This document shows positions 1 through 64,000 of a DNA stretch of 64,000 bases, piece by piece. The DNA comes from Isoetes taiwanensis. Its lineage: Eukaryota; Streptophyta; Lycopodiopsida; Isoetales; Isoetaceae. The position numbers were made by a program, and so were the translations under genes. The DNA lies in contig JAJEKV010000520.1 of the NCBI GenBank assembly GCA_021234155.1, forward strand, positions 1 to 64,000, given 5' to 3'. The first letter of the stretch is position 1. Every line of letters starts with the position of its first letter. Under the pieces are notes generated by a model. The model searched no databases and had not been told where the DNA came from. It saw only the letters and a list, made by a program, of their open reading frames with translations.

Positions 1-2157
1 ACCGAATGAAGTGAAGCCATGAGGAGGTGAGTCCCATAAGAGCCCAGTTGCCTTTTTCTGTCAAAAGCATTAGCCTAGCATCAGTCGTTCAAATTTGAGC
101 AGGATGTGGATGATTGAAGACAGAGTGAAGCCAGTTCTCATTTTCGATTTGCCTCCATTCGTGAAGTTGTTGCGCCAAGAATTTGCCATAAAATATAAAA
201 TTTGTGACGGATTCCATATTTGTTCAATGTCCTGAAAGGGAATTTCGGTGTTTTTAGTTAGCAGTGGATTTGTATGCAGGTGATATTTCAGCATTTTGTA
301 ATTCGAAAGTGGTGTATGCAAGCTGTCTATGGATCTTAACTAACAATAAGCCAGCGAAAATCTAGTGATAGGAATTGTATCACTAGATTGGCTTCCATCT
401 CCACACTGATTACATACCAGCAGTATACTCTGATACTCTGATCCGTGTAAAAGACGTAACTGCAGAAGGGAAAGTTCTGGGCTGGGAAATAATCCAGCGA
501 AAATCTAGTGATAGGAATAGTATTTTGAAATGCTTTGAAAGATAGTATAGCAACGATTTAGAATAGAAGATGTTATTACAGAGGGGAAACTTCTGAGCTG
601 GGCCATAGTTCATTGGGGCAGATACCAGTTCTCCAAGCCATTATATGCTGCATCAGACTTAACAACCTAGTATTTTTTGTTTCTTTACCTCAACCTTCCA
701 AGACAGCAGCGCCCTTAGCCAAGTATGCCTTCTACTGGAATTCAGGGCTTGACTAAATCTGTGGCACCATAAATTCACATTGTCTGAGGCATCAGACATC
801 TTACTGCTGCTAGAGAGTTACGGCCTATCCAATTCTGGATACATTGTGTTCCAGTTTAATTGTATTAATACAATATCTGAACAAATCTTGGAGAATCTTT
901 AGCATTTGGTGCACCTGGGCAAGCTTTTGTGGCATTCAGAAAACCAGGAGTTCTGTCTCAGGGGAGGTTCACAAATACGTTGGTTTTTTGTGAAGAAGGT
1001 AAATTCATGCAGTTTCCTCTATAGTTTGATAATTATACGAGACAATGTTGCAGGATTATGCATATGGTTTCAGTATGCAGCACGAATTCTTAGTTGCAGG
1101 CATATGAATGTTTTTTAGAATTGACAGATGCGTTGGCAACAAACATAATATGGTAATGCATTCTGTAAGATCAAACTGATTATGGGGTCAATTATATGCA
1201 TTTGTCTACCCAAGTGTCGCATGGCTATATCCACGCATTATATATGGGATTATCGAGACAATTGCAGCTTCCGGAGTGCATCATCTTTTGATCTTTTTAG
1301 TTGGGTGGCGATGTCTCCATCTCTTAGGGGATCTAGAGGAATTTTGGGGGATTGAACATGCACCTAAATGTGCACTTTATGCAATCAAAACTTATTGTTA
1401 TGGAATAAAACTTATTGTTAATGGAATTACGATGAAGCTTTGATCAATTCATAAATATTTGTTGCTTCATGTTGAAGATATGAGAAAGGGTATAGCGCTA
1501 GCAACCAAAATTGATTATTCATAAATTAGATTCTAAAAAGCTAGTTTGTTATCATTTACAATAACTCTCTCTCCCTTAGGTTACGGGGACTTGGATTTTT
1601 ACTTCTAATGATTATGTTCAAAAATAGATCTGAAAACATGTGACTAGAATTGTGCTTCATGCCATTATGGATTGCCCAACTCGCTCGCTTGCATGCTGAA
1701 TTTTGTAAATTACAATAGGAACACATGTCATATATGAACTTGCAAATAACTGATGAACACAAAAACTCTTAGTTCACTTTGAAAAATAATATCTTGAATG
1801 GATCTTGAATGAATCACTTTGAATCGTAATCTTGCTATTGTAGAGAACTTTTAATTGGACTAGAGCATACATTTGATTTTTAGTTTTTAATTGCGTTCTT
1901 TGCAACTCATGCTCGATGTGTTGTGTGTATATTATCGTTGATACCCAATGACATCGTAAAAATCAAGTGGTTTTGGAATTGAAAGATTCAAAAATGGGAA
2001 TTTTGAATTTCTAATGTGACATCGTGGTTACTATCCTCAAAAGTGACTTACCTATTTTAAAAGTCAAATATTACTATGTCATTGAATATCTTCTCAAAGT
2101 CAATGGGAGATATGATTAAAAGAAAAAAATTGTCATAACTATTATATCTCTCATCAT
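1..2157. other. Intergenic, no supported gene
   Basis: AT-rich sequence with only short open frames on both strands, none resembling a known protein. It holds a 25-bp direct repeat (351-375 and 494-518) and nothing else I can name. Confidence 0.6.
351..518. repeat. 25-bp direct repeat pair
   Basis: The string starting CCAGCGAAAATCTAGTGATA occurs at 351-375 and again at 494-518. The first copy is followed by TTGTATCACTAGATTGG, whose ATCACTAGAT is the reverse complement of part of the repeat, so it can fold into a hairpin. Confidence 0.7.
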
Positions 2158-2185
2158 ATAAAATTATGTAGGTGTTTTTGAAATG

Positions 2186-2261
2186 TGACGTGGCTTGAGG
2201 AAAAAAAAGTGACGTGGAGCAAGAAAAAGATGACGTGTACATGGGAAAAAATTCCACGTCA
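2186..2261. promoter_or_regulatory. Cluster of four ACGT-core motifs
   Basis: TGACGTGG at 2186 and 2210, TGACGTG at 2231 and the opposite-strand CCACGTCA at 2254 lie within 76 bp. ACGT cores in this context are typical binding sites of plant bZIP factors. The cluster is kept in R2. No gene start lies just downstream, so a role is only a guess. Confidence 0.35.
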
Positions 2262-4039
2262 GCAAGTTAGATTGGGATGGAGGGCCAGGGATTTCTTCGG
2301 GTTAAGCGAAGCGGGGCTTTAGCGTCCGGTGGAGCTTGGCTATGGGCATGCTGCTTTGGGCTTGGGATCGAGAGAGAAATCTCTGCTTAAAAGCGAGGGT
2401 CTTAAAGCGGTATGAGGGGCTGGAAGGTTAGAGTTGAGACAAAGGTAGTAAGTTGTGTGCTAGTGTTTTGAAGACCACTGTCTTTTAAGATATTTAAAGT
2501 TGCCCTTTGCGGGGGCCGCCGTGATTTTCATCAATAAACTAGATGAGCTAATTCAAGCAGTAGCCCTTGAGTAGATTGGATTGCAGTGCGCCCACAGTGT
2601 TTTGAGGTATCAGAGGTTTTAAAGAGGTGGAGGGTCTTAAAAGGCACCATAGGCCAGAGCTTGGGTTCTCAAGTTCAGCAGAGAAGACATCGGTTTTATG
2701 CGAGGTTCCATTTCTTACGCTTGCTTTCTTCATTTTGGTTTGCCACTTTAAGCTATAGGCGGTGTGTTAGAATGTATCTGGAAACATGGAAGGGGAGATT
2801 TTGTAGCAAGCAGGGGTTTTCATTGAGGGCGAGCATTTTGGATAGATTGGGCCAAGAAAATTTATGTGAAGATGAATTGGTGGCATCCGGCTACAAGCTT
2901 CACCTTAGATGGAGATATCTTTGCGTAAGGCGAAGTTTGAAATGCGGACTTAAATTTCTAGCTAACCTAAAGCCAAATCCATTTGCCAAAAAATGTGATT
3001 GAAATCCGGGCGCAAGCTTGAAAACCGAAAATGGCACTACCTTGCATGCAACCATTGGCGATCTCTACTTGAAAGCTTTACGTGCGGGCGCCAACTATTT
3101 GAATCGCCCACTTTACTTGAAGCGCCAAACTTGCTAATAATGAGAACTTCCCATTTGTTAATAGTTCTACATGCTAATGGCCGAGCTTTCCATTTGTCAA
3201 TAGTTCTATAAGAGATCCGATTGCCATCTCCCTCTTCTCCATACACTTTCTTTGGCCTATATTATTACCTCTTTTTTTTTAAATGCGGGTCCTTTGTAAT
3301 TAATCTATAAGTTATGTGGATCATTTGTGCAAGAATAGAGAAATCTGAGAATGTATAGTGGCTAAGACAAAGCTGGCGGTTTTTATGTCTTACCAGACAA
3401 TAGCTTGCCGGGTAAGAATCTCGATTTAGAGGTCGTTGTTACGCCTTTGCTCGAACTTTTGCAAAAAAAGCGGGTTGAAAGTGTAACAATCCGTCCAACT
3501 CTTGCATTCTGAGCATGCTCTTTGGAATAAAGAGAAGGCTATGTGATTAATTTAATTTTTTTTTATGTGAATGTGATGCGAAAAGCGGGTTGTATCAATC
3601 TTACCTTGAGAAAGAGGCTGGCGGCTTTTCAAGGCTAGTCTAGAATCAGGGTACTAGTTGGGGAAAGTCCAACTCTTAGAAAAGGCGATGATTTGCATGT
3701 ATGACATTAAATTGTACTTTTGTGCAAAGCGGACATAATTCATATATCGGTTATCACTAACTTTAAATTGTACTTTTGTGCAAACAAACATAATTCATAT
3801 ATCGGTTATCACTAACTCCCAACACCATATAGAAATACAACTCGGCTCAAAGCGATATTATTTGTATCTACGATATATTAAAACCGATCCACCAAAACCA
3901 TTTGGCGTTTAACCAATGGCAAACGCCACGATGCCCTATCTTTGTAAAAAGATAACATCAATACCCATTGCTCCTTCTCGCATTTAGTAGAATTTGAGAT
4001 AACCTCATAGGTTCATGGCGTTAGGGCTTACAGGGCAAT

Positions 4040-4625
4040 CTGAGGATTCTATGAAAATTTCAGCAATATCCATAAGACTTTTGGGGTATATTAATATTGA
4101 CGAGTTCAAAAACTCGTATATTAGAGAATCTAGGAGTGTGTATAGGATCTTGGGAATCTATACAAATCTTGAGTGGATCTTTAAATCAAATCTAGGAATT
4201 CAAGAGAATATTCATAAAATATTTGTGAATCTAAAGGAATCTTGATGGAATCTTGGAGAATCTAGAGGAATCTTCATAGAATCTAATGGAATCTAGAACA
4301 AATTACATAGAATCTAGAGGAATCTTGATAGAATCTTGAAGAGAATGGGGAAAACCTTTATAGAATCTAGAAGAATCAGATAGAATCTTAGAGAAGCCAT
4401 GGGTATCTTGGAATAATCTTTGTGAATCTAAAGGTATATAAGGGAATCTCTATAAAATCCTTGAGAATCGAGGGGAATCTTTATGGAATCTTAAAGAATC
4501 TTGGAGAATCTTCATAGAATCTAATGGAAACTAGAAGAGCCTAGATGGTATCTTGAGGAATCTAGAGGAATTTCGGGATAATCTTTGAAAATCTACGAAA
4601 CCTTTGTAGAATCTAGGTGAATCTT
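4040..4625. repeat. Degenerate GAATCT minisatellite tract
   Basis: Dozens of imperfect repeats built around GAATCTAGAGGAATCTT and GAATCTTGATAGAATCTT, with irregular spacing of roughly 10-20 bp. Low complexity; the open frame across it (from 4015) is not a credible gene. Confidence 0.7.
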
Positions 4626-4722
4626 TCACACTGGCATGTTTTGCATGGTTAGCTTCATATGTCTAAAATACTCAGAATAGACACATTCAACTCGTATAGG
4701 CCCTACATAGTACAAACACTTG

Positions 4723-4811
4723 CATATCATATCATATCATATCATATCATATCATATCATATCATATCATATCATATCATATCATATCATATCATATCAT
4801 ATCATATCATA
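4723..4811. repeat. ATATC microsatellite (R1)
   Basis: About seventeen uninterrupted ATATC units, ending R1. Confidence 0.95.
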
Positions 4812-4849
4812 ATCATATATAATAAAATTATGTAGGTGTTTTTGAAATG

Positions 4850-4924
4850 TGACGTGGCTTGAGGAAAAAAAAGTGACGTGGAGCAAGAAAAAGATGACGT
4901 GTACAGGGGAAAAAATTCCACGTC
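4850..4924. promoter_or_regulatory. ACGT-core motif cluster, R2 copy
   Basis: Same four-motif arrangement as in R1: TGACGTGG at 4850 and 4874, TGACGTG at 4895 and CCACGTC at 4918, with the spacing preserved. Confidence 0.35.
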
Positions 4925-6699
4925 GCTAGTTAGATTGGGATGGAGGGCGGGATTTCTTCAAGGGTTAAGCGAAATGGGGCTTTAGCGTCCGGTGGAGCTT
5001 GGCTATGGACGCTTTGCTTTGGGCTTGGTAGAAAGAGAGAGAAATCTCTGCGCTTAAAAACGAGGGTCTTAAACTGGTATGAGGGCCTGGAAGGTTAGAG
5101 TTGAGACAAAGGCCGTAAGTTGTGTGCTAGTGTTTTGAAGACCCTGTCTTTTAAGATATTTAAAGTTGCCCTTTTGGGGGGCCGTGATTTTTCATCCAAT
5201 AAACTAGATGAGCTAATTCCAAGCGGTAGCCCTTGAGTAGATTTGTTGGATTGCGCCCGCCATGGTGTTTTGAGGTATCGAGAGGTTTTAAAGAGGTGGA
5301 GGGTCTTAAAGGCACCATAGCCCGAGCTTGGGTTCTCCCTTCAACAGAGAAGACATCGGTTTTATGCGGGTTCCATTTCTTACGCTTGCTTTCTTCATTT
5401 TGGTTTGCCACTTTAAGCTATAGGCGGTGTGTTAGAATGTATCTGGAAACATGGAAGCGGGGAGATTTTTGTAGCAAAAGCGAGGGGTTTTCATTCGGGC
5501 GAGCATTTTGGATAGATTGGGCCAAGAAAATTTATGTGAAGATGAATTGGTGGCATCGGCTACAAGCTTCACCTTAGATGCGGATATCTTTGCGGAAGAC
5601 GAAAATTTGAAATGGGACTTAAATTTCTAGCTAACCTAAAGCCAAATCCATTTGCCAAAAAATCGTGATTGGAAATCCGGATGGCAAGCTTGAAATAGAA
5701 AATCGGCACTACCTTGCATGCAACCATTGCTGATCTCTACTTGAAAGCTTTGCGTGCGCCTAACTATTTGAACTGCGCACTTACTTGAAAGGCGCCAAAC
5801 TTGCTAATAAAGAACTTCCCATTTGTTAATAGTTCTACATGCTAATGGCGAGCTTTCCATTTGTCAATAGTTCTATAAGAGATCCCGATTGCCATCTCCC
5901 TCTTCTCCATACACTTTCTTGCTGGCCTATATTATTACCTCTTTTTTAAATGCGGGTCCTTTGTAATTAATCTATAAGTTATGTGTTGTTGCAGAGAATA
6001 GAGAAATACTGAGAATGTATAGTGGCTAAGACAAAGCCTGCTGCCTTTATGTCTTACCGAGCAATAGCTTGCCGGTAAGAATCTCGATTTAGAGGTCGTT
6101 GTTCTTGCCTTTGCTCGAACTTTTGCAAAAAAAACAGGTTGAAAGTGTAACAATCCGTCCAACTCTTGCATTCACGAGCATGCTCTTTGGAATAAAGAGA
6201 AGGCTATGTGATTAATTTAATTTTTTTTATGTGAATGTGATCAAAAACGGGTTGTATCAATCTTACCTTGAGAAAGAGATCTGGCTTTTCAAGGCTAGTC
6301 TAGAATCCAGGTACTAGTTGGGGAAAGTCTAACTCTTAGAAAAGGGCAGTGAACTGCATGTATGACATTAAATTGTACTTTGTGCAAACAGACATAATTC
6401 ATATATCAGTTATCACTAACTTTAAATTGTACTTTGTGCAAACAAACATAATTCATATATCAGTTATCACTAACTCCCAACACCATATAGAAATACAACT
6501 CAGCTCAAACGATATTATTTGTATCTACGATATATTAAAACCTGATCCACCAAAACCATTTGGCGTTTAACCAATGCGGCGGCAACGCCGCCGCATGCCT
6601 GTCTTGTAAAAAGATAACATCAATACCCATTGCTCCTTCTCGCACCGTAGGACTGAGATAACCTCATAGGTTCATGACGTTAGGGCTTACAGGCAATCT

Positions 6700-7288
6700 A
6701 CAGGATTCTATGAAAATTTCAGCAATATCCATAAGACTTTGGGGTATATTAATATTGACGAGTTCAAAAAACTCGTATATTAGAGAATCTAGGAGTGTGT
6801 ATAGGATCTTGGGGAATCTATGCAAATCTTGAGTGGATCTTCGCAAATCTAGAGGAATTCAAGAGAATATTCATAAAATATTTGTGAATCTAAAGGAATC
6901 TTGATGGAATCTTGGAGAATCTAGAGGAATCTTCATAGAATCTAAGGGAATCTAGGACAATTTACATAGAATCTAGAGGAATCTTGATAGAATCTTGAAG
7001 AATCTGGGAAAACCTTTATAGAATCTAGAAGAATCTGCATAGAATCTTAGAGAAGCCATGGGTATCTTGGAATAATCTTTGTGAATCTAAAAGGTATATA
7101 AGGGAATCTCTATAAAATCCTTGAGAATCGAGGGGAATCTTTATGGAATCTTAAAGAATCTTGGAGAATCTTCATAGAATCTAATGGAAACTAGAAGAGC
7201 CTAGATGGTATCTTGAGGAATCTAGAGGAATTTCGGGATAATCTTTGAAAATCTACGAAACCTTTGTAGAATCTAGGTGAATCTTTCC
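6700..7288. repeat. Degenerate GAATCT tract, R2 copy
   Basis: Counterpart of the tract at 4040-4625, with the same order of variant units, so it was duplicated as part of the larger repeat rather than expanded separately. A short related stretch continues at 8041-8175. Confidence 0.7.
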
Positions 7289-7383
7289 TGCTTGGCATGT
7301 TTTGCATGGTTAGCTTCATATGTCTAAAATACTCAGAATAGACACATTCAACTCGTATAGGCCCTACATAGTACAAACACTTG

Positions 7384-7456
7384 CATATCATATCATATCA
7401 TATCATATCATATCATATCATATCATATCATATAATATCATATCATATCATATCAT
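7384..7456. repeat. ATATC microsatellite (R2)
   Basis: About fourteen ATATC units with one variant (ATAATATC), shorter than the R1 copy. Confidence 0.95.
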
Positions 7457-7470
7457 AATCATATATAATA

Positions 7471-8224
7471 TATTATAGAAACTCATGGGGGTGGTTACAA
7501 AATAGCACATTATATATAAATCTTTGATCTTGGCCTTTGAATAAAAAAGTTGGTGAGGTGGCGTAGCTTAAGCCCTTGGATTTTGATGGGGGCATGCATG
7601 AGTCATGCATGGGGGCATACACCCCATCCGCGTGGCCGTCGGATCAAAGGGAAGGCCCGAAATCATAGCCCTTGATTTTCGTAAGGAAGGTGCAAGGAAG
7701 GTTCCTTAAAGGTAATTTGGTGTAGCAGATCTTAACCGTTAGATCAAAAGGTGAGCATAAATCCTAACCATTAACTTTTTAATATTAAATTGATTTTTTT
7801 TTAAAGGAGGTGAGGTGGCACTTTCATTAATAAAAAGGTAATGAGGTGGCAAAATATTTATGAATGGACTTTCTTGGAAGCTTCCTTCTGTTTAATCACT
7901 TTCAAAGGCACGTAGCTTGGCAAATGAGAGGGTCGGAATGAAGGTGGGACCTATGCCATTGGACTTCTCTCGTCGAGAACTTTCCAATGAGTGGTGCTTT
8001 GCCACTATTTTGTTGCAGCTACAGCCCACATGATCAAACACTAAGAATCTTTTTGGAATCTTCGAGATTCAAGGAATCTATAGTAAGTTGAAGGAATCTA
8101 GAAGAATCTTTATAAGATCTTAGAGAATCCAGAGGAATATCGTAATCTTAGAGAATCTATGGGAATTCCAAGAGAGCATCTCTGAGAATGTAAACCTTCC
8201 TAGAAACCATGAAATATCAAGCTG
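7471..8224. other. Intergenic, no supported gene
   Basis: AT-rich, with repeated GGTGAGGTGGC-like phrases (7552, 7810, 7850) and two CCGT(T/C)(G/A)GATC words (7638, 7737). GAATCT-type low-complexity sequence begins at 8041. Confidence 0.5.
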
Positions 8225-8410
8225 AGTGTGGCATCTTAGATTCTCGTTCACAGATGTAAAGTCTGGAGAAAAGATGATGAAAAGTATTGGAGCTAGATAG
8301 ACAAATGATGCTCCCTGTATCAGGGGTAATCTTGAACCAAAGCATGTATGTAACAATGTGGTGATACCAGATACCAGAAGCATAGTGGAGATGACCTTGG
8401 CAGTATCGAC
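8225..8410 (-). pseudogene. Nucleobase-ascorbate transporter exon fragment
   Basis: Read leftwards from 8410 the translation starts VDTAKVISTMLLVSGITTLL and contains FGSRLPLIQG, then SFVYLAP and SPDF. This order (an ATVIS-type helix, the SGITTLL helix, then G-RLPLIQG-SFVYLAP) is characteristic of plant NAT-family (nucleobase-ascorbate/xanthine-uracil permease) membrane proteins. A TTTTTTTAG acceptor sits immediately upstream at 8411-8412. After about 55 residues the similarity runs out into GAATCT-type low-complexity sequence, and no other NAT exon is found nearby, so this is a captured or decayed fragment. Family call firm; member not determinable. Confidence 0.75.
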
Positions 8411-8861
8411 CTAAAAAAAGGTCCCCATATATATCAAAAACCAAGCAACACGTAGAAACTAAAAAACTGAAAATGAGTTGCAAATCCTTCGTTTAAGCAA
8501 AGATAGTGCTTACATCAGTTTAAGCTCTGAAATTTCGCTTGTATATATATATGTATGTATATATATGAATTTTGCTTATCTCAAGCAACCTTCCATTGAC
8601 TGGGATCCAATAACTAAAGTGAAAGAAACAGATAGCAACAGATAGCAACATTGAATTATACTCCTACGCATTTTAGACTCATCTGTTACTTGAGTCATAA
8701 TGAGCATATAAGAATACAAATTTACCGACCATATTATGATCTTCTAACATAGAACATGTACTCCTAGGTGGGGAAAGTTGTTACCTGCAACCGTCCATAG
8801 TAAAACAAGAGTTAGAACCGTTGTCAACTACAGGAATGCAGGTGTCATAGCTTTTAAAATA
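8411..8861. other. Non-coding sequence between NAT exon and LINE
   Basis: Contains a TA/GTA microsatellite near 8540-8570 and no conserved open frame. The expected upstream NAT exon is not visible. Confidence 0.5.
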
Positions 8862-8871
8862 CCCCCTTGCT
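8862..8871. repeat. LINE target-site duplication, left
   Basis: CCCCCTTGCT occurs here just before the LINE remnant and again at 9400-9409 just after its poly(A) tail. Confidence 0.75.
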
Positions 8872-9398
8872 TGTAGCCTCGGGGTGAATGTCCAGTCCAC
8901 GGGTTCAAGCCTCGAATGTAGTGGAAACATGCCCTTTATGTGGGAGGCGACGTGAGACCATTGAGCATTGCTTTGTCCTATGCACAGAGGTAGGGGCAGC
9001 TTGGTCCTGGGTGAGAGCCCTCTTTGGGACTTCATTATGCAGTCAGAAGATTCTCTTGGGAGTCCTTCCTAGCAGGTGGGCAAAGTGGCCAAGAGGCGGC
9101 GTTTCATTTATGGGGAGCTTGGCTTTTGTGGCTGATTTGGAAAAGGCGGAGAGCGAAGGTCTTTTCGACGCTGATGTTTAGCCCTTACCGGTTGGTTCGA
9201 TTTTGAGGCATAAGTTGTGGCGGCGTGTACCAAGTCTCAAACTTGTGCAGCACAGTTAAGCGGGAAATTTGGTCGAGCAGTCCTACAGTTGTGGATCATG
9301 ATGGGCGCTTCATTTCTTAGCACCACACTTGTCATTGTACTTGATCGCATTCTAGTGGTTTAATATATTCTTATATTCTTAAAAAAAAAAAAAAAAAA
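8872..9398 (+). mobile_element. 5'-truncated plant LINE (3' end only)
   Basis: The plus-strand translation from about 8888 contains CPLCGRRRETIEHCFVLC, the Cys-x2-Cys...His-x4-Cys zinc knuckle (zf-RVT) at the C-terminus of plant L1-type reverse transcriptases. A shift of frame near 9060-9110 leads into LWGAWLLWLIWKRRRAKVF, the usual tail of the same domain. The element ends in eighteen A residues (9381-9398) and is flanked by a 10-bp duplication, so it inserted by target-primed reverse transcription as a short 5'-truncated copy. No RT catalytic core is present; it cannot move by itself. Confidence 0.9.
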
Positions 9399-9399
9399 C

Positions 9400-9409
9400 C
9401 CCCCTTGCT
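9400..9409. repeat. LINE target-site duplication, right
   Basis: Second copy of CCCCCTTGCT, directly after the poly(A) run. Confidence 0.75.
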
Positions 9410-9633
9410 ATCGGTGTCATAGGAGTTCCTACATTAGAGAAATCATATTGGTGGTCTACATGCTCAAATATCTCCCTTATACAATTACTACATAGTTGGT
9501 CTATTCACCCACAATGAAAAATATTTTAACAAAACATCTATAACTATATCTAGACCAATATGTCTAGATGAGCATAATGAGAAATGGTAAAAACTACCAC
9601 TAGAATGATGGAATTTGTTATGCTTCAATAATC

Positions 9634-10990
9634 ATATGTGAGTAAGGCATAATCATCACACCCATAATCAACGTCATAGTGCTCTATCAAGCTTGAAACA
9701 TAGTTTGAGAAAATCCTCATCATTAACTATGTTTTTGCCATCATTTGGCAATAATGACAATAATCCATTTGTTGGATTTCATAACAGATGCTTTATAAAA
9801 ACCAAAGTAGAAAAGAACACGGTTGTTAGTCTCCATCCCTTCCAATCCTTGTTGTTCCTCTGTGGAAACCATTGTTCTGACTAGTGATTACCTCAATCCG
9901 GCATGCCTTTGTTAAGATTGACACAATAATACATGCCCTTTGTCTCGGTGGCGGAAATAATAGAAGAGTTGGCTTGCAATATAGATAATTTGTCATAAAT
10001 TGGTCAAGAAAAAGTGAATCCTAGCACAACTTCGGGCTTTTTCTTACTAGTACGTTATATATGAGTAATGCCATAATACCATCATCTTGAGAAGTTCGTG
10101 CATATTTTTTCTATGGTGTGCAAAGCTTTCAAGTGAAATTAGATGTTTTATCACCTCCAAAATATGAAAAATACCCCATTCAAGATTGCATCTGAGGTCA
10201 AAAATAAACACTTGCAATAATAATTTTTACGTGCATCACGTGTCTCAACCGAGGTCAACCAAAATCGCCTTCATAAGTTACTCAGGACTTCGGCATATGG
10301 GAAAAAACCGTTATCACGTATGTCCATGTCCGAAATGCGGCTATCTAGCTTTGGTGATGTGCGAACCTCGAGATTAGCCCCGATTATCCTCTTTATTTCT
10401 ACACGGCAAAGCGTGGCCTTCCCATAAGGAAATCCCTATTTGCCAATTTCGAAACATTTTGTGGCCCAATAGTCATTTGTCAAACCCTTGCATGCAAGGT
10501 TTTTAGCTTCCGGCAAATACCATCGCAACTTATTATTCCTAGCATGACCCACTTTTTTAGGGATAATAATATCTCTCAAACTTGTCAAACTTTATTGTTT
10601 GCCACTAAAATTGGTTATTGTTCCAATGTCCATTCCCAATCCTTGGTGTCAAAGTTCCCACAACCGAATGCTAGAAATTAATAAACTAGCTTTCCAACAA
10701 GGGGACCCACTTGCCAAATTAAAATATTTTCATAGTCTAATAGATCCTTGGCAAAAGCAAACCCCTTGTAAATTTTCTATCCTTGCATATGGCCAAACCT
10801 TTGCAAATATATCACCCTTAGCATGCCCTTTACGGGATATCAATTTCTCCACCACATGTAAAAATTTAGTGTCTGCCTCTGAAATTGATTGTTGCTTCAG
10901 AAATTCTCTAAATGCATGATCTCTGGCGCCTAACTTCCATATATTAATGGAATATTCTCTTTTTTCTAGAATGTTGAATATCCATTCTTT
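9634..10990 (-). pseudogene. Unrecognised broken gene downstream of U1 RT
   Basis: Long protein-like stretches are readable leftwards, in changing frames and with a few stops. One runs from about 10990 (includes EWIFNILEKREYSINIWKLG and ISEADTKFLHVVEKLISRKG). One at 10575-10283 includes NNKLRWYLPEAKNLACKGL, one in-frame TAG, then DMDIRDNGFFPYAEVLSNL. One at 9890-9634 ends in DDYALLTYDY and a stop. It lies just 3' of the U1 RT on the same strand, and U2-U4 have nothing equivalent, so it is either a third gene of the parental element or an older gene that U1 inserted beside. Introns could explain some breaks. I do not recognise the family. Confidence 0.45.
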
Positions 10991-11096
10991 CTTTAGAGAG
11001 CCTTGATGACCTTAAATAACAAGGGGTAGAAGGCATGTAAGATTTTTGCATCCTTGTCATTATAATAAGTCTATGAGCTGCAAAACTTGTTTTGCT

Positions 11097-13198
11097 TCAT
11101 ATTTTACACCCTATTGGTGTATAGTCTTTAAATGTCCGCCTAAAGACATTGACTAAGCGGTCCTTATTAAAACCATTTTTCTGGAAGTCTCGGACCATTT
11201 TTTTGAACTCCCAGTACAAAGAGATATGGATCACTACATAAGTAGAATAATGTAGTTGCTTGTGATACAATTAAATTGTAGCATTGCCTTATGTCTCTAT
11301 TGGAAGCCAATTGAATATATTGAATAAATTCGAAAGGTAATGACCTCCGTTTGTCAAATTTAGTAGTATCATATTTGCCTAGCTTGTCATCAAAAACCTG
11401 TATGTGGACATTTAAGAAATTGCACCTTGGTAGATTATAGTCATTCAATATGCTTTCACATTTATCCTCTTTAATTTCTAGAAAATTAAGAGGATAAATC
11501 CCCAAGAGATTGTCATCTATTCTTGGTTGCTCCTTGTCCATGAACATTCTTATGTTATGATTATTAAGACTTGCTAAATCATCAATATATACGTATGTAT
11601 CTTGAAATAAGCTAGCAAATCCTTTCTTCCTAAAGCGCCAATCTTTGATGAATCGAGGCTCATATTGTGCCAAATAAATATTACACCACAATGGAGAGCA
11701 TGAAAATCCCATGGGTATTCCTTTCATTTGTTTCCATACGGCATTCCCTAATTGAATGTGGCAATTGGATATCAACCAATTATTGATGGCAACCATTTCG
11801 TTTAATGATATTTCCTTCGCCCCATCAAAGCTATGTTTTCCCCAATAGCAAAAAAATCCGTTGATACCATTTTTTACCCACAAGTTACATGGGTGCTTGA
11901 ATTTATAAATCATTTCAATGAACCCTGTCATGTTTCTAATAAGTCCATCATGCCCATTCAATGGTATGGATTCATAACATTTGGCTATGTCATACAAATG
12001 TATTCTTGATTTTTGCGGGCAAATTAATGACAAACTCAATTGTTGATTCAGTCCACCATATAGTTCTAGTTTTGACACCAAGAAATCTCTTTACATCTGT
12101 GTCTAATTTATGTCCAATCTCTTTGAATGCTGGTATCATACTTCTCAAGGCTTTGGTTACGAGTAATGCCATCTCAGAGAATACACAATTAGATGCATTG
12201 GTCAACCATCGAAAGCATCTTTATGTGCTTTGTAAATAGCCATAAAGATGCGGTAGGTTGTTAGGCGGCCGGACGTATTAAATTAGTTATATTCGTCATC
12301 TCCTCAATACATTGGCTAGCAACAAGGTCCGTTGCACATGATAAATAATCATCATCAAGGCACATTTGGAAGTCATCACTTTGCATTCTAATAATGGCCG
12401 ACTTCCTAATATATGCTTTGCAAATAAATCTTTGGAGTATTTGATGCTTTATCTACTCGAGAGATATACAAGTTTTGGAGCAACCATGATTTCTCCTCTA
12501 AACTTGCATTATTTAGCTCACACACTTGAGGTATTCTTACCTTGTGTCTATTTTTTCTAGTTAATTCCTTGACTTGGGTTACGATATAATATAAGCAAAG
12601 GATGCGGCAAGACGTCTTTGTGAAATATTTGGGCTTATTTCTAGAATTTCAATAGTTTTTCTCCAAGCCCCAAACATCTCTTTCACTACTTCCTCCCTGT
12701 CAAAGGGTCTCAATGGGATATGATTCAACCCTTTTCTTAACTCATTTTGGATGCTTTTTGGGAACAAATTTGCAATGACAAGGTTTTTACATGTTGTTTG
12801 CTATCATCGCATGGTGCCAAGAAATTTTTGAAGCATTTGTTCACTTCACATCTGCATAGTAATTCATCGTGAATACTAAAACCGCAAAAAGTGTTTCTTG
12901 GTTTGTACCATGAGTTGCAAATGGCTGGCAAATATTTCCATCCATATATAATATCATCCAGCAAGTTGCCATTTTCAAAGCCAAAAATATGTTTTAAACA
13001 ATACTTGAAAATCACTTTTGGCTTAATCAATTCAAAAGCTCTGTTTACATAAGTCATATGCACATAACTATGATTCATTGTTTGACATTTGACTATTATG
13101 TTCCTACCACAGAACATTTCCATTTTCCTTGGAATGATTTCAGAATCCTCAAACGTTTCCTGTGAGAGTGATAACATCAAAAATCCTTCATAAAGCAA
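11097..13198 (-). CDS. U1 reverse transcriptase (Penelope-like/rvt clade), frameshifted
   Basis: RT core in order: motif A YDIAKCYESIPL, motif B GIPMGFSCSPLWCNIYL, the catalytic YIDDL, motif D NFLEIKEDKCES, and a C-terminal block with KFDKRRSLPFEF. This order, the GIPMG box and the DKR block place it in the Penelope-like/rvt group, not with LINE or LTR enzymes. Upstream, GWKYLPAICNSWYKP, a cysteine cluster (LLCRCEVNKC) and RKGLNHIPLRPFDREE match the U2 N-terminal domain. At least three frame changes occur (near 12740, just before motif A near 12000, and near 11215); the last is followed by NGFNKDRLVNVFRRTFKDY and a stop at 11097. All catalytic aspartates are present. No GIY-YIG endonuclease follows. 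Start uncertain. Confidence 0.85.
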
Positions 13199-13345
13199 AA
13201 AAGCTTTTCAATCTTAAATTCACACAAAAAGCTGCAATACTATACTTGTAACTTTACTCAAATAGTACTGTTCTATCCTCGCAGAGTAGAAACATATTTC
13301 CAAAGTACAAGCAAGCCAAATTCTTGTTGAGCATATCTTTTTTTG

Positions 13346-14923
13346 CTAGTCCCATTGATTGTTGAAATTCAATGAATTGGGAACAATTTCATCTTCTTCA
13401 AATGATCTCTGCACTGTTTCTGCATGTCTATCATAAGAATCACTAGCAGATGTGGAGGCTGAATCAAAACCTCTTGCTCTTGATCTGCCTCTTCCTCTTC
13501 CTCTACCACGCCCCCTTCCTCTCATATTACTTCTTCCTCTAACATTGCGTCCGTCAGAGCTATGGGGCGGTCTCCCTCTTCTAGGTGTAGACCTGGAATC
13601 CCTTGTATTGTGTCCTCCACTATATGGAGTGCTATTGTCTGATCTGTTGGCAGCATGAGCATTACCATGTTGATCATAAAAAGTACCTGTATTAAGCATT
13701 TGTGCATCATTTCTTGGCGTGGCCACCGTCTCACTTGAAGTTCTAACCTGTCCCACATTAGCTCCATTGCTATTATCTCTAGTTCTTTTTGCTGATGTGG
13801 GGGTATTCAAAAATTCAGTAAAGGATGCTGGTTTTATCATTTTCTCAATAATATTTAAACCTGCCTCTCCTTTATATGCTGGCCAGAATGTAGCTTTAGG
13901 ATCCAGGATAAATGATGAGATGCCTTCAATCATATATCGCCTAGTGAAGTGAAAGATAACACATTGCTGGAGAATCTGCTCCACATTTTTTTCACTGCTC
14001 CAATGTACGAATAATGCCCATCTTGCCTCCAATGAGATTGCATCAGGAAAGAAGGTTTCAAGATTATTCATCATAAACCAGAATACATGATCAAACCATA
14101 AAATACCCTTTATCATTACATTGATAATGAGGGTGTACACACTTACTGATATGGCCTTCTCGGTTAGGCCATTTGTGTTATGATCAGCTTTTCTAGATTT
14201 TCCTATTTGTAGATCACGCTTTATATTGACCATCATAGGTGCACCTGCACATTTATCCGGATCAAACATGGTCAAATTGAAATTTTCTATTGCAATATCA
14301 TGTTCGATAATTTTGTGCCCTTTTCTAGCCAAAGCAGCCCATCTTTCTGCTGTGATGTTAAATGGCTCATTTCTTTCAATCCCAGCAAAATAGAAATAAG
14401 CTTCCAGAGGAATTGGTGCCAATAGATTATATGATTGAATATCCCACATTTTATGGTCCTTATCTGCTGATAATAATTCCACTGTTCTCCTAGGGACTAT
14501 CGGTGTGGGATACTTAGTGAAAAGCTTTGATGGATCATTCTGTTTTTCTGCTTCCTGATTCACCTTCTCTATTGAGATATCAGTAGCTTCTTTAGTTAAC
14601 TTGATCCCTGCCAGTTTCGGATGCACCTCAATTATCTTGATGTAATCAAATGGTCTACTTTTCATTTTGAGTGCTAAAACACCAAGCCACTCACTGAATC
14701 CCAAGTAAGCCACAGCAGACAATCTATAATCTGTTAAATTCGTTTCAAGTTCGATAATTCTCTTGTGCATGCCTTCGTTATTGAGGCAACAAAGTATGGT
14801 TTGAATTGCTTTATTGGGAATCTGGTAGTTTAGTGAAGGATAGCCAAGCTTCCTAAGTTCTGGAACCCACAACATTTCTAAATCATTGTGCTCCTTTGTC
14901 CCTGTAGGCTGCACCACATGCAC
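13346..14923 (-). CDS. U1 ORF1, gag-like protein with RG-rich tail (525 aa)
   Basis: The longest intact frame in the window. No known domain is recognised. Residues 1-330 are mixed alpha-type sequence (includes GYPSLNYQIPNKAIQTILCC and WFDHVFWFMMNNLETFFPDA). The C-terminal third is Ser/Thr/Asn-rich and ends in an RGRGRG block flanked by more basic residues, as in RNA-binding gag/ORF1 proteins. A GTGGTGCAG acceptor lies at the very start, so the true N-terminus is probably spliced on from upstream exons. Residues around RPFDYIKIIEV and the Trp-Phe-Asp-x-x-x-Trp-Phe segment align with the second ORF1 type in U2-U4, showing a common origin. RNA-binding role is inferred from composition and position only. 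Confidence 0.7.
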   Translation of the reverse strand: MHVVQPTGTKEHNDLEMLWVPELRKLGYPSLNYQIPNKAIQTILCCLNNEGMHKRIIELETNLTDYRLSAVAYLGFSEWLGVLALKMKSRPFDYIKIIEVHPKLAGIKLTKEATDISIEKVNQEAEKQNDPSKLFTKYPTPIVPRRTVELLSADKDHKMWDIQSYNLLAPIPLEAYFYFAGIERNEPFNITAERWAALARKGHKIIEHDIAIENFNLTMFDPDKCAGAPMMVNIKRDLQIGKSRKADHNTNGLTEKAISVSVYTLIINVMIKGILWFDHVFWFMMNNLETFFPDAISLEARWALFVHWSSEKNVEQILQQCVIFHFTRRYMIEGISSFILDPKATFWPAYKGEAGLNIIEKMIKPASFTEFLNTPTSAKRTRDNSNGANVGQVRTSSETVATPRNDAQMLNTGTFYDQHGNAHAANRSDNSTPYSGGHNTRDSRSTPRRGRPPHSSDGRNVRGRSNMRGRGRGRGRGRGRSRARGFDSASTSASDSYDRHAETVQRSFEEDEIVPNSLNFNNQWD

Positions 14924-16632
14924 GATAATTATGTGTATTAGATATAAAGAGTAGATTAAATCAGTACATTTGTATAATTCAATCCAAATTACAACTCAGT
15001 ATAGTCCTAACTTGTAATATAGAATAGTAAATGTGAAAAACGTTTTTGAGAGTATCAGTAAAGGCATTCATGTTGTAAGTCAAGTGAGCTCATAGGCTGA
15101 TTCTAGAGGGTATGGGTATCAAGTCCTAGAACTTGTTAACGGAAGTTTCAGCATATATACTCTATCTTTATACTAGGGTCTTATCTAGCAAAAGAACTTA
15201 CTACTACTAACTTGGTCTCTTGACCGAAGCTAGAGAGAGTCCGTCCTGGCACTACCCAGGCCCATGTTCTCTTGAGTCAAATGTGGACAGTAAGTAGAAA
15301 AATTCAGTTTATACTTATGAAGTAGGCAGGACAAAAATCATTTTCCTGTGAGGATATGATGTTAAGCTGATGTCTCCATTTGGAATTCAGAAATGTCTAA
15401 GTGTAGACAAGAGGAAAGAATGATAAACAGAACCCTTTTCCTTTGTTCAGATCCTTCAAGCAGTTAACTTGTAGTTGCTCTCTCATGTATTAGAGAACAT
15501 CTCATAAGTAATTGTAAAGCCATATGTTGTTGGCTCAAGAGACATGTATGTCTCTCAGACTCTTTGTTATATGAGTGTGGATCCAATAAAGAAAGTACAT
15601 TCTTACCTTTAAAAGCGCATATAAGGAAGCCCGATTACCATAGAGACAAGATAAATCCTTAATCACCATGCACGATGTTTGAGAGCTTGGCCTATTCTTC
15701 GATGTTGGTGAAGGAAACACAAATATCATAAGTCGGATAATCAACTTAATTTATTTGTTCATTACCATAGTGTAGTATATTTAAGTCTTTCAGACCTATT
15801 CTGAGTCCATGGTTAAGAATCAGATTCTTATGGATGATATGTCCTTACTAGTATTATGAAAAAAGCCGTTAAAAAGGAAATTTAAATAGCTTTTCTTGGA
15901 ATGTTCCACTACGTAGATCAGCACTTAAAATCCATCACTTGTATTTCTGAACAGATCCATACTAAAAAACTGTTTTTAAGCATGCTAACAAAATTGTTCC
16001 TTATATTATATTGTATTACTACATGGTGCCCACAAAATATGGTCGATATGTTCATATTGCTGTAGATCTGGTTAAAGCATCTATTATATGCTATAGATCT
16101 CAGGAAGTAGCAGAGCCAAAAAGGAATATATATCATGGCAATTCTATTGTAAGTACTCAAAACGAGATAGAAAGAAGGAAAATATATGGTTCCATCTTGG
16201 TGATAAAAAGAAATGAGTAGTCTTCACTCCAAAGGATTATCAGCAATTTCCAATTGAAGAGTTCGTCCAGGTGGTCCATAGTACATATATCCATCACATA
16301 AACATGAATCAGAAAGGGAGGGTCTCCATGTTACCTGCAACCAACCAGACATACATTAGCAAATCTATGGTAATGATGAGAGGGTCGTCAGGTAAGCAAG
16401 GGAGATAGAGCCTCAGTTTTTATCCTGCTCCTTTAGATGCATGAATGGATATAAGAATTTAAATAAAGTACTTGGTTTGCATGCATGGAAATAAACATAT
16501 TTTATGTCTGAAACTTAAGAAAAAATAAAGTAAAGTAGAGTAAACTATAGTAGAAGCCTTCTTGCAAAAATGTGACTCTAAGATCTGCGCGGTGGCTGAG
16601 ATATTTCGTCCAATACATGTTGAGAACTGAAA
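14924..16632 (-). other. U1 spliced leader region with two candidate exons
   Basis: Mostly stop-rich. Two conserved candidate exons have splice-like borders: 16334-16228 (acceptor GGTTGCAG, donor GTGAAG; encodes SDSCLCDGYMYYGPPGR) and 15691-15608 (acceptor AATAG, donor GTAAGA; encodes PSSQTSCMVIKDLSCLYG). Both recur in U2-U4. Whether they join the AT-hook exon to ORF1 in one transcript needs RNA evidence. Confidence 0.4.
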
Positions 16633-16920
16633 TTAGTTAGTTATGCTAAAAAGAACCTCTTGTGTGGCCTGTAGCATGTCCGGGTCCTCCATATCGCTTG
16701 AAAGGACTGCTGGATTGTTGTAGATAGGATTGTTTTTTGGATCTTCTGCCTCTGTTATAGCTTTGGCATTTGCAGCTCTAGCTAAACACCTCTTAATAAT
16801 CTCGGCAGCATTGGCATTTTTACTCTGTGTAGTACTGTTTCTAGGGATGCCGATATCCTTTCTGGGTGCCTTATTCTTTGCCCCAGGTGGCCTCCCAGAC
16901 TTGCGCTTCACTCCACTCAT
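16633..16920 (-). CDS. U1 AT-hook exon (ORF1 N-terminus or separate small ORF)
   Basis: Starting at ATG 16920 the frame reads MSGVKRKSGRPPGAKNKAPR. KRKSGRPPG is an AT-hook-like minor-groove DNA-binding motif (Gly-Arg-Pro core within basic residues). The rest is Ala/Asn-rich and acidic, about 95 residues in total, with a possible donor (GAG|GTTCTT) near its end. A longer frame to 17043 exists, but the AT-hook Met is the more natural start. The exon recurs in all four units, and in U3 it is the insertion site of the 13.5-kb element. Confidence 0.6.
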   Translation of the reverse strand: MSGVKRKSGRPPGAKNKAPRKDIGIPRNSTTQSKNANAAEIIKRCLARAANAKAITEAEDPKNNPIYNNPAVLSSDMEDPDMLQATQEVLFSITN

Positions 16921-17865
16921 GTTTGTGATGGCCGGAATGGAGACGAGCAGATAGAAGAGTATGATACGAAATGAAGGAATATGATATGAAAGGAAGACTA
17001 CTACCTCAAAAACGGCACCCATTAATGCTGGAATTCCCTCCAATTTGGTCTTACATTATCTCTAAATAAGAGCGGTTTGCATTTACTTCTGCCGCCTCCA
17101 GCAGGTATCACCAGTGTCTTCTTATTCAATGCATTCGGCCTAGTTAGGCACTGGTCCAAAACCCTAAGGTCATTTGAATACAAAATATGTATTTAATTCT
17201 ACCATTGAAACCCTTAGAAGTTAGAATGAGTGAGATGAGTGGAATGCCTCCATGTTCAATATGAATCCATGAATATGTCAATATTCATGGTATCTTTATT
17301 TTTTGACGGCACCCTGTATTCTAAGCATGATAAAAACTTGATACCTCAAGAACATGGTAATATGTTGGATTAATCATAACCATTAAATGAAAACTGAAGT
17401 AAACCAGAATCAAAATAGGATAATCAAGAATAAGCAAGAATAAACCTATGCTGTCTAAGCCCATAACTTTTCTATAGGTCTGTCCATAGGTCCAAACTTG
17501 GGATTGATCCCATAGGTCCATTCCCATGTTATAATCAAGGGAAAGAAATATTCTATGTTTCATTAAATTAATGTTAATGGTGTATCGTAGACCATACCAG
17601 CAATTTGCTCAAATTATACGATACACGTAAATTGGACGTAGTCATTTTATCCTATGGTAATACATCCTGATTATGACCTCACAAGTAGTCCCCATGATGG
17701 AGAGAGAGACATATGGAAACATATGTAGGCCTAGACAAACTGCCCTACTAGGTCAAACTGTGAACTTGTATCAGACCCCACCAGTGTAGTTTCAAGCTAC
17801 ATCTACAAAGTCAAATAAATCAGCCAGTTCCAGTCCAATATATATTTATATTTATATATGTATAT
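16921..17865 (-). other. U1 5' region
   Basis: Upstream end of the unit, strongly conserved in all four units and ending in a TA-rich stretch (TATATTTATATTTATATATG). The short frame at 17321-17563 is kept only because the DNA is identical. Presumably carries the promoter; no convincing TATA/start pair could be picked. Confidence 0.4.
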
Positions 17866-17889
17866 ATAGCACCTACCTCCTGCCGCAGG

Positions 17890-17974
17890 GAGTAGGGTCC
17901 TTTGATTAATAAATAGCATTTTAATGCTAGGTAGAGTAGGGCACCCAGCATGCATGCTAGGACCCTACTCTACC
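17890..17974 (-). other. U2 3'-terminal structured element
   Basis: GAGTAGGGTCCT (17890-17901) is perfectly complementary to AGGACCCTACTC (17959-17970), and GGTAGAGTAGGG (17930-17941) is perfectly complementary to CCCTACTCTACC (17963-17974). The two 12-bp stems compete for the same strand. Inside are the hairpin AGCATTTTAATGCT and the palindrome AGCATGCATGCT. It lies between the RT stop and the unit end, where a retroelement RNA would be recognised by its RT. Confidence 0.6.
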
Positions 17975-18011
17975 CGTAAGAAAATATAGAACAAGTAGAG
18001 TGTATGAATAA

Positions 18012-20085
18012 TCAGAAATACCTGTATTTTAGGAGAGGTACCAGATCGGTAGTGTTGTAGCAAAGTCCAGGAAATTCTTGTTTAAGGACTGTACAAACAT
18101 TCCGGACAATAGTTCGTCTGTCGAAACCATTGTGTATAAACAGGTCCATAATGATATTCAAATCTTCAGCTGCACCCTTAAAACTATTGTGTACATATAG
18201 ACAAGGCATAACTTGTGAGCATATGACTTTGCTTGCTTGAAAATATGGTCGACAGCTATCAGCCATAATATACTTTCTGACATGAAAGGGAAGTTTATTC
18301 CTTTTGTCATACTTGCTGGTACGGTACAGTCCCAAACTACCATTGATTATTTGTATTCTCATGTTAAGGAAATTAGCAGCCATGCCAATCTGTTTGTCCA
18401 GTCCAATACCAACAAACTGTTCAGTCTCATTCTTGATTTCTATGTGTTTCAGGTTGTATATCCCAATGGATGCATTTTTATCAAGAAAGATGGAAGGGTT
18501 CCCACAGTTAATCAGCAGCAAGTCATCCATATAGCGAAATGCACTTTTAAATCTTTCTATGTCTCTATATCTACCAGCTTTTGCTAGTTTCAGGATGAAT
18601 TCTTCTTCGAACCAGGCTAAAAAGAGATTACACCAGTTAGGTGAGCATGAGAAACCCATTGGGATGCCTGAACTTTGTCTCCATGTGGTCTCATTGTTAC
18701 AAAGCCAGCAGTTCCTTAACAGCCAAACATTCATTTCACAAAGCTCTTGACATTTTAACTCAATCCAGCAGTTTGGTTGTTTGGCTTTGGTGTCCCATTT
18801 AACAATGAAACCCTCCTTACTGCTGCTTGATACTCTTTTGTACCACATTTTAGCTTTGTGGTTCATGGCCTTCTGGAATTTGAACGCCTCAGATATAATT
18901 TTTTGTATAATGTAGCAGATGCCGTCTTCCCCTTCAAGTGGGATTGATTCATAGCATTTAGCTATGTCGCAAACAAAGACACTAGAAATTACGCTTTGGT
19001 AAATTGAGAGCCACCTCATATACGGAATCAATCATCCAGTTCGGGCTGAAACCTTTTGGGCAGAAAACATTAATATCCTTGGTCTTGTTAGCTGAGATAT
19101 CAGGCCAAATGTTGATAATACATTTAAGGCTTTGTGTGATTAAATCTGCAATTTTAGTGAACATCGTATTATGGGCATTAGTAATCCAACGGAAGGTGTT
19201 CTTGTGAGCTTTATATATTCCAAGTAGGTATGGAAGTGGTGGTAGCTCATCAGGTAGATGGTCCCATTTCAGGATATGAGACAATTCCATAATTAAATCT
19301 TTCTGTAGGTCTGTCACAGAATTTGTCGAAGCAATAAAGTCATGACTGTTCAATCTTTCAGTCGCTAAAATCTTAGCTAATCTTGGGCACATGAAGCTCG
19401 CGTTATTAGTTGCTTTATCAATGCCCGAAATATACAGGTTTCTCTTAACCCATATTAATTCTTTTATCGCTTCCACATCATCTTGCAAGATGTAATGTCT
19501 AATCTTGCCTTTCAGGCTGTTGAGGTATTCTGTCATTAATGTCAGAGCTCTTTCTCTTAATGAAGTCTCTACCATTTGTAAAGTTCTATGTTCAATATTT
19601 TTCAAATTAAATCTGTTCACCCTTAAAAAAGAGTGTAGACTGTCAATAACAGTACCCATGCACTCATTGATATCCATTTTTCTGTGCGGAATATGATTCA
19701 GACCCTTCAAGAATAGATTTCTGAGATTTTTGTTGCGTATGATATTGCAATCAGTGGTCAAAACGTGCTTGTACTCCGGGTCAACGTAATCAATCAAAGC
19801 TCTACTGGAGCAAGGACAATTAGGTACACGTTTATCTACAAAAGTATTGAAAGGTTTATAGACAAGGCTGGACAACTTCTCCATGTATTTCCACCCAAAA
19901 GTAGTGGTGTTGAGAGCTTCAATCCCTTCTTCACCGAAATCTTCCTGGATAATTGGAGATAGGAGATCTTTTATTCTGATAGAATCCATCAATCTGGAAA
20001 AATATGTCAGATGCACATGATGTGCTTTGTTCTTTTCTTTTATCACCGCACGGATATGAATTAACATTGTTAGTATCAACTTCAA
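18012..20085 (-). CDS. U2 reverse transcriptase (Penelope-like/rvt clade), one frame break
   Basis: N-terminal part (20085-18982): GWKYMEKLSSLVYKP, the Cys cluster NCPCSS, YKHVLTTDCNIIRN, LRNLFLKGLNHIPHR, ISGIDKATNNASFMC (the Asp-Lys motif of this RT group) and LPYLLGIYKAHKNTFRWI (RT1-2). Core part (19031-18012): CDIAKCYESIPLEGEDG (A), GIPMGFSCSPNWCNLFL (B), FRYMDDLLLIN (catalytic Asp pair), FLNMRIQIINGSLG and SKYDKRNKLPFHVRKYI (thumb side). The two parts overlap in different frames at about 19000; one extra A relative to U3/U4 causes it. The total, about 680 residues, fits an endonuclease-less Penelope-like enzyme. The stop at 18012 leaves no room for GIY-YIG. Best-preserved RT of the window. 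Confidence 0.88.
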
Positions 20086-20562
20086 GTTTTCTAGTCGTGT
20101 TATCCTCCAGTTCCTGAACAGTTTGGCAATTAAATAGTTTATTACATACTAAGAGATAATACATTCTATCTTTACTACAATAGAACTTTAAAAGAGTAGA
20201 GGCACAGTGAAAGTCGTATGCTTGGACAAGGAATAAAAAGTTGTTACAGTGTAAAGGCTAGTGTCGTGAGATATGTGCATAGTCATATGCATCGTATGAC
20301 AGCGTTAATTCCTGAGTTCTGAATCCATAAATGATCACCTAAGGCTAGAAAGCAGACGGTACAATCTGCTATGATCTGCTAAATGGACCATATAATTGTT
20401 ATGACCTAATATCCGTAATGTAAAAATAGCTTTAACAAGCTGGTACAGAAAATCAGAATACAGTAAAGTGACAAGCACTAAATTTAGATGCTTAGAACGT
20501 CTAAAAAAGAAACATGTAGTATTAAATCAGAACCCTTTTTAAGAAAAAGGAACTAACCTCGT

Positions 20563-21994
20563 TCATGCTTCAGTCAGATCTATTGTCTTTGGATCTGCTT
20601 CAAATACCCTAGAAGCGTTGCTTTTTGTGACTGATGCTTCCTCGAGCCCGCTTTGCATTCTAGTTCCCTCAAAGGCAAAACTTGAGGTGTTCAAAGAAGA
20701 CCCTGCAGTCACAGAGCTAGAGACATCAATTGTTTCTTTTGTGGTCTTAGCAAATACTCTAGGTGGAAAGTAAGCGCCACTTTTCTTTGGAGGATGTAGT
20801 ACCCGGCATAAGCATTACGCCCATTTGTAGTTACCCTTTTTCCTCCCTTTGTTAAATTGGTTTTTCTTAGGGCCAGGATTCGTCCTAATCTTATATTCTG
20901 TGGGACGAAGCATCATATCTACCAATTAATACAAGGTGATCATTGCCAAATTTGATATTTGGGTCACATTTAGGATCCTTGCCGAATTCAATAGCCATAT
21001 TAGCCATGAGGTTTGAAACCTCATATATGCTATCGAGCAATACTTGCTTTTCTTCAAGTTATTGGTCAATAAATTAACCAAAGCAATAAAGGCATTGGTG
21101 CATCCCCCTTGTATTCCTCCGGGAAAACCTTATCCGGGTTGTTCCAAGAAGAACCAAATCGCTGGTCAAACCGGTGATGTTATCTCCACATCCATCACTA
21201 ATAGGTGGCATATCACATGCGCATTTGATATATGGAGCAAAGGACCTCCAGATTTTTCTCAATATGAAATCCTCCTTCAGATTGACACCCATGGCCATAT
21301 GATTTTTCTGGTTACAATATAGACCATTGGGGCATGGGCAACTTTTGTTAAACATTTGAGTGATAAAGGAAACTAAGATTTTTTCTTTCTCCATATTGTA
21401 CTCCCCTTTATCAATTATTTTGTATTCTTTTTCCATCATGGTGTCACTGATGTCTGCCATGAATTTCCATGCCTGCACTGATATAGGTGCACAAGTTCCC
21501 ATGGTGCCTGTTTTCCAGAGTACCTGATCATACTCTTCACCAAGTGCCTCCACAACATGTGAAGGAATCATAGGAAAAAGTGTAGTGTTGTTTAAGTCTA
21601 GTCTGTCCTCATCATCTATTTCCATCATATCCCCTTCTATCTCAGCAGTTGTGTTATCCGTGTAGTCTGCCTCAGCTTCCTCAGAAGGTATAGTATGAGC
21701 AGTGTTATCAATGATGTTGCTTTCAAGGCCGAGAGTAATAGCGCTAAACAGACTGTTTCCCACAATCTGATCACTAGCTTTTTCTACCACTTTTTCTTTG
21801 ACAGGTGGCTTTTTTATAGCTTGCTTGACATTCTTTTTCCTGGCGGAATTCACCGCATAGGCTTGTCTTAAACGGCTTTCAGTAGCCTCAAATATCTGCT
21901 GCAATTCTATTTCAGCATCAGTTCGTGCACACAACAGAAGACTTATATCTCTATATGTGTCGTCAATTATCTTGATGTAATCAAATGCCTTCAA
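20563..21994 (-). CDS. U2 ORF1, lineage B (gag-like), frame broken
   Basis: Reads KAFDYIKIIDDTYRDISLL at the left-lineage junction, then an acidic segment, then CPCPNGLYCNQKNHM, a Cys-x-Cys-x5-Cys-x4-His cluster that may bind zinc. A frame change near 21150 separates this from the C-terminal part, which carries KKNQFNKGRKKG (basic) and YFPPRVFAK and ends FEADPKTIDLTEA at 20563. The U4 copy shows the unbroken C-terminal half. Related to the U1 ORF1 but with a basic Lys-rich rather than RG-rich tail. The start is not a real ATG; the junction with lineage A lies exactly there. Confidence 0.6.
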
Positions 21995-22984
21995 TCATAT
22001 ATCGCCTAGTGAAGTGAAAGATAACACATTGCTGGAGAATCTGCTCCACATTTTTTTCACTGCTCCAATGTACGAATAATGCCCATCTTGCCTCCAATGA
22101 GATTGCATCAGGAAAGAAGGTTTCAAGATTATTCATCATAAACCAGAATACATGATCAAACCATAAAATACCCTTTATCGTACATTGATAATGAGGGTGT
22201 ACACACTTACAGTATGGCCTTCTCCAGTTAGGCCATTTGTGTTATGATCCGCTTTTCTAGATTTTCCTATTTGTAGATCACGCTTTATATTGACCATCAT
22301 AGGTGCACCTGCACATTTATCCGGATCAAACATGGTCAAATTGAAATTTTCTATTGCAATATCATGTTCGATAATTTTGTGCCCTTTTCTAGCCAAAGCA
22401 GCCCATCTTTCTGCTGTGATGTTAAATGGCTCATTTCTTTCAATCCCAGCAAAATAGAAATAAGCTTCCAGAGGAATTGGTGCCAATAGATTATATGATT
22501 GAATATCCCACATTTTATGGTCCTTATCTGCTGATAATAATTCCACTGTTCTCCTAGGGACTATCGGTGTGGGATACTTAGTGAAAAGCTTTGATGGATC
22601 ATTTCGCTTTTTTCGCTTACGATTCACCTTCTCTATTGAGATATCAGTAGCTTCTTTAGTTAACTTGATCCCTGCCAGTTTCGGATGCACCTCAATTATC
22701 TTGATGTAATCAAATGGTCTACTTTTCATTTTGAGTGCTAAAACACCAAGCCACTCACTGAATCCCAAGTAAGCCACAGCAGACAATCTATAATCTGTTA
22801 AATTCGTTTCAAGTTCGATAATTCTCTTGTGCATGCCTTCGTTATTGAGGCAACAAAGTATGGTTTGAATTGCCTTATTGGGAATCTGGCGCTTTTAGTG
22901 AAGGATAGCCAAGCTTCCTAAGTTCTGGAACCCACAACATTTCTAAATCATTGTGCTCCTTTGTCCCTGTAGGCTGCACCACAT
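21995..22984 (-). pseudogene. U2 truncated lineage-A ORF1
   Basis: Nearly identical to the first 330 residues of U1 ORF1, starting at the ATG at 22984. It ends at a TGA immediately after RYMIEG, where lineage-B sequence begins out of frame. A few indels also break it (near 22890, 22615 and 22180). It may act as a leader ORF or be a non-coding remnant. Confidence 0.7.
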
Positions 22985-24699
22985 GCACGATAATTATGTG
23001 TATTAGATATAAAGAGTAGATTAAATCAGTACATTTGTATAATTCAATCCAAATTACAACTCAAGATAGTCCTAACTTGTAATATAGAATAGTAAATGTG
23101 AAAAACGTTTTTGAGAGTATCAAGAAGGCATTCATGTTGTAAGTCAAGTGAGCTCATAGGTAATTTCTAGAGGGTATGGGTATCAAGTCCTAGAACTTGT
23201 TAACGGAAGTTTCAAAGATATATACTCTATCTTTATACTAGGGTCTTATCTAGCAAAAAGAACTTACTACTACTAACTTGGTCTCTTGACCGGGTAAGAG
23301 AGAGTCCGTCCCGGCACTACCTGGGCCCATGTTCTCTTGAGTCAAATGTGGATGATGAAGTAGAAAAATTCAGTTTATACTTATGAAGTAGGCGGGACAA
23401 AAATCATTTTCTGTGAGGATATGATGTTAAGCTGATGTCTCCATTTGGAATTCAGAAATGTCTAAGTGTAGACAAGAGGAAAGAATGATAAACAGAACCC
23501 TTTTCCTTTGTTCAAATCCTTCAAGCAGTTAACTTGTAGTTGCTCTCTCATGTATTAGAGAACATCTCACAAGTAATTGTAAAGCCATATGTTGTTGGCT
23601 CAAGAGACATGTATGTCTCTCAGACTCTTTGTTATATGAGTGTGGATCCAATAAAGAAAGTACATTCTTACCTTTAAAACTGCATATAAGGAAGCCAGTA
23701 CCATAGAGACAAGATAAATCCTTAATCACTATGCACGATGTTTGAGAGCTTGGCCTATTCTTCGATGTTGGTGAAGGAAACACAAATATCATAAGTCAGA
23801 TAATCAACTTAATTTATTTGTTCATTACCATAGTGTAGTATATTTAAGTCTTTCAGACCTATTCTGAGTCCATGGTTAAGAATCAGATTCTTATGGATGA
23901 TATGTCCTTACTAGTATTATGAAAAAAGCCGTTAAAAGGAAATTTAAATAGCTTTTCTTGGAATGTTCCACTACGTAGATCAGCACTTAAAATCCATCAC
24001 TTGTATTTCTGAACAGATCCATACTAAAAAACTGTTTTTAAGCATGCTAACAAAATTGTTCCTTATATTATATTGTATTACTACATGGTGCCCACAAAAT
24101 ATGGTCGATATGTTCATATTGCTGTAGATCTGGTTAAAGCATCTATTATATGCTATAGATCTCTTTAAGCGAGCAAAAAGGAATATATATCATGGCAATT
24201 CTATTGTAAGTACTCAAAACGAGATAGAAAGAAGGAAAATATATGGTTCCATCTTGGTGATAAAAAGAAATGAGTAGTCTTCACTCCAAAGGATTATCGC
24301 CAATTTCCAATTGAAGAGTTCGTCCTGTGTGGTCCATAGTACATATATCCATCACATAAACATGAATCGAGAAAGGGAGGGTCTCACGCGTTACACGCAA
24401 CCAACCGACATACATTAGCAAATCTATGGTAATGATGAGAGGGTCGCCGGGTAAGCAAGGGAGATAGAGCCTCGCTTTTTATCCCGCTCCTTTAGATGCA
24501 TGAATGGATATAAGAATTTAAATAAAAGTACTTGGTTTGCATGCATGGAAATAAACATATTTTATGTCCGAAACTTAAGAAAAAATAAAGTAAAGTAGAG
24601 TAAACTATAGTAGAAGCCTTCTTGCAAAATGTGACTCTAAGATCTCCGGCGGGTATGAGATATTTCATCCAATACATGTTGAGAACTGAAATTAGTTAG
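22985..24699 (-). other. U2 leader region
   Basis: Counterpart of 14924-16632 in U1, with the same candidate exon carrying PSSQTSCIVIKDLSCLYG (about 23660-23760). No independent gene. Confidence 0.5.
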
Positions 24700-24980
24700 T
24701 TATGCTAAAAAGAACCTCTTGTGTGGCTCGTAGCATGTCCGGGTCCTCCATATCGCTTGAAAGGATCTTTGGATTGTTGTAGATAGGATTGTTTTGGATC
24801 TTACGCCTCTGTTATAGCTTTGGCATTTGCACTCTAGCTAAACACCTCTTAATAATCTCGGCAAACATTGGCATTTTTACTCAGGTGGTAATCGCTGTTT
24901 CTAGGGATGCCGATATCCTTTCTGGGTGCCTTATTCTTTGCCCCAGGTGGCCTCCCAGACTTGCGCTTCACTCCACTCAT
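24700..24980 (-). pseudogene. U2 AT-hook exon, frameshifted
   Basis: Same start as U1 (MSGVKRKSGRPPGAKNK from 24980), but indels after about 35 residues (around 24880-24900 and 24835) destroy the frame. The changes sit at former CAG/CTG positions when compared with U1. Confidence 0.6.
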
Positions 24981-25910
24981 GTTTGTGATGGCCGGAATGG
25001 AGACGAGCAGATAGAAGAGTATGATACGAAATGAAGGAATATGATATGAAAGGAAGACTACTACCTCAAAAACGGCACCCATTAATGCTGGAATTCCCTC
25101 CAATTTGGTCTTACATTATCTCTAAATAAGAGCGGTTTGCATTTACTTCTGCCGCCTCCAGCAGGTATCACCAGTGTCTTCTTATTCAATGCATTCGGCC
25201 TAGTTAGGCACTGGTCCAAAACCCTAAGGTCATTTGAATACAAAATATGTATTTAATTCTACCATTGAAACCCTTAGAAGTTAGAATGAGTGAGATGAGT
25301 GGAATGCCTCCATGTTCAATATGAATCCATGAATATGTCAATATTCATGGTATCTTTATTTTTTGACGGCACCCTGTATTCTAAGCATGATAAAAACTTG
25401 ATACCTCAAGAACATGGTAATATGTTGGATTAATCATAACCATTAAATGGCGAAGTAAAACCGTAATCAAAATAGGATAATCAAGAATAAGCAAGAATAA
25501 ACCTATGCTGTCTAAGCCCATAACTTTTCTATAGGTCTGTCCATAGGTCCAAACTTGGGATTGATCCCATAGGTCCATTCCCATGTTATAATCAAGGGAA
25601 AGAAATATTCTATGTTTCATTAAATTAATGTTAATGGTGTATAAGAGACCATACCAAAGAATTTGCTCAAATTATACGATACACGTAAATTGGACGTAGT
25701 CATTTTATCCTATGGTAATACATCCTGATTATGACCTCACAAGTAGTCCCCATGATGGAGAGAGAGACATATGGAAACATATGTAGGCCTAGACAAACTA
25801 CCCTACTAGGTCAAACTGTGAACTTGTATCAGACCCCACCAGTGTAGTTTCAAGCTACATCTACAAAGTCAAATAAATCAGCCAGTTCCAGACCAATATA
25901 TATTTACTAG

Positions 25911-27185
25911 AAAAAGTGGTGCTTTGTTGGCTTTTTGTCGAAACATAAGCTCAAAAAAATTAATAAAATGTGAATATATTTTACAAAAACCAAGTTTTGA
26001 CGATGCCGAGTAGGAGAGGTGTGTTATTTAGAATGTTGCGCCAGAGTTGAGAAGATGTAGTGACCATTTTAATGGTGGTGTTTGAGAGCAATGTTGCATG
26101 TCCCTTCATAGAAGACTTTTTTTTTTTTTTTGGTTTTTTTTTTGGAGGGGGTGTTTAACATAAGCATTTATGTCAACTCTAATATGTTTGTTACTTGTGG
26201 ATGTATATGAAAGGTTATATGTGGTGCAATAAATACAAAAGCAATTGTCACACCGCACCTTTAAAATGCAAATTCGAATTGCTTAAATCATGTTATAGAA
26301 AAAGCCCATACAAGGGGAACATCAAAACTCCACCTAAGGGGAACATAAGATTTCTCAAACTTTGTACTTAATGGCCTTCATTTCCAGTTTTTTTTTCCAT
26401 ATAAGTCACCACATGCATGGAAATGCAACACATCCTGATGTTTATGGGCAACAATAGCAAAATAAATATAGGGCAAAATCTTTGGAGAAAGGATCTAATT
26501 AACCCATAAACTAATCATTCCGATGATACAAGATTTTAATTTCTCATCCAGGTGTTCAGCTTGGTGAAGAATCCTACATTCGCATCTTATTCAAAAGTGT
26601 AGTGGAATAGTAAAATGCTCAATATTCACCAAGGCAGATCTATCTTTAAATTATTCCAGTCTGATACATACCTGATGTCAAATCGATGTAAGACTAAATT
26701 ACTCCCTTGCATTTTGGAGCTTGCATTGCCATGGGATACACAGATCAAATAAAGAAAAACACAAATAATAATGCAGGTAACCAAAAATGGCATGAATACC
26801 AAAATGATGACATATCGGACTCAGGAGCTTGATATAAATTTTGTTAAAGAAATGCTCACGTTTGTTTCTGCCATCTGATCTCTTTACAGCTTGGTTTGGT
26901 GCAGCTTATTCTTAAGGCTTTGAGCATGATCAACTTTCGATACCATAAAAACCAGAGGGTAAGAGGAGGCTAGTTCACCAAGATGGTGCATAGATGGTAG
27001 CTAAAGATTCTACTAAATAATACCAAAAGCATACATCTTTCGCACTTTTCTTTCGTTCTTTTTTTCGCATTTTTTGTGCCTGTGAGCACGAACATATTAG
27101 AAGTTCAGGCCATAATAAATAAATGAAGGAAACAATGCATAATACATAGCATGACCCACTGGCGCTCAAGTAGGGGCCAAAAGCT
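25911..27185 (-). other. Helitron 3' part, no gene
   Basis: AT-rich with a long T run near 26120. I see no conserved open frame. The minus frame at 26975-27169 has no recognisable content. Confidence 0.5.
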
Positions 27186-27189
27186 CGTT

Positions 27190-28270
27190 TAGCCTATCGT
27201 GATCCACATCTTGGATTGCACTATACCGCCATTTTGGCTCTCGCAACATCCGTTTTGCATCTTTTTAGAAGGTGGACGCTTGCAACCTCCTTGCGTTGTC
27301 AAATTTTCAATGTCACCACCGTGGATTATCATCATCCTCTTGTTCTTCTTCCGCTTCAAATGGATGAGAAAGGCACTAACGGGTGGAGAATCATCCTTGC
27401 CCCAAGCAACCGACACTAATGCTAGAGAATCATCCTTGGCTAAAGTAATTGAACTTGGTTCAAGAGCATCAACATCCAAATCGGGATGTTTCGTTTGGAC
27501 CCATTTAGGATCTTGTTCATTTTTCTTTGTTCTTCCAATATCTTTTGCAAATATTTTCCTTGAGCCTCAATACTTGTAAATGCCTTTGAACTCGCAAATT
27601 GTTTTCACAAACCAATCGGTAATCTCTTGAGGAATAAATTTTCAACTGTTTTATAGCTTACCTCAAGCCGCTCATGAAGTCACTTCTGAACTTCAATGCG
27701 AATCGCAATGCTTCTATTATTTGTGTCCCCTCGAACATGCATAAAAAAATTTTACTTATCTTGATGTACTTATTAAAACCCTTCACCAAAACTATGCCAT
27801 TTATGTACCTTACTCTAAACTAAAAGCATTTTCTACATTTATTAAAAAGAAATTAGAATGTAACTTACAGATGCATTATCCAAAAGGCCTCGCCTTTGGG
27901 TTGCCTCGGTTTCCTCCCCGAAACATATGCCCAACGTGATCATCAAATGAACAACAAATGAATAAGGAACGGCCATAGTGTCGCCAATCCCTAATTACCA
28001 TTGAGAGTGGTTGGGAGATATTTTGCTAGAAGATATTTTTGCAAATAGAACATAATAAATCATTATACAAAATGGGAAGTAAAATTGGCGTAAATACAAA
28101 GATCATTTCTTGCAAATGACTCTTTATATGGTAAATAGTAAGAGCCGATATCTCCATCATACTCAAAACTCCTTTTTGGAGTTGCTCACGCATTATATAC
28201 CAAATATCGATAGCAAAAGAGTGATGCATATAATCATTAGCCTCGGCTTCATTTCCGGTTGTTTCTTTTG
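27190..28270 (-). pseudogene. MYB-CC (PHR1-like) transcription-factor fragment in Helitron
   Basis: Three exon-like pieces appear in the right order on the minus strand. About 28150-28100 gives SALTIYHIKSHLQ, the end of a GARP/MYB DNA-binding domain (consensus LTIYHVKSHLQ). About 27720-27663 gives IRIEVQK-stop-LHERLE followed by GTAAGC, the first half of the MYB-CC coiled coil (LHEQLE motif). About 27590-27530 gives VQRHLQ and then IEAQGKYLQ-like sequence in shifted frames, the second half. Downstream (27479-27189) lies an acidic-then-basic C-terminal frame. MYB-CC proteins regulate phosphate-starvation and related genes. Stops and shifts show that this copy is a captured, decayed fragment with introns retained. 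Confidence 0.75.
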
Positions 28271-28639
28271 TGCTCTTCAAGAAGATCATATTTAATCTAC
28301 CTAAGCAACGGTATGCATGATATTATAAGAACTACGGATCCAAACACGATGTGTAAAAATACAAATTGAAGGAGTTTTTTTAATTCTTAAATAGATATAA
28401 ACGTTAGAGTATGTGAGCATGAAGTGACTTGGGATTATTGTAAACAAAATATGAAGTGACTTGGGATTGTTATAAAACAAAGTGCAGATGGAAGGATAAG
28501 TAAAGAATGAGACAAATTGATTCTCTTCAAGCATAGAATGCAATTTGATTCAGCTATTCAAAGCGTGCAATTATATGAATTTGAGTTTGATACTTACTTT
28601 ATGAACCACCAAGTTAAGCAACTGAATTTACAAAGCACT

Positions 28640-29095
28640 CATGAAGTTCAAGTGTCCAACGTAGCCCTTTGTTTTGAGGCAGCTATACTTCCGGTGATGC
28701 ACGCCAAAAAGAGCTTGCCTTCTCCTAGACCTGCAGAGCTTGTACATGCAGATAGCATGATAATAAAAGTTACTGCATTTGGCTTCACATGTCTTGAAAA
28801 TAATATATTGCCATCTCTAAGCGACAGCAATACCCAATCATAGCATTCCATGTTATGATTAAAGAAATGATCATACCCGCCGATGGAGGGCCAAGCATAT
28901 ACTTCAATAAATCCAACTGGTGCAAAACATGTTTCAAGGGAACACAGGCCTTAGGACGTAATTTCTGCAAACAATGGAACGCATAATTAACCCACATGCG
29001 CTGCGGACATTGAGCAATCCTAAACATCATACAACCCAGATTATATCCGGGGAGAGACCACTCTGGCAAAATTGTTAAAACATAACCCATTTTGC
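28640..29095 (-). pseudogene. Pentatricopeptide-repeat (PPR) fragment in Helitron
   Basis: Contains ITWNAMIGYCCRLEMAIYYF and VKPNAVTFIIMLSACTS, two signature halves of plant PPR repeats (x-WNAMIxGY... and xPNxVTFxxxLSAC). The pieces are in different frames with a short internal loss, so no functional protein is encoded. PPR proteins bind organellar RNA; this copy was most likely carried in by the Helitron. Confidence 0.8.
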
Positions 29096-29679
29096 TTCAA
29101 TGCATTATGTCTCAGAAGTTTGAATTTGAAATGTTCACAAACAAACTCTTCTCAAATTTTAGACAAGAAAAACTCATGAACTTTACATTGATATTTAGGG
29201 AAACAAGGAATTAAGGCCATAAGACTGATGAAATTTTGATGAATTATTGGAGGCGAGCAAACCTGTGAGGCGAAGACCATCGGCGACGATCTTCAATCAT
29301 GTGAGAGGGCATCAAAGGCAAGGGGGAGGATAAACGCAATGAAGGATCAACATAATTTCATGAAAGATTTCCAGTATAGAAAAATAACCAATTTATCTTT
29401 ACCAGCAGAAGTTCCGACATTATGATCGGACCGGTAATTTTGAAGCTATTATGCACACCAGCCCAAGCGATGTTCGTGAGAAAGCAATTAGGAAGGTTAT
29501 GGTGCAATCCACACAAAATCGTTCACCGGTTTTCGTATGCATTGACCTAGCCGAAAAGTTAAAATAATAACTAACAACTGGACGGCTCACAATGAAAGTT
29601 TTGGGAAAAAAATTGACGGCCGAGATGCTCTGCACACACTACATTTTGCTTTTATTACTATATATAGAAGATAGATAGA
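29096..29679 (-). other. Helitron 5' region
   Basis: Non-coding, ending at the 5'-TC terminus. The last 40 bases (GCTTTTATTACTATATATAG on the plus strand) resemble other plant Helitron 5' ends. Confidence 0.6.
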
Positions 29680-29779
29680 TATTTATATATGTATACAAGA
29701 AAATTAATACGTCCTACGGCGCATTGTTCCAGTTTTAGCATGTTCTTACGATGTAAGGCCCTATAGTGCTCTAGATAAC

Positions 29780-30440
29780 CAACGATTCTACTGAGATTCT
29801 CTTGGATTCTCCTAGATTCTCTTAGAATTTTCTATTTTGATTGAGGTGCTTACCCATGAGCATTTAAAACCTTCTAAAATTATCTATTTTGGATCTATGC
29901 AACATTTTTAAAACATTTTCTATTTTTAGACTAAGCGCTTACCTTGGGCATCTAGAATATTTTTTTTCAAGATTTATATTGTACACCTTTATTATGAAAC
30001 ATTTTAGAACATTCTATTGTCGCTCTTTTGCAAAATCTTAAAACCCATGAGCATTTAAAACCTTCTAAAATAATCTATTTTGGATCTGTGCAACATTTTT
30101 AAAACATTTTCTATTTTTAGACTAAAGCGCTTGCCTTGAGCATCTAGAATATTTTTTTTTCCAAGATTTATATTGTACACCTTTATTATGAAACATTTTA
30201 GAACATTCTATTGTCGCGTTTTGCAAAATCTTAAAAAAACTCTAAGATTTCATCAAGATTTTTTTACATTCTCTTAGATATTATGAAGATTCCCTTAGAT
30301 TCAATTAGATTTTTAAGAGATTAGTTAGACTTGTATATTTTCCTAGATTCTCTTACAACTTATGAGATTTCCTTATATTCCCTTTAATTCTTCTGGATTC
30401 CCTTACATTCTAGAAATTTCTAGAACATTTTAGAACTTTC
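29780..30440. repeat. Degenerate GATTCTCTTAG tract
   Basis: Reverse-orientation relative of the GAATCT tracts at 4040-4625 and 6700-7288: many imperfect GATTCTC(C/T)TAGATTCTCTTAG units, interrupted by the 191-bp duplication. Confidence 0.6.
29852..30233. repeat. 191-bp tandem duplication
   Basis: The segment starting ACCCATGAGCATTTAAAACC at 29852 is repeated at 30043 with few changes, head to tail. Confidence 0.85.
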
Positions 30441-30550
30441 TGGAACATTTTGAAAGTTTCAAAACATCCTAGAATATTATAGTCTATTTTATCTTAATTA
30501 GAACATTACCCTTAAGTATATTTGAAACATAAATTTTTCATAGAATTAAT

Positions 30551-30612
30551 GCTTGGTCTAGTGGTTAGAGTGGGGGGTTTGGGGGGTTGAGGACCAGGGT
30601 TCGAATCACCCC
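30551..30612 (+). ncRNA. tRNA-like Pol III promoter region (possible SINE head)
   Basis: TGGTCTAGTGG at 30554-30564 fits the internal A box and GGTTCGAATC at 30598-30607 fits the B box, 44 bp apart as in tRNA genes. The ends do not pair as an acceptor stem, so it is not a functional tRNA; a tRNA-derived SINE head or remnant is likely. No clear tail or target duplication seen. Confidence 0.55.
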
Positions 30613-30629
30613 AATAACATAAAAATTTT

Positions 30630-30960
30630 TAAAAGCCTTTCCTTAAGGAACGAGCATTCAATACGAGCCTTAGGATCTTAAACTCGATCAACGATCAAGA
30701 TCTCACCATATAAAAGCAATATGAGCCGTAGGATCTATTACATATAATTCCCAAAGCCACGTGGACCGTAGGATGTGTCCCCAAGCCATGTGAGCCATCG
30801 GATCTCGGACCGACGGCCAAGATCGAGATCAAACGGACCGTAGGACCGCGGTACACATATTATATGTAAACTCCCAGGCCATCTGGGCCGTAGGATACGT
30901 CCCAAATCCACGTGAGCCGTCGGATCTCGAACGGACGGTCGGATAAGCGCGACAAACATA
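30630..30960. repeat. Degenerate tandem repeats with (C)ACGTG...CCGT(A/C)GGATC
   Basis: Repeated GAGCC(T/G)TAGGATC, ACGTGGACCGTAGGATG and ACGTGAGCCGTCGGATC phrases at irregular spacing of about 40-60 bp between U2 and U3. No coding content. Confidence 0.5.
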
Positions 30961-31004
30961 AGAACATATATAGATCAGATATAGCACCTACCTCCTGCCG
31001 CAGG

Positions 31005-31086
31005 GAGTAGGGTCCTTTGATTAATAAATAGCATTTTAATGCTAGGTAGAGTAGGGCACCCAGCATGCATGCTAGGACCCCTACTC
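31005..31086 (-). other. U3 3'-terminal structured element
   Basis: Same arms and internal palindromes as at 17890-17974, with one extra C in the distal arm (AGGACCCCTACTC), which weakens the long stem. Confidence 0.5.
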
Positions 31087-31139
31087 CGCAGTAAGAAAAT
31101 ATAGAACAAGTAGAGTGTATGAATAATCGAAATACACAT

Positions 31140-33190
31140 TGTATTTTTAGGAGAGGTACCGGATCGGTAGTGTTGTAGCAAAGTCCAGGAAATTCTTGTT
31201 TAAGGGACTGTACAAACATTAGGACAATAGTTAGATCTGTCGAAACCATTGTGTATAAACAGGTCCATAATGATATTCAAATCTTCAGCTGCACCCTTAA
31301 AACTATTGTGTACATATAGACAAGGCATAACTTGTGAGCATATGACTTTGCTTGCTTGAAAATATGGTCGACAGCTATCAGCCATAATATACTTTCTGAC
31401 ATGAAAGGGAAGTTTATTCCTTTTGTCATACTTGCTGGTACGGTACAGTCCCAAACTACCATTGATTATTTGTATTCTCATGTTAAGGAAATTAGCAGCC
31501 ATGCCAATCTGTTTGTCCAGTCCAATACCAACAAACTGTTCAGTCTCATTCTTGATTTCTATGTGTTTCAGGTTGTATATCCCAATGGATGCATTTTTAT
31601 CAAGAAAGATGGAAGGGTTCCCACAGTTAATCAGCAGCAAGTCATCCATATAGCGAAATGCACTTTTAAATCTTTCTATGTCTCTATATCTACCAGCTTT
31701 TGCTAGTTTCAGGATGAATTCTTCTTGAACCGGGCTAAAAGAGATTACACCGTTAGGTGAGCATGAGAAACCCATTGGGATGCCTGAACTTTGTCTCCAT
31801 GTGGTCTCATTGTTACAAAGCCGGCCGGTTCCTTAATTGACCAAACATTCATTTCACAAAGCTCTTGACATTTTAACTCAATCCGGCCGGTTTGGTTGTT
31901 TGGCTTTGGTGTCCCATTTAACAATGAAACCCTCCTTATCTTTGCTTGATACTCTTTTTGTACCACATTTTAGCTTTGTGGTTCATGGCCTTACGGAATT
32001 TGAACCTCGGATATAATTTTTTGTATAATGTAGCGGATGCCGTCTTCCCCTTCAAGTGGGATTGATTCATAGCATTTAGCTATGTCATAACAAAGACACT
32101 AGAAATTACGCTTGGTAAATTGAGAGCCACCTCATATACGGAATCAATCATCGATTCGGGCTGAAACCTTTTTGGCGCGAAAACATTAATATCCTTGGTC
32201 TTGTTAGTTGAGATATCGGGGCCAAATGTTGATAATACATTTAAGGCTTTGTGTGATTAAATCTGCAATTTCGGTGAACATCGTATTATGGGCATTAGTA
32301 ATCCAACGGAAGGTGTTCTTGTGAGCTTTATATATTCCAAGTAGGTATGGAAGTGGTGGTAGCTCATCGAGGGTAGATGGTCCCATTTCAGGGATATGAG
32401 ACAATTCCATAATTAAATCTTTTCTCAGAGGTCACGGGGGAATTTGTCGGAAACAATAAAGTCATGACTGTTCAATCTTTGATAAAGCTAAAATCTTAGC
32501 TAATCTTGGGCACATGAAGCTCGCGTTATTAGTTGCTTTATCAATGCCGAAATATCTGAGTTTCTCTTAACCCATATTAATTCTTTTATCGCTTCCACAT
32601 CATCTTGCAAGATGTAATGTCTAATCTTGCCTTCAGTCGTTGAGGTATTACGTCATTAATGTCGAGCTCTTTCTCTTAATGAAGTCTCTACCATTTGTAA
32701 AGTTCTATGTTCAATATTTTTCAAATTAAATCTGTTCACCCTTTAAAAGAGTGTAGGTGTCAATACAATTACCCATGCACTCATTGATATCCATTTTTAC
32801 GTGCGGAATATGATTGGACCCTTCAAGAATAGATTCTGAGATTTTTGTTGCGTATGATATTGCAATCGATGGTCAAAACGATGCTTGTACTCGGGTCAAG
32901 CGTAATCAATCAAAGCTCTTTGGAGCAAGGACAATTAGGTACACGTTTATCTACAAAAGTATTGAAAGGTTTATAGACAAGGCTGGACAACTTCTCCATG
33001 TATTTCCACCCAAAAGTAGTGGTGTTGAGAGCTTCAATCCCTTCTTCACCGAAATCTTCCTGGATAATTGGAGATAGGAGATCTTTTTATTCGATAGAAT
33101 CCATCAATCTGGAAAAATATGTCAGATGCACATGATGTGCTTTGTTCTTTTCTTTTATCACCGCACAGATATGAATTCTGTTGTTAGTAT
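31140..33190 (-). pseudogene. U3 reverse transcriptase, many frameshifts
   Basis: Catalytic core readable in one frame from 31775: GIPMGFSCS-like box, FRYMDDLLLIN, SKYDKRNKLPFHVRKYI. The N-terminal half is broken by numerous one- or two-base indels relative to U2. Just before motif A this copy has one base fewer than U2 (TTACGCTTGG versus TTACGCTTTGG), which keeps the two halves in one frame there. Confidence 0.75.
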
Positions 33191-33684
33191 CAACTTCAAG
33201 TTTTCTAGTCGTGTTATCCTCGGTTCTGAACAGTTTGGCAATTAAATAGTTTATTACATACTAAGAGATAATACATTCTATCTTTACTACAATAGAACTT
33301 TAAAAGAGTAGAGGCACAGTGAAAGTCGTATGCTTGGACAAGGAATAAAAGTTGTTACAAATGTAAAGGCTAGTGTCGTGAGATATGTGCATAGTCATAT
33401 GCATCGTATATGGCGGCGTTAATTCACGAGTTACGAATCCATAAATGATCACCTAAGGCTAGAAAGCGAGGCGGTACAATCTGCTATGATACGCTAAATG
33501 GACCATATAATTGTTTATGACCTAATATCCGTAATGTAAAAAATAGCTTTAACAATTTGGGTGCAGAAAATCGAATCTGATAAAAGTGACAAGCACTAAA
33601 TTTAGATGCTTAGAACGTCTAAAAAGAAACATGTAGTATTAAATCAGAACCCTTTTAAGAAAAAGGAACTAACCTCGTTCATGC

Positions 33685-35107
33685 TTGATCCCGGATCTAT
33701 TGTCTTTGGATCTGCTTCAAATACCCTAGAAGCGTTGCTTTTGTGGTGATGCTTCCTCGAGCCCGCTTTGCATTCTAGTTCCCTCAAAGGCAAAACTTGA
33801 GGTGTTCAAAGAAGACCACAGATCCACTGAGCTAGAGACATCAATTGTTTCTTTTGTGGTCTTAGCAAATACTCTAGGTGGAAAGTAAGCGCCACTTTTC
33901 TTTGGAGGATGTAGTGCCAAACATAACTATTCATTGCCATTTGTAGTTACCCTTTTTCCTCCCTTTGTTATATTGGTTTTCTTAGGGCGGGGATTAGTCC
34001 CTAATCTTATATTACGTGGGACGAAGCATCATATCCGCAATTAATACAAGGTGATCATTGCCAAATTTGATATTTGGGTCACATTTAGGATCCTTGCCGA
34101 ATTCAATAGCCATATTAGACATGAGGTTTGAAACCTCATATATGCTATATCGAGCAATAACGACTTTCTTCAAGTTATTGGTCAATAAATTAACCAAAGC
34201 AATAAAGGCATTGGTGCATCCTTTGCGTATTCCTCTGGGAAAACCTTATCCGGGTTGTTCGACCAAGAACCAAATCGCTGGTCAAACCGGTGATGTTATC
34301 TCCACATCCATCACTAATAGGTGGCATATCACATGCGCATTTGATATATGGAGCAAAAGGACCTCAGATTTTTCTCAATATGAAATCCTCCTTCAGATTG
34401 ACACCCATGGCCATATGATTTTTAAGTTTACAATATAGACCATTGGGGCATGGGCAACTTTTGTTAAACATTTGAGTGATAAAGGAAACTAAGATTTTTC
34501 TTTCTCCATATTGTACTCCCCTTTATCAATTATTTTGTATTCTTTTTCCATCATGGTGTCAGCGATGTACGCCATGAATTTCCATGCACACGAGCGATAT
34601 AGGTGCACAAGTTCCCATGGTGCACTTTTTTCAGTACCGATCATACTCTTCACCAAGTGCCTCCACAACATGTGAAGGAATCATAGGAAAAAGTGTAGTG
34701 TTGTTTAAGTCTAGTCCGTCCTCATCATCTATTTCCATCATATCCCCTTCTATCTCGGCCGGTTGTGTTATCCGTGTAGTGCGCCTCGGCTTCCTCGGAA
34801 AGGTATAGTATGAGCGGTGTTATCAATGATGTTGCTTTCAAGGCCGAGAGTAATGGCGCTAAGCGATTTGTTTCCCACAATCGATCACTAGCTTTTTCTA
34901 CCACTTTTTCTTTGTGGTGGCTTTTTATAGCTTGCTTGACATTCTTTTTCTGGCGGAATTCACAGATAGGCTTGTCTTAAACGGCTTTTCGGTAGCCTCA
35001 AATATCTGCTGCAATTCTGGCCCCCGGCATCGGTTCGATGCACACAATGAGAAGACTTATATCTCTATATGTGTCGTCAATTATCTTGATGTAATCAAAT
35101 GCCTTCA
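33685..35107 (-). pseudogene. U3 ORF1, lineage B, frameshifted
   Basis: Colinear with 20563-21994. Segments such as YFPPRVFAK and MMEKEYKIIDKGEYNMEKEK are readable in separate frames. The junction with lineage A is at 35099-35107. Confidence 0.65.
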
Positions 35108-36102
35108 ATCATATATCGCCTAGTAGTGAAGTGAAAGATAACACATTCTTTGGAGAATCTGCTCCACATTTTTTTCACTGCTCCAATGTACGAATAATGC
35201 CCATCTTGCCTCCAATGAGATTGCATCAGGAAAGAAGGTTTCAAGATTATTCATCATAAACCAGAATACATGATCAAACCATAAAATACCCTTTATCGTA
35301 CATTGATAATGAGGGTGTACACACTTACGGTATGGCCTTCTCGGTTAGGCCATTTGTGTTATGATCCGCTTTTCTAGATTTTCCTATTTGTAGATCACGC
35401 TTTATATTGACCATCATAGGTGCACCTGCACATTTATCCGGATCAAACATGGTCAAATTGAAATTTTCTATTGCAATATCATGTTCGATAATTTTGTGCC
35501 CTTTTCTAGCCAAAGCAGCCCATCTTTTGGCGTGATGTTAAATGGCTCATTTCTTTCAATCCCAACAAAAGCGAAATAAGCTTCAGGAGGAATTGGTGCC
35601 AATAGATTATATGATTGAATATCCCACATTTTATGGTCCTTATCTCGCTGATAATAATTCCCTTTGTTCTCCTAGGGACTATCGGTGTGGGATACTTGGT
35701 GAAAAGCTTTGATGGATCATTACGTTTTTACCTTCTGATTCACCTTCTCTATTGAGATATCAGTAGCTTCTTTAGTTAACTTGATCCCTGCCAGTTTCGG
35801 ATGCACCTCAATTATCTTGATGTAATCAAATGGTCTACTTTTCATTTTGAGTGCTAAAACACCAAGCCACTCACTGAATCCCAAGTAAGCCACAAGTGCA
35901 GACAATCTATAATCTGTTAAATTCGTTTCAAGTTCGATAATTCTCTTGTGCATGCCTTCGTTATTGAGGCAACAAAGTATGGTTTGAATTGCCTTATTGG
36001 GAATCTGGCAGTTTAGTGAAGGATAGCCAAGCTTCCTAAGTTCTGGAACCCACAACATTTCTAAATCATTGTGCTCCTTTGTCCCTGTAGGCTGCACCAC
36101 AT
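35108..36102 (-). pseudogene. U3 truncated lineage-A ORF1
   Basis: First 330 codons of the U1-type ORF1 with four or five indels. The N-terminal 150 residues from 36102 are nearly intact (GYPSLNCQIPNKAIQTILCC). Confidence 0.65.
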
Positions 36103-37814
36103 GCACGATAATTATGTGTATTAGATATAAAGAGTAGATTAAATCAGTACATTTGTATAATTCAATCAAATTACAACTCAGTATAGTCCTAACTTGTAAT
36201 ATAGAATAGTAAATGTGAAAAACGTTTTTGAGAGTATCAGTAAAGGCATTCATGTTGTAAGTCAAGTGAGCTCATAGGCTGACTCTAGAGGGTATGGGTA
36301 TCAAGTCCTAGAACTTGTTAACGGAAGTTTCAGCATATATACTCTATCTTTATACTAGGGTCTTATCTAGCAAAGAACTTACTACTACTAACTTGGTCTC
36401 TTGACGAGAAGCTAGAGAGAGTCTGTCCTGGCACCACCCAGGCCCATGTTCTCTTGAGTCAAATGTGGACAGTAAGTAGAAAAATTCAGTTTATACTTAT
36501 GAAGTAGGCAGGACAAAAATCATTTTCCTGTGAGGATATGATGTTAAGCTGATGTCTCCATTTGGAATTCAGAAATGTCTAAGTGTAGACAAGAGGAAAG
36601 AATGATAAACAGAACCCTTTTCCTTTGTTCAGGATCCTTCAAAGCGGTTAACTTGTAGTTGCTCTCTCATGTATTAGAGAACATCTCACAAGTAATTGTA
36701 AAGCCATATGTTGTTGGCTCAAGAGACATGTATGTCTCTCAGACTCTTTGTTATATGAGTGTGGATCCAATAAAGAAAGTACATTCTTACCTTTAAAACT
36801 GCATATAAGGAAGCCAGTACCATAGAGACAAGATAAATCCTTAATCACCATGCACGATGTTTGAGAGCTTGGCCTATTCTTCGATGTTGGTGAAGGAAAC
36901 ACAAATATCATAAGTCAGATAATCAACTTAATTTATTTGTTCATTACCATAGTGTAGTATATTTAAGTCTTTCAGACCTATTCTGAGTCCATGGTTAAGA
37001 ATCAGATTCTTATGGATGATATGTCCTTACTAGTATTATGAAAAAAGCCGTTAAAAAGGAAATTTAAATAGCTTTTCTTGGAATGTTCCACTACGTAGAT
37101 CAGCACTTAAAATCCATCACTTGTATTTCTGAACAGATCCATACTAAAAAACTGTTTTTAAGCATGCTAACAAAATTGTTCCTTATATTATATTGTATTA
37201 CTACATGGTGCCCACAAAATATGGTCGATATGTTCATATTGCTGTAGATCTGGTTAAAGCATCTATTATATGCTATAGATCTCAGTAGCAGAGCCAAAAA
37301 GGAATATATATCATGGCAATTCTATTGTAAGTACTCAAAACGAGATAGAAAGAAGGAAAATATATGGTTCCATCTTGGTGATAAAAAGAAATGAGTAGTC
37401 TTCACTCCAAAGGATTATCAGCAATTTCCAATTGAAGAGTTCGTCCAGGTGGTCCATAGTACATATATCCATCACATAAACATGAATCAGAAAGGGAGGG
37501 TCTCCACGTTACCTGCAACCAACCAGACATACATTAGCAAATCTATGGTAATGATGAGAGGGTCGTCAGGTAAGCAAGGGAGATAGAGCCTCAGTTTTTA
37601 TCCTGCTCCTTTAGATGCATGAATGGATATAAGAATTTAAATAAAGTACTTGGTTTGCATGCATGGAAATAAACATATTTTTATATGCGAAACTTAAGAA
37701 AAATAAAAGTAAAGTAGAGTAAACTATAGTAGAAGCCTTCTTGCAAAAATGTGACTCTAAGATCTGCTTGTGATTGGTGAGATATTTCGTCCAATACATG
37801 TTGAGAACTGAAAT
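36103..37814 (-). other. U3 leader region
   Basis: Matches 14924-16632 of U1, including the candidate exon with SSQTSCMVIKDLSCLYG near 36800-36870. No independent gene. Confidence 0.5.
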
Positions 37815-37964
37815 TAGTTAGTTATGCTAAAAAGAACCTCTTGTGTGGCCTGTAGCATGTCCGGGTCCTCCATATCGCTTGAAAGGACTGCTGGATTGTT
37901 GTAGATAGGATTGTTTTTTGGATCTTCTGCCTCTGTTATAGCTTTGGCATTTCTGACTCTAGCT
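37815..37964 (-). pseudogene. U3 AT-hook exon, 3' half (interrupted)
   Basis: Corresponds to 16633-16783 of U1. The 13.5-kb element sits between the codons for RCL and ARAAN. The AT-hook half lies beyond it at 51473-51607. Confidence 0.7.
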
Positions 37965-37996
37965 CATTAGGGCGGATTTGGGGTCTGAAAATGGCC
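37965..37996 (+). repeat. Left terminal inverted repeat
   Basis: 32 bp, matches the reverse complement of 51441-51472 except for one T/C difference at position 22. Confidence 0.95.
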
Positions 37997-39346
37997 ATTA
38001 TCTTGGGCTAAAGATTTCCCGTCGGTCGCCCGGGACCAATCGGGGTTTCGCCTTTTTCTGAAAGTCGGTATTACTTGGCGGGTAGAAGGATGGCGGGGCT
38101 TACTTGGCATCCACATGGCGTATTTTCATAGGGGATGCTGGCGCTTTTATTGCAACCATTTTAATGGCCCGTATTTTTTGGGAATTAAACGCGCCCAAAA
38201 TAATGGTGACTTTGACCGCCCTCGTCGGCGTCACCAACTCCCTTGTCAAATTTTGGCCAAACTTAAATCTTTGTCACTCGGAGCCTCTCGTTGCATCCTC
38301 TCGCCTTCACTCCTCATCTGCAATCCATGTCTCCTGGTAATTTTACGTGTTCTTGCCCCATTTCTGAGAACTCCCAAGGTCAAGAAGTGGGAGGTTTTGT
38401 CTCAATAGGTTAGGTGGGTGAGTATCGCCATCAGCGAGGCGAGCATAGAGTTAGCGACAAAGCGATCAGGCGTCTTGCGGACACATTGGATAGGTAGGAT
38501 AAAAAGAGTTCAAGTTGAATTCTAGCGGTAGGAGGAAAGTGGAAAGTATAACAATACGACATGCATATACCCCTTCCGATATGGCCAAGAGCTAATCTCC
38601 ACCAAAAGCGGCTTCCCAAAATTGCGCCAAATGGTAACCACCTTAAAGCGGATCACTACGGCAGCGAAGCTATCTGTCAACTACTTAGCTGCGTGAAGAG
38701 ATAGTTTCGGCGTCGTGTGATCTTCTTATCTTTCATTTCTTTCGTTGACGCGTGTTTACAAACAAATTTATTGTGCGGGTTTATGTTTATCGGGGCGTCG
38801 TGGATGTCATTCGGCCGAAAGTATTAGTAGTGTACTTTGTCGTGTATCACATAGACATCGGAATTGTCCTTTTCAAGGTATGGATGCGTGACCTTGCGGG
38901 GTATAGGCATCTGGTTTTCTGGACATGATTATAGCGTAAAAGGTCAGGGAACCAGAGCTTGAGGCGGTTGAATTGCCCCTTTAAGTGAACTTTGTAAGCC
39001 ACGGACTAATGAGAACAATGTAATTGCAATGAAGAAATGCATGGTGACGAGGTGCAAGCGGGAATGTCAAAGCGGGGCGTGAGGATGAGTTTCAAAATCT
39101 TCACACCGTTTGAGGTATTTGCTAACATATTCGGATGGCGGGGAAGTTGAAAAGCTCGAAGACATATCGTGCTTTCTCCCCCTGCCCGATTTTGTGGATG
39201 GCTTATTTTTGGTTCCGACACGGGATGTTCGATTCCACGAATCATCGGTCAACTACGAAGGTCAGCGTAGTTAAGTCCTCCTTTAAGTTGGATACTTTCT
39301 TCCAAAACAATATTTATCGTTAATTGTCAACTAGAGCGAAGGAAGC
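37997..39346. other. Left end of TIR element, no assignable gene
   Basis: Short open frames on both strands (38104-38408 plus, 38431-38619 minus, 39006-39252 minus) without recognisable motifs. One border cassette at 38650-38722. GC content is higher than in the surrounding retroelement. Confidence 0.4.
38650..38722. repeat. Border inverted-repeat cassette 1
   Basis: Starts GGATCACTACGGCAGCGAAG and ends TTTCGGCGTCGTGTGATC; the outer GATCAC pairs with GTGATC and CGAAG/TTTCG extend the stem. Confidence 0.6.
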
Positions 39347-39833
39347 TTGAGAAAAAGAGAGGCTGCACAACTTTTTGGGAGCCGTTTGAGGACCATAATA
39401 GACACTTTCCGTGCGGTGGATATGACCGAGTATGGAGAGGGAGGAAGTCATTTATCGACCACCATGGAAGCGAATGGCCATTATCGAGCTAAGAGTGCTA
39501 ATGGAGGCGGAGGAAATTGTGGCGACTTCCATTATTTTATTGATGGCATTAGGGTTGGTTACGGGCAAGAGGGAAATGTAAAGTTTAGTGAGTTCGCGAT
39601 CAACAAAGAAATTGTCTATCGGCTAAGCGCTTTGAATCTCGGTTTTTATTTGTGTTTTGTCGATGTTTTTAGGGTTCCGTATTTTTGTCAGATATTTTTT
39701 AGGGTTAAGTACAATTATTTAAAAGCGTTACCATCATATTTTACTTTAACTTACGTTTTTTACTATTTATCTCTTGCCGGTTGTCTATTTTTTGTCGGTG
39801 TTCGTAGTATAAAGCGTCATCATTTGAGAAGCC
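39347..39833 (+). CDS. Hypothetical protein, unrecognised
   Basis: Open frame from 39347 with MTEYGEGGSHLSTTMEANGH, a Gly-rich patch, then DFHYFIDGIRVGYGQEGNVK and KFSEFAINKEIVYRLSALNL. After about residue 100 the composition becomes hydrophobic and AT-rich and probably represents 3' non-coding sequence read through. It lies directly upstream of the histone gene on the same strand. No family recognised; it may be real only in its first 100 residues. Confidence 0.35.
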
Positions 39834-40634
39834 ATGGCAAGAACTAAACAAAGCGCAAGGATCCATCAGTGGTGTAAGGCGGTGATTACATTAGTCGCCT
39901 TCTTCATCGACTCTGAAGTCTCGATAGAGATTCTCCTCCTCGACCATGCCTAACAGAAGGCCGGAAAAGAAATCCATGATGATTGACCGGGAGAAGCGGC
40001 TCAGGAGTAAGTAGGGAGGTGCACTCGGTTCGGAGACGGAGGATGAAAATGTGAGAGGCCGTGGCGAGAATATGATGCGGATTAATTATTGGGCAGCCGC
40101 CTCTTCTTGCTCTTCACTGCTCCCTCCTGCTCCTCGTGGAGGTGCCGGGGACTTCAAATCGAAGGAGGAGGCCCAAGCCGAAGGGAAGAAGCGACCAGAG
40201 AATGTAGAGGAGAGTAGGAAGAGTCGGCCGAGGAGCGACACGCAAATCTCGGGGGAGAGGCGGCGGAAGAGTCGGGCCGAGCAACAGGCTCAAATCTTTG
40301 GGGTGGGTGAGGGTAGTGGTGAGCTTTAAGAAGGCGAAGGGGTAAAAGCCATGAGATTAAGAAGTATCGGAAGAGCACTAAGATGGTCATTCCGTCTCCC
40401 ATTTGCCGTTCGTGAGAGAGATTCTGCAAGGTGTGGTGCGACATCATCCTTTGAGAATTCAAGAATCTGCCTTAAATGCTCTTCAAATGGCTTCGGGGCG
40501 ATTGGTGTCGGTCTGTTCGAGGGACTCGCAGACTGCGGCCAATACATGCAGCGGTGACTGCCATGCCCAAGGACATGCGCCTCGCTCCACGCATAAGGGA
40601 TCCCTTTGTACTATGGTCAAAATTTTATGGCTGA
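39834..40634 (+). CDS. Divergent histone H3 with long N-terminal linker, frameshifted
   Basis: ATG at 39834 opens MARTKQSAR, eight of nine residues identical to the histone H3 tail (ARTKQTAR). The H3 fold is readable in three frames: HEIKKYRKSTKMVI (40350; canonical REIRKYQKSTELLI), RLPFAVRE (40393; KLPFQRLVRE), ILQGVV...LRIQESALNALQMAS (40421; LRFQSSAVMALQEAS), VGLFEGLADCGQYMQR (about 40508; VGLFEDTNLCAIHAKR) and TAMPKDMRLAPRIRD (40557; TIMPKDIQLARRIRG). All helices occur in order. Between tail and fold lie about 500 bp of charged Lys/Glu/Arg-rich sequence, far longer than normal; intron or real extension unknown. At least three frame changes and several stops interrupt it. Not a standard host H3, which would be highly conserved. 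Confidence 0.85.
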
Positions 40635-40802
40635 ATACAACAAGAAGAAAGACCCCCGGAAAAAAGGCCGTGAAGTGCCTTTGTGTTTTTTCATATGTAT
40701 AATATTTCTTAATGCAATGGCTTTATAAGCTTAATCTCTTAGTCCATTTCTTTCTTAGAAGCCTAGCTTAGCACTTTGCATTTTTTTTTAATGTTATCGT
40801 GA

Positions 40803-40876
40803 GGATCACTGGCGGCTAAATGCGACAAGCATTGTGCTTTTTGTTGCACATAGTAGTCTTCGGCGTCGTGTGATCC
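40803..40876. repeat. Border inverted-repeat cassette 2
   Basis: GGATCACTGGCGGCTAAATG opposite TTCGGCGTCGTGTGATCC, placed between the histone gene and the next frame. Confidence 0.65.
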
Positions 40877-40899
40877 AACCTAACTAACCTAACCCTAAA

Positions 40900-41427
40900 A
40901 TGTACGGAGAAATCTCCCCACAGCGTACGTGTCCCCTTTCATGTCGACAGCGGCTACTTGAGTTCAAAAGTGTGGCGCCTTACGGCTCTAAACATCTTCT
41001 TGTTTTAAATCGTTTGCTTCGGGCCATGGATTGTTATGTGAAGTTCACGGAATGGTATGCATCCGCCCCTCATGACAACGAGGAAGTTGCGCCCGGCTGC
41101 GATTTATCCGTTCTATTGCAAGGAGTTGGACATCATGGCAAGCGATGGCGAGCTTGGATGCTATGGCGAGGTTGCTTTGCTTTCACACCAGACGCTTGGT
41201 CTCGGGCCAAGACGTCTTTGCGATGTCCACGGCTCGTGGATTCCAAAACCAGCTCTAGAGGAGGCGGCTTCCCATTTGCAAGCGGGGAAGATGTTTTTCA
41301 AGAATCTTTGCGCAGCAGCGGGCTCCTCCTGCTGCGTCCTTGTGCTTAAGAAGGTATCTTATTTCTCTTTGCCGTTTGCATTTGCTAGTTATTGCATTAC
41401 GCCGGCCAAACCGAAGATATACTGGAA
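40900..41427 (+). CDS. Hypothetical protein, unrecognised
   Basis: ATG at 40900 directly after cassette 2. The first frame reads QRLLEFKSVAPYGSKHLLVL and MDCYVKFTEWYASAPHDNEE. A frame change near 41100 continues into ELDIMASDGELGCYGEVALL, RRLCDVHGSWIPKPALEEAA and KMFFKNLCAAAGSSCCVLVL. Cys-rich C-terminal part. No family recognised. The position between two border cassettes suggests one transcription unit of the element. Confidence 0.4.
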
Positions 41428-41439
41428 ACAATGAAATCT

Positions 41440-42420
41440 TTAAGCCAAGGGGGGGTTATGTGTGATGATCGCGACTATGACGTAGAAATGGAGATAGATC
41501 TACAAGAAGAAGAGCAAGAATGTAGGAGTTTTAGCGACGGCCGCGGCCTTGGGTGAACGGAGGAGGGAGATGATTACGAAGGTGATGAGGATGGGGATGA
41601 GGATGAAAAGAAGTTTGTCCGACATAGCGCCAATTTTAGTGGAAGGCAAAGAATACTTATTGCTAAGTGATATCTTGAGGAACCCGTCTATATTCTGAAT
41701 GTGTGCTAGGGAAGGCGAGCTTATCGGTACCTTGGCCGAATGGGTAAACTTAGGCCTAGATTTTTGAAGGATTTGGACAAAGAGATGTTTGAAGTATCTA
41801 ATTATACGGCAATGCTATAAAGCTTAAAGAAGCATATGAGGAGGCTGGAGTCTCGATTTGCTCAAGATGAGGCGAATCTACCAGCGGAAGAAGAATTCCG
41901 GCGTCTCGGGTGCAAAAGCCTGCCTTGGGATCTACGAGGTTTTGGCGAGGGCCCTTGATCAATGGCAAGCATAACTTTGAAGTAGATGAGGATAAATGTG
42001 AAGAAGATAATCTTGAGGGTTCTTATTTGTGGGAAGTAGATGATTTTCTTGCCGACATGCGAGGGGCGGGGAAAGATTGAAGGACTCTACATTGTTAAGA
42101 TATATCTCAAGATTCGTTAATGGGGAGATAATCGTCTTCGTGAACTTTCAGTCCAAAGGGTGCGAGTTTGTCTATTACCTCAGGTGCATTATGCATGTTC
42201 GGGAACCATTCCCAATTGGCATCAAACCTTTGAAAGGGTGATAGCAATTGGTAGGGATGTCGTGTTACAATATTTTGACGACAAGCCCGGTCTGTGGCCG
42301 AGCAATATGTTAAATTTTTTACTGCTGGCGGCAGCTCACCCAAGGTTGGAAATTTGGGATGATTTTATGGAAGTCATTGCCTTGTTGGTCGGTCTTGTGA
42401 GGGGGATTGAAAGAGCATGA
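41440..42420 (+). CDS. Hypothetical acidic protein(s), broken
   Basis: Begins with an acidic stretch (DYDVEMEIDLQEEEQE, then GDEDGDEDEKK), continues with RRLESRFAQDEANLPAEEEF, then FVNGEIIVFVNFQSKGCEF, and in another frame WHQTFERVIAIGRDVVLQYF and LLAAAHPRLEIWDDFMEVIA before a stop at 42420. Several stops and frame changes separate these pieces. The 3' region (TATCGGTAAAATTATTTATG at 42468) resembles that of the module at 43365, so it belongs to the same repeated gene architecture. Function unknown. Confidence 0.4.
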
Positions 42421-42540
42421 AATTGGCAGACGAAGCTTGAGAAATTGGGAAGTTATATGTTTTCAACTTGTATCGGTAAAATTATTTATGTCTGAGTTGT
42501 CCTTAGAAATTCCTAATAAAAATTATTTTATTTGTATTTA

Positions 42541-42600
42541 TTCACATCGAAATACATGGTCATTTTTTGCATCATATCTAGGTTTTAGCGTCGTGTGATA
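42541..42600. repeat. Border inverted-repeat cassette 3
   Basis: TTCACATCGAAATACATGG opposite TAGCGTCGTGTGATA; a decayed left arm. Confidence 0.5.
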
Positions 42601-42672
42601 TCTATCTCGAAGAAAATGAAATATTATTGGAAAAACACAATTAATTTATTTATTCGCTCGTGTGACTCATGT

Positions 42673-42680
42673 TATAAATA
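42673..42680 (+). promoter_or_regulatory. TATA box of small gene 1
   Basis: TATAAATAGAAGAC, 94 bp before the ATG; identical 14-mer before small gene 2. Confidence 0.6.
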
Positions 42681-42766
42681 GAAGACCGATGTCCTGGCCG
42701 ACCTCGATCGCCTTCCGCCTACGCTCATCTTCTACTTCCGGCTTCCGCCTTCCACCTTCTGCTCAG

Positions 42767-43140
42767 ATGGCATCATCATCTTCCTCTAGCAAGCGACCAC
42801 GCCAAGATAGCACTCCCACCCCGTGAGGCTGCGTGGACATCACCCTTGCGGTGGTGATGAAGAGATTCAAGGAGATCCATGATGAAAACAACCGCCTCGC
42901 CGTCGAGAACAATGAGGCGGTCGACGATTAGCCTTCGCCTTCAGGGGCTGGCGCACGGCGAGGCGTTGAGCTCGTGGAAACATTAGCCATGTACCAAGAG
43001 GCGACCCGAGCTAGGCGGCGGTTGAAAGCTGCTCACATGATTTCTTGAGCCTTAGAAGATATGGAGAAAAGCTCCGTGCGGAGGATGAGAAGCAGCAGCC
43101 TTACGGCAATTTGCAGGACATGAAAATCAGCTAGAGGATC
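42767..43140 (+). CDS. Small gene 1 of tandem family (coiled-coil, Ser-rich start)
   Basis: Opens MASSSSSSKRPRQDSTPTP then a stop; in the same frame it continues VVMKRFKEIHDENNRLAVEN (heptad-like), and later TLAMYQEATRARRRLKAAH and LEDMEKKLRAEDE-like sequence in another frame. It has its own TATA box, an AATAAA-poor 3' end with TTTTATTAAAATATC, and border cassettes on both sides. Paralogous to the genes at 43674, 44664 and 45543. The coiled-coil content suggests oligomerisation or DNA binding, but no family is recognised. Confidence 0.5.
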
Positions 43141-43251
43141 ATGAAGATCCCTAGCCGTTGTATCTATCTATTTTTTGCTTCAAAGAAAAGTTTTCTCTAT
43201 TTTTGCTTCTATCTATCTGTTGTTCCAATGTATGTTCTGTTTTATTAAAAT

Positions 43252-43315
43252 ATCACACGGCCGAAATGCCTTGCTTGCAATTAGGTAGCAATCAATGGAT
43301 TTAGGCGTCGTGATC
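43252..43315. repeat. Border inverted-repeat cassette 4
   Basis: ATCACACGGCCGAAATGCC opposite TTAGGCGTCGTGATCT, with a middle (TGCAATTAGGTAGCAATCAA) shared exactly with cassette 6. Confidence 0.8.
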
Positions 43316-43420
43316 TCCATGCCGTTCTATTTTGCTTCAATGAGAAGTTCTATCTTTAGTTATGTATCGGTAAAATTACTTATGTATAGATTGTATCCAC
43401 CGAAATTATCAATAAAAATT

Positions 43421-43537
43421 ATCACACGAGCTTTCTGCGGAAGAAAAGGCGTTAGAAGAAATGCCGGTCCTTTTTCCTCACACGGAAGAAATAGCGGTCG
43501 ATTTTTCGACCCACGGCATCCTTCGGCGTCGTGTGAC
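43421..43537. repeat. Border inverted-repeat cassette 5
   Basis: ATCACACGAGC opposite CTTCGGCGTCGTGTGAC. Between cassettes 4 and 5 lies a gene-less remnant with the shared 3' sequence TATCGGTAAAATTACTTATG. Confidence 0.7.
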
Positions 43538-43560
43538 TCAGCTACTACTGAAATCCACGG

Positions 43561-43568
43561 TATAAATA
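43561..43568 (+). promoter_or_regulatory. TATA box of small gene 2
   Basis: TATAAATAGAAGAC, 113 bp before the ATG. Confidence 0.6.
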
Positions 43569-43673
43569 GAAGACTTTCTATCTTGCCTTCGACCTCAGGA
43601 TCCTCTTTCTCGCCCCTTCTTACGCTCATCTTCTCCCCTTCGCCTTCCGCCTTCGCCTTCGCCTTCTCCTCCG

Positions 43674-44030
43674 ATGGCATCTTCATCCTCCTCCGAGCTG
43701 ACGGCGCCTTCAGACTGCCCAGCGGGGACATCACCCTTCTTTGTGGGATGAAGAGATTCAAGGAGGTTCGCGATTGAAAACAGCCGGCCGTCTCCGAGTG
43801 AAGATGGAGGCGGTGGACAAAGTTAGAATTCACTAGGGTTTTTCGCATGAGCGGACCTTGAGCCTTCAGCAACATTAACCGTACCCAGAGGCCAACAGCC
43901 AGAGTAGGGTCGAGAGCGATTTAAGCGCGACACAACATTCCATGGCTAGAAGATATGGAGAAGAAGCTTCGAGCCGCGGAGGATGAGAACGCCTTGACTT
44001 CACGGCCTACGGGATCATGAAGATCCGTGA
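43674..44030 (+). CDS. Small gene 2 of tandem family
   Basis: Opens MASSSSSELTAPSD. The DNA parallels small gene 1 (GATGAAGAGATTCAAGGAG, later GAAGATATGGAGAAGAAGCT), but the frames are broken by indels. The promoter, 5' leader (TTCGCCTTCCGCC) and 3' end also align with gene 1, so the whole module was duplicated. Function unknown. Confidence 0.5.
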
Positions 44031-44115
44031 GCCATTGTATATATATTTTTGTTTGAAAAGAAAAATTTGCTCTATTTCTTGCTTCTATGGTTTCTCTTGT
44101 TTTGTTTTATTAAAA

Positions 44116-44184
44116 GATCACACGGTAGCGAAATGCCATTCTTGCAATTAGGTAGCAATCAATGGATTTCGGCGTCAGATGATC
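44116..44184. repeat. Border inverted-repeat cassette 6
   Basis: GATCACACGGTAGCGAAATG opposite TTTCGGCGTCAGATGATC. Confidence 0.75.
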
Positions 44185-44558
44185 TCCACAACGCATACAC
44201 CTCGTTGTATGTATAAATTCATAATTTATTAATGGAAAAGTGTATGTAACACAAATATCTAGCTAGATTATGTGATATAACTTGCGGGTAAATCGTAATT
44301 TGCATGTGGATGACAACGTCTATTCACATCGTGGCTTGTGGATGACAACGTCATGCCAAGGGCGTGGCATCTTATTTTGCCACAATAAACGTCTTTTCTT
44401 TTTATGCGCATACAAGATCTGGCTGGATATGACGGATCCCATGATGCGAACATAGGCTACCGTTGCCCAATTGAATGCTATAATTTCGCCAGTAGGATTA
44501 TTACACACAACTTTATCGGTAGTGCATGAACCGTAGATTCCAACGTATCTCTGGTTTC

Positions 44559-44566
44559 TATATAAA
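44559..44566 (+). promoter_or_regulatory. TATA box of small gene 3
   Basis: TATATAAAACG, 105 bp before the ATG. Confidence 0.55.
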
Positions 44567-44663
44567 ACGTCGGAGGCCTTTGTCTTCTCCCTATCTATGC
44601 CATCTTACGTTTCCTACCACATCCGCCCTCGGCCATCACTCTTTTGTTCTCCCATCACTTTCA

Positions 44664-45110
44664 ATGGCCTCCAGCTCGGTTCCATCCCCTGTAGAGATCT
44701 TGTCTCAAGTTTTGGTCAAGGAAATTCGAGAACATTCGCTATTTGAGCGGAGAGGAACGGATCCGGGCCTTCTAAAAGAAAAAAGAATGATGAAGACGCC
44801 AAGCCAAGCCTGGTTAAGGCAGAGGAAAAGGCCGCCTTCTCTGGGGAGGTGATTTTAGTGCGCTGGCAATCAGCGGCCGCCTTAGACCGTGAGTGCGGCG
44901 CTTGCGAATATAACCTCAAGAGAGGCTTAGGCCGCGAATCAATCGAGAGGCCGCCTGCCGAGCCCAACTTCGATGAGCGGGGAAGATAAAAGGTTGCGGA
45001 ATATGAGAGCGTGGTTGCGGGGGCGAGCAATCATGTTGGAGGAGAAAAAAATTATCACGCCCTCGGGGAAGAGCTTGCCCGGTGATCATAGGCATCGGGC
45101 TCCTCCTAGA
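44664..45110 (+). CDS. Small gene 3 of tandem family
   Basis: Opens MASSSVPSPVEILSQVLVKE and continues IREHSLFERRGTDPGLLKEK, a helical segment comparable to small gene 4. A frame change near 44790 leads into KPSLVKAEEKAAFSGEV and further charged sequence. The 5' UTR (CTTCTCCCTATCTATGCC) and spacing follow the same plan as genes 1 and 2. No family recognised. Confidence 0.5.
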
Positions 45111-45243
45111 GGGGCCCGTTTTTTTAATGTTTGTAATTGGTTTTATTTTTCAATGGGAAAAGTTTTTTTGACAAATGTTACAGAATAATATTACGTTTCC
45201 TATTTTTAATTTTCAATATCCGTGGTAGAGAATGACAAGGCGA

Positions 45244-45310
45244 GATCACACGGGCTTAAACCCTTCATAGGGTTTTAAAGCTCTTCAATGTGAATTCAGC
45301 GTGGTGTGAT
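45244..45310. repeat. Border inverted-repeat cassette 7
   Basis: GATCACACGGGC opposite GCGTGGTGTGAT, after small gene 3. Confidence 0.75.
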
Positions 45311-45445
45311 ATCTGATGTAGTTAGAATAGTTATTAATGTGTTCCAGGTGGGACGGTACCATTAATGTGTTCTAGCGGACAACCCGGCGAGAATCCCTCG
45401 ACCGCGATCGGCAATGGTGGTGTGTTTAATATGTTCAAGCGCTAA

Positions 45446-45453
45446 TATAAATA
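45446..45453 (+). promoter_or_regulatory. TATA box of small gene 4
   Basis: TATAAATAAATTG, 97 bp before the ATG. Confidence 0.55.
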
Positions 45454-45542
45454 AATTGAGGTCCTTGCATGTGCTCCTTCCATGGGGTTAGAGTCTTTGC
45501 TCCTCACTTCTATAATCTTAACGTCCCTCCCATTTGTCATCT

Positions 45543-46010
45543 ATGGCCTCCACATCCTCAACCCGTGATAATGGAAAACGCGAAGAGGATAGAACTCCCC
45601 GACATAGTGTTGGGTGTTCTAATGAAAGAGGTTGAAGGAGCAAGATGATCTTCTAAAGGAAAGATTCCGTTACAATTCAGCAGAAAGAAGAAGAGAATGA
45701 ATTCAACCTTCTCATGCTTCAGAGTAGCGGAGAGGCAAATCAGGCGGTTGAATAGAAGGCGGGACGGATGACATGCCCCAACAAGCGCTGGCGAGGTGGT
45801 TATGGCGGCAACGAGGATGCTAATTCAGCGAGAAAGAACACGTTGTGCTATTGGGACAGGCCGGGACATGTACAAAGAGATGGTGGGCGTGATTGGAGGA
45901 ACGTTTGGATAGGGTGATTGCTAAACGGGGAAGAAGAGATGAAGGCGAAGCGAGGGCGGAGCTGATGATGATGATGAAGATAATGAAGAAGAGCTCGCAC
46001 TGGAGCAACA
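45543..46010 (+). CDS. Small gene 4 of tandem family
   Basis: Opens MASTSSTRDNGKREEDRTPR. An overlapping frame gives IELPDIVLGVLMKEVEGAR, which aligns with SPVEILSQVLVKEIREHS of gene 3. Later there is an RRRENEFNLLMLQSSGEANQ-like segment and an acidic Asp/Glu end before a stop near 46010. Several indels interrupt it. Followed by cassette 8. Confidence 0.5.
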
Positions 46011-46097
46011 ATGAGTCGTTGTATTTTGTTTTTCAATATAACATCTTTCACAACTTTAATCAAAAGTAACCCTTTTTTATTATTATCTTGTAAAGCT

Positions 46098-46232
46098 TCA
46101 CACGACCCGAAGCCACATAAATGCAAGCAATAGCGAACTCCCTTTATTCGCGTATGATGACAAATAAGATCACATGGCCGAAGCTACGGTTGTGCAAACA
46201 AGGTTGGAGGCAAAGTACCCGGCGTCGTGTGA
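46098..46232. repeat. Border inverted-repeat cassette 8 (double)
   Basis: TCACACGACCCGAAGCC and a second left arm GATCACATGGCCGAAGC (46166) face one right arm CCGGCGTCGTGTGAA. It separates the plus-strand genes from the minus-strand gene, that is, two converging transcription units. Confidence 0.65.
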
Positions 46233-46239
46233 ACATACT

Positions 46240-48780
46240 ACACATTACAAGTATACTCTTAGATCTCCACTGTTGCGATGCTAGTGGGGCCCTAGAATTT
46301 TGCCAAGCAACTTTCCGTTTTCTCTTCAGCATTATGCCAATGGTGTTTACGACTTCTGGGTTGCTCCTTAAAGCGACCTTCTTGTCGTATTTAGCCATCG
46401 CCCTTCTATAAAACCACTCGTCATCTGTCTTAGAGGTTGGTTCCCACATTTCCACCCCCTCTTTGAGTATTCACGATGAAAGGCTATTTTAGCTTGTTTA
46501 TGCGACTTCTCCATGCCTTGTGCACTCCACTGCTGCTAGGCTTCCATACTTCCTAAAAACCAAGGTGCATGAGCCCAAAAGATGTGCAAGTAGTCGTGAC
46601 TTCACTCTCCCCATGCGTCTATGAAAGCTTTAATAAATTTGTTATTAAACGCACGAACATTTGCATCTTCTCTTGTGAGGTCCATTCTCTGAATGTATGG
46701 GAACAATTCGAGACAATGCATCCCATGCTTTTTTTTTTTTCCTCAATGCGAGCGAAGGCGCCATGCAATGCGGTCACGCTCGCATCAACAACAATTTTCA
46801 AATTCATAGACCTTTTCTCCCATCGGTTTCCATTGAGCCTCTCTATGATTCTTTTGGGAAAGCGTCGAGCTTTCATCCCTCAATTGACACCTTTTACGAG
46901 GCACACTTGTTCTTCCTGCCCGTTTTCATCGAGCTCTAATCTTACATTGCCACCATGCAAACACCTTACGATAGAGAACATGTTCAACTCTCACGAATTC
47001 CTTCCTCTCTTCTCTTCTTGTCTGAAATGTTCCACCACGAATGCGGCTCAAAAAATATCATCTTGTCGATGATTCTCACAAAGCGAAGTGCAAAAGTCTT
47101 TGAGATATGAACCTCTCTAATGGAATGGGGAAAATGCCATGGAACTTGGGATCTTCTTCTCCTCTATTAGGAGCATTTGCTTGGTTAAGGGACAAGGTTG
47201 AAAGCTTGATCTTCCCAATGATTTGACTTCCCTTGCATGATTGCAAAGATGAATACAACTTTGCATGTTCCTTGTCCTCCTCCACTTATGTTGTACATTG
47301 CTTTCTCAGTTTTTAAATCAGACGCCAAGTGAAAAATTACTTTGTAAGATCCATAGTGATCTACTTGCAATTTTCCCCTCCCTCGAATCTAGATATTAGA
47401 CTCGGGATGTCGGTTTGATTGAACACCCATTTCAAAACCTCGTGGGTTTCTTCGAACTTTAAAGAGACCTAACCACCCGGTGTCATCTTGATTGACATGA
47501 GAACCATTTTTTCAAGACGCTTCTTCTCCTCCTCGTCACAGTCACCTCTACATCTTTTTTGTTATTCTTGTTGCTCTTTGATTTAGCATGTGCAATTGCA
47601 TTCTCAATTGCTCTATTCATGATGACAACGGATACCCTCTCATACTTCTCAAACTTGGTCAGTTCCATTTCATCCAATTTTATGCAAACTTCAATCTCAC
47701 CATTAGTTTTACGCGAATCTGTTAAGTCATAATATTTGACAAGGAATTGTAAGAGAGTAACCAGGTCAACCCAAAAGATTATTGCGTTCATTCATTCCAA
47801 CTATATCACAACAATCCTTGCCATTCTTATCTTTTATGGCTATGGCAGGACCAGCACATTCAACGTGGTGCATCTCTCCTAATATGGCATACACCATCTT
47901 TGTCCTAGTAACCCTTGTATTCTCGACAATTTGTGGGCGTGGGCCGAATACTTTTTTTTTGTGCCCATTCTTTTCAACGCCGTGGAATGGCTTGAATGAA
48001 AACGGTAACCAAACCCTCGATGCCTACATCATCACAAGCGATCAGGTACATCACGGCCGCTTCTAACTTCTTGTAGATCTCCCCTAGTACCATTTCCAAT
48101 ACCATCTTCTTGAGAGGAGAGTTGTAGGGCTGACAAATCATGTCCACTATCTCCCCGTTTCGCCGCTAGGTTCTTCACTCGTAACCAAGATTGCTTCTAG
48201 TTTCCCGGATCTTAACCGGCCTTTGCTAGTGTTGTAAAAGCGGACCTTGTGGGCGTGACCACTCGCGTCTGAATGCACCTGATCCAAACTTCAGTTCCTC
48301 TATCGGTCGATAATGCTTCTTCCTTTTCGCAAGCCAAAGGGTGTTTTCTTCAAATTCTTTAACCTACATTGAAGCCCAAAGTTTGCTCTTTCGAGCTCTT
48401 GGATCTTTTCTTGCGGCTGCCCTATCACCAATTTGGACTTCTCCCTTCATTATCTCAAAAGTTTCCCTCCCCAAGCCGTCATTCCTTTCCTTCATCACGA
48501 TTGGAGTAATGAAGCCGAGAAAAAAAAATTTCTTTGGTTTAAGTTATAATTCTCTTTGTGACAATCGGAAGCGACTCATCTCAAGGAACTGTATTCGATT
48601 CGAATGCCTTCATCCTCTCTCAATCTCTCACAATATCCCAAGAGGCCCGAGTTACGTCACCACAAAATCGGACTAAACTTGAAACGTCCGAAATGGCGGT
48701 TTCGCCACTCAACGGATCAATGGATATAAAGCGCCATCGCCCGGATGTCGATACTTTTGAGCACGCAAAGGCGCAACATG
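46240..48780 (-). pseudogene. Large minus-strand gene, possibly transposase-like, frameshifted
   Basis: Protein-like blocks follow each other leftwards in changing frames: PIVMKERNDGLGRETFEIMK and KGEVQIGDRAAARKDPRARK (near 48460), KEFEENTLWLAKRKKHYRPI, PLKKMVLEMVLGEIYKKLEA, IVENTRVTRTKMVYAILGEM, LVTLLQFLVKYYDLTDSRKT, IFHLASDLKTEKAMYNISGG, FHGIFPIPLERFISQRLLHF, then RFPKRIIERLNGNRW and VVDASVTALHGAFARIEEKK (46876-46619). The Asp-Leu-Lys...Gly-Gly-Gly block loosely recalls transposase-like proteins of large plant and animal elements, but I cannot name a family. It is the longest coding unit of the element and the best candidate for its mobility gene. Confidence 0.45.
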
Positions 48781-48949
48781 TCGAGTCTAAGTTCTTATTT
48801 TTTAGACCTCTTTTTTGCGATTGAAAGGCTGGAGCATATTCACGAAGTGAGTTGGATCCTTATCCACACATCATTTGGAGCTTCCATAAGCGTGGATGCG
48901 ACGGGTGAAAATGAATGTGTACAATTTGTATGCCCCAAAAGTTAATTAA

Positions 48950-49450
48950 GCCGTTTGAGACTCGGTCAGGTACTAACCTCGCTTTTTGAAATTTGTAACG
49001 CGTGCATATGGAAAAGTCCATTCTCCTACAATCCATGCTTTTTTATACAAAGCAAATTCAAAATTCGAATTGTAGGGGCGGGACTGTATTGGGATGAAGT
49101 AAAGATCCCGGTTCTGAACTTTTAAGGCTAATGTCAGCCCTCAAAACGAAAGTCTAATACAAAGCTTCAACCTACACATTCAAATTTTGAAATGTAGAAG
49201 GCGGGAATGGACTCTAAATGAAAATAGGGCAAGACAAGAATCGGTGATGCGCATGATTGGTATCCGACAAACCAAGAACAGTCGGCCATGAGTTGCCGGT
49301 ATGCTATAATGCAAGTGGCTTTTAGAAGCCAATGTTCGTCAATAAATGCGACAACAAGAGAATTAAATACATATGAAGCCATAGATATCACGATTCCCCT
49401 TATTAGGGAGAATATTCCAAGCAAATCGGCCGGGAAAAAAGGAAATATGG
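48950..49450. repeat. Inner copy of right subterminal repeat
   Basis: About 500 bp that recur at 50930-51440 in direct orientation (shared blocks CCATTCTCCTACAATCCATG, CAAAGCTTCAACCTACACAT, GCTATAATGCAAGTGG). The outer copy runs into the terminal inverted repeat. Confidence 0.75.
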
Positions 49451-49588
49451 CGTGGAATGGTTGATAGGGAGGCCATTTTAGTTCATAAAACATAATATAA
49501 CTTGGAATGATAGATATTTTATATGCAAATGGGAGACTATTGTTGAAGGACTTGTGTTTAGTTTTAATTTGACAACAAATAAGAAAGT

Positions 49589-49658
49589 GGATCACACGAT
49601 CTTAATTTAGTGTGTTCCATTTTTGTTGCATATGTACTATTAAGCTTGGTGTGATCCT
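49589..49658. repeat. Border inverted-repeat cassette 9
   Basis: GGATCACACGATCTTAA opposite TTAAGCTTGGTGTGATCC. Confidence 0.7.
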
Positions 49659-49951
49659 TGAAAAATAATATGCTCTTTGAAAAGGGATGATGACTTATGT
49701 ACTTAAGAGTGATAAACATGTACAAAAAAAAAAAAGTTAGGTATTCAAATGGAATTAGAAGCAAAAAACTTTTACATTCAAAATTTTTATGGCCGCGATG
49801 GCTTTACATCATTTTGTAAATTTAAATGCGGGAGGCTTCAACTAGTCACAACAAAAAGCCCGGAGGCTTGCAGTCATATGGTAAGAAGCTGGAGGCAAGC
49901 TCGACTAAGAACAAGGAAAAAAAAATAAGAGGTGCTCTGCCCTAACAAATT

Positions 49952-50373
49952 TCATTCATCTGCTTCATCATCTGCAAAAAAAAATAAGAAATAACCGTTA
50001 GTTGAATGCTTAAGAAAAGAAAGAAAACATGCATGTACCATGAACTAACGCCATGAGCTCCTCGAAGTCAGCAGATTCGTCTTCAACTTCTTCATCTTCT
50101 TCATCATCTTCGGCTTCTTCTCTTTCTGGTAGACCACTCATTTTCTGAAGAATCTCCTATCCAGCCTTCAAGAACACCTGTGATGAACTCCTGCTCCGAA
50201 ATTTCCTCTGATTCCTCATTCTCTGATTCCTCGTCAAAGGAATCAGAGGAATCAGAGGCATTCAGAGCAAGAACCGTGGGCAGCGGAGGGAACTGCGGAG
50301 GGAACACCTCTTCCAGCCGTAATAGGCGCCTCTTGGAGGACACCTCGGCTCTTAAGTAGCTGGATCTCTTCAT
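49952..50373 (-). CDS. Small acidic protein, two exons
   Basis: ATG at 50373, MKRSSYLRAEVSSKRRLLRL then a Ser/Asp/Glu-rich segment (DSSDSFDEESENEESEEISE) and EFITGVLEGWIGDSSE. A one-base shift near 50135 leads into EEAEDDEEDEEVEDESADFE and FEELMALVH. A GT donor at 50038 and a TTTTTTTTGCAG acceptor at 49972 join in phase to DDEADE and a stop at 49952. A basic head with a very acidic tail resembles chromatin or nuclear chaperone proteins in composition only, which is suggestive beside a histone gene. Family not recognised. Confidence 0.5.
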
Positions 50374-50568
50374 GGCGATGGACTAGAGAAATTGGGCGGA
50401 GGATCTAGCAAAGATTGGGCGGAGATTGGGGAGAATGGGCGCCCAATCTAGGCTGGAATAGATATAGGCTGGATTAGGCGTGAAAATCATTAGGAATGAT
50501 TCGTATTCCAGTCCTATCAACCATCATTACATGCCATTATGTGCATATCTCAAATTTGAGCCATATCT

Positions 50569-50682
50569 AATATCTTCCTTTTTAACCTTATACCTAAATA
50601 TCCAATATCTTCCTTTTTAACCTTATTCCTAAATAGCCAATATCTTCCTTTTTAACCTTATTCCTAAACCTATATGATTTGA
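50569..50682. repeat. Three tandem 38-bp repeats
   Basis: CCAATATCTTCCTTTTTAACC followed by TTATTCCTAAATA, three times head to tail. Confidence 0.9.
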
Positions 50683-50929
50683 GTTTAACCAGAACATGAA
50701 CACCGATATAATTCAGATTTAACATACTATTTAATACCAAGATGCTTTCGTCACACTATGTCGATAATTGGGATTTAAAAACACTCCAAACCCTCCTCGA
50801 CAAAACCACGTAAGTGCCGGCCTCACTTGTGTTTAAGTTTAATTTGACAACAAGCAACTTCCATCTTGTGTAGATCGTGACGGGTTGAAATCAAGGTGTG
50901 GTATTTTTATGCCCCAACACAATTAAGCC

Positions 50930-51440
50930 GTGTGAGTTTAAGCGTCCGCATACTAACCGTTTTTGAAATTTGCAAGCGTGCATATGGAAATCGAAAAGTC
51001 CATTCTCCTACAATCCATGCTTTTATACATTAAGCAAATTCAAATTTCGAATTGTAGGGGGCGGGAAGCCTGTATTAGGATGAAGTGAAGATCGGTTAAG
51101 GCGCAGCCGCAGCGCCTCGAAATGAAAGTCTGATCTGATACAAAGCTTCAACCTACACATTCAACTTTTGAAATGTAGAAGGCGGTGGACGCCAAGACGC
51201 TTACCAAGAGACACCGGCCATGAGTTGCGGTATGCTATAATGCAAGTGGGCATTTTAGAAGCGCCACGTGTTGCATCAGTCCGTCTGACAACCAACAGAA
51301 TTAAATACATATGGCGCCATGAATGTGCAATCCCCCTTATTCCGGAAGAATATTCCAAGCAAATCTGTAATTATGAGAGTTTGGTATCCTAGGTGGCATG
51401 GGAAAAGGGGCGGAAATATGGCGTGGAATGGCTGATGGGA
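50930..51440. repeat. Outer copy of right subterminal repeat
   Basis: Direct repeat of 48950-49450, adjacent to the right TIR. Suggests an internal duplication of the element's right end, with the acidic gene lying between the copies. Confidence 0.75.
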
Positions 51441-51472
51441 GGCCATTTTCGGACCCCAAATCCGCCCTAATG
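51441..51472 (-). repeat. Right terminal inverted repeat
   Basis: Reverse complement of 37965-37996 with one mismatch. Confidence 0.95.
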
Positions 51473-51607
51473 AAACACCTCTTAATAATCAAAGCAAAGC
51501 ATTGGCATTTTACTGCGGTGTAGTCTTGTTTCTAGGGATGCCGATATCCTTTCGGTGCCTTATTCTTTGCCCCGGTGTGGCCTCGGACTTGCGCTTCCTC
51601 CACTCAT
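51473..51607 (-). pseudogene. U3 AT-hook exon, 5' half
   Basis: Continues the exon broken at 37964, carrying the AT-hook end; several small indels relative to U1. Confidence 0.65.
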
Positions 51608-52541
51608 GTTTGTGATGGCGGAATGGAGACAATGAGATAGAAGAGTATGATCTGAAATGAAGGAATATGATATGAAAGGAAGACTACTACCTCAAAAACA
51701 GCACCCATTAATGCTGGAATTCCCTCCAATTTGGTCTTACATTATCTCTAAATAAGAGCGGTTTGCATTTTTACGCGCCTCCGGTATCACGGTGTCTTCT
51801 TATTCAATGCATTCGGCCTAGTTAGGGCGGTCCAAAACCCTAAGGTCATTTGAATACAAAATATGTATTTAATTCTACCATTGAAACCCTTAGAAGTTAG
51901 AATGAGTGAGATGAGTGGAATGCCTCCATGTTCAATATGAATCCATGAATATGTCAATATTCATGGTATCTTTATTTTTTGACGGCACCCTGTATTCTAA
52001 GCATGATAAAAACTTGATACCTCAAGAACATGGTAATATGTTGGATTAATCATAACCATTAAATGAAAACTGAAGTAAACCAGAATCAAAATAGGATAAT
52101 CAAGAATAAGCAAGAATAAACCTATGCTGTCTAAGCCCATAACTTTTCTATAGGTCTGTCCATAGGTCCAAACTTGGGATTGATCCCATAGGTCCATTCC
52201 CATGTTATAATCAAGGGAAAGAAATATTCTATGTTTCATTAAATTAATGTTAATGGTGTATCGTAGACCATACCAGCAATTTGCTCAAATTATACGATAC
52301 ACGTAAATTGGACGTAGTCATTTTATCCTATGGTAATACATCCTGATTATGACCTCACAAGTAGTCCCCATGATGGAGAGAGAGACATATGGAAACATAT
52401 GTAGGCCTAGACAAACTGCCCTACTAGGTCAAACTGTGAACTTGTATCAGACCCCACCAGTGTAGTTTCAAGCTACATCTACAAAGTCAAATAAATCAGC
52501 CAGTTCCAGTCCAATATATATTTATATTTATATATGTATAT
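51608..52541 (-). other. U3 5' region
   Basis: Colinear with 16921-17865 and fused to U4 through the same TA-rich junction as U1/U2. No gene. Confidence 0.5.
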
Positions 52542-52565
52542 ATAACACCTACCTCCTGCCGCAGG

Positions 52566-52650
52566 GAGTAGGGTCCTTTGATTAATAAATAGCATTTTAA
52601 TGCTAGGTAGAGTAGGGCACCCAGCATGCATGCTAGGACCCTACTCTACC
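52566..52650 (-). other. U4 3'-terminal structured element
   Basis: Identical to 17890-17974 with both competing 12-bp stems intact. Confidence 0.6.
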
Positions 52651-52689
52651 CGTAAGAAAATATAGAACAAGTAGAGTGTATGAATAATC

Positions 52690-54790
52690 AGAAATACTGT
52701 ATTTTTAGGAGAGGTACCAGATCGGTAGTGTTGTAGCAAAGTCCAGAAATTCTTGTTTAAGGACTGTACAAACATTAGGACAATAGTTCGCTGTCTGGTT
52801 TAAAACCATTGTGTATAAACAGGGTCCATAATGATATTCAAATCTTCAGCTGCACCCTTAAAACTATTGTGTACATATAGACAAGGCATAACTTGTGAGC
52901 ATATGACTTTGCTTGCTTGAAAATATGGTCGACAGCTATCAGCCATAATATACTTTCTGACATGAAAGGGAAGTTTATTCCTTTTGTCATACTTGGCTGG
53001 TGCGATGCAGTCCCAAACTACCATTGATTATTTGTATTCTCATGTTAAGGAAATTAGCGACCATGCCAATGTTTGTCGGTCCAATACCAACAAAGCTGAT
53101 TCGGTCTCATTCTTGATTTCTATGTGTTTTAGGTTGTATATCCCAATGGATGCATTTTTATCAAGAAAGATGGAAGGGTTCCCACGATTAATGGTGACAA
53201 GTCATCCATATAGCGAAATGCACTTTTAAATCTTTCTATGTCTCTATATCTACCAGCTTTTGCTAGTTTTAGGGATGAATTCTTCTTGAACCGGGCTAAA
53301 AAGAGATTACACCAGTTAGGTGAGCATGAGAAACCCATTGGGATGCCCGAACTTTGTCTCCATGTGGTCTCATTGTTACAAAGCCAGTGAGTTCCTTAAT
53401 GACCAAACATTCATTTCACAAAGCTCTTGACATTTTAACTCAATCCGGTGAGTTTGGTTGTTTGGCTTTGGTGTCCCATTTAACAATGAAACCCTCCCTT
53501 TGCTGCTTGATACTCTTTTTGTACCACATTTTAGCTTTGTGGTTCATGGCCTATACGGAATTTGAGCATACTCGGATATAATTTTTTGTATAATGTAGTA
53601 GATCTTAGTCTTCCCTTCAAGTGGGATTGATTCATAGCATTTAGCTATGTCGCAACAAAAGACACTAGAAATTACGCTTGGTAAATTGAGAGCCACCTCA
53701 TATCACGGAATCAATCATCCGGTTCCATTGGAAACCTTTTTGGGCGAGAAAACATTAATATCCTTGGTCTTGTTAGTCGGAGATATCGGGCCAAATGTTG
53801 ATAATACATTTAAGGCTTTGTGTGATTAAATCTGCAATTTAGGTGAACATCGTATTATGGGCATTAGTAATCCAACGGAAGGTGTTCTTGTGAGCTTTAT
53901 ATATTCCAAGTAGGTATGGAAGTGGTGGTAGCTCATCGGGTAGATGGTCCCATTTCGAGGGATATGAGACAATTCCATAATTAAATCTTTACGTAGGTGC
54001 ATCCCGCGGAATTTGTCGGGGCAATAAAGTCATGGACTGTTCAATCTTTTAGGCCGCTAAAATCTTAGCTAATCTTGGGCACATGAAGCTCGCGTTATTA
54101 GTTGCTTTATCAATGCCCGAAATATCTGAGGTTTCTCTTAACCCATATTAATTCTTTTTATCGCTTCCACATCATCTTGCAAGATGTAATGTCTAATCTT
54201 GCCTTTCAGTATTTGAGGTATTACATCATTAATGTCGAGCTCTTTCTCTTAATGAAGTCTCTACCATTTGTAAAGTTCTATGTTCAATATTTTTCAAATT
54301 AAATCATTTCACCCTTAAAAAGAGTGTAGAGGATCCTGTCAATAACTTGTACCCATGCACTCATTGATATCCATTTTTAAATGCGGAATATGATTCGGAC
54401 CCTTCAAGAATAGATTTCCGAGATTTTTGTTGCGTATGATATTGCAATCGATGGTCAAAACGTGCTTGTACTCGGGTCAACGTAATCAATCAAAGCTCTC
54501 TTTGGAGCAAGGACAATTAGGTACACGTTTATCTACAAAAAGTATTGAAAGGTTTATAGACAAAATTTGGACAACTTCTCCATGTATTTCCACCCAAAAG
54601 TAGTGGTGTTGAGAGCTTCAATCCCTTCTTCACCGAAATCTTCCGGATAATTGGAGATAGGAGATCTTTTATTCGATAGAATCCATCAATCGGAAAAATA
54701 TGTCAGGATGCACATGATGTGCTTTGTTCTTTTCTTTTATCACCTTACGGATATGAATTACTTTGTTAGTATCAACTTCAAGTTTTCTAG
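52690..54790 (-). pseudogene. U4 reverse transcriptase, frameshifted
   Basis: Readable blocks: KYDKRNKLPFHVRKYIMADS (53024-52800 frame), GIPMGFSCSPNWCNLFLA-like box and FRYMDDLS (53338-53129). The third residue of the DDLLLIN block is altered by a local indel. The N-terminal half is broken by many small indels relative to U2; a duplicated or inserted GGATCC-type string near 54330 is also present. Confidence 0.7.
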
Positions 54791-55260
54791 TCGTGTTATC
54801 CTCCGGTTCCCGAGCAGTTTGGCAATTAAATAGTATTACATACTAAGAGATAATACATTCTATCTTTACTATAGTAGAATTAAAAGAGTAGAGGCAATGT
54901 TGAAAGTCGTATGCTTGGACAAAGGAATAAAAGTTATTCTGGTGTAAAGGCTAGTGTCGTGAGATATGTGCATAGTCATATGCATCGTATGACAGCGTTA
55001 ATTCCTGAGTTCTGAATCCATAAATGATCACCTAAGGCTAGAAAGCAGACGGTACAATCTGCTATGATCTGCTAAATGGACCATATAATTGTTATGACCT
55101 AATATCCGTAATGTAAAAATAGCTTTAACAATTTTGAAGTGCAGTAAAATCGAGAATCTGATAAAGTGACAAGCACTAAATTTAGATGCTTAGAACGTCT
55201 AAAAAAGAAACATGTAGTATTAAATCAGAACCCTTTTTAAGAAAAAGGAACTAACCTCGT

Positions 55261-56689
55261 TCATGCTTCTGTCAGATCTATTGTCTTTGGATCTGCTTCA
55301 AATACCTTGGAGGCATTGTTTTTGGTGACGGATGATTCATCAAACCCGCCCTGCATTCTTGTTACCTCAAGGATAGAACTCGAGGTGTTCACAGAGGTCC
55401 CTGCATTAACAGAACTGGAGACATCATTTGTTTCCTTTGTGTTCTTAGCAAAAACTCTTGGTGGAAAGTAACTGCCACTTTTGCTGGAAGATGTGGCGCC
55501 AACATAACTGTTACTGCCACTAAAGTTACCCTTTTTCCTCCCTTTGTTAAACTGGTTTTTCTTAGGGCCAGGATTCGTCCTAATCTTGTATTCAGTGGGT
55601 CGAAGCATCATATCAGCAATCAGAACCAGGTGGTCATTGCCAAATTTGATATTTGGATCACATTTAGGATCCTTGCCGAATTCAATAGCCATATTAGCCA
55701 TGAGGCCTCGAAACCTCATATATGCTATCTGAGCAATAACAGCTTTTTTCAGATTATTGGTCAGCAGATTAACCAGTGCAATGAAGGCGTTGGTGCATCC
55801 CTTTGCATACTCCTCAGGGAAAACCATGTCAAGGTTGTTCAGCAGGAACCAGATCGCTTGGTCAAACCAGGTGATGTTATCACCACATGCATCATCCATA
55901 GGTGGCATATCACATGCGCATTTAATGTATGGAGCAAAGGACCTCCAGATTTTTCTCAGAATGAAATCTTCCTTCAGATTGACGCCCATGGCCATATGAT
56001 TCTTTTGGTTACAATATAGACCATTGGGGCATGGGCAACTTTTGTTAAACATTTGAGTGATAAAGGGAACTAAGATTTTTTCTTTCTCCATATTGTACTC
56101 CCCTTTATCAATTATTTTGTATTCTTTTTCCATCATGGTGTCAGCGATATGCGCCATGAATTTCCATGCCCTCAGAGCGATATAGGTGCACAAGTTCCCA
56201 TGGTGCCTTTTTTTCAGTACTGATCATACTCTTCACCAAGTGCCTCCACAACATGTGAAGGAATCATAGGAAAAAGTGTAGTGTTGTTTAAGTCTAGTCT
56301 GTCCTCATCATCTATTTCCATCATATCCCCTTCTATCTCGTGGTTGTGTTATCCGTGTAGTGCGCCTCGGCTTTCCTCGGAAGGTATAGTATGAGCGGTG
56401 TTATCAATGATGTTGCTTTCAAGGCCGAGGAAGTAAGCGCTAAGCGTTTCCCACAATCGATCACTAGCTTTTTCTACCACTTTTTTTCTTTGTGGTGGCT
56501 TTTTTATAGCTTGCTTGACATTCTTTTTCTGGCGGAATTCACGCATGATAGGCTTGTCTTAAGCGGCTTTTCGGTAGCCTCAAATATCTATGCTTTGCAA
56601 TTCTATTTCAGCATCGGTTCGTGCACACTGCAGAAGACTTATATCTCTATATGTGTCGTCAATTATCTTGATGTAATCAAATGCCTTCA
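55261..56689 (-). CDS. U4 ORF1, lineage B (310 aa frame intact at C-terminus)
   Basis: Open from 56193 to the stop at 55261. It has MMEKEYKIIDKGEYNMEKEK, the Cys/His cluster CPCPNGLYCNQKNHM, WFDQAIWFLLNNLDMVFPEE (aligned to the Trp-Phe-Asp segment of U1 ORF1), the basic patch GPKKNQFNKGRKKG, YFPPRVFAKN, and the end FEADPKTIDLTEA. The C-terminal 240 codons differ from U2/U3 by scattered substitutions while staying in frame, unlike the rest of the unit. Upstream (56690-56200) indels break the acidic segment. Best copy for studying this ORF1. Confidence 0.65.
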
Positions 56690-57687
56690 ATCATATATCG
56701 CCTAGTGAAGTGAAAGATAACACATTCTTTGGAGAATCGCTCCACATTTTTTCAACTTTGCTCCAATGTACGAATAATGCCCATCTTGCCTCCAATGAGA
56801 TTGCATCAGGAAAGAAGGTTTCAAGATTATTCATCATAAACCAGAATACATGATCAAACCATAAAATACCCTTTATCGTACATTGATAATGAGGGTGTAC
56901 ACACTTACGGTACGGTATGGCCTTCTCGGTTAGGCCATTTGTGTTATGATCCGCTTTTCTAGATTTTCCTATTTGTAGATCACGCTTTATATTGACCATC
57001 ATAGGTGCACCTGCACATTTATCCGGATCAAACATGGTCAAATTGAAATTTTCTATTGCAATATCATGTTCGATAATTTTGTGCCCTTTTCTAGCCAAAG
57101 CAGCCCATCTTTCTGCTGTGATGTTAAATGGCTCATTTCTTTCAATCAAACAAAATAGAAATAAGCTTCGGAGGAATTGGTGCCAATAGATTATATGATT
57201 GAATATCCCACATTTTATGGTCCTTATCTGCTGATAATAATTCCACTGTTCTCCTAGGGACTATCGGTGTGGGATACTTAGTGAAAAGCTTTGATGGATC
57301 ATTCTGTTTTTCTGCTTCCTGATTCACCTTCTCTATTGAGATATCAGTAGCTTCTTTAGTTAACTTGATCCCTGCCAGTTTCGGATGCACCTCAATTATC
57401 TTGATGTAATCAAATGGTCTACTTTTCATTTTGAGTGCTAAAACACCAAGCCACTCACTGAATCCCAAGTAAGCCACAGCAGACAATCTATAATCTGTTA
57501 AATTCGTTTCAAGTTCGATAATTCTCTTGTGCATGCCTTCGTTATTGAGGCAACAAAGTATGGTTTGAATTGCCTTATTGGGAATCTGGCAGTTTAGTGA
57601 AGGATAGCCAAGCTTCCTAAGTTCTGGAACCCACAACATTTCTAAATCATTGTGCTCCTTTGTCCCTGTAGGCTGCACCACATGCAC
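56690..57687 (-). pseudogene. U4 truncated lineage-A ORF1
   Basis: From ATG 57687 (same start as U1) open for 180 residues, then a break near 57145, then open to about 56691 where the lineage-B junction lies (56681-56689). Confidence 0.7.
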
Positions 57688-59389
57688 GATAATTATGTGT
57701 ATTAGATATAAAGAGTAGATTAAATCAGTACATTTGTATAATTCAATCCAAATTACAACTCATTATAGTCCTAACTTGTAATATAGAATAGTAAATGTGA
57801 AAAACATTTTTGAGAGTATCAGTAAAGGCATTCATGTTGTAAGTCAAGTGAGCTCATAGGCTGACTCTAGAGGGTATGGGTATCAAGTCCTAGAACTTGT
57901 TAACGGAAGTTTCAGCATATATACTCTATCTTTATACTAGGGTCTTATCTAGCAAAAGAACTTACTACTACTAACTTGGTCTCTTGACCGAAGCTAGAGA
58001 GAGTCTGTCCTGGCACTACCCAGGCCCATGTTCTCTTGAGTCAAATGTGGACAGTAAGTAGAAAAATTCAGTTTATACTTATGAAGTAGGCAGGACAAAA
58101 ATCATTTTCCTGTGAGGATATGATGTTAAGCTGATGTCTCCATTTGGAATTCAGAAATGTCTAAGTGTAGACAAGAGGAAAGAATGATAAACAGAACCCT
58201 TTTCCTTTGTTCAGATCCTTCAAGCAGTTAACTTGTAGTTGCTCTCTCATGTATTAGAGAACATCTCACAAGTAATTGTAAAGCCATATGTTGTTGGCTC
58301 AAGAGACATGTATGTCTCTCAGACTCTTTGTTATATGAGTGTGGATCCAATAAAGAAAGTACATTCTTACCTTTAAAACTGCATATAAGGAAGCCAGTAC
58401 CATAGAGACAAGATAAATCCTTAATCACCATGCACGATGTTTGAGAGCTTGGCCTATTCTTCGATGTTGGTGAAGGAAACACAAATATCATAAGTCAGAT
58501 AATCAACTTAATTTATTTGTTCATTACCATAGTGTAGTATATTTAAGTCTTTCAGACCTATTCTGAGTCCATGGTTAAGAATCAGATTCTTATGGATGAT
58601 ATGTCCTTACTAGTATTATGAAAAAAGCCGTTAAAAGGAAATTTAAATAGCTTTTCTTGGAATGTTCCACCACGTAGATCAGCACTTAAAATCCATCACT
58701 TGTATTTACGAGCAGCATCCATACTAAAAACTGTTTTTAAGCATGCTAACAAAATTGTTCCTTATATTATATTGTATTACTACATGGTGCCCACAAAATA
58801 TGGTCGATATGTTCATATTCTTTGTAGATCGGTTAAAGCATCTATTATATGCTATAGATCTCGATGTGAGCCAAAAAGGAATATATATCATGGCAATTCT
58901 ATTGTAAGTACTCAAAGCGAGATAGAAAAGAAGGAAAATATATGGTTCCATCTTGGTGATAAAAGAAATGAGTAGTCTTCACTCCAAAGGATTATCGGCA
59001 ATTTCCAATTGAAGAGTTCGATCCGTGTGGTCCATAGTACATATATCCATCACATAAACATGAATCGAAAGGAGGGTCTCCCGTTACACGCAACCAACGG
59101 ACATACATTAGCAAATCTATGGTAATGATGAGAGGGGTCGTCGAGGGTAAGCAAGGGAGATAGAGCCTCGATTTTTTATCCTGCTCCTTTAGATGCATGA
59201 ATGGATATAAGAATTTAAATAAAGTACTTGGTTTGCATGCATGGAAATAAATATATTTTATGTGCGAAACTTAAGAAAAAAAATAAAGTAAAGTAGAGTA
59301 AACTATAGTAGAAGCCTTCTTGCAAAAATGTGACTCTAAGATCTGTGGTGGCTGAGATATTTCGTCCAATACATGTTGAGAACTGAAAT
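57688..59389 (-). other. U4 leader region
   Basis: Matches the U1 leader, including the candidate exons near 59080-58990 (DSCLCDGYMYYGP) and 58440-58360 (SSQTSCMVIKDLSCLYG). Confidence 0.5.
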
Positions 59390-59680
59390 TAGTTAGTTAT
59401 GCTAAAAAGAACCTCTTGTGTGGCTTTGTAGCATGTAATAGGGTCCTCCCATATCGCTTGAAAGGACTATTTGGATTGTTGTAGATAGGATTGTTTTTGG
59501 ATCTTACGCCTCTGTTATAGCTTTGGCATTTGCGACTCTAGCTAAACACCTCTTAATAATCTCGGCGACATTGGCATTTTTTACTCGTGTAGCAAATCTT
59601 GTTTCTAGGGATCCGATATCTTTCGGGTGCCTTATTCTTTGCCCCAGGTGGCCTCGGGACTTAAGCTTCACTCCACTCAT
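59390..59680 (-). pseudogene. U4 AT-hook exon, frameshifted
   Basis: Starts at the ATG at 59680. The Gly-Arg-Pro core is altered by indels compared with U1, again at former CAG/CTG positions. Confidence 0.55.
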
Positions 59681-60663
59681 GTTTGTGATGGCCGGAATGG
59701 AGACGGCGAGATAGAAGAGTATGATCTGAGAAATGAAGGAATATGATATGAAAGGAAGACTACTACCTCAAAAGCGGCACCCATTAATGCTGGAATTCCC
59801 TCCAATTTGGTCTTACATGTCAGTGGTTGAATCTGGGACATATCTCTAAATAAGAGCGGTTTGCATTTTTCGCGCCTTGAGGTATCACCCGGTGTCTTCT
59901 TATTCAATGCATTCGGCCTAGTTAGGCTTTGGTCCAAAACCCTAAGGTCATTTGAATACAAAATATGTATTTAATTCTACGATTGAAACCCTTAGAAGTT
60001 AGAATGAGTGAGATGAGTGGAATGCCTCCATGTTCAATATGAATCCATGAATATGTCAATATTCATGGTATCTTTATTTTTTGACGGCACCCTGTATTCT
60101 AAGCATGATAAAAACTTGATACCTCAAGAACATGGTAATATGTTGGATTAATCATAACCATTAAATGAAAACTGAAGTAAACCAGAATCAAAATAGGATA
60201 ATCAAGAATAAGCAAGAATAAGCAAGAATAAACCTATGCTGTCTAAGCCCATAACTTTTCTATAGGTCTGTCCATAGGTCCAAACTTGGGATTGATCCCA
60301 TAGGTCCATTCCCATGTTATAATCAAGGGAAAGAAATATTCTATGTTTCATTAAATTAATGTTAATGGTGTATCGTAGACCATACCAGCAATTTGCTCAA
60401 ATTATACGATACACGTAAATTGGACGTAGTCATTTTATCCTATGGTAATACATCCTGATTATGACCTCACAAGTAGTCCCCATGATGGAGAGAGAGACAT
60501 ATGGAAACATATGTAGGCCTAGACAAACTGCCCTACTAGGTCAAACTGTGAACTGGTATCAGACCCCACCAGTGTAGTTTCAAGCTACATCTACAAAGTC
60601 AAATAAATCAGCCAGTTCCAGTCCAATATATATTTATATTTATATATGTATATATATATACAA

Positions 60664-62059
60664 GTTTTTGTACTATCAACGGGATAAAACAAAGGGAAAA
60701 TTACAAAATGCCCCTATATCTCGCCAAAATTACCAAAATACCCTTAGAAATGTTGAGTTTGGCTACATTATGATAATAACTTCTTTGTGACTGATCAAAC
60801 ATAAAAATGGTTTTCACAAAACATAAAAGTAATAGTGAGATATGTCCAAGGCGGTAGAATCATCTAAAACGGAGTTGGAATCTTCAAGTTATGGTGCTTT
60901 AAATATGGATTTTAAAAACAGCTCAAAAGAGCATAACTTGTGAATTTCAACTCTAATTTAGATAAGTTTGAACTTGTTGGGAAGATTCTATCATGGTTTA
61001 CAACTATTGTGAAGACAACTTTTGCATTTGATGAGCTGCAAAAATTATATTACTATATTACCCAAAATGCCCTTCATTTGAGAGGCAATGTTGTAACTTT
61101 TGAAAAATATAGGGGACTTTGGTAATTTTTCCTAAAACAAAATGGGTATAAGACTTTGGTATTGTCGAAGCCTGTAATGACTTTACAATCAATGCAAGTG
61201 GCATATAAAACTCAAAAGGGCAAAGGTGCCCAAATGGTATGATTTAAAATAGCAATTCTTTCCTCCAAAAGCTTTCCCTTTAGGGTTGAAACAGGAATAG
61301 TATTCTTGATCTATTTGTCCGGCATAGCGGCCGAATTGATTCCAATGAACACAATGAGGAGATTTAATTGTATTCAGAAGAATGTTTTACATCATGACTT
61401 GCAAAAGTTAATGGTGAACTGAAGAATGTTTTACATCATGACTTGCAAAAGTTAATGGTGAACTTTTGCAATAGCCAAACTCCTGTGGATGTGATGTTTA
61501 TTTCATCCTTGAATTTGGTATTCCAACATGGTAAGTCCCAGAGCCACCCAAAATAACCTACATTATTAGAATTAGATGAGGGGTGAAGGTTGATTGCCTT
61601 GCTTTTATGGAATCCAAGTTATCCAAACTCATGCACATGAGTAATAACTTATTAAAGCAGGAGCAAAGCAAATCCAAATTGGAACATGGAGCAAAGCAAA
61701 TCCAAATTGGAACATACAATGTTCTTGAATTCATGCAGCTACAAACGAGATAGATGCCTTGCCTTCTCTTGTTTCTCACGTTCAAGGCTAAATGGCTTAA
61801 TGAATGCTGCTTAAAAACAGAAACTCCCAAACTTTTTTAATGTGACACATTTCCGCATTCATTCATTCATTCTAAGTTGCCAGCTATAAAAATATGTTCC
61901 GTTGCTAGATTGCACAAGCGAGTAATCTCTATAAATCCATTTTGTACTTTTTTACATGTACAGAAAATGCGTTTTGCTTGGGCTTGAATGCGTTTTGCTT
62001 GCGCTTGTGCGTAAAATCCTTGTCAACGGTAAGCTAAGACAATCGAGATGCTATATCAT
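60664..62059. other. Intergenic, no supported gene
   Basis: Contains AT-rich sequence with the common plant phrase AAAATTACAAAATGCCCCTA (60700) and two small tandem duplications. Short open frames (60940-61125, 61558-61830) show no conserved motif. Confidence 0.5.
61377..61464. repeat. 44-bp tandem duplication
   Basis: GAAGAATGTTTTACATCATG and the rest of the unit occur twice head to tail. A second, 28-bp tandem duplication (GAGCAAAGCAAATCCAAATT) lies at 61662-61717. Confidence 0.9.
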
Positions 62060-62920
62060 CTAGACAATAACCAAGACGACCTTTGTATTTTTGGATGTCC
62101 TCGAGCCCTTTGTTCCTTTATTGGCCTTCAAATTATGAGCCGGCATTTCCATCTTAGCCTTGCACTGGAGACAGACAGAAAAAATTCAGCCCCTCTTATT
62201 GTTGTAAACTAGTTGACTACTTTCTAGCTGAGTTTCCTTTGCCAGATGAAGTGCAGGTTCATGCTTGTACGGTTATGCTTCAACAGATAAGTTTGCAAAA
62301 GATTAGCTATTCCATTACAAAATGATTCAAGTGGACAAATTCTTGCATACCAAACGTACCTCAGCAAGAAGGGTGGCTAGATCATCTCTATTTGCCAGAG
62401 ATACCTTCACTTTATTGCCTTGGAGTGCAGTCTTCCCTGTATCTTTAACCAAATGGGAAGGCAATACTGAAGTGCTTGCTCGAGCAAGTGCTCGTGATTT
62501 GTCACCCAATGGACTCTTTGGCTGAAGGAATACTGGAGTGCTTGTCCGTACTGAAGTGGTTGCTCGAGCAAGTGGTCGTGATTTTTCACGTGATGGAGCC
62601 TGAAAAAGGAAACAAAAGCCTTGACCTCTTATAAACAGAAACATTAATGGTCTCATAGACAGAATCCAACAATAAACCTTTTCCCCATTTGCCCATGAAA
62701 CTGGAATGAAAATGATCACCTTAGATTTTACATTTTTCAATGCCTTCAATATTTCTATTCTGCTCAAGCTGATCCTTGGACTTCTAATTTTGGTGCCTCG
62801 GTAATTAAATGCTGGGGCGCTTGCTCGTATGCCATTCTGCAATTTTTGGATGTCCCTGGAAAACGGGTATCCAGGAGTCTGCACTGGCACAGATCGTGAG
62901 ACTCGAGGCCTTTTCCCCAT
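62060..62920 (-). CDS. Basic protein of unknown function, three exons
   Basis: Exon 1 62920-62720 (donor AAG|GTGATC), exon 2 62599-62405 (acceptor TTTTTCAG, donor AAG|GTATCT), exon 3 62164-62060 (acceptor CTGTCTCCAG). All introns are phase 0 and the frame stays open for 166 residues to TAG at 62060. The protein starts MGKRPRVSRSVPVQTPGYPF. Exon 2 contains two related units, REKSRPLARATTSVRTST and DKSRALARASTSVLPS. It is strongly Lys/Arg/Ser/Thr-rich, without membrane segments or known domains; a nuclear or microtubule-binding role would fit the composition but is a guess. Further 5' exons (62764-63024 frame) are possible. The clean splicing argues for a live host gene. Confidence 0.6.
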
Positions 62921-63392
62921 AACCCAGAGCTCCCCTTTGCTGCAATTGCTTCAATAGATTCACTATTGCCTTTGGCAGCAGACTTGGATGTTGGGTCTAA
63001 GCAGACTTGTAGATAAGGGGCCACGGCTTTTGTTCTTTGTCAAAACACAGACGACAAAATCAGAGTTAATAATTCAAAAGTTGTAGATCTTATCTGCGAG
63101 TGCGCATATCTTTTACTGTGGCACACAGTAAATTGACTTCTGCGCCCCAATTTTTAATCGTGTGACACAGAACTGATGGTCAAACAATACAGTAACTGGC
63201 ATTGCTTCATTGATCAACAAGTTCCATGATACAATGAAGTTAGCTCGGAACGTCACAACCACTTACCACGGACTCAAATATTACACTCTGAAAGGCACAA
63301 TTCCATTTGCAGGAAAAGTTTACATTTCTGTATTTTATAGCAGCACAAAATCTATGTTAAGATGAGAAATATCGGTTGACATGCTGTAACCC

Positions 63393-64000
63393 TCAGTCTT
63401 CAACTCGCCGTATTTCTCTCATCATTATCCGGTTGCCTGTGACATAAAAACCAAGGAAAGATGGATCTACAACCTGTTTTCCCTTCTTCTTCTTCTTACC
63501 ACCTTTTGATCCATTTTCGAAATCACTGGCAAAGCTCTCCTCAGCTTTATTAGAGCTTTGAGAGAGGCCTTTAGACTTATCATCAATTTTCTTGCCAAGA
63601 GATTTTCCTCTGCGCACCTCATCTTTTAACTGCGTCACTAATATTGAAAACAGAATAAATAGCTGCAGGAGGTAAGCTTTCTCTCCTCCTAAGAAATTCA
63701 GACTTCCACCTTAGGACTACGGCCCAGATACTCAGTTATCTACTCACCAGCTTCCACAGATGAAGGCAATGACACACAAAACTCGAGCAGAGTCACATCT
63801 GAGATATTGGCCAAAGGAGCATTCTTATTAGAAGTGCGACACATAAGAAGCATGGATCTTATGCAAGTAAATATACATAATAGATACCATCATTCCCTGT
63901 GAGCTGCTGTATCTGGATCTCACACCGAAATGCTTGGCCATCTGCACTAGCTGCTAACACCTTTTAGCTGCTAACACTTTTGAAGGGGCATCATCTGGAT
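63393..64000 (-). CDS. GYF-domain protein (EXA1/GIGYF-like), C-terminal exons
   Basis: Minus strand, running in from beyond 64000. One exon ends at 63888 with EIQIQQLTGND; a short exon at 63798-63748 (acceptor ATCTCAG, donor GCTG|GTGAGT) joins in phase to give LTGNDDVTLLEFC. The last exon (about 63629-63393) carries a Lys-rich GGKKKKKGKQVV stretch and ends DPSFLGFYVTGNRIMMREI, then RRVED and a stop. The order TGNDD-TLLEFC followed by a C-terminal VxNRIMMxEI motif is that of plant GYF-domain proteins acting in translational repression with eIF4E-family proteins. The GYF domain itself lies outside the window. Motif recall is from memory, so the family call is good but not certain. Confidence 0.65.

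What the first reader, a model, noticed from the sequence alone, without database searches (positions are those of the whole stretch)
37965..51472. Large TIR mobile element that carries its own divergent histone H3 gene
A 13.5-kb insertion with 32-bp inverted termini contains an H3 gene with all histone-fold blocks in order and an ARTKQSAR tail. Cargo histones are known from some large DNA viruses, but I know of none in a plant TIR element. Together with multiple small genes and border hairpins it looks like a compact autonomous genome, either a new transposon class or an endogenised virus-like element.
Basis: partly seen in the sequence, partly recalled or inferred. Interest (0 to 1): 0.92.

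Follow-up and report, generated by a model that had tools for sequence, protein, structure and literature searches.

The report
Transposons carrying their own histone H3
The 13.5-kb insertion is one old, broken copy of an abundant plant transposon family that carries its own histone H3 gene, and a second, unrelated kind of transposon in the same genome carries a related histone gene with a related neighbour gene, which suggests mobile DNA using histones of its own.

Summary
Observation confirmed. Window 37965-51472 is a full copy of a high-copy TIR element: 32-bp CA..TG termini, 40 scored left-end matches at 88-100% (954 first-look candidates), four further copies with both ends at 87-91%. At two sites it inserted without target-site duplication. 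The window's H3 is decayed, but 12 of 134 scored relatives are full-length and uninterrupted. The two read encode an H3 with an ARTKQT tail (K4 kept; K9 lost in 7 of 7 copies read), a ~150-aa insert and a conserved core. The element also has a RAG1/CACTA-like transposase candidate and ORF-B. Unexpectedly, Ty3/gypsy LTR retrotransposons of the same genome carry homologues of both genes in the same order, [H3 fusion][ORF-B]-gag, in 8 of 8 loci read; their H3 core is strongly conserved. The genome matches Isoetes taiwanensis by size. A hAT-borne H3 is known in one fungus (PMC3538342), so this is a new variant of a known kind; cargo shared by two transposon classes was not found in my searches. 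Best mechanism (inferred): a histone lacking K9/K27 sites that escapes heterochromatic silencing. Virus profiles were not searched systematically.

The parts
37965..51472 (+). whole TIR element, 13.5 kb, one decayed copy of a high-copy family
   Evidence: zero-TSD empty sites
37965..37996 (+). left TIR, 32 bp, CATTAGGGCGGATTTGGGGTCTGAAAATGGCC
51441..51472 (-). right TIR, 32 bp, one mismatch to the left
39834..40670 (+). histone H3 gene (decayed), starts MARTKQSARIH; long tail insert, then histone core
   Evidence: tblastn with L059 H3; H3 profile in sister copy K996 E = 7e-16, in the window itself only E = 0.007
40990..42197 (+). ORF-B (decayed), homologue of the ORF that follows H3 in the LTR retrotransposons
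   Evidence: tblastn with the L060 ORF-B, E = 1.7e-66; homology to the LTR ORF-B
42720..43319 (+). small gene-like stretch, first copy (ORF with MASSSSSS), TATAAATAG just before it
   Evidence: ORF, sequence; 69% duplicate of 43621-44188; no relative read
43621..44188 (+). small gene-like stretch, second copy (ORF with MASSSSSE), TATAAATAG just before it
   Evidence: no relative read
45522..46011 (+). small gene with acidic C-terminus (165-aa open frame in relative L056), broken here
   Evidence: (E = 1.5e-23)
46246..48349 (-). gene D, transposase candidate, broken here; the N-terminus may reach further right
   Evidence: RAG1-only weak matches; motifs
50104..50382 (-). small acidic ORF, no Pfam match
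48900..49427 (+). internal duplicate of the right subterminal region
   Evidence: 72% to 50879-51365
16738..16833 (+). uninterrupted paralogous (empty) target site

Best explanation
The window holds a dead copy of a large DNA transposon of a lycophyte genome (Isoetes taiwanensis by assembly size, inferred). Shown: it is bounded by 32-bp CA..TG TIRs, has many copies, inserted with no target-site duplication at two sites, and carries a histone H3 gene and ORF-B on one strand and a transposase-like gene D on the other. H3 is uninterrupted in 12 scored relatives; ORF-B is open over 413 aa in one of two relatives read (probably cut short) and broken in the other. Homologues of both genes sit in the same order in Ty3/gypsy LTR retrotransposons of the same genome. 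Inferred: gene D moves the element; the H3 is made, pairs with host H4 and enters nucleosomes. The element H3 keeps the ARTKQT (K4) end but lacks K9, and no canonical tail was found in the LTR-element H3, so such nucleosomes could not carry H3K9 (or K27) methylation on that histone, and mobile DNA packed with them would resist heterochromatic silencing. ORF-B would be a partner (chaperone or targeting factor) that travels with the histone. This would be counter-defence by histone replacement, parallel to VANC and to transposon-borne TET/JBP.
For: Copies and boundaries. Zero TSD: three empty sites in the window; copy K996: 120-nt flank join matches 120 bases at 98%. H3: 12 of 134 scored loci full-length without a stop; two read (L059, L060), Pfam Histone 106.9 and 108.2 bits, cut-off 26.4. 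H3 linked to gene D: of 150 H3 hits, 39 have one of the 150 D hits within 20 kb, 37 of these downstream on the opposite strand, 27 at 4.0-6.9 kb; 0.5 expected by chance. Selection: L059/L060 core dN 0.027, dS 0.165; 10/7/26 changes at codon positions 1/2/3 against nearly even counts in the five decayed copies; LTR H3 core dN 0.010-0.020, dS 0.29-1.01 among L009-L012. K9 lost: 5 of 5 TIR copies plus L059 and L060. Shared module: profile of LTR ORF-B hits three of five TIR copies at E 1.8e-9 to 2.3e-6 in a set of 30 frames; hhalign probability 96.9% over 374 columns against L060, gene D as control 0.1%. H3, ORF-B, gag in this order in 8 of 8 LTR loci, which I had picked from the list. Parallels in print: PMC5735166, PMC12730594.
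Against: No expression, protein or chromatin data. The K9 argument rests on 7 copies. The LTR-borne H3 lacks the ARTKQT end, so the two H3 types need not do the same job. Selection on the TIR H3 rests on one pair (overall dN/dS 0.28; 68 indel bases counted in their alignment). ORF-B was not seen whole in the TIR family, and its profile match is weak in the window (0.09) and in K1078 (0.77). The H3 tree is unresolved (2 of 14 inner branches well supported), so one capture of H3 or two cannot be told. ORF-B has no relatives outside this genome in the searches made; its role is a guess. Gene D resembles RAG1 only weakly (E 0.11-0.46; Pfam RAG1 15.8 bits on P0001, cut-off 25).
Confidence: 0.5

Rival explanations
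1. Transduplication by-product: the element captured a host H3 gene by chance and spread it as passive cargo with no benefit to the element.
For: Gene capture by TIR elements is well documented in plants (stated in PMC3538342, section read). Of 134 scored loci, 122 are interrupted or partial, and so is the window's copy.
Against: Third-position excess between two intact copies; an equivalent gene pair recurs in LTR elements with a strongly conserved H3 core; module order kept.
Confidence: 0.2
2. Centromere or segregation device: the long-tailed H3 with a longer loop 1 acts like CENH3 and improves transmission of the element.
For: Loop 1 is 4 residues longer than in H3; CENP-A and Arabidopsis CENH3 are 2 longer in the same alignment.
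Against: The tree does not join it to CENH3 (unresolved); the LTR-borne H3 has the ordinary loop 1; the scored copies lie on many different contigs.
Confidence: 0.1
3. Endogenised DNA virus that used the H3 to pack its genome.
For: Several gene-like stretches on both strands, two with TATAAATAG before them; H3 is known in some DNA viruses (PMC9145170, passages).
Against: No capsid, polymerase or packaging gene among the Pfam matches of the pieces scanned; constant 32-bp TIRs, many dispersed copies and a RAG1-like gene fit a transposon. NCLDV and Polinton profiles were not searched as such, and broken genes were scanned only in part.
Confidence: 0.05
4. Integration targeting: the histone (or its K4 tail) tethers the transposase or integrase complex to chosen chromatin.
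For: K4 end kept; the H3 core of LTR elements is fused to a ~370-aa N-terminal part of unknown function.
Against: Known tethers read histone marks with chromo- or PHD-type domains (recalled); Pfam found none in the proteins scanned. The 18 left flanks show no strong sequence preference.
Confidence: 0.12

Closest known systems
hAT element with H3L gene in Pyrenophora tritici-repentis (PMC3538342)
   Same: TIR DNA transposon with a histone H3-like gene whose N-terminal tail has insertions, together with an ORF of unknown function
   Different: 5.6 kb (and a 2.3-kb form), 26 very similar H3L genes, hAT transposase, fungus, authors think of drift; here 13.5 kb, no known transposase family matched, many more candidates, zero TSD, conserved core, module shared with LTR retrotransposons. 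Sequences were not compared.
[quoted passage not shown] PMC12730594)
   Same: CA..TG termini; gene D has D, D, C(2)C, H(4)H, E motifs; its weak PDB matches are RAG1
   Different: CMCT members make 2-5 bp TSDs; this element made none at two sites; no Pfam transposase match
Fungal transposons carrying TET/JBP dioxygenase (PMC12730594)
   Same: one epigenetic cargo gene shared between unrelated transposon superfamilies
   Different: cargo is a histone with a second ORF, and it is found in DNA transposons and LTR retrotransposons
VANDAL transposons with VANC anti-silencing protein (PMC5735166)
   Same: plant DNA transposon encoding a protein that counters silencing (reported there, only proposed here)
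   Different: VANC binds specific DNA motifs; it is not a histone
Viral histone H3 (review PMC9145170)
   Same: parasite-borne H3, thought to need host histones
   Different: DNA viruses, not transposons

Membership tests
Histone H3 | Pfam Histone match above cut-off | tested here: met
   L059 106.9 bits, L060 108.2 bits, L009 142.6 bits; cut-off 26.4
Histone H3 | canonical tail with K4, K9, K27 | tested here: not met
   TIR H3: K4 kept, position 9 is I in 7 of 7 copies read; LTR H3: no ARTKQT start in the 5 of 7 aligned ORFs whose N-terminus is in frame
CENH3 / CENP-A | groups with CENH3 in a tree | tested here: inconclusive
   long unresolved branches; host CENH3 not identified
CMCT-clade DNA transposon | CA..TG termini | tested here: met
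CMCT-clade DNA transposon | D, D, C(2)C, H(3-4)H, E in the transposase | tested here: met
   motifs present, in order, in the sequences of A3 that span them, except D2 read as E in L049; the search patterns were written from these sequences, so this is a description, not a blind test
CMCT-clade DNA transposon | 2-5 bp target-site duplication | tested here: not met
   0 bp at the window site and at copy K996; K1096 a 7-bp near-repeat with one mismatch, K1078 none, K1089 unclear
Spy transposons (PHIS) | no TSD and insertion within AAATTT (PMC4482050, passages) | tested here: not met
   the lack of TSD is met, but the targets are CTAGCT/AAACAC and GGCTAT/AGCCTT
Ty3/gypsy LTR retrotransposon (for the H3-bearing LTR elements) | LTRs, Ty3 capsid, protease, RT, RNase H, integrase | tested here: met
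   LTR pairs 90.7% and 93.7% identical in E1, E2; Pfam Ty3_capsid, RVP_2, RVT_1, RT_RNaseH and Integrase_H2C2 above cut-off, rve 30.5 bits just under its 32.6
Endogenous large DNA virus / Polinton | capsid, DNA polymerase B or packaging ATPase genes | tested here: inconclusive
   none among Pfam matches of the pieces scanned; broken genes scanned in part only

The most novel reading that the evidence does not exclude
Two unrelated classes of plant mobile elements share a portable two-gene chromatin kit, a silencing-proof histone H3 and a dedicated partner protein, with which they replace host nucleosomes on their own DNA; the kit is exchanged between elements, and its H3 core evolves under host-like constraint while its tail has been stripped of the lysines on which heterochromatin is built.
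Probability: 0.28. Interest if true: 0.95.

Novelty: new variant of a known kind. Interest (0 to 1): 0.86.

Why it matters
Transposons are silenced through histone marks. Elements that bring their own histone, without the residues that carry those marks, would be a direct and testable form of counter-defence, and would show that a histone can be cargo shared between DNA transposons and LTR retrotransposons. It also gives a natural set of H3 variants, constrained at the core and free in the tail, for asking which parts of H3 a plant nucleosome needs. The element itself (CA..TG ends, RAG1-like gene, no target-site duplication) may be a new transposon lineage.

Tried and rejected
Rejected: chance similarity (the window H3 alone was E = 0.02, but sister copies and intact relatives settle it). 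Rejected: the window's H3 being a piece of the H3-bearing LTR element nested in the TIR element; tblastn of the LTR ORFs against the window gave one weak hit (E = 0.006), tail and insert differ, and the TIR H3 has its own family. Rejected: a regular TSD (2-12 bp, shifts of up to 3, five copies). Led nowhere: Pfam, NCBIfam and PDB searches with ORF-B; protein-database searches with ORF-B and with the N-terminal part of the LTR H3 ORF, nothing at E <= 0.01; a CENH3 query could not tell a host CENH3 from other H3s; the H3 tree is unresolved. Whether the more distant gene-D elements carry H3 was not determined. Correction of my own note: loop 1 of the TIR H3 is 4, not 2, residues longer than in H3.

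Literature: searched for histones in transposons or retrotransposons; brought the one precedent, PMC3538342. Seen: PMC3538342 passages and section 20 part 1; PMC12730594 abstract, outline and two sections; PMC4482050 passages; PMC8566536 passages; PMC9145170 passages; PMC5735166 abstract and outline; all other papers as search listings only. The library holds no bioRxiv preprints and lacks most subscription papers.
Full report
What was found. The window lies in a genome of 1,658,258,908 bases in 1110 contigs. The Isoetes taiwanensis assembly is given as 1658.30 Mb in 204 scaffolds and 909 contigs (PMC8566536, passages), and canonical H3 genes of this genome are 97-98% identical to plant H3. 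I infer that species; no tool named it.

The element. A 105-base query from the left end gave 40 scored matches, 88-100% identical, out of 954 first-look candidates (the window is one of the 40). Four other copies were fetched: three of about 13.55 kb and one of 11.6 kb that lacks window 42483-44443. They match the window at 87-91%. The element is therefore an old and abundant family, not a singular insertion.

Insertion without duplication. The window's element sits in one unit of a tandem array; three other units in the window show the uninterrupted sequence CTCTAGCT-AAACACC with nothing gained or lost. For copy K996 a 120-base join of its flanks matched 120 bases elsewhere at 98% identity; of 33 matches that cover the whole join, 30 are exactly 120 bases long. 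Copy K1096 has a 7-base near-repeat with one mismatch, K1078 has none, and K1089 is unclear, because its target relatives are 5-19 bases longer than the join. Two sites are thus zero-TSD.

The histone. In the window the gene is broken (39834-40670). With the decayed H3 of copy K996 as query, 150 of 6089 candidates were scored. Two loci with open frames were read: L059 and L060 encode an H3 in one exon that starts MARTKQTARIHPGG or MARTKQTTRIHPGG, has an insert of about 150 residues and then the histone core; Pfam Histone scores are 106.9 and 108.2 bits, cut-off 26.4. With L059 as query, 134 of 8760 candidates were scored, and 12 cover at least residues 1-291 without a stop. All five TIR copies begin MARTKQ[TS]ARIH, so with L059 and L060 position 4 is lysine and position 9 isoleucine in 7 of 7 copies read. 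In the core alignment the residues at canonical R49, R69, R83, H113, K115, D123, L126 and R129 are kept in both, R72 and K122 in L059 only (numbering recalled); this suits a tetramer-forming H3. Loop 1 is 4 residues longer than in H3. Between L059 and L060 the core has dN 0.027 and dS 0.165, and changes fall 10, 7 and 26 on codon positions 1, 2 and 3, while five decayed copies show nearly even counts against L059.

Gene D. On the other strand lies a gene whose relatives have uninterrupted frames of up to 931 aa. Of 150 H3 hits, 39 have one of 150 D hits within 20 kb, 37 of them downstream and on the opposite strand, 27 at 4.0-6.9 kb; about 0.5 would be expected by chance. Both lists are capped at 150. 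In the PDB sequence search 13 of 13 matches of one D protein were RAG1, at the same stretch, E 0.11-0.43; a profile gave 6 of 6 RAG1, E 0.23-0.46; on the database relative P0001 the only Pfam match at E <= 1 was RAG1, E 0.0038, under its cut-off. On other pieces of gene D Pfam gave unrelated weak matches. The motifs LDEME, DLKT, CLYC, LHxxxAH and GMEK and the CA..TG ends fit the description of the CMCT clade (PMC12730594, section 3.1.6), but that clade makes 2-5 bp TSDs, so I do not file it there.

The same module in LTR retrotransposons. The genome-wide Histone search returned 150 scored matches of 8705 candidates; 15 match from profile position 2, as canonical H3 does, the other 135 start later. 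I picked eight of these, most with long open frames, and read about 10 kb of each. In 8 of 8 an H3-core ORF is followed by ORF-B and by gag on the same strand; ORF-C lies between ORF-B and gag in 7 of 8 (not found in L014), and protease-RT was found in 7 of 8 (not in the stretch of L011). Two were read to both ends: LTR pairs 90.7% and 93.7% identical, elements of about 12.9 kb. Pfam finds Histone, Ty3_capsid, RVP_2 and RVT_1, and RNase H, H2C2 and integrase domains. An ORF-B query had 7169 first-look candidates, 85 scored. The LTR H3 core is strongly constrained (dN 0.010-0.020, dS 0.29-1.01 among L009-L012).

Homology of the modules. A profile of LTR ORF-B finds pieces in three of five TIR copies (E 1.8e-9, 4.6e-7, 2.3e-6 in a set of 30 frames), and only weakly in the window (0.09) and K1078 (0.77). 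In L060 the TIR ORF-B is open over 413 aa and ends before the last part of the LTR protein; in L059 it is broken. The L060 protein aligns with the LTR profile over 374 columns at 96.9% probability, with gene D as control at 0.1%. The H3 cores match at 58% identity. The order H3 then ORF-B is the same. Between L009 and L013 gag is similar (86% aa identity, dS 0.51) while ORF-B is 43% identical with dS beyond estimate; across the 10 gag pairs compared identity runs from 59% to 93%, and the compared ORFs differ in extent. This suggests that the cassette has been exchanged between elements, or that it evolves much faster than gag. The tails differ: the TIR H3 has the ARTKQT end, the LTR H3 a long unrelated N-terminal part. 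The H3 tree (20 rows, 93 columns) does not resolve whether there was one capture.

How it may work. Shown: histone core conserved, K9 absent in the copies read, a second gene kept beside it, association with two transposition systems. Inferred: the protein enters nucleosomes and protects element chromatin from H3K9-based silencing; ORF-B loads or aims it. The TIR element's own mobility would come from gene D. Rivals are passive transduplication, a centromere role, integration targeting and a viral origin, given with their tests in the fields above.

Novelty. Five searches of the held library gave one precedent, the hAT element with H3L in Pyrenophora tritici-repentis (PMC3538342, passages and section 20 part 1). 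Against that, the shared two-gene module, the LTR fusion, the scale, the constrained core and the zero-TSD element are new as far as these searches show. I rate it a new variant of a known kind, with the caution that preprints and most subscription papers were not searched.

Noticed in passing
L009-L016 with L045, L046 (E1: C1068:5296500-5315400; E2: C1034:15216400-15234300): Ty3/gypsy LTR retrotransposons with extra ORFs before gag, the first ending in a histone H3 core; possibly more striking than the window's own element.
   Followed up: partly
window 13920-17868, 21985-25906, 35099-37964 with 51473-52524, 56681-60656: The element sits in a tandem array of units 93-97% identical that carry reverse-transcriptase-like ORFs (Pfam RVT_1 at 18015-19031 minus, E = 2e-7; a further one at 11170-12090 minus, E = 1.9e-6, under its cut-off). 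The motifs look Penelope-like (recalled, untested).
   Followed up: partly
window 38701-46233: Five copies of a motif around GGCGTCGTGTGA or near it lie between the gene-like stretches; two of them stand within about 100 bases before TATAAATAGAAG. They may be shared promoter or terminator elements.
   Followed up: no
window 48900-49427 and 50879-51365: The right subterminal region is duplicated inside the element (about 72%), as if the small acidic gene between the copies had come in with a second end.
   Followed up: no
genome-wide: Gene D is a large and diverse family (3820 first-look candidates with P0002, 67 scored) with uninterrupted frames up to 931 aa; whether the more distant ones carry H3 is open.
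   Followed up: no
P0001-P0003: Gene D has relatives at 33-50% identity on short contigs of public collections, organism unknown.
   Followed up: no
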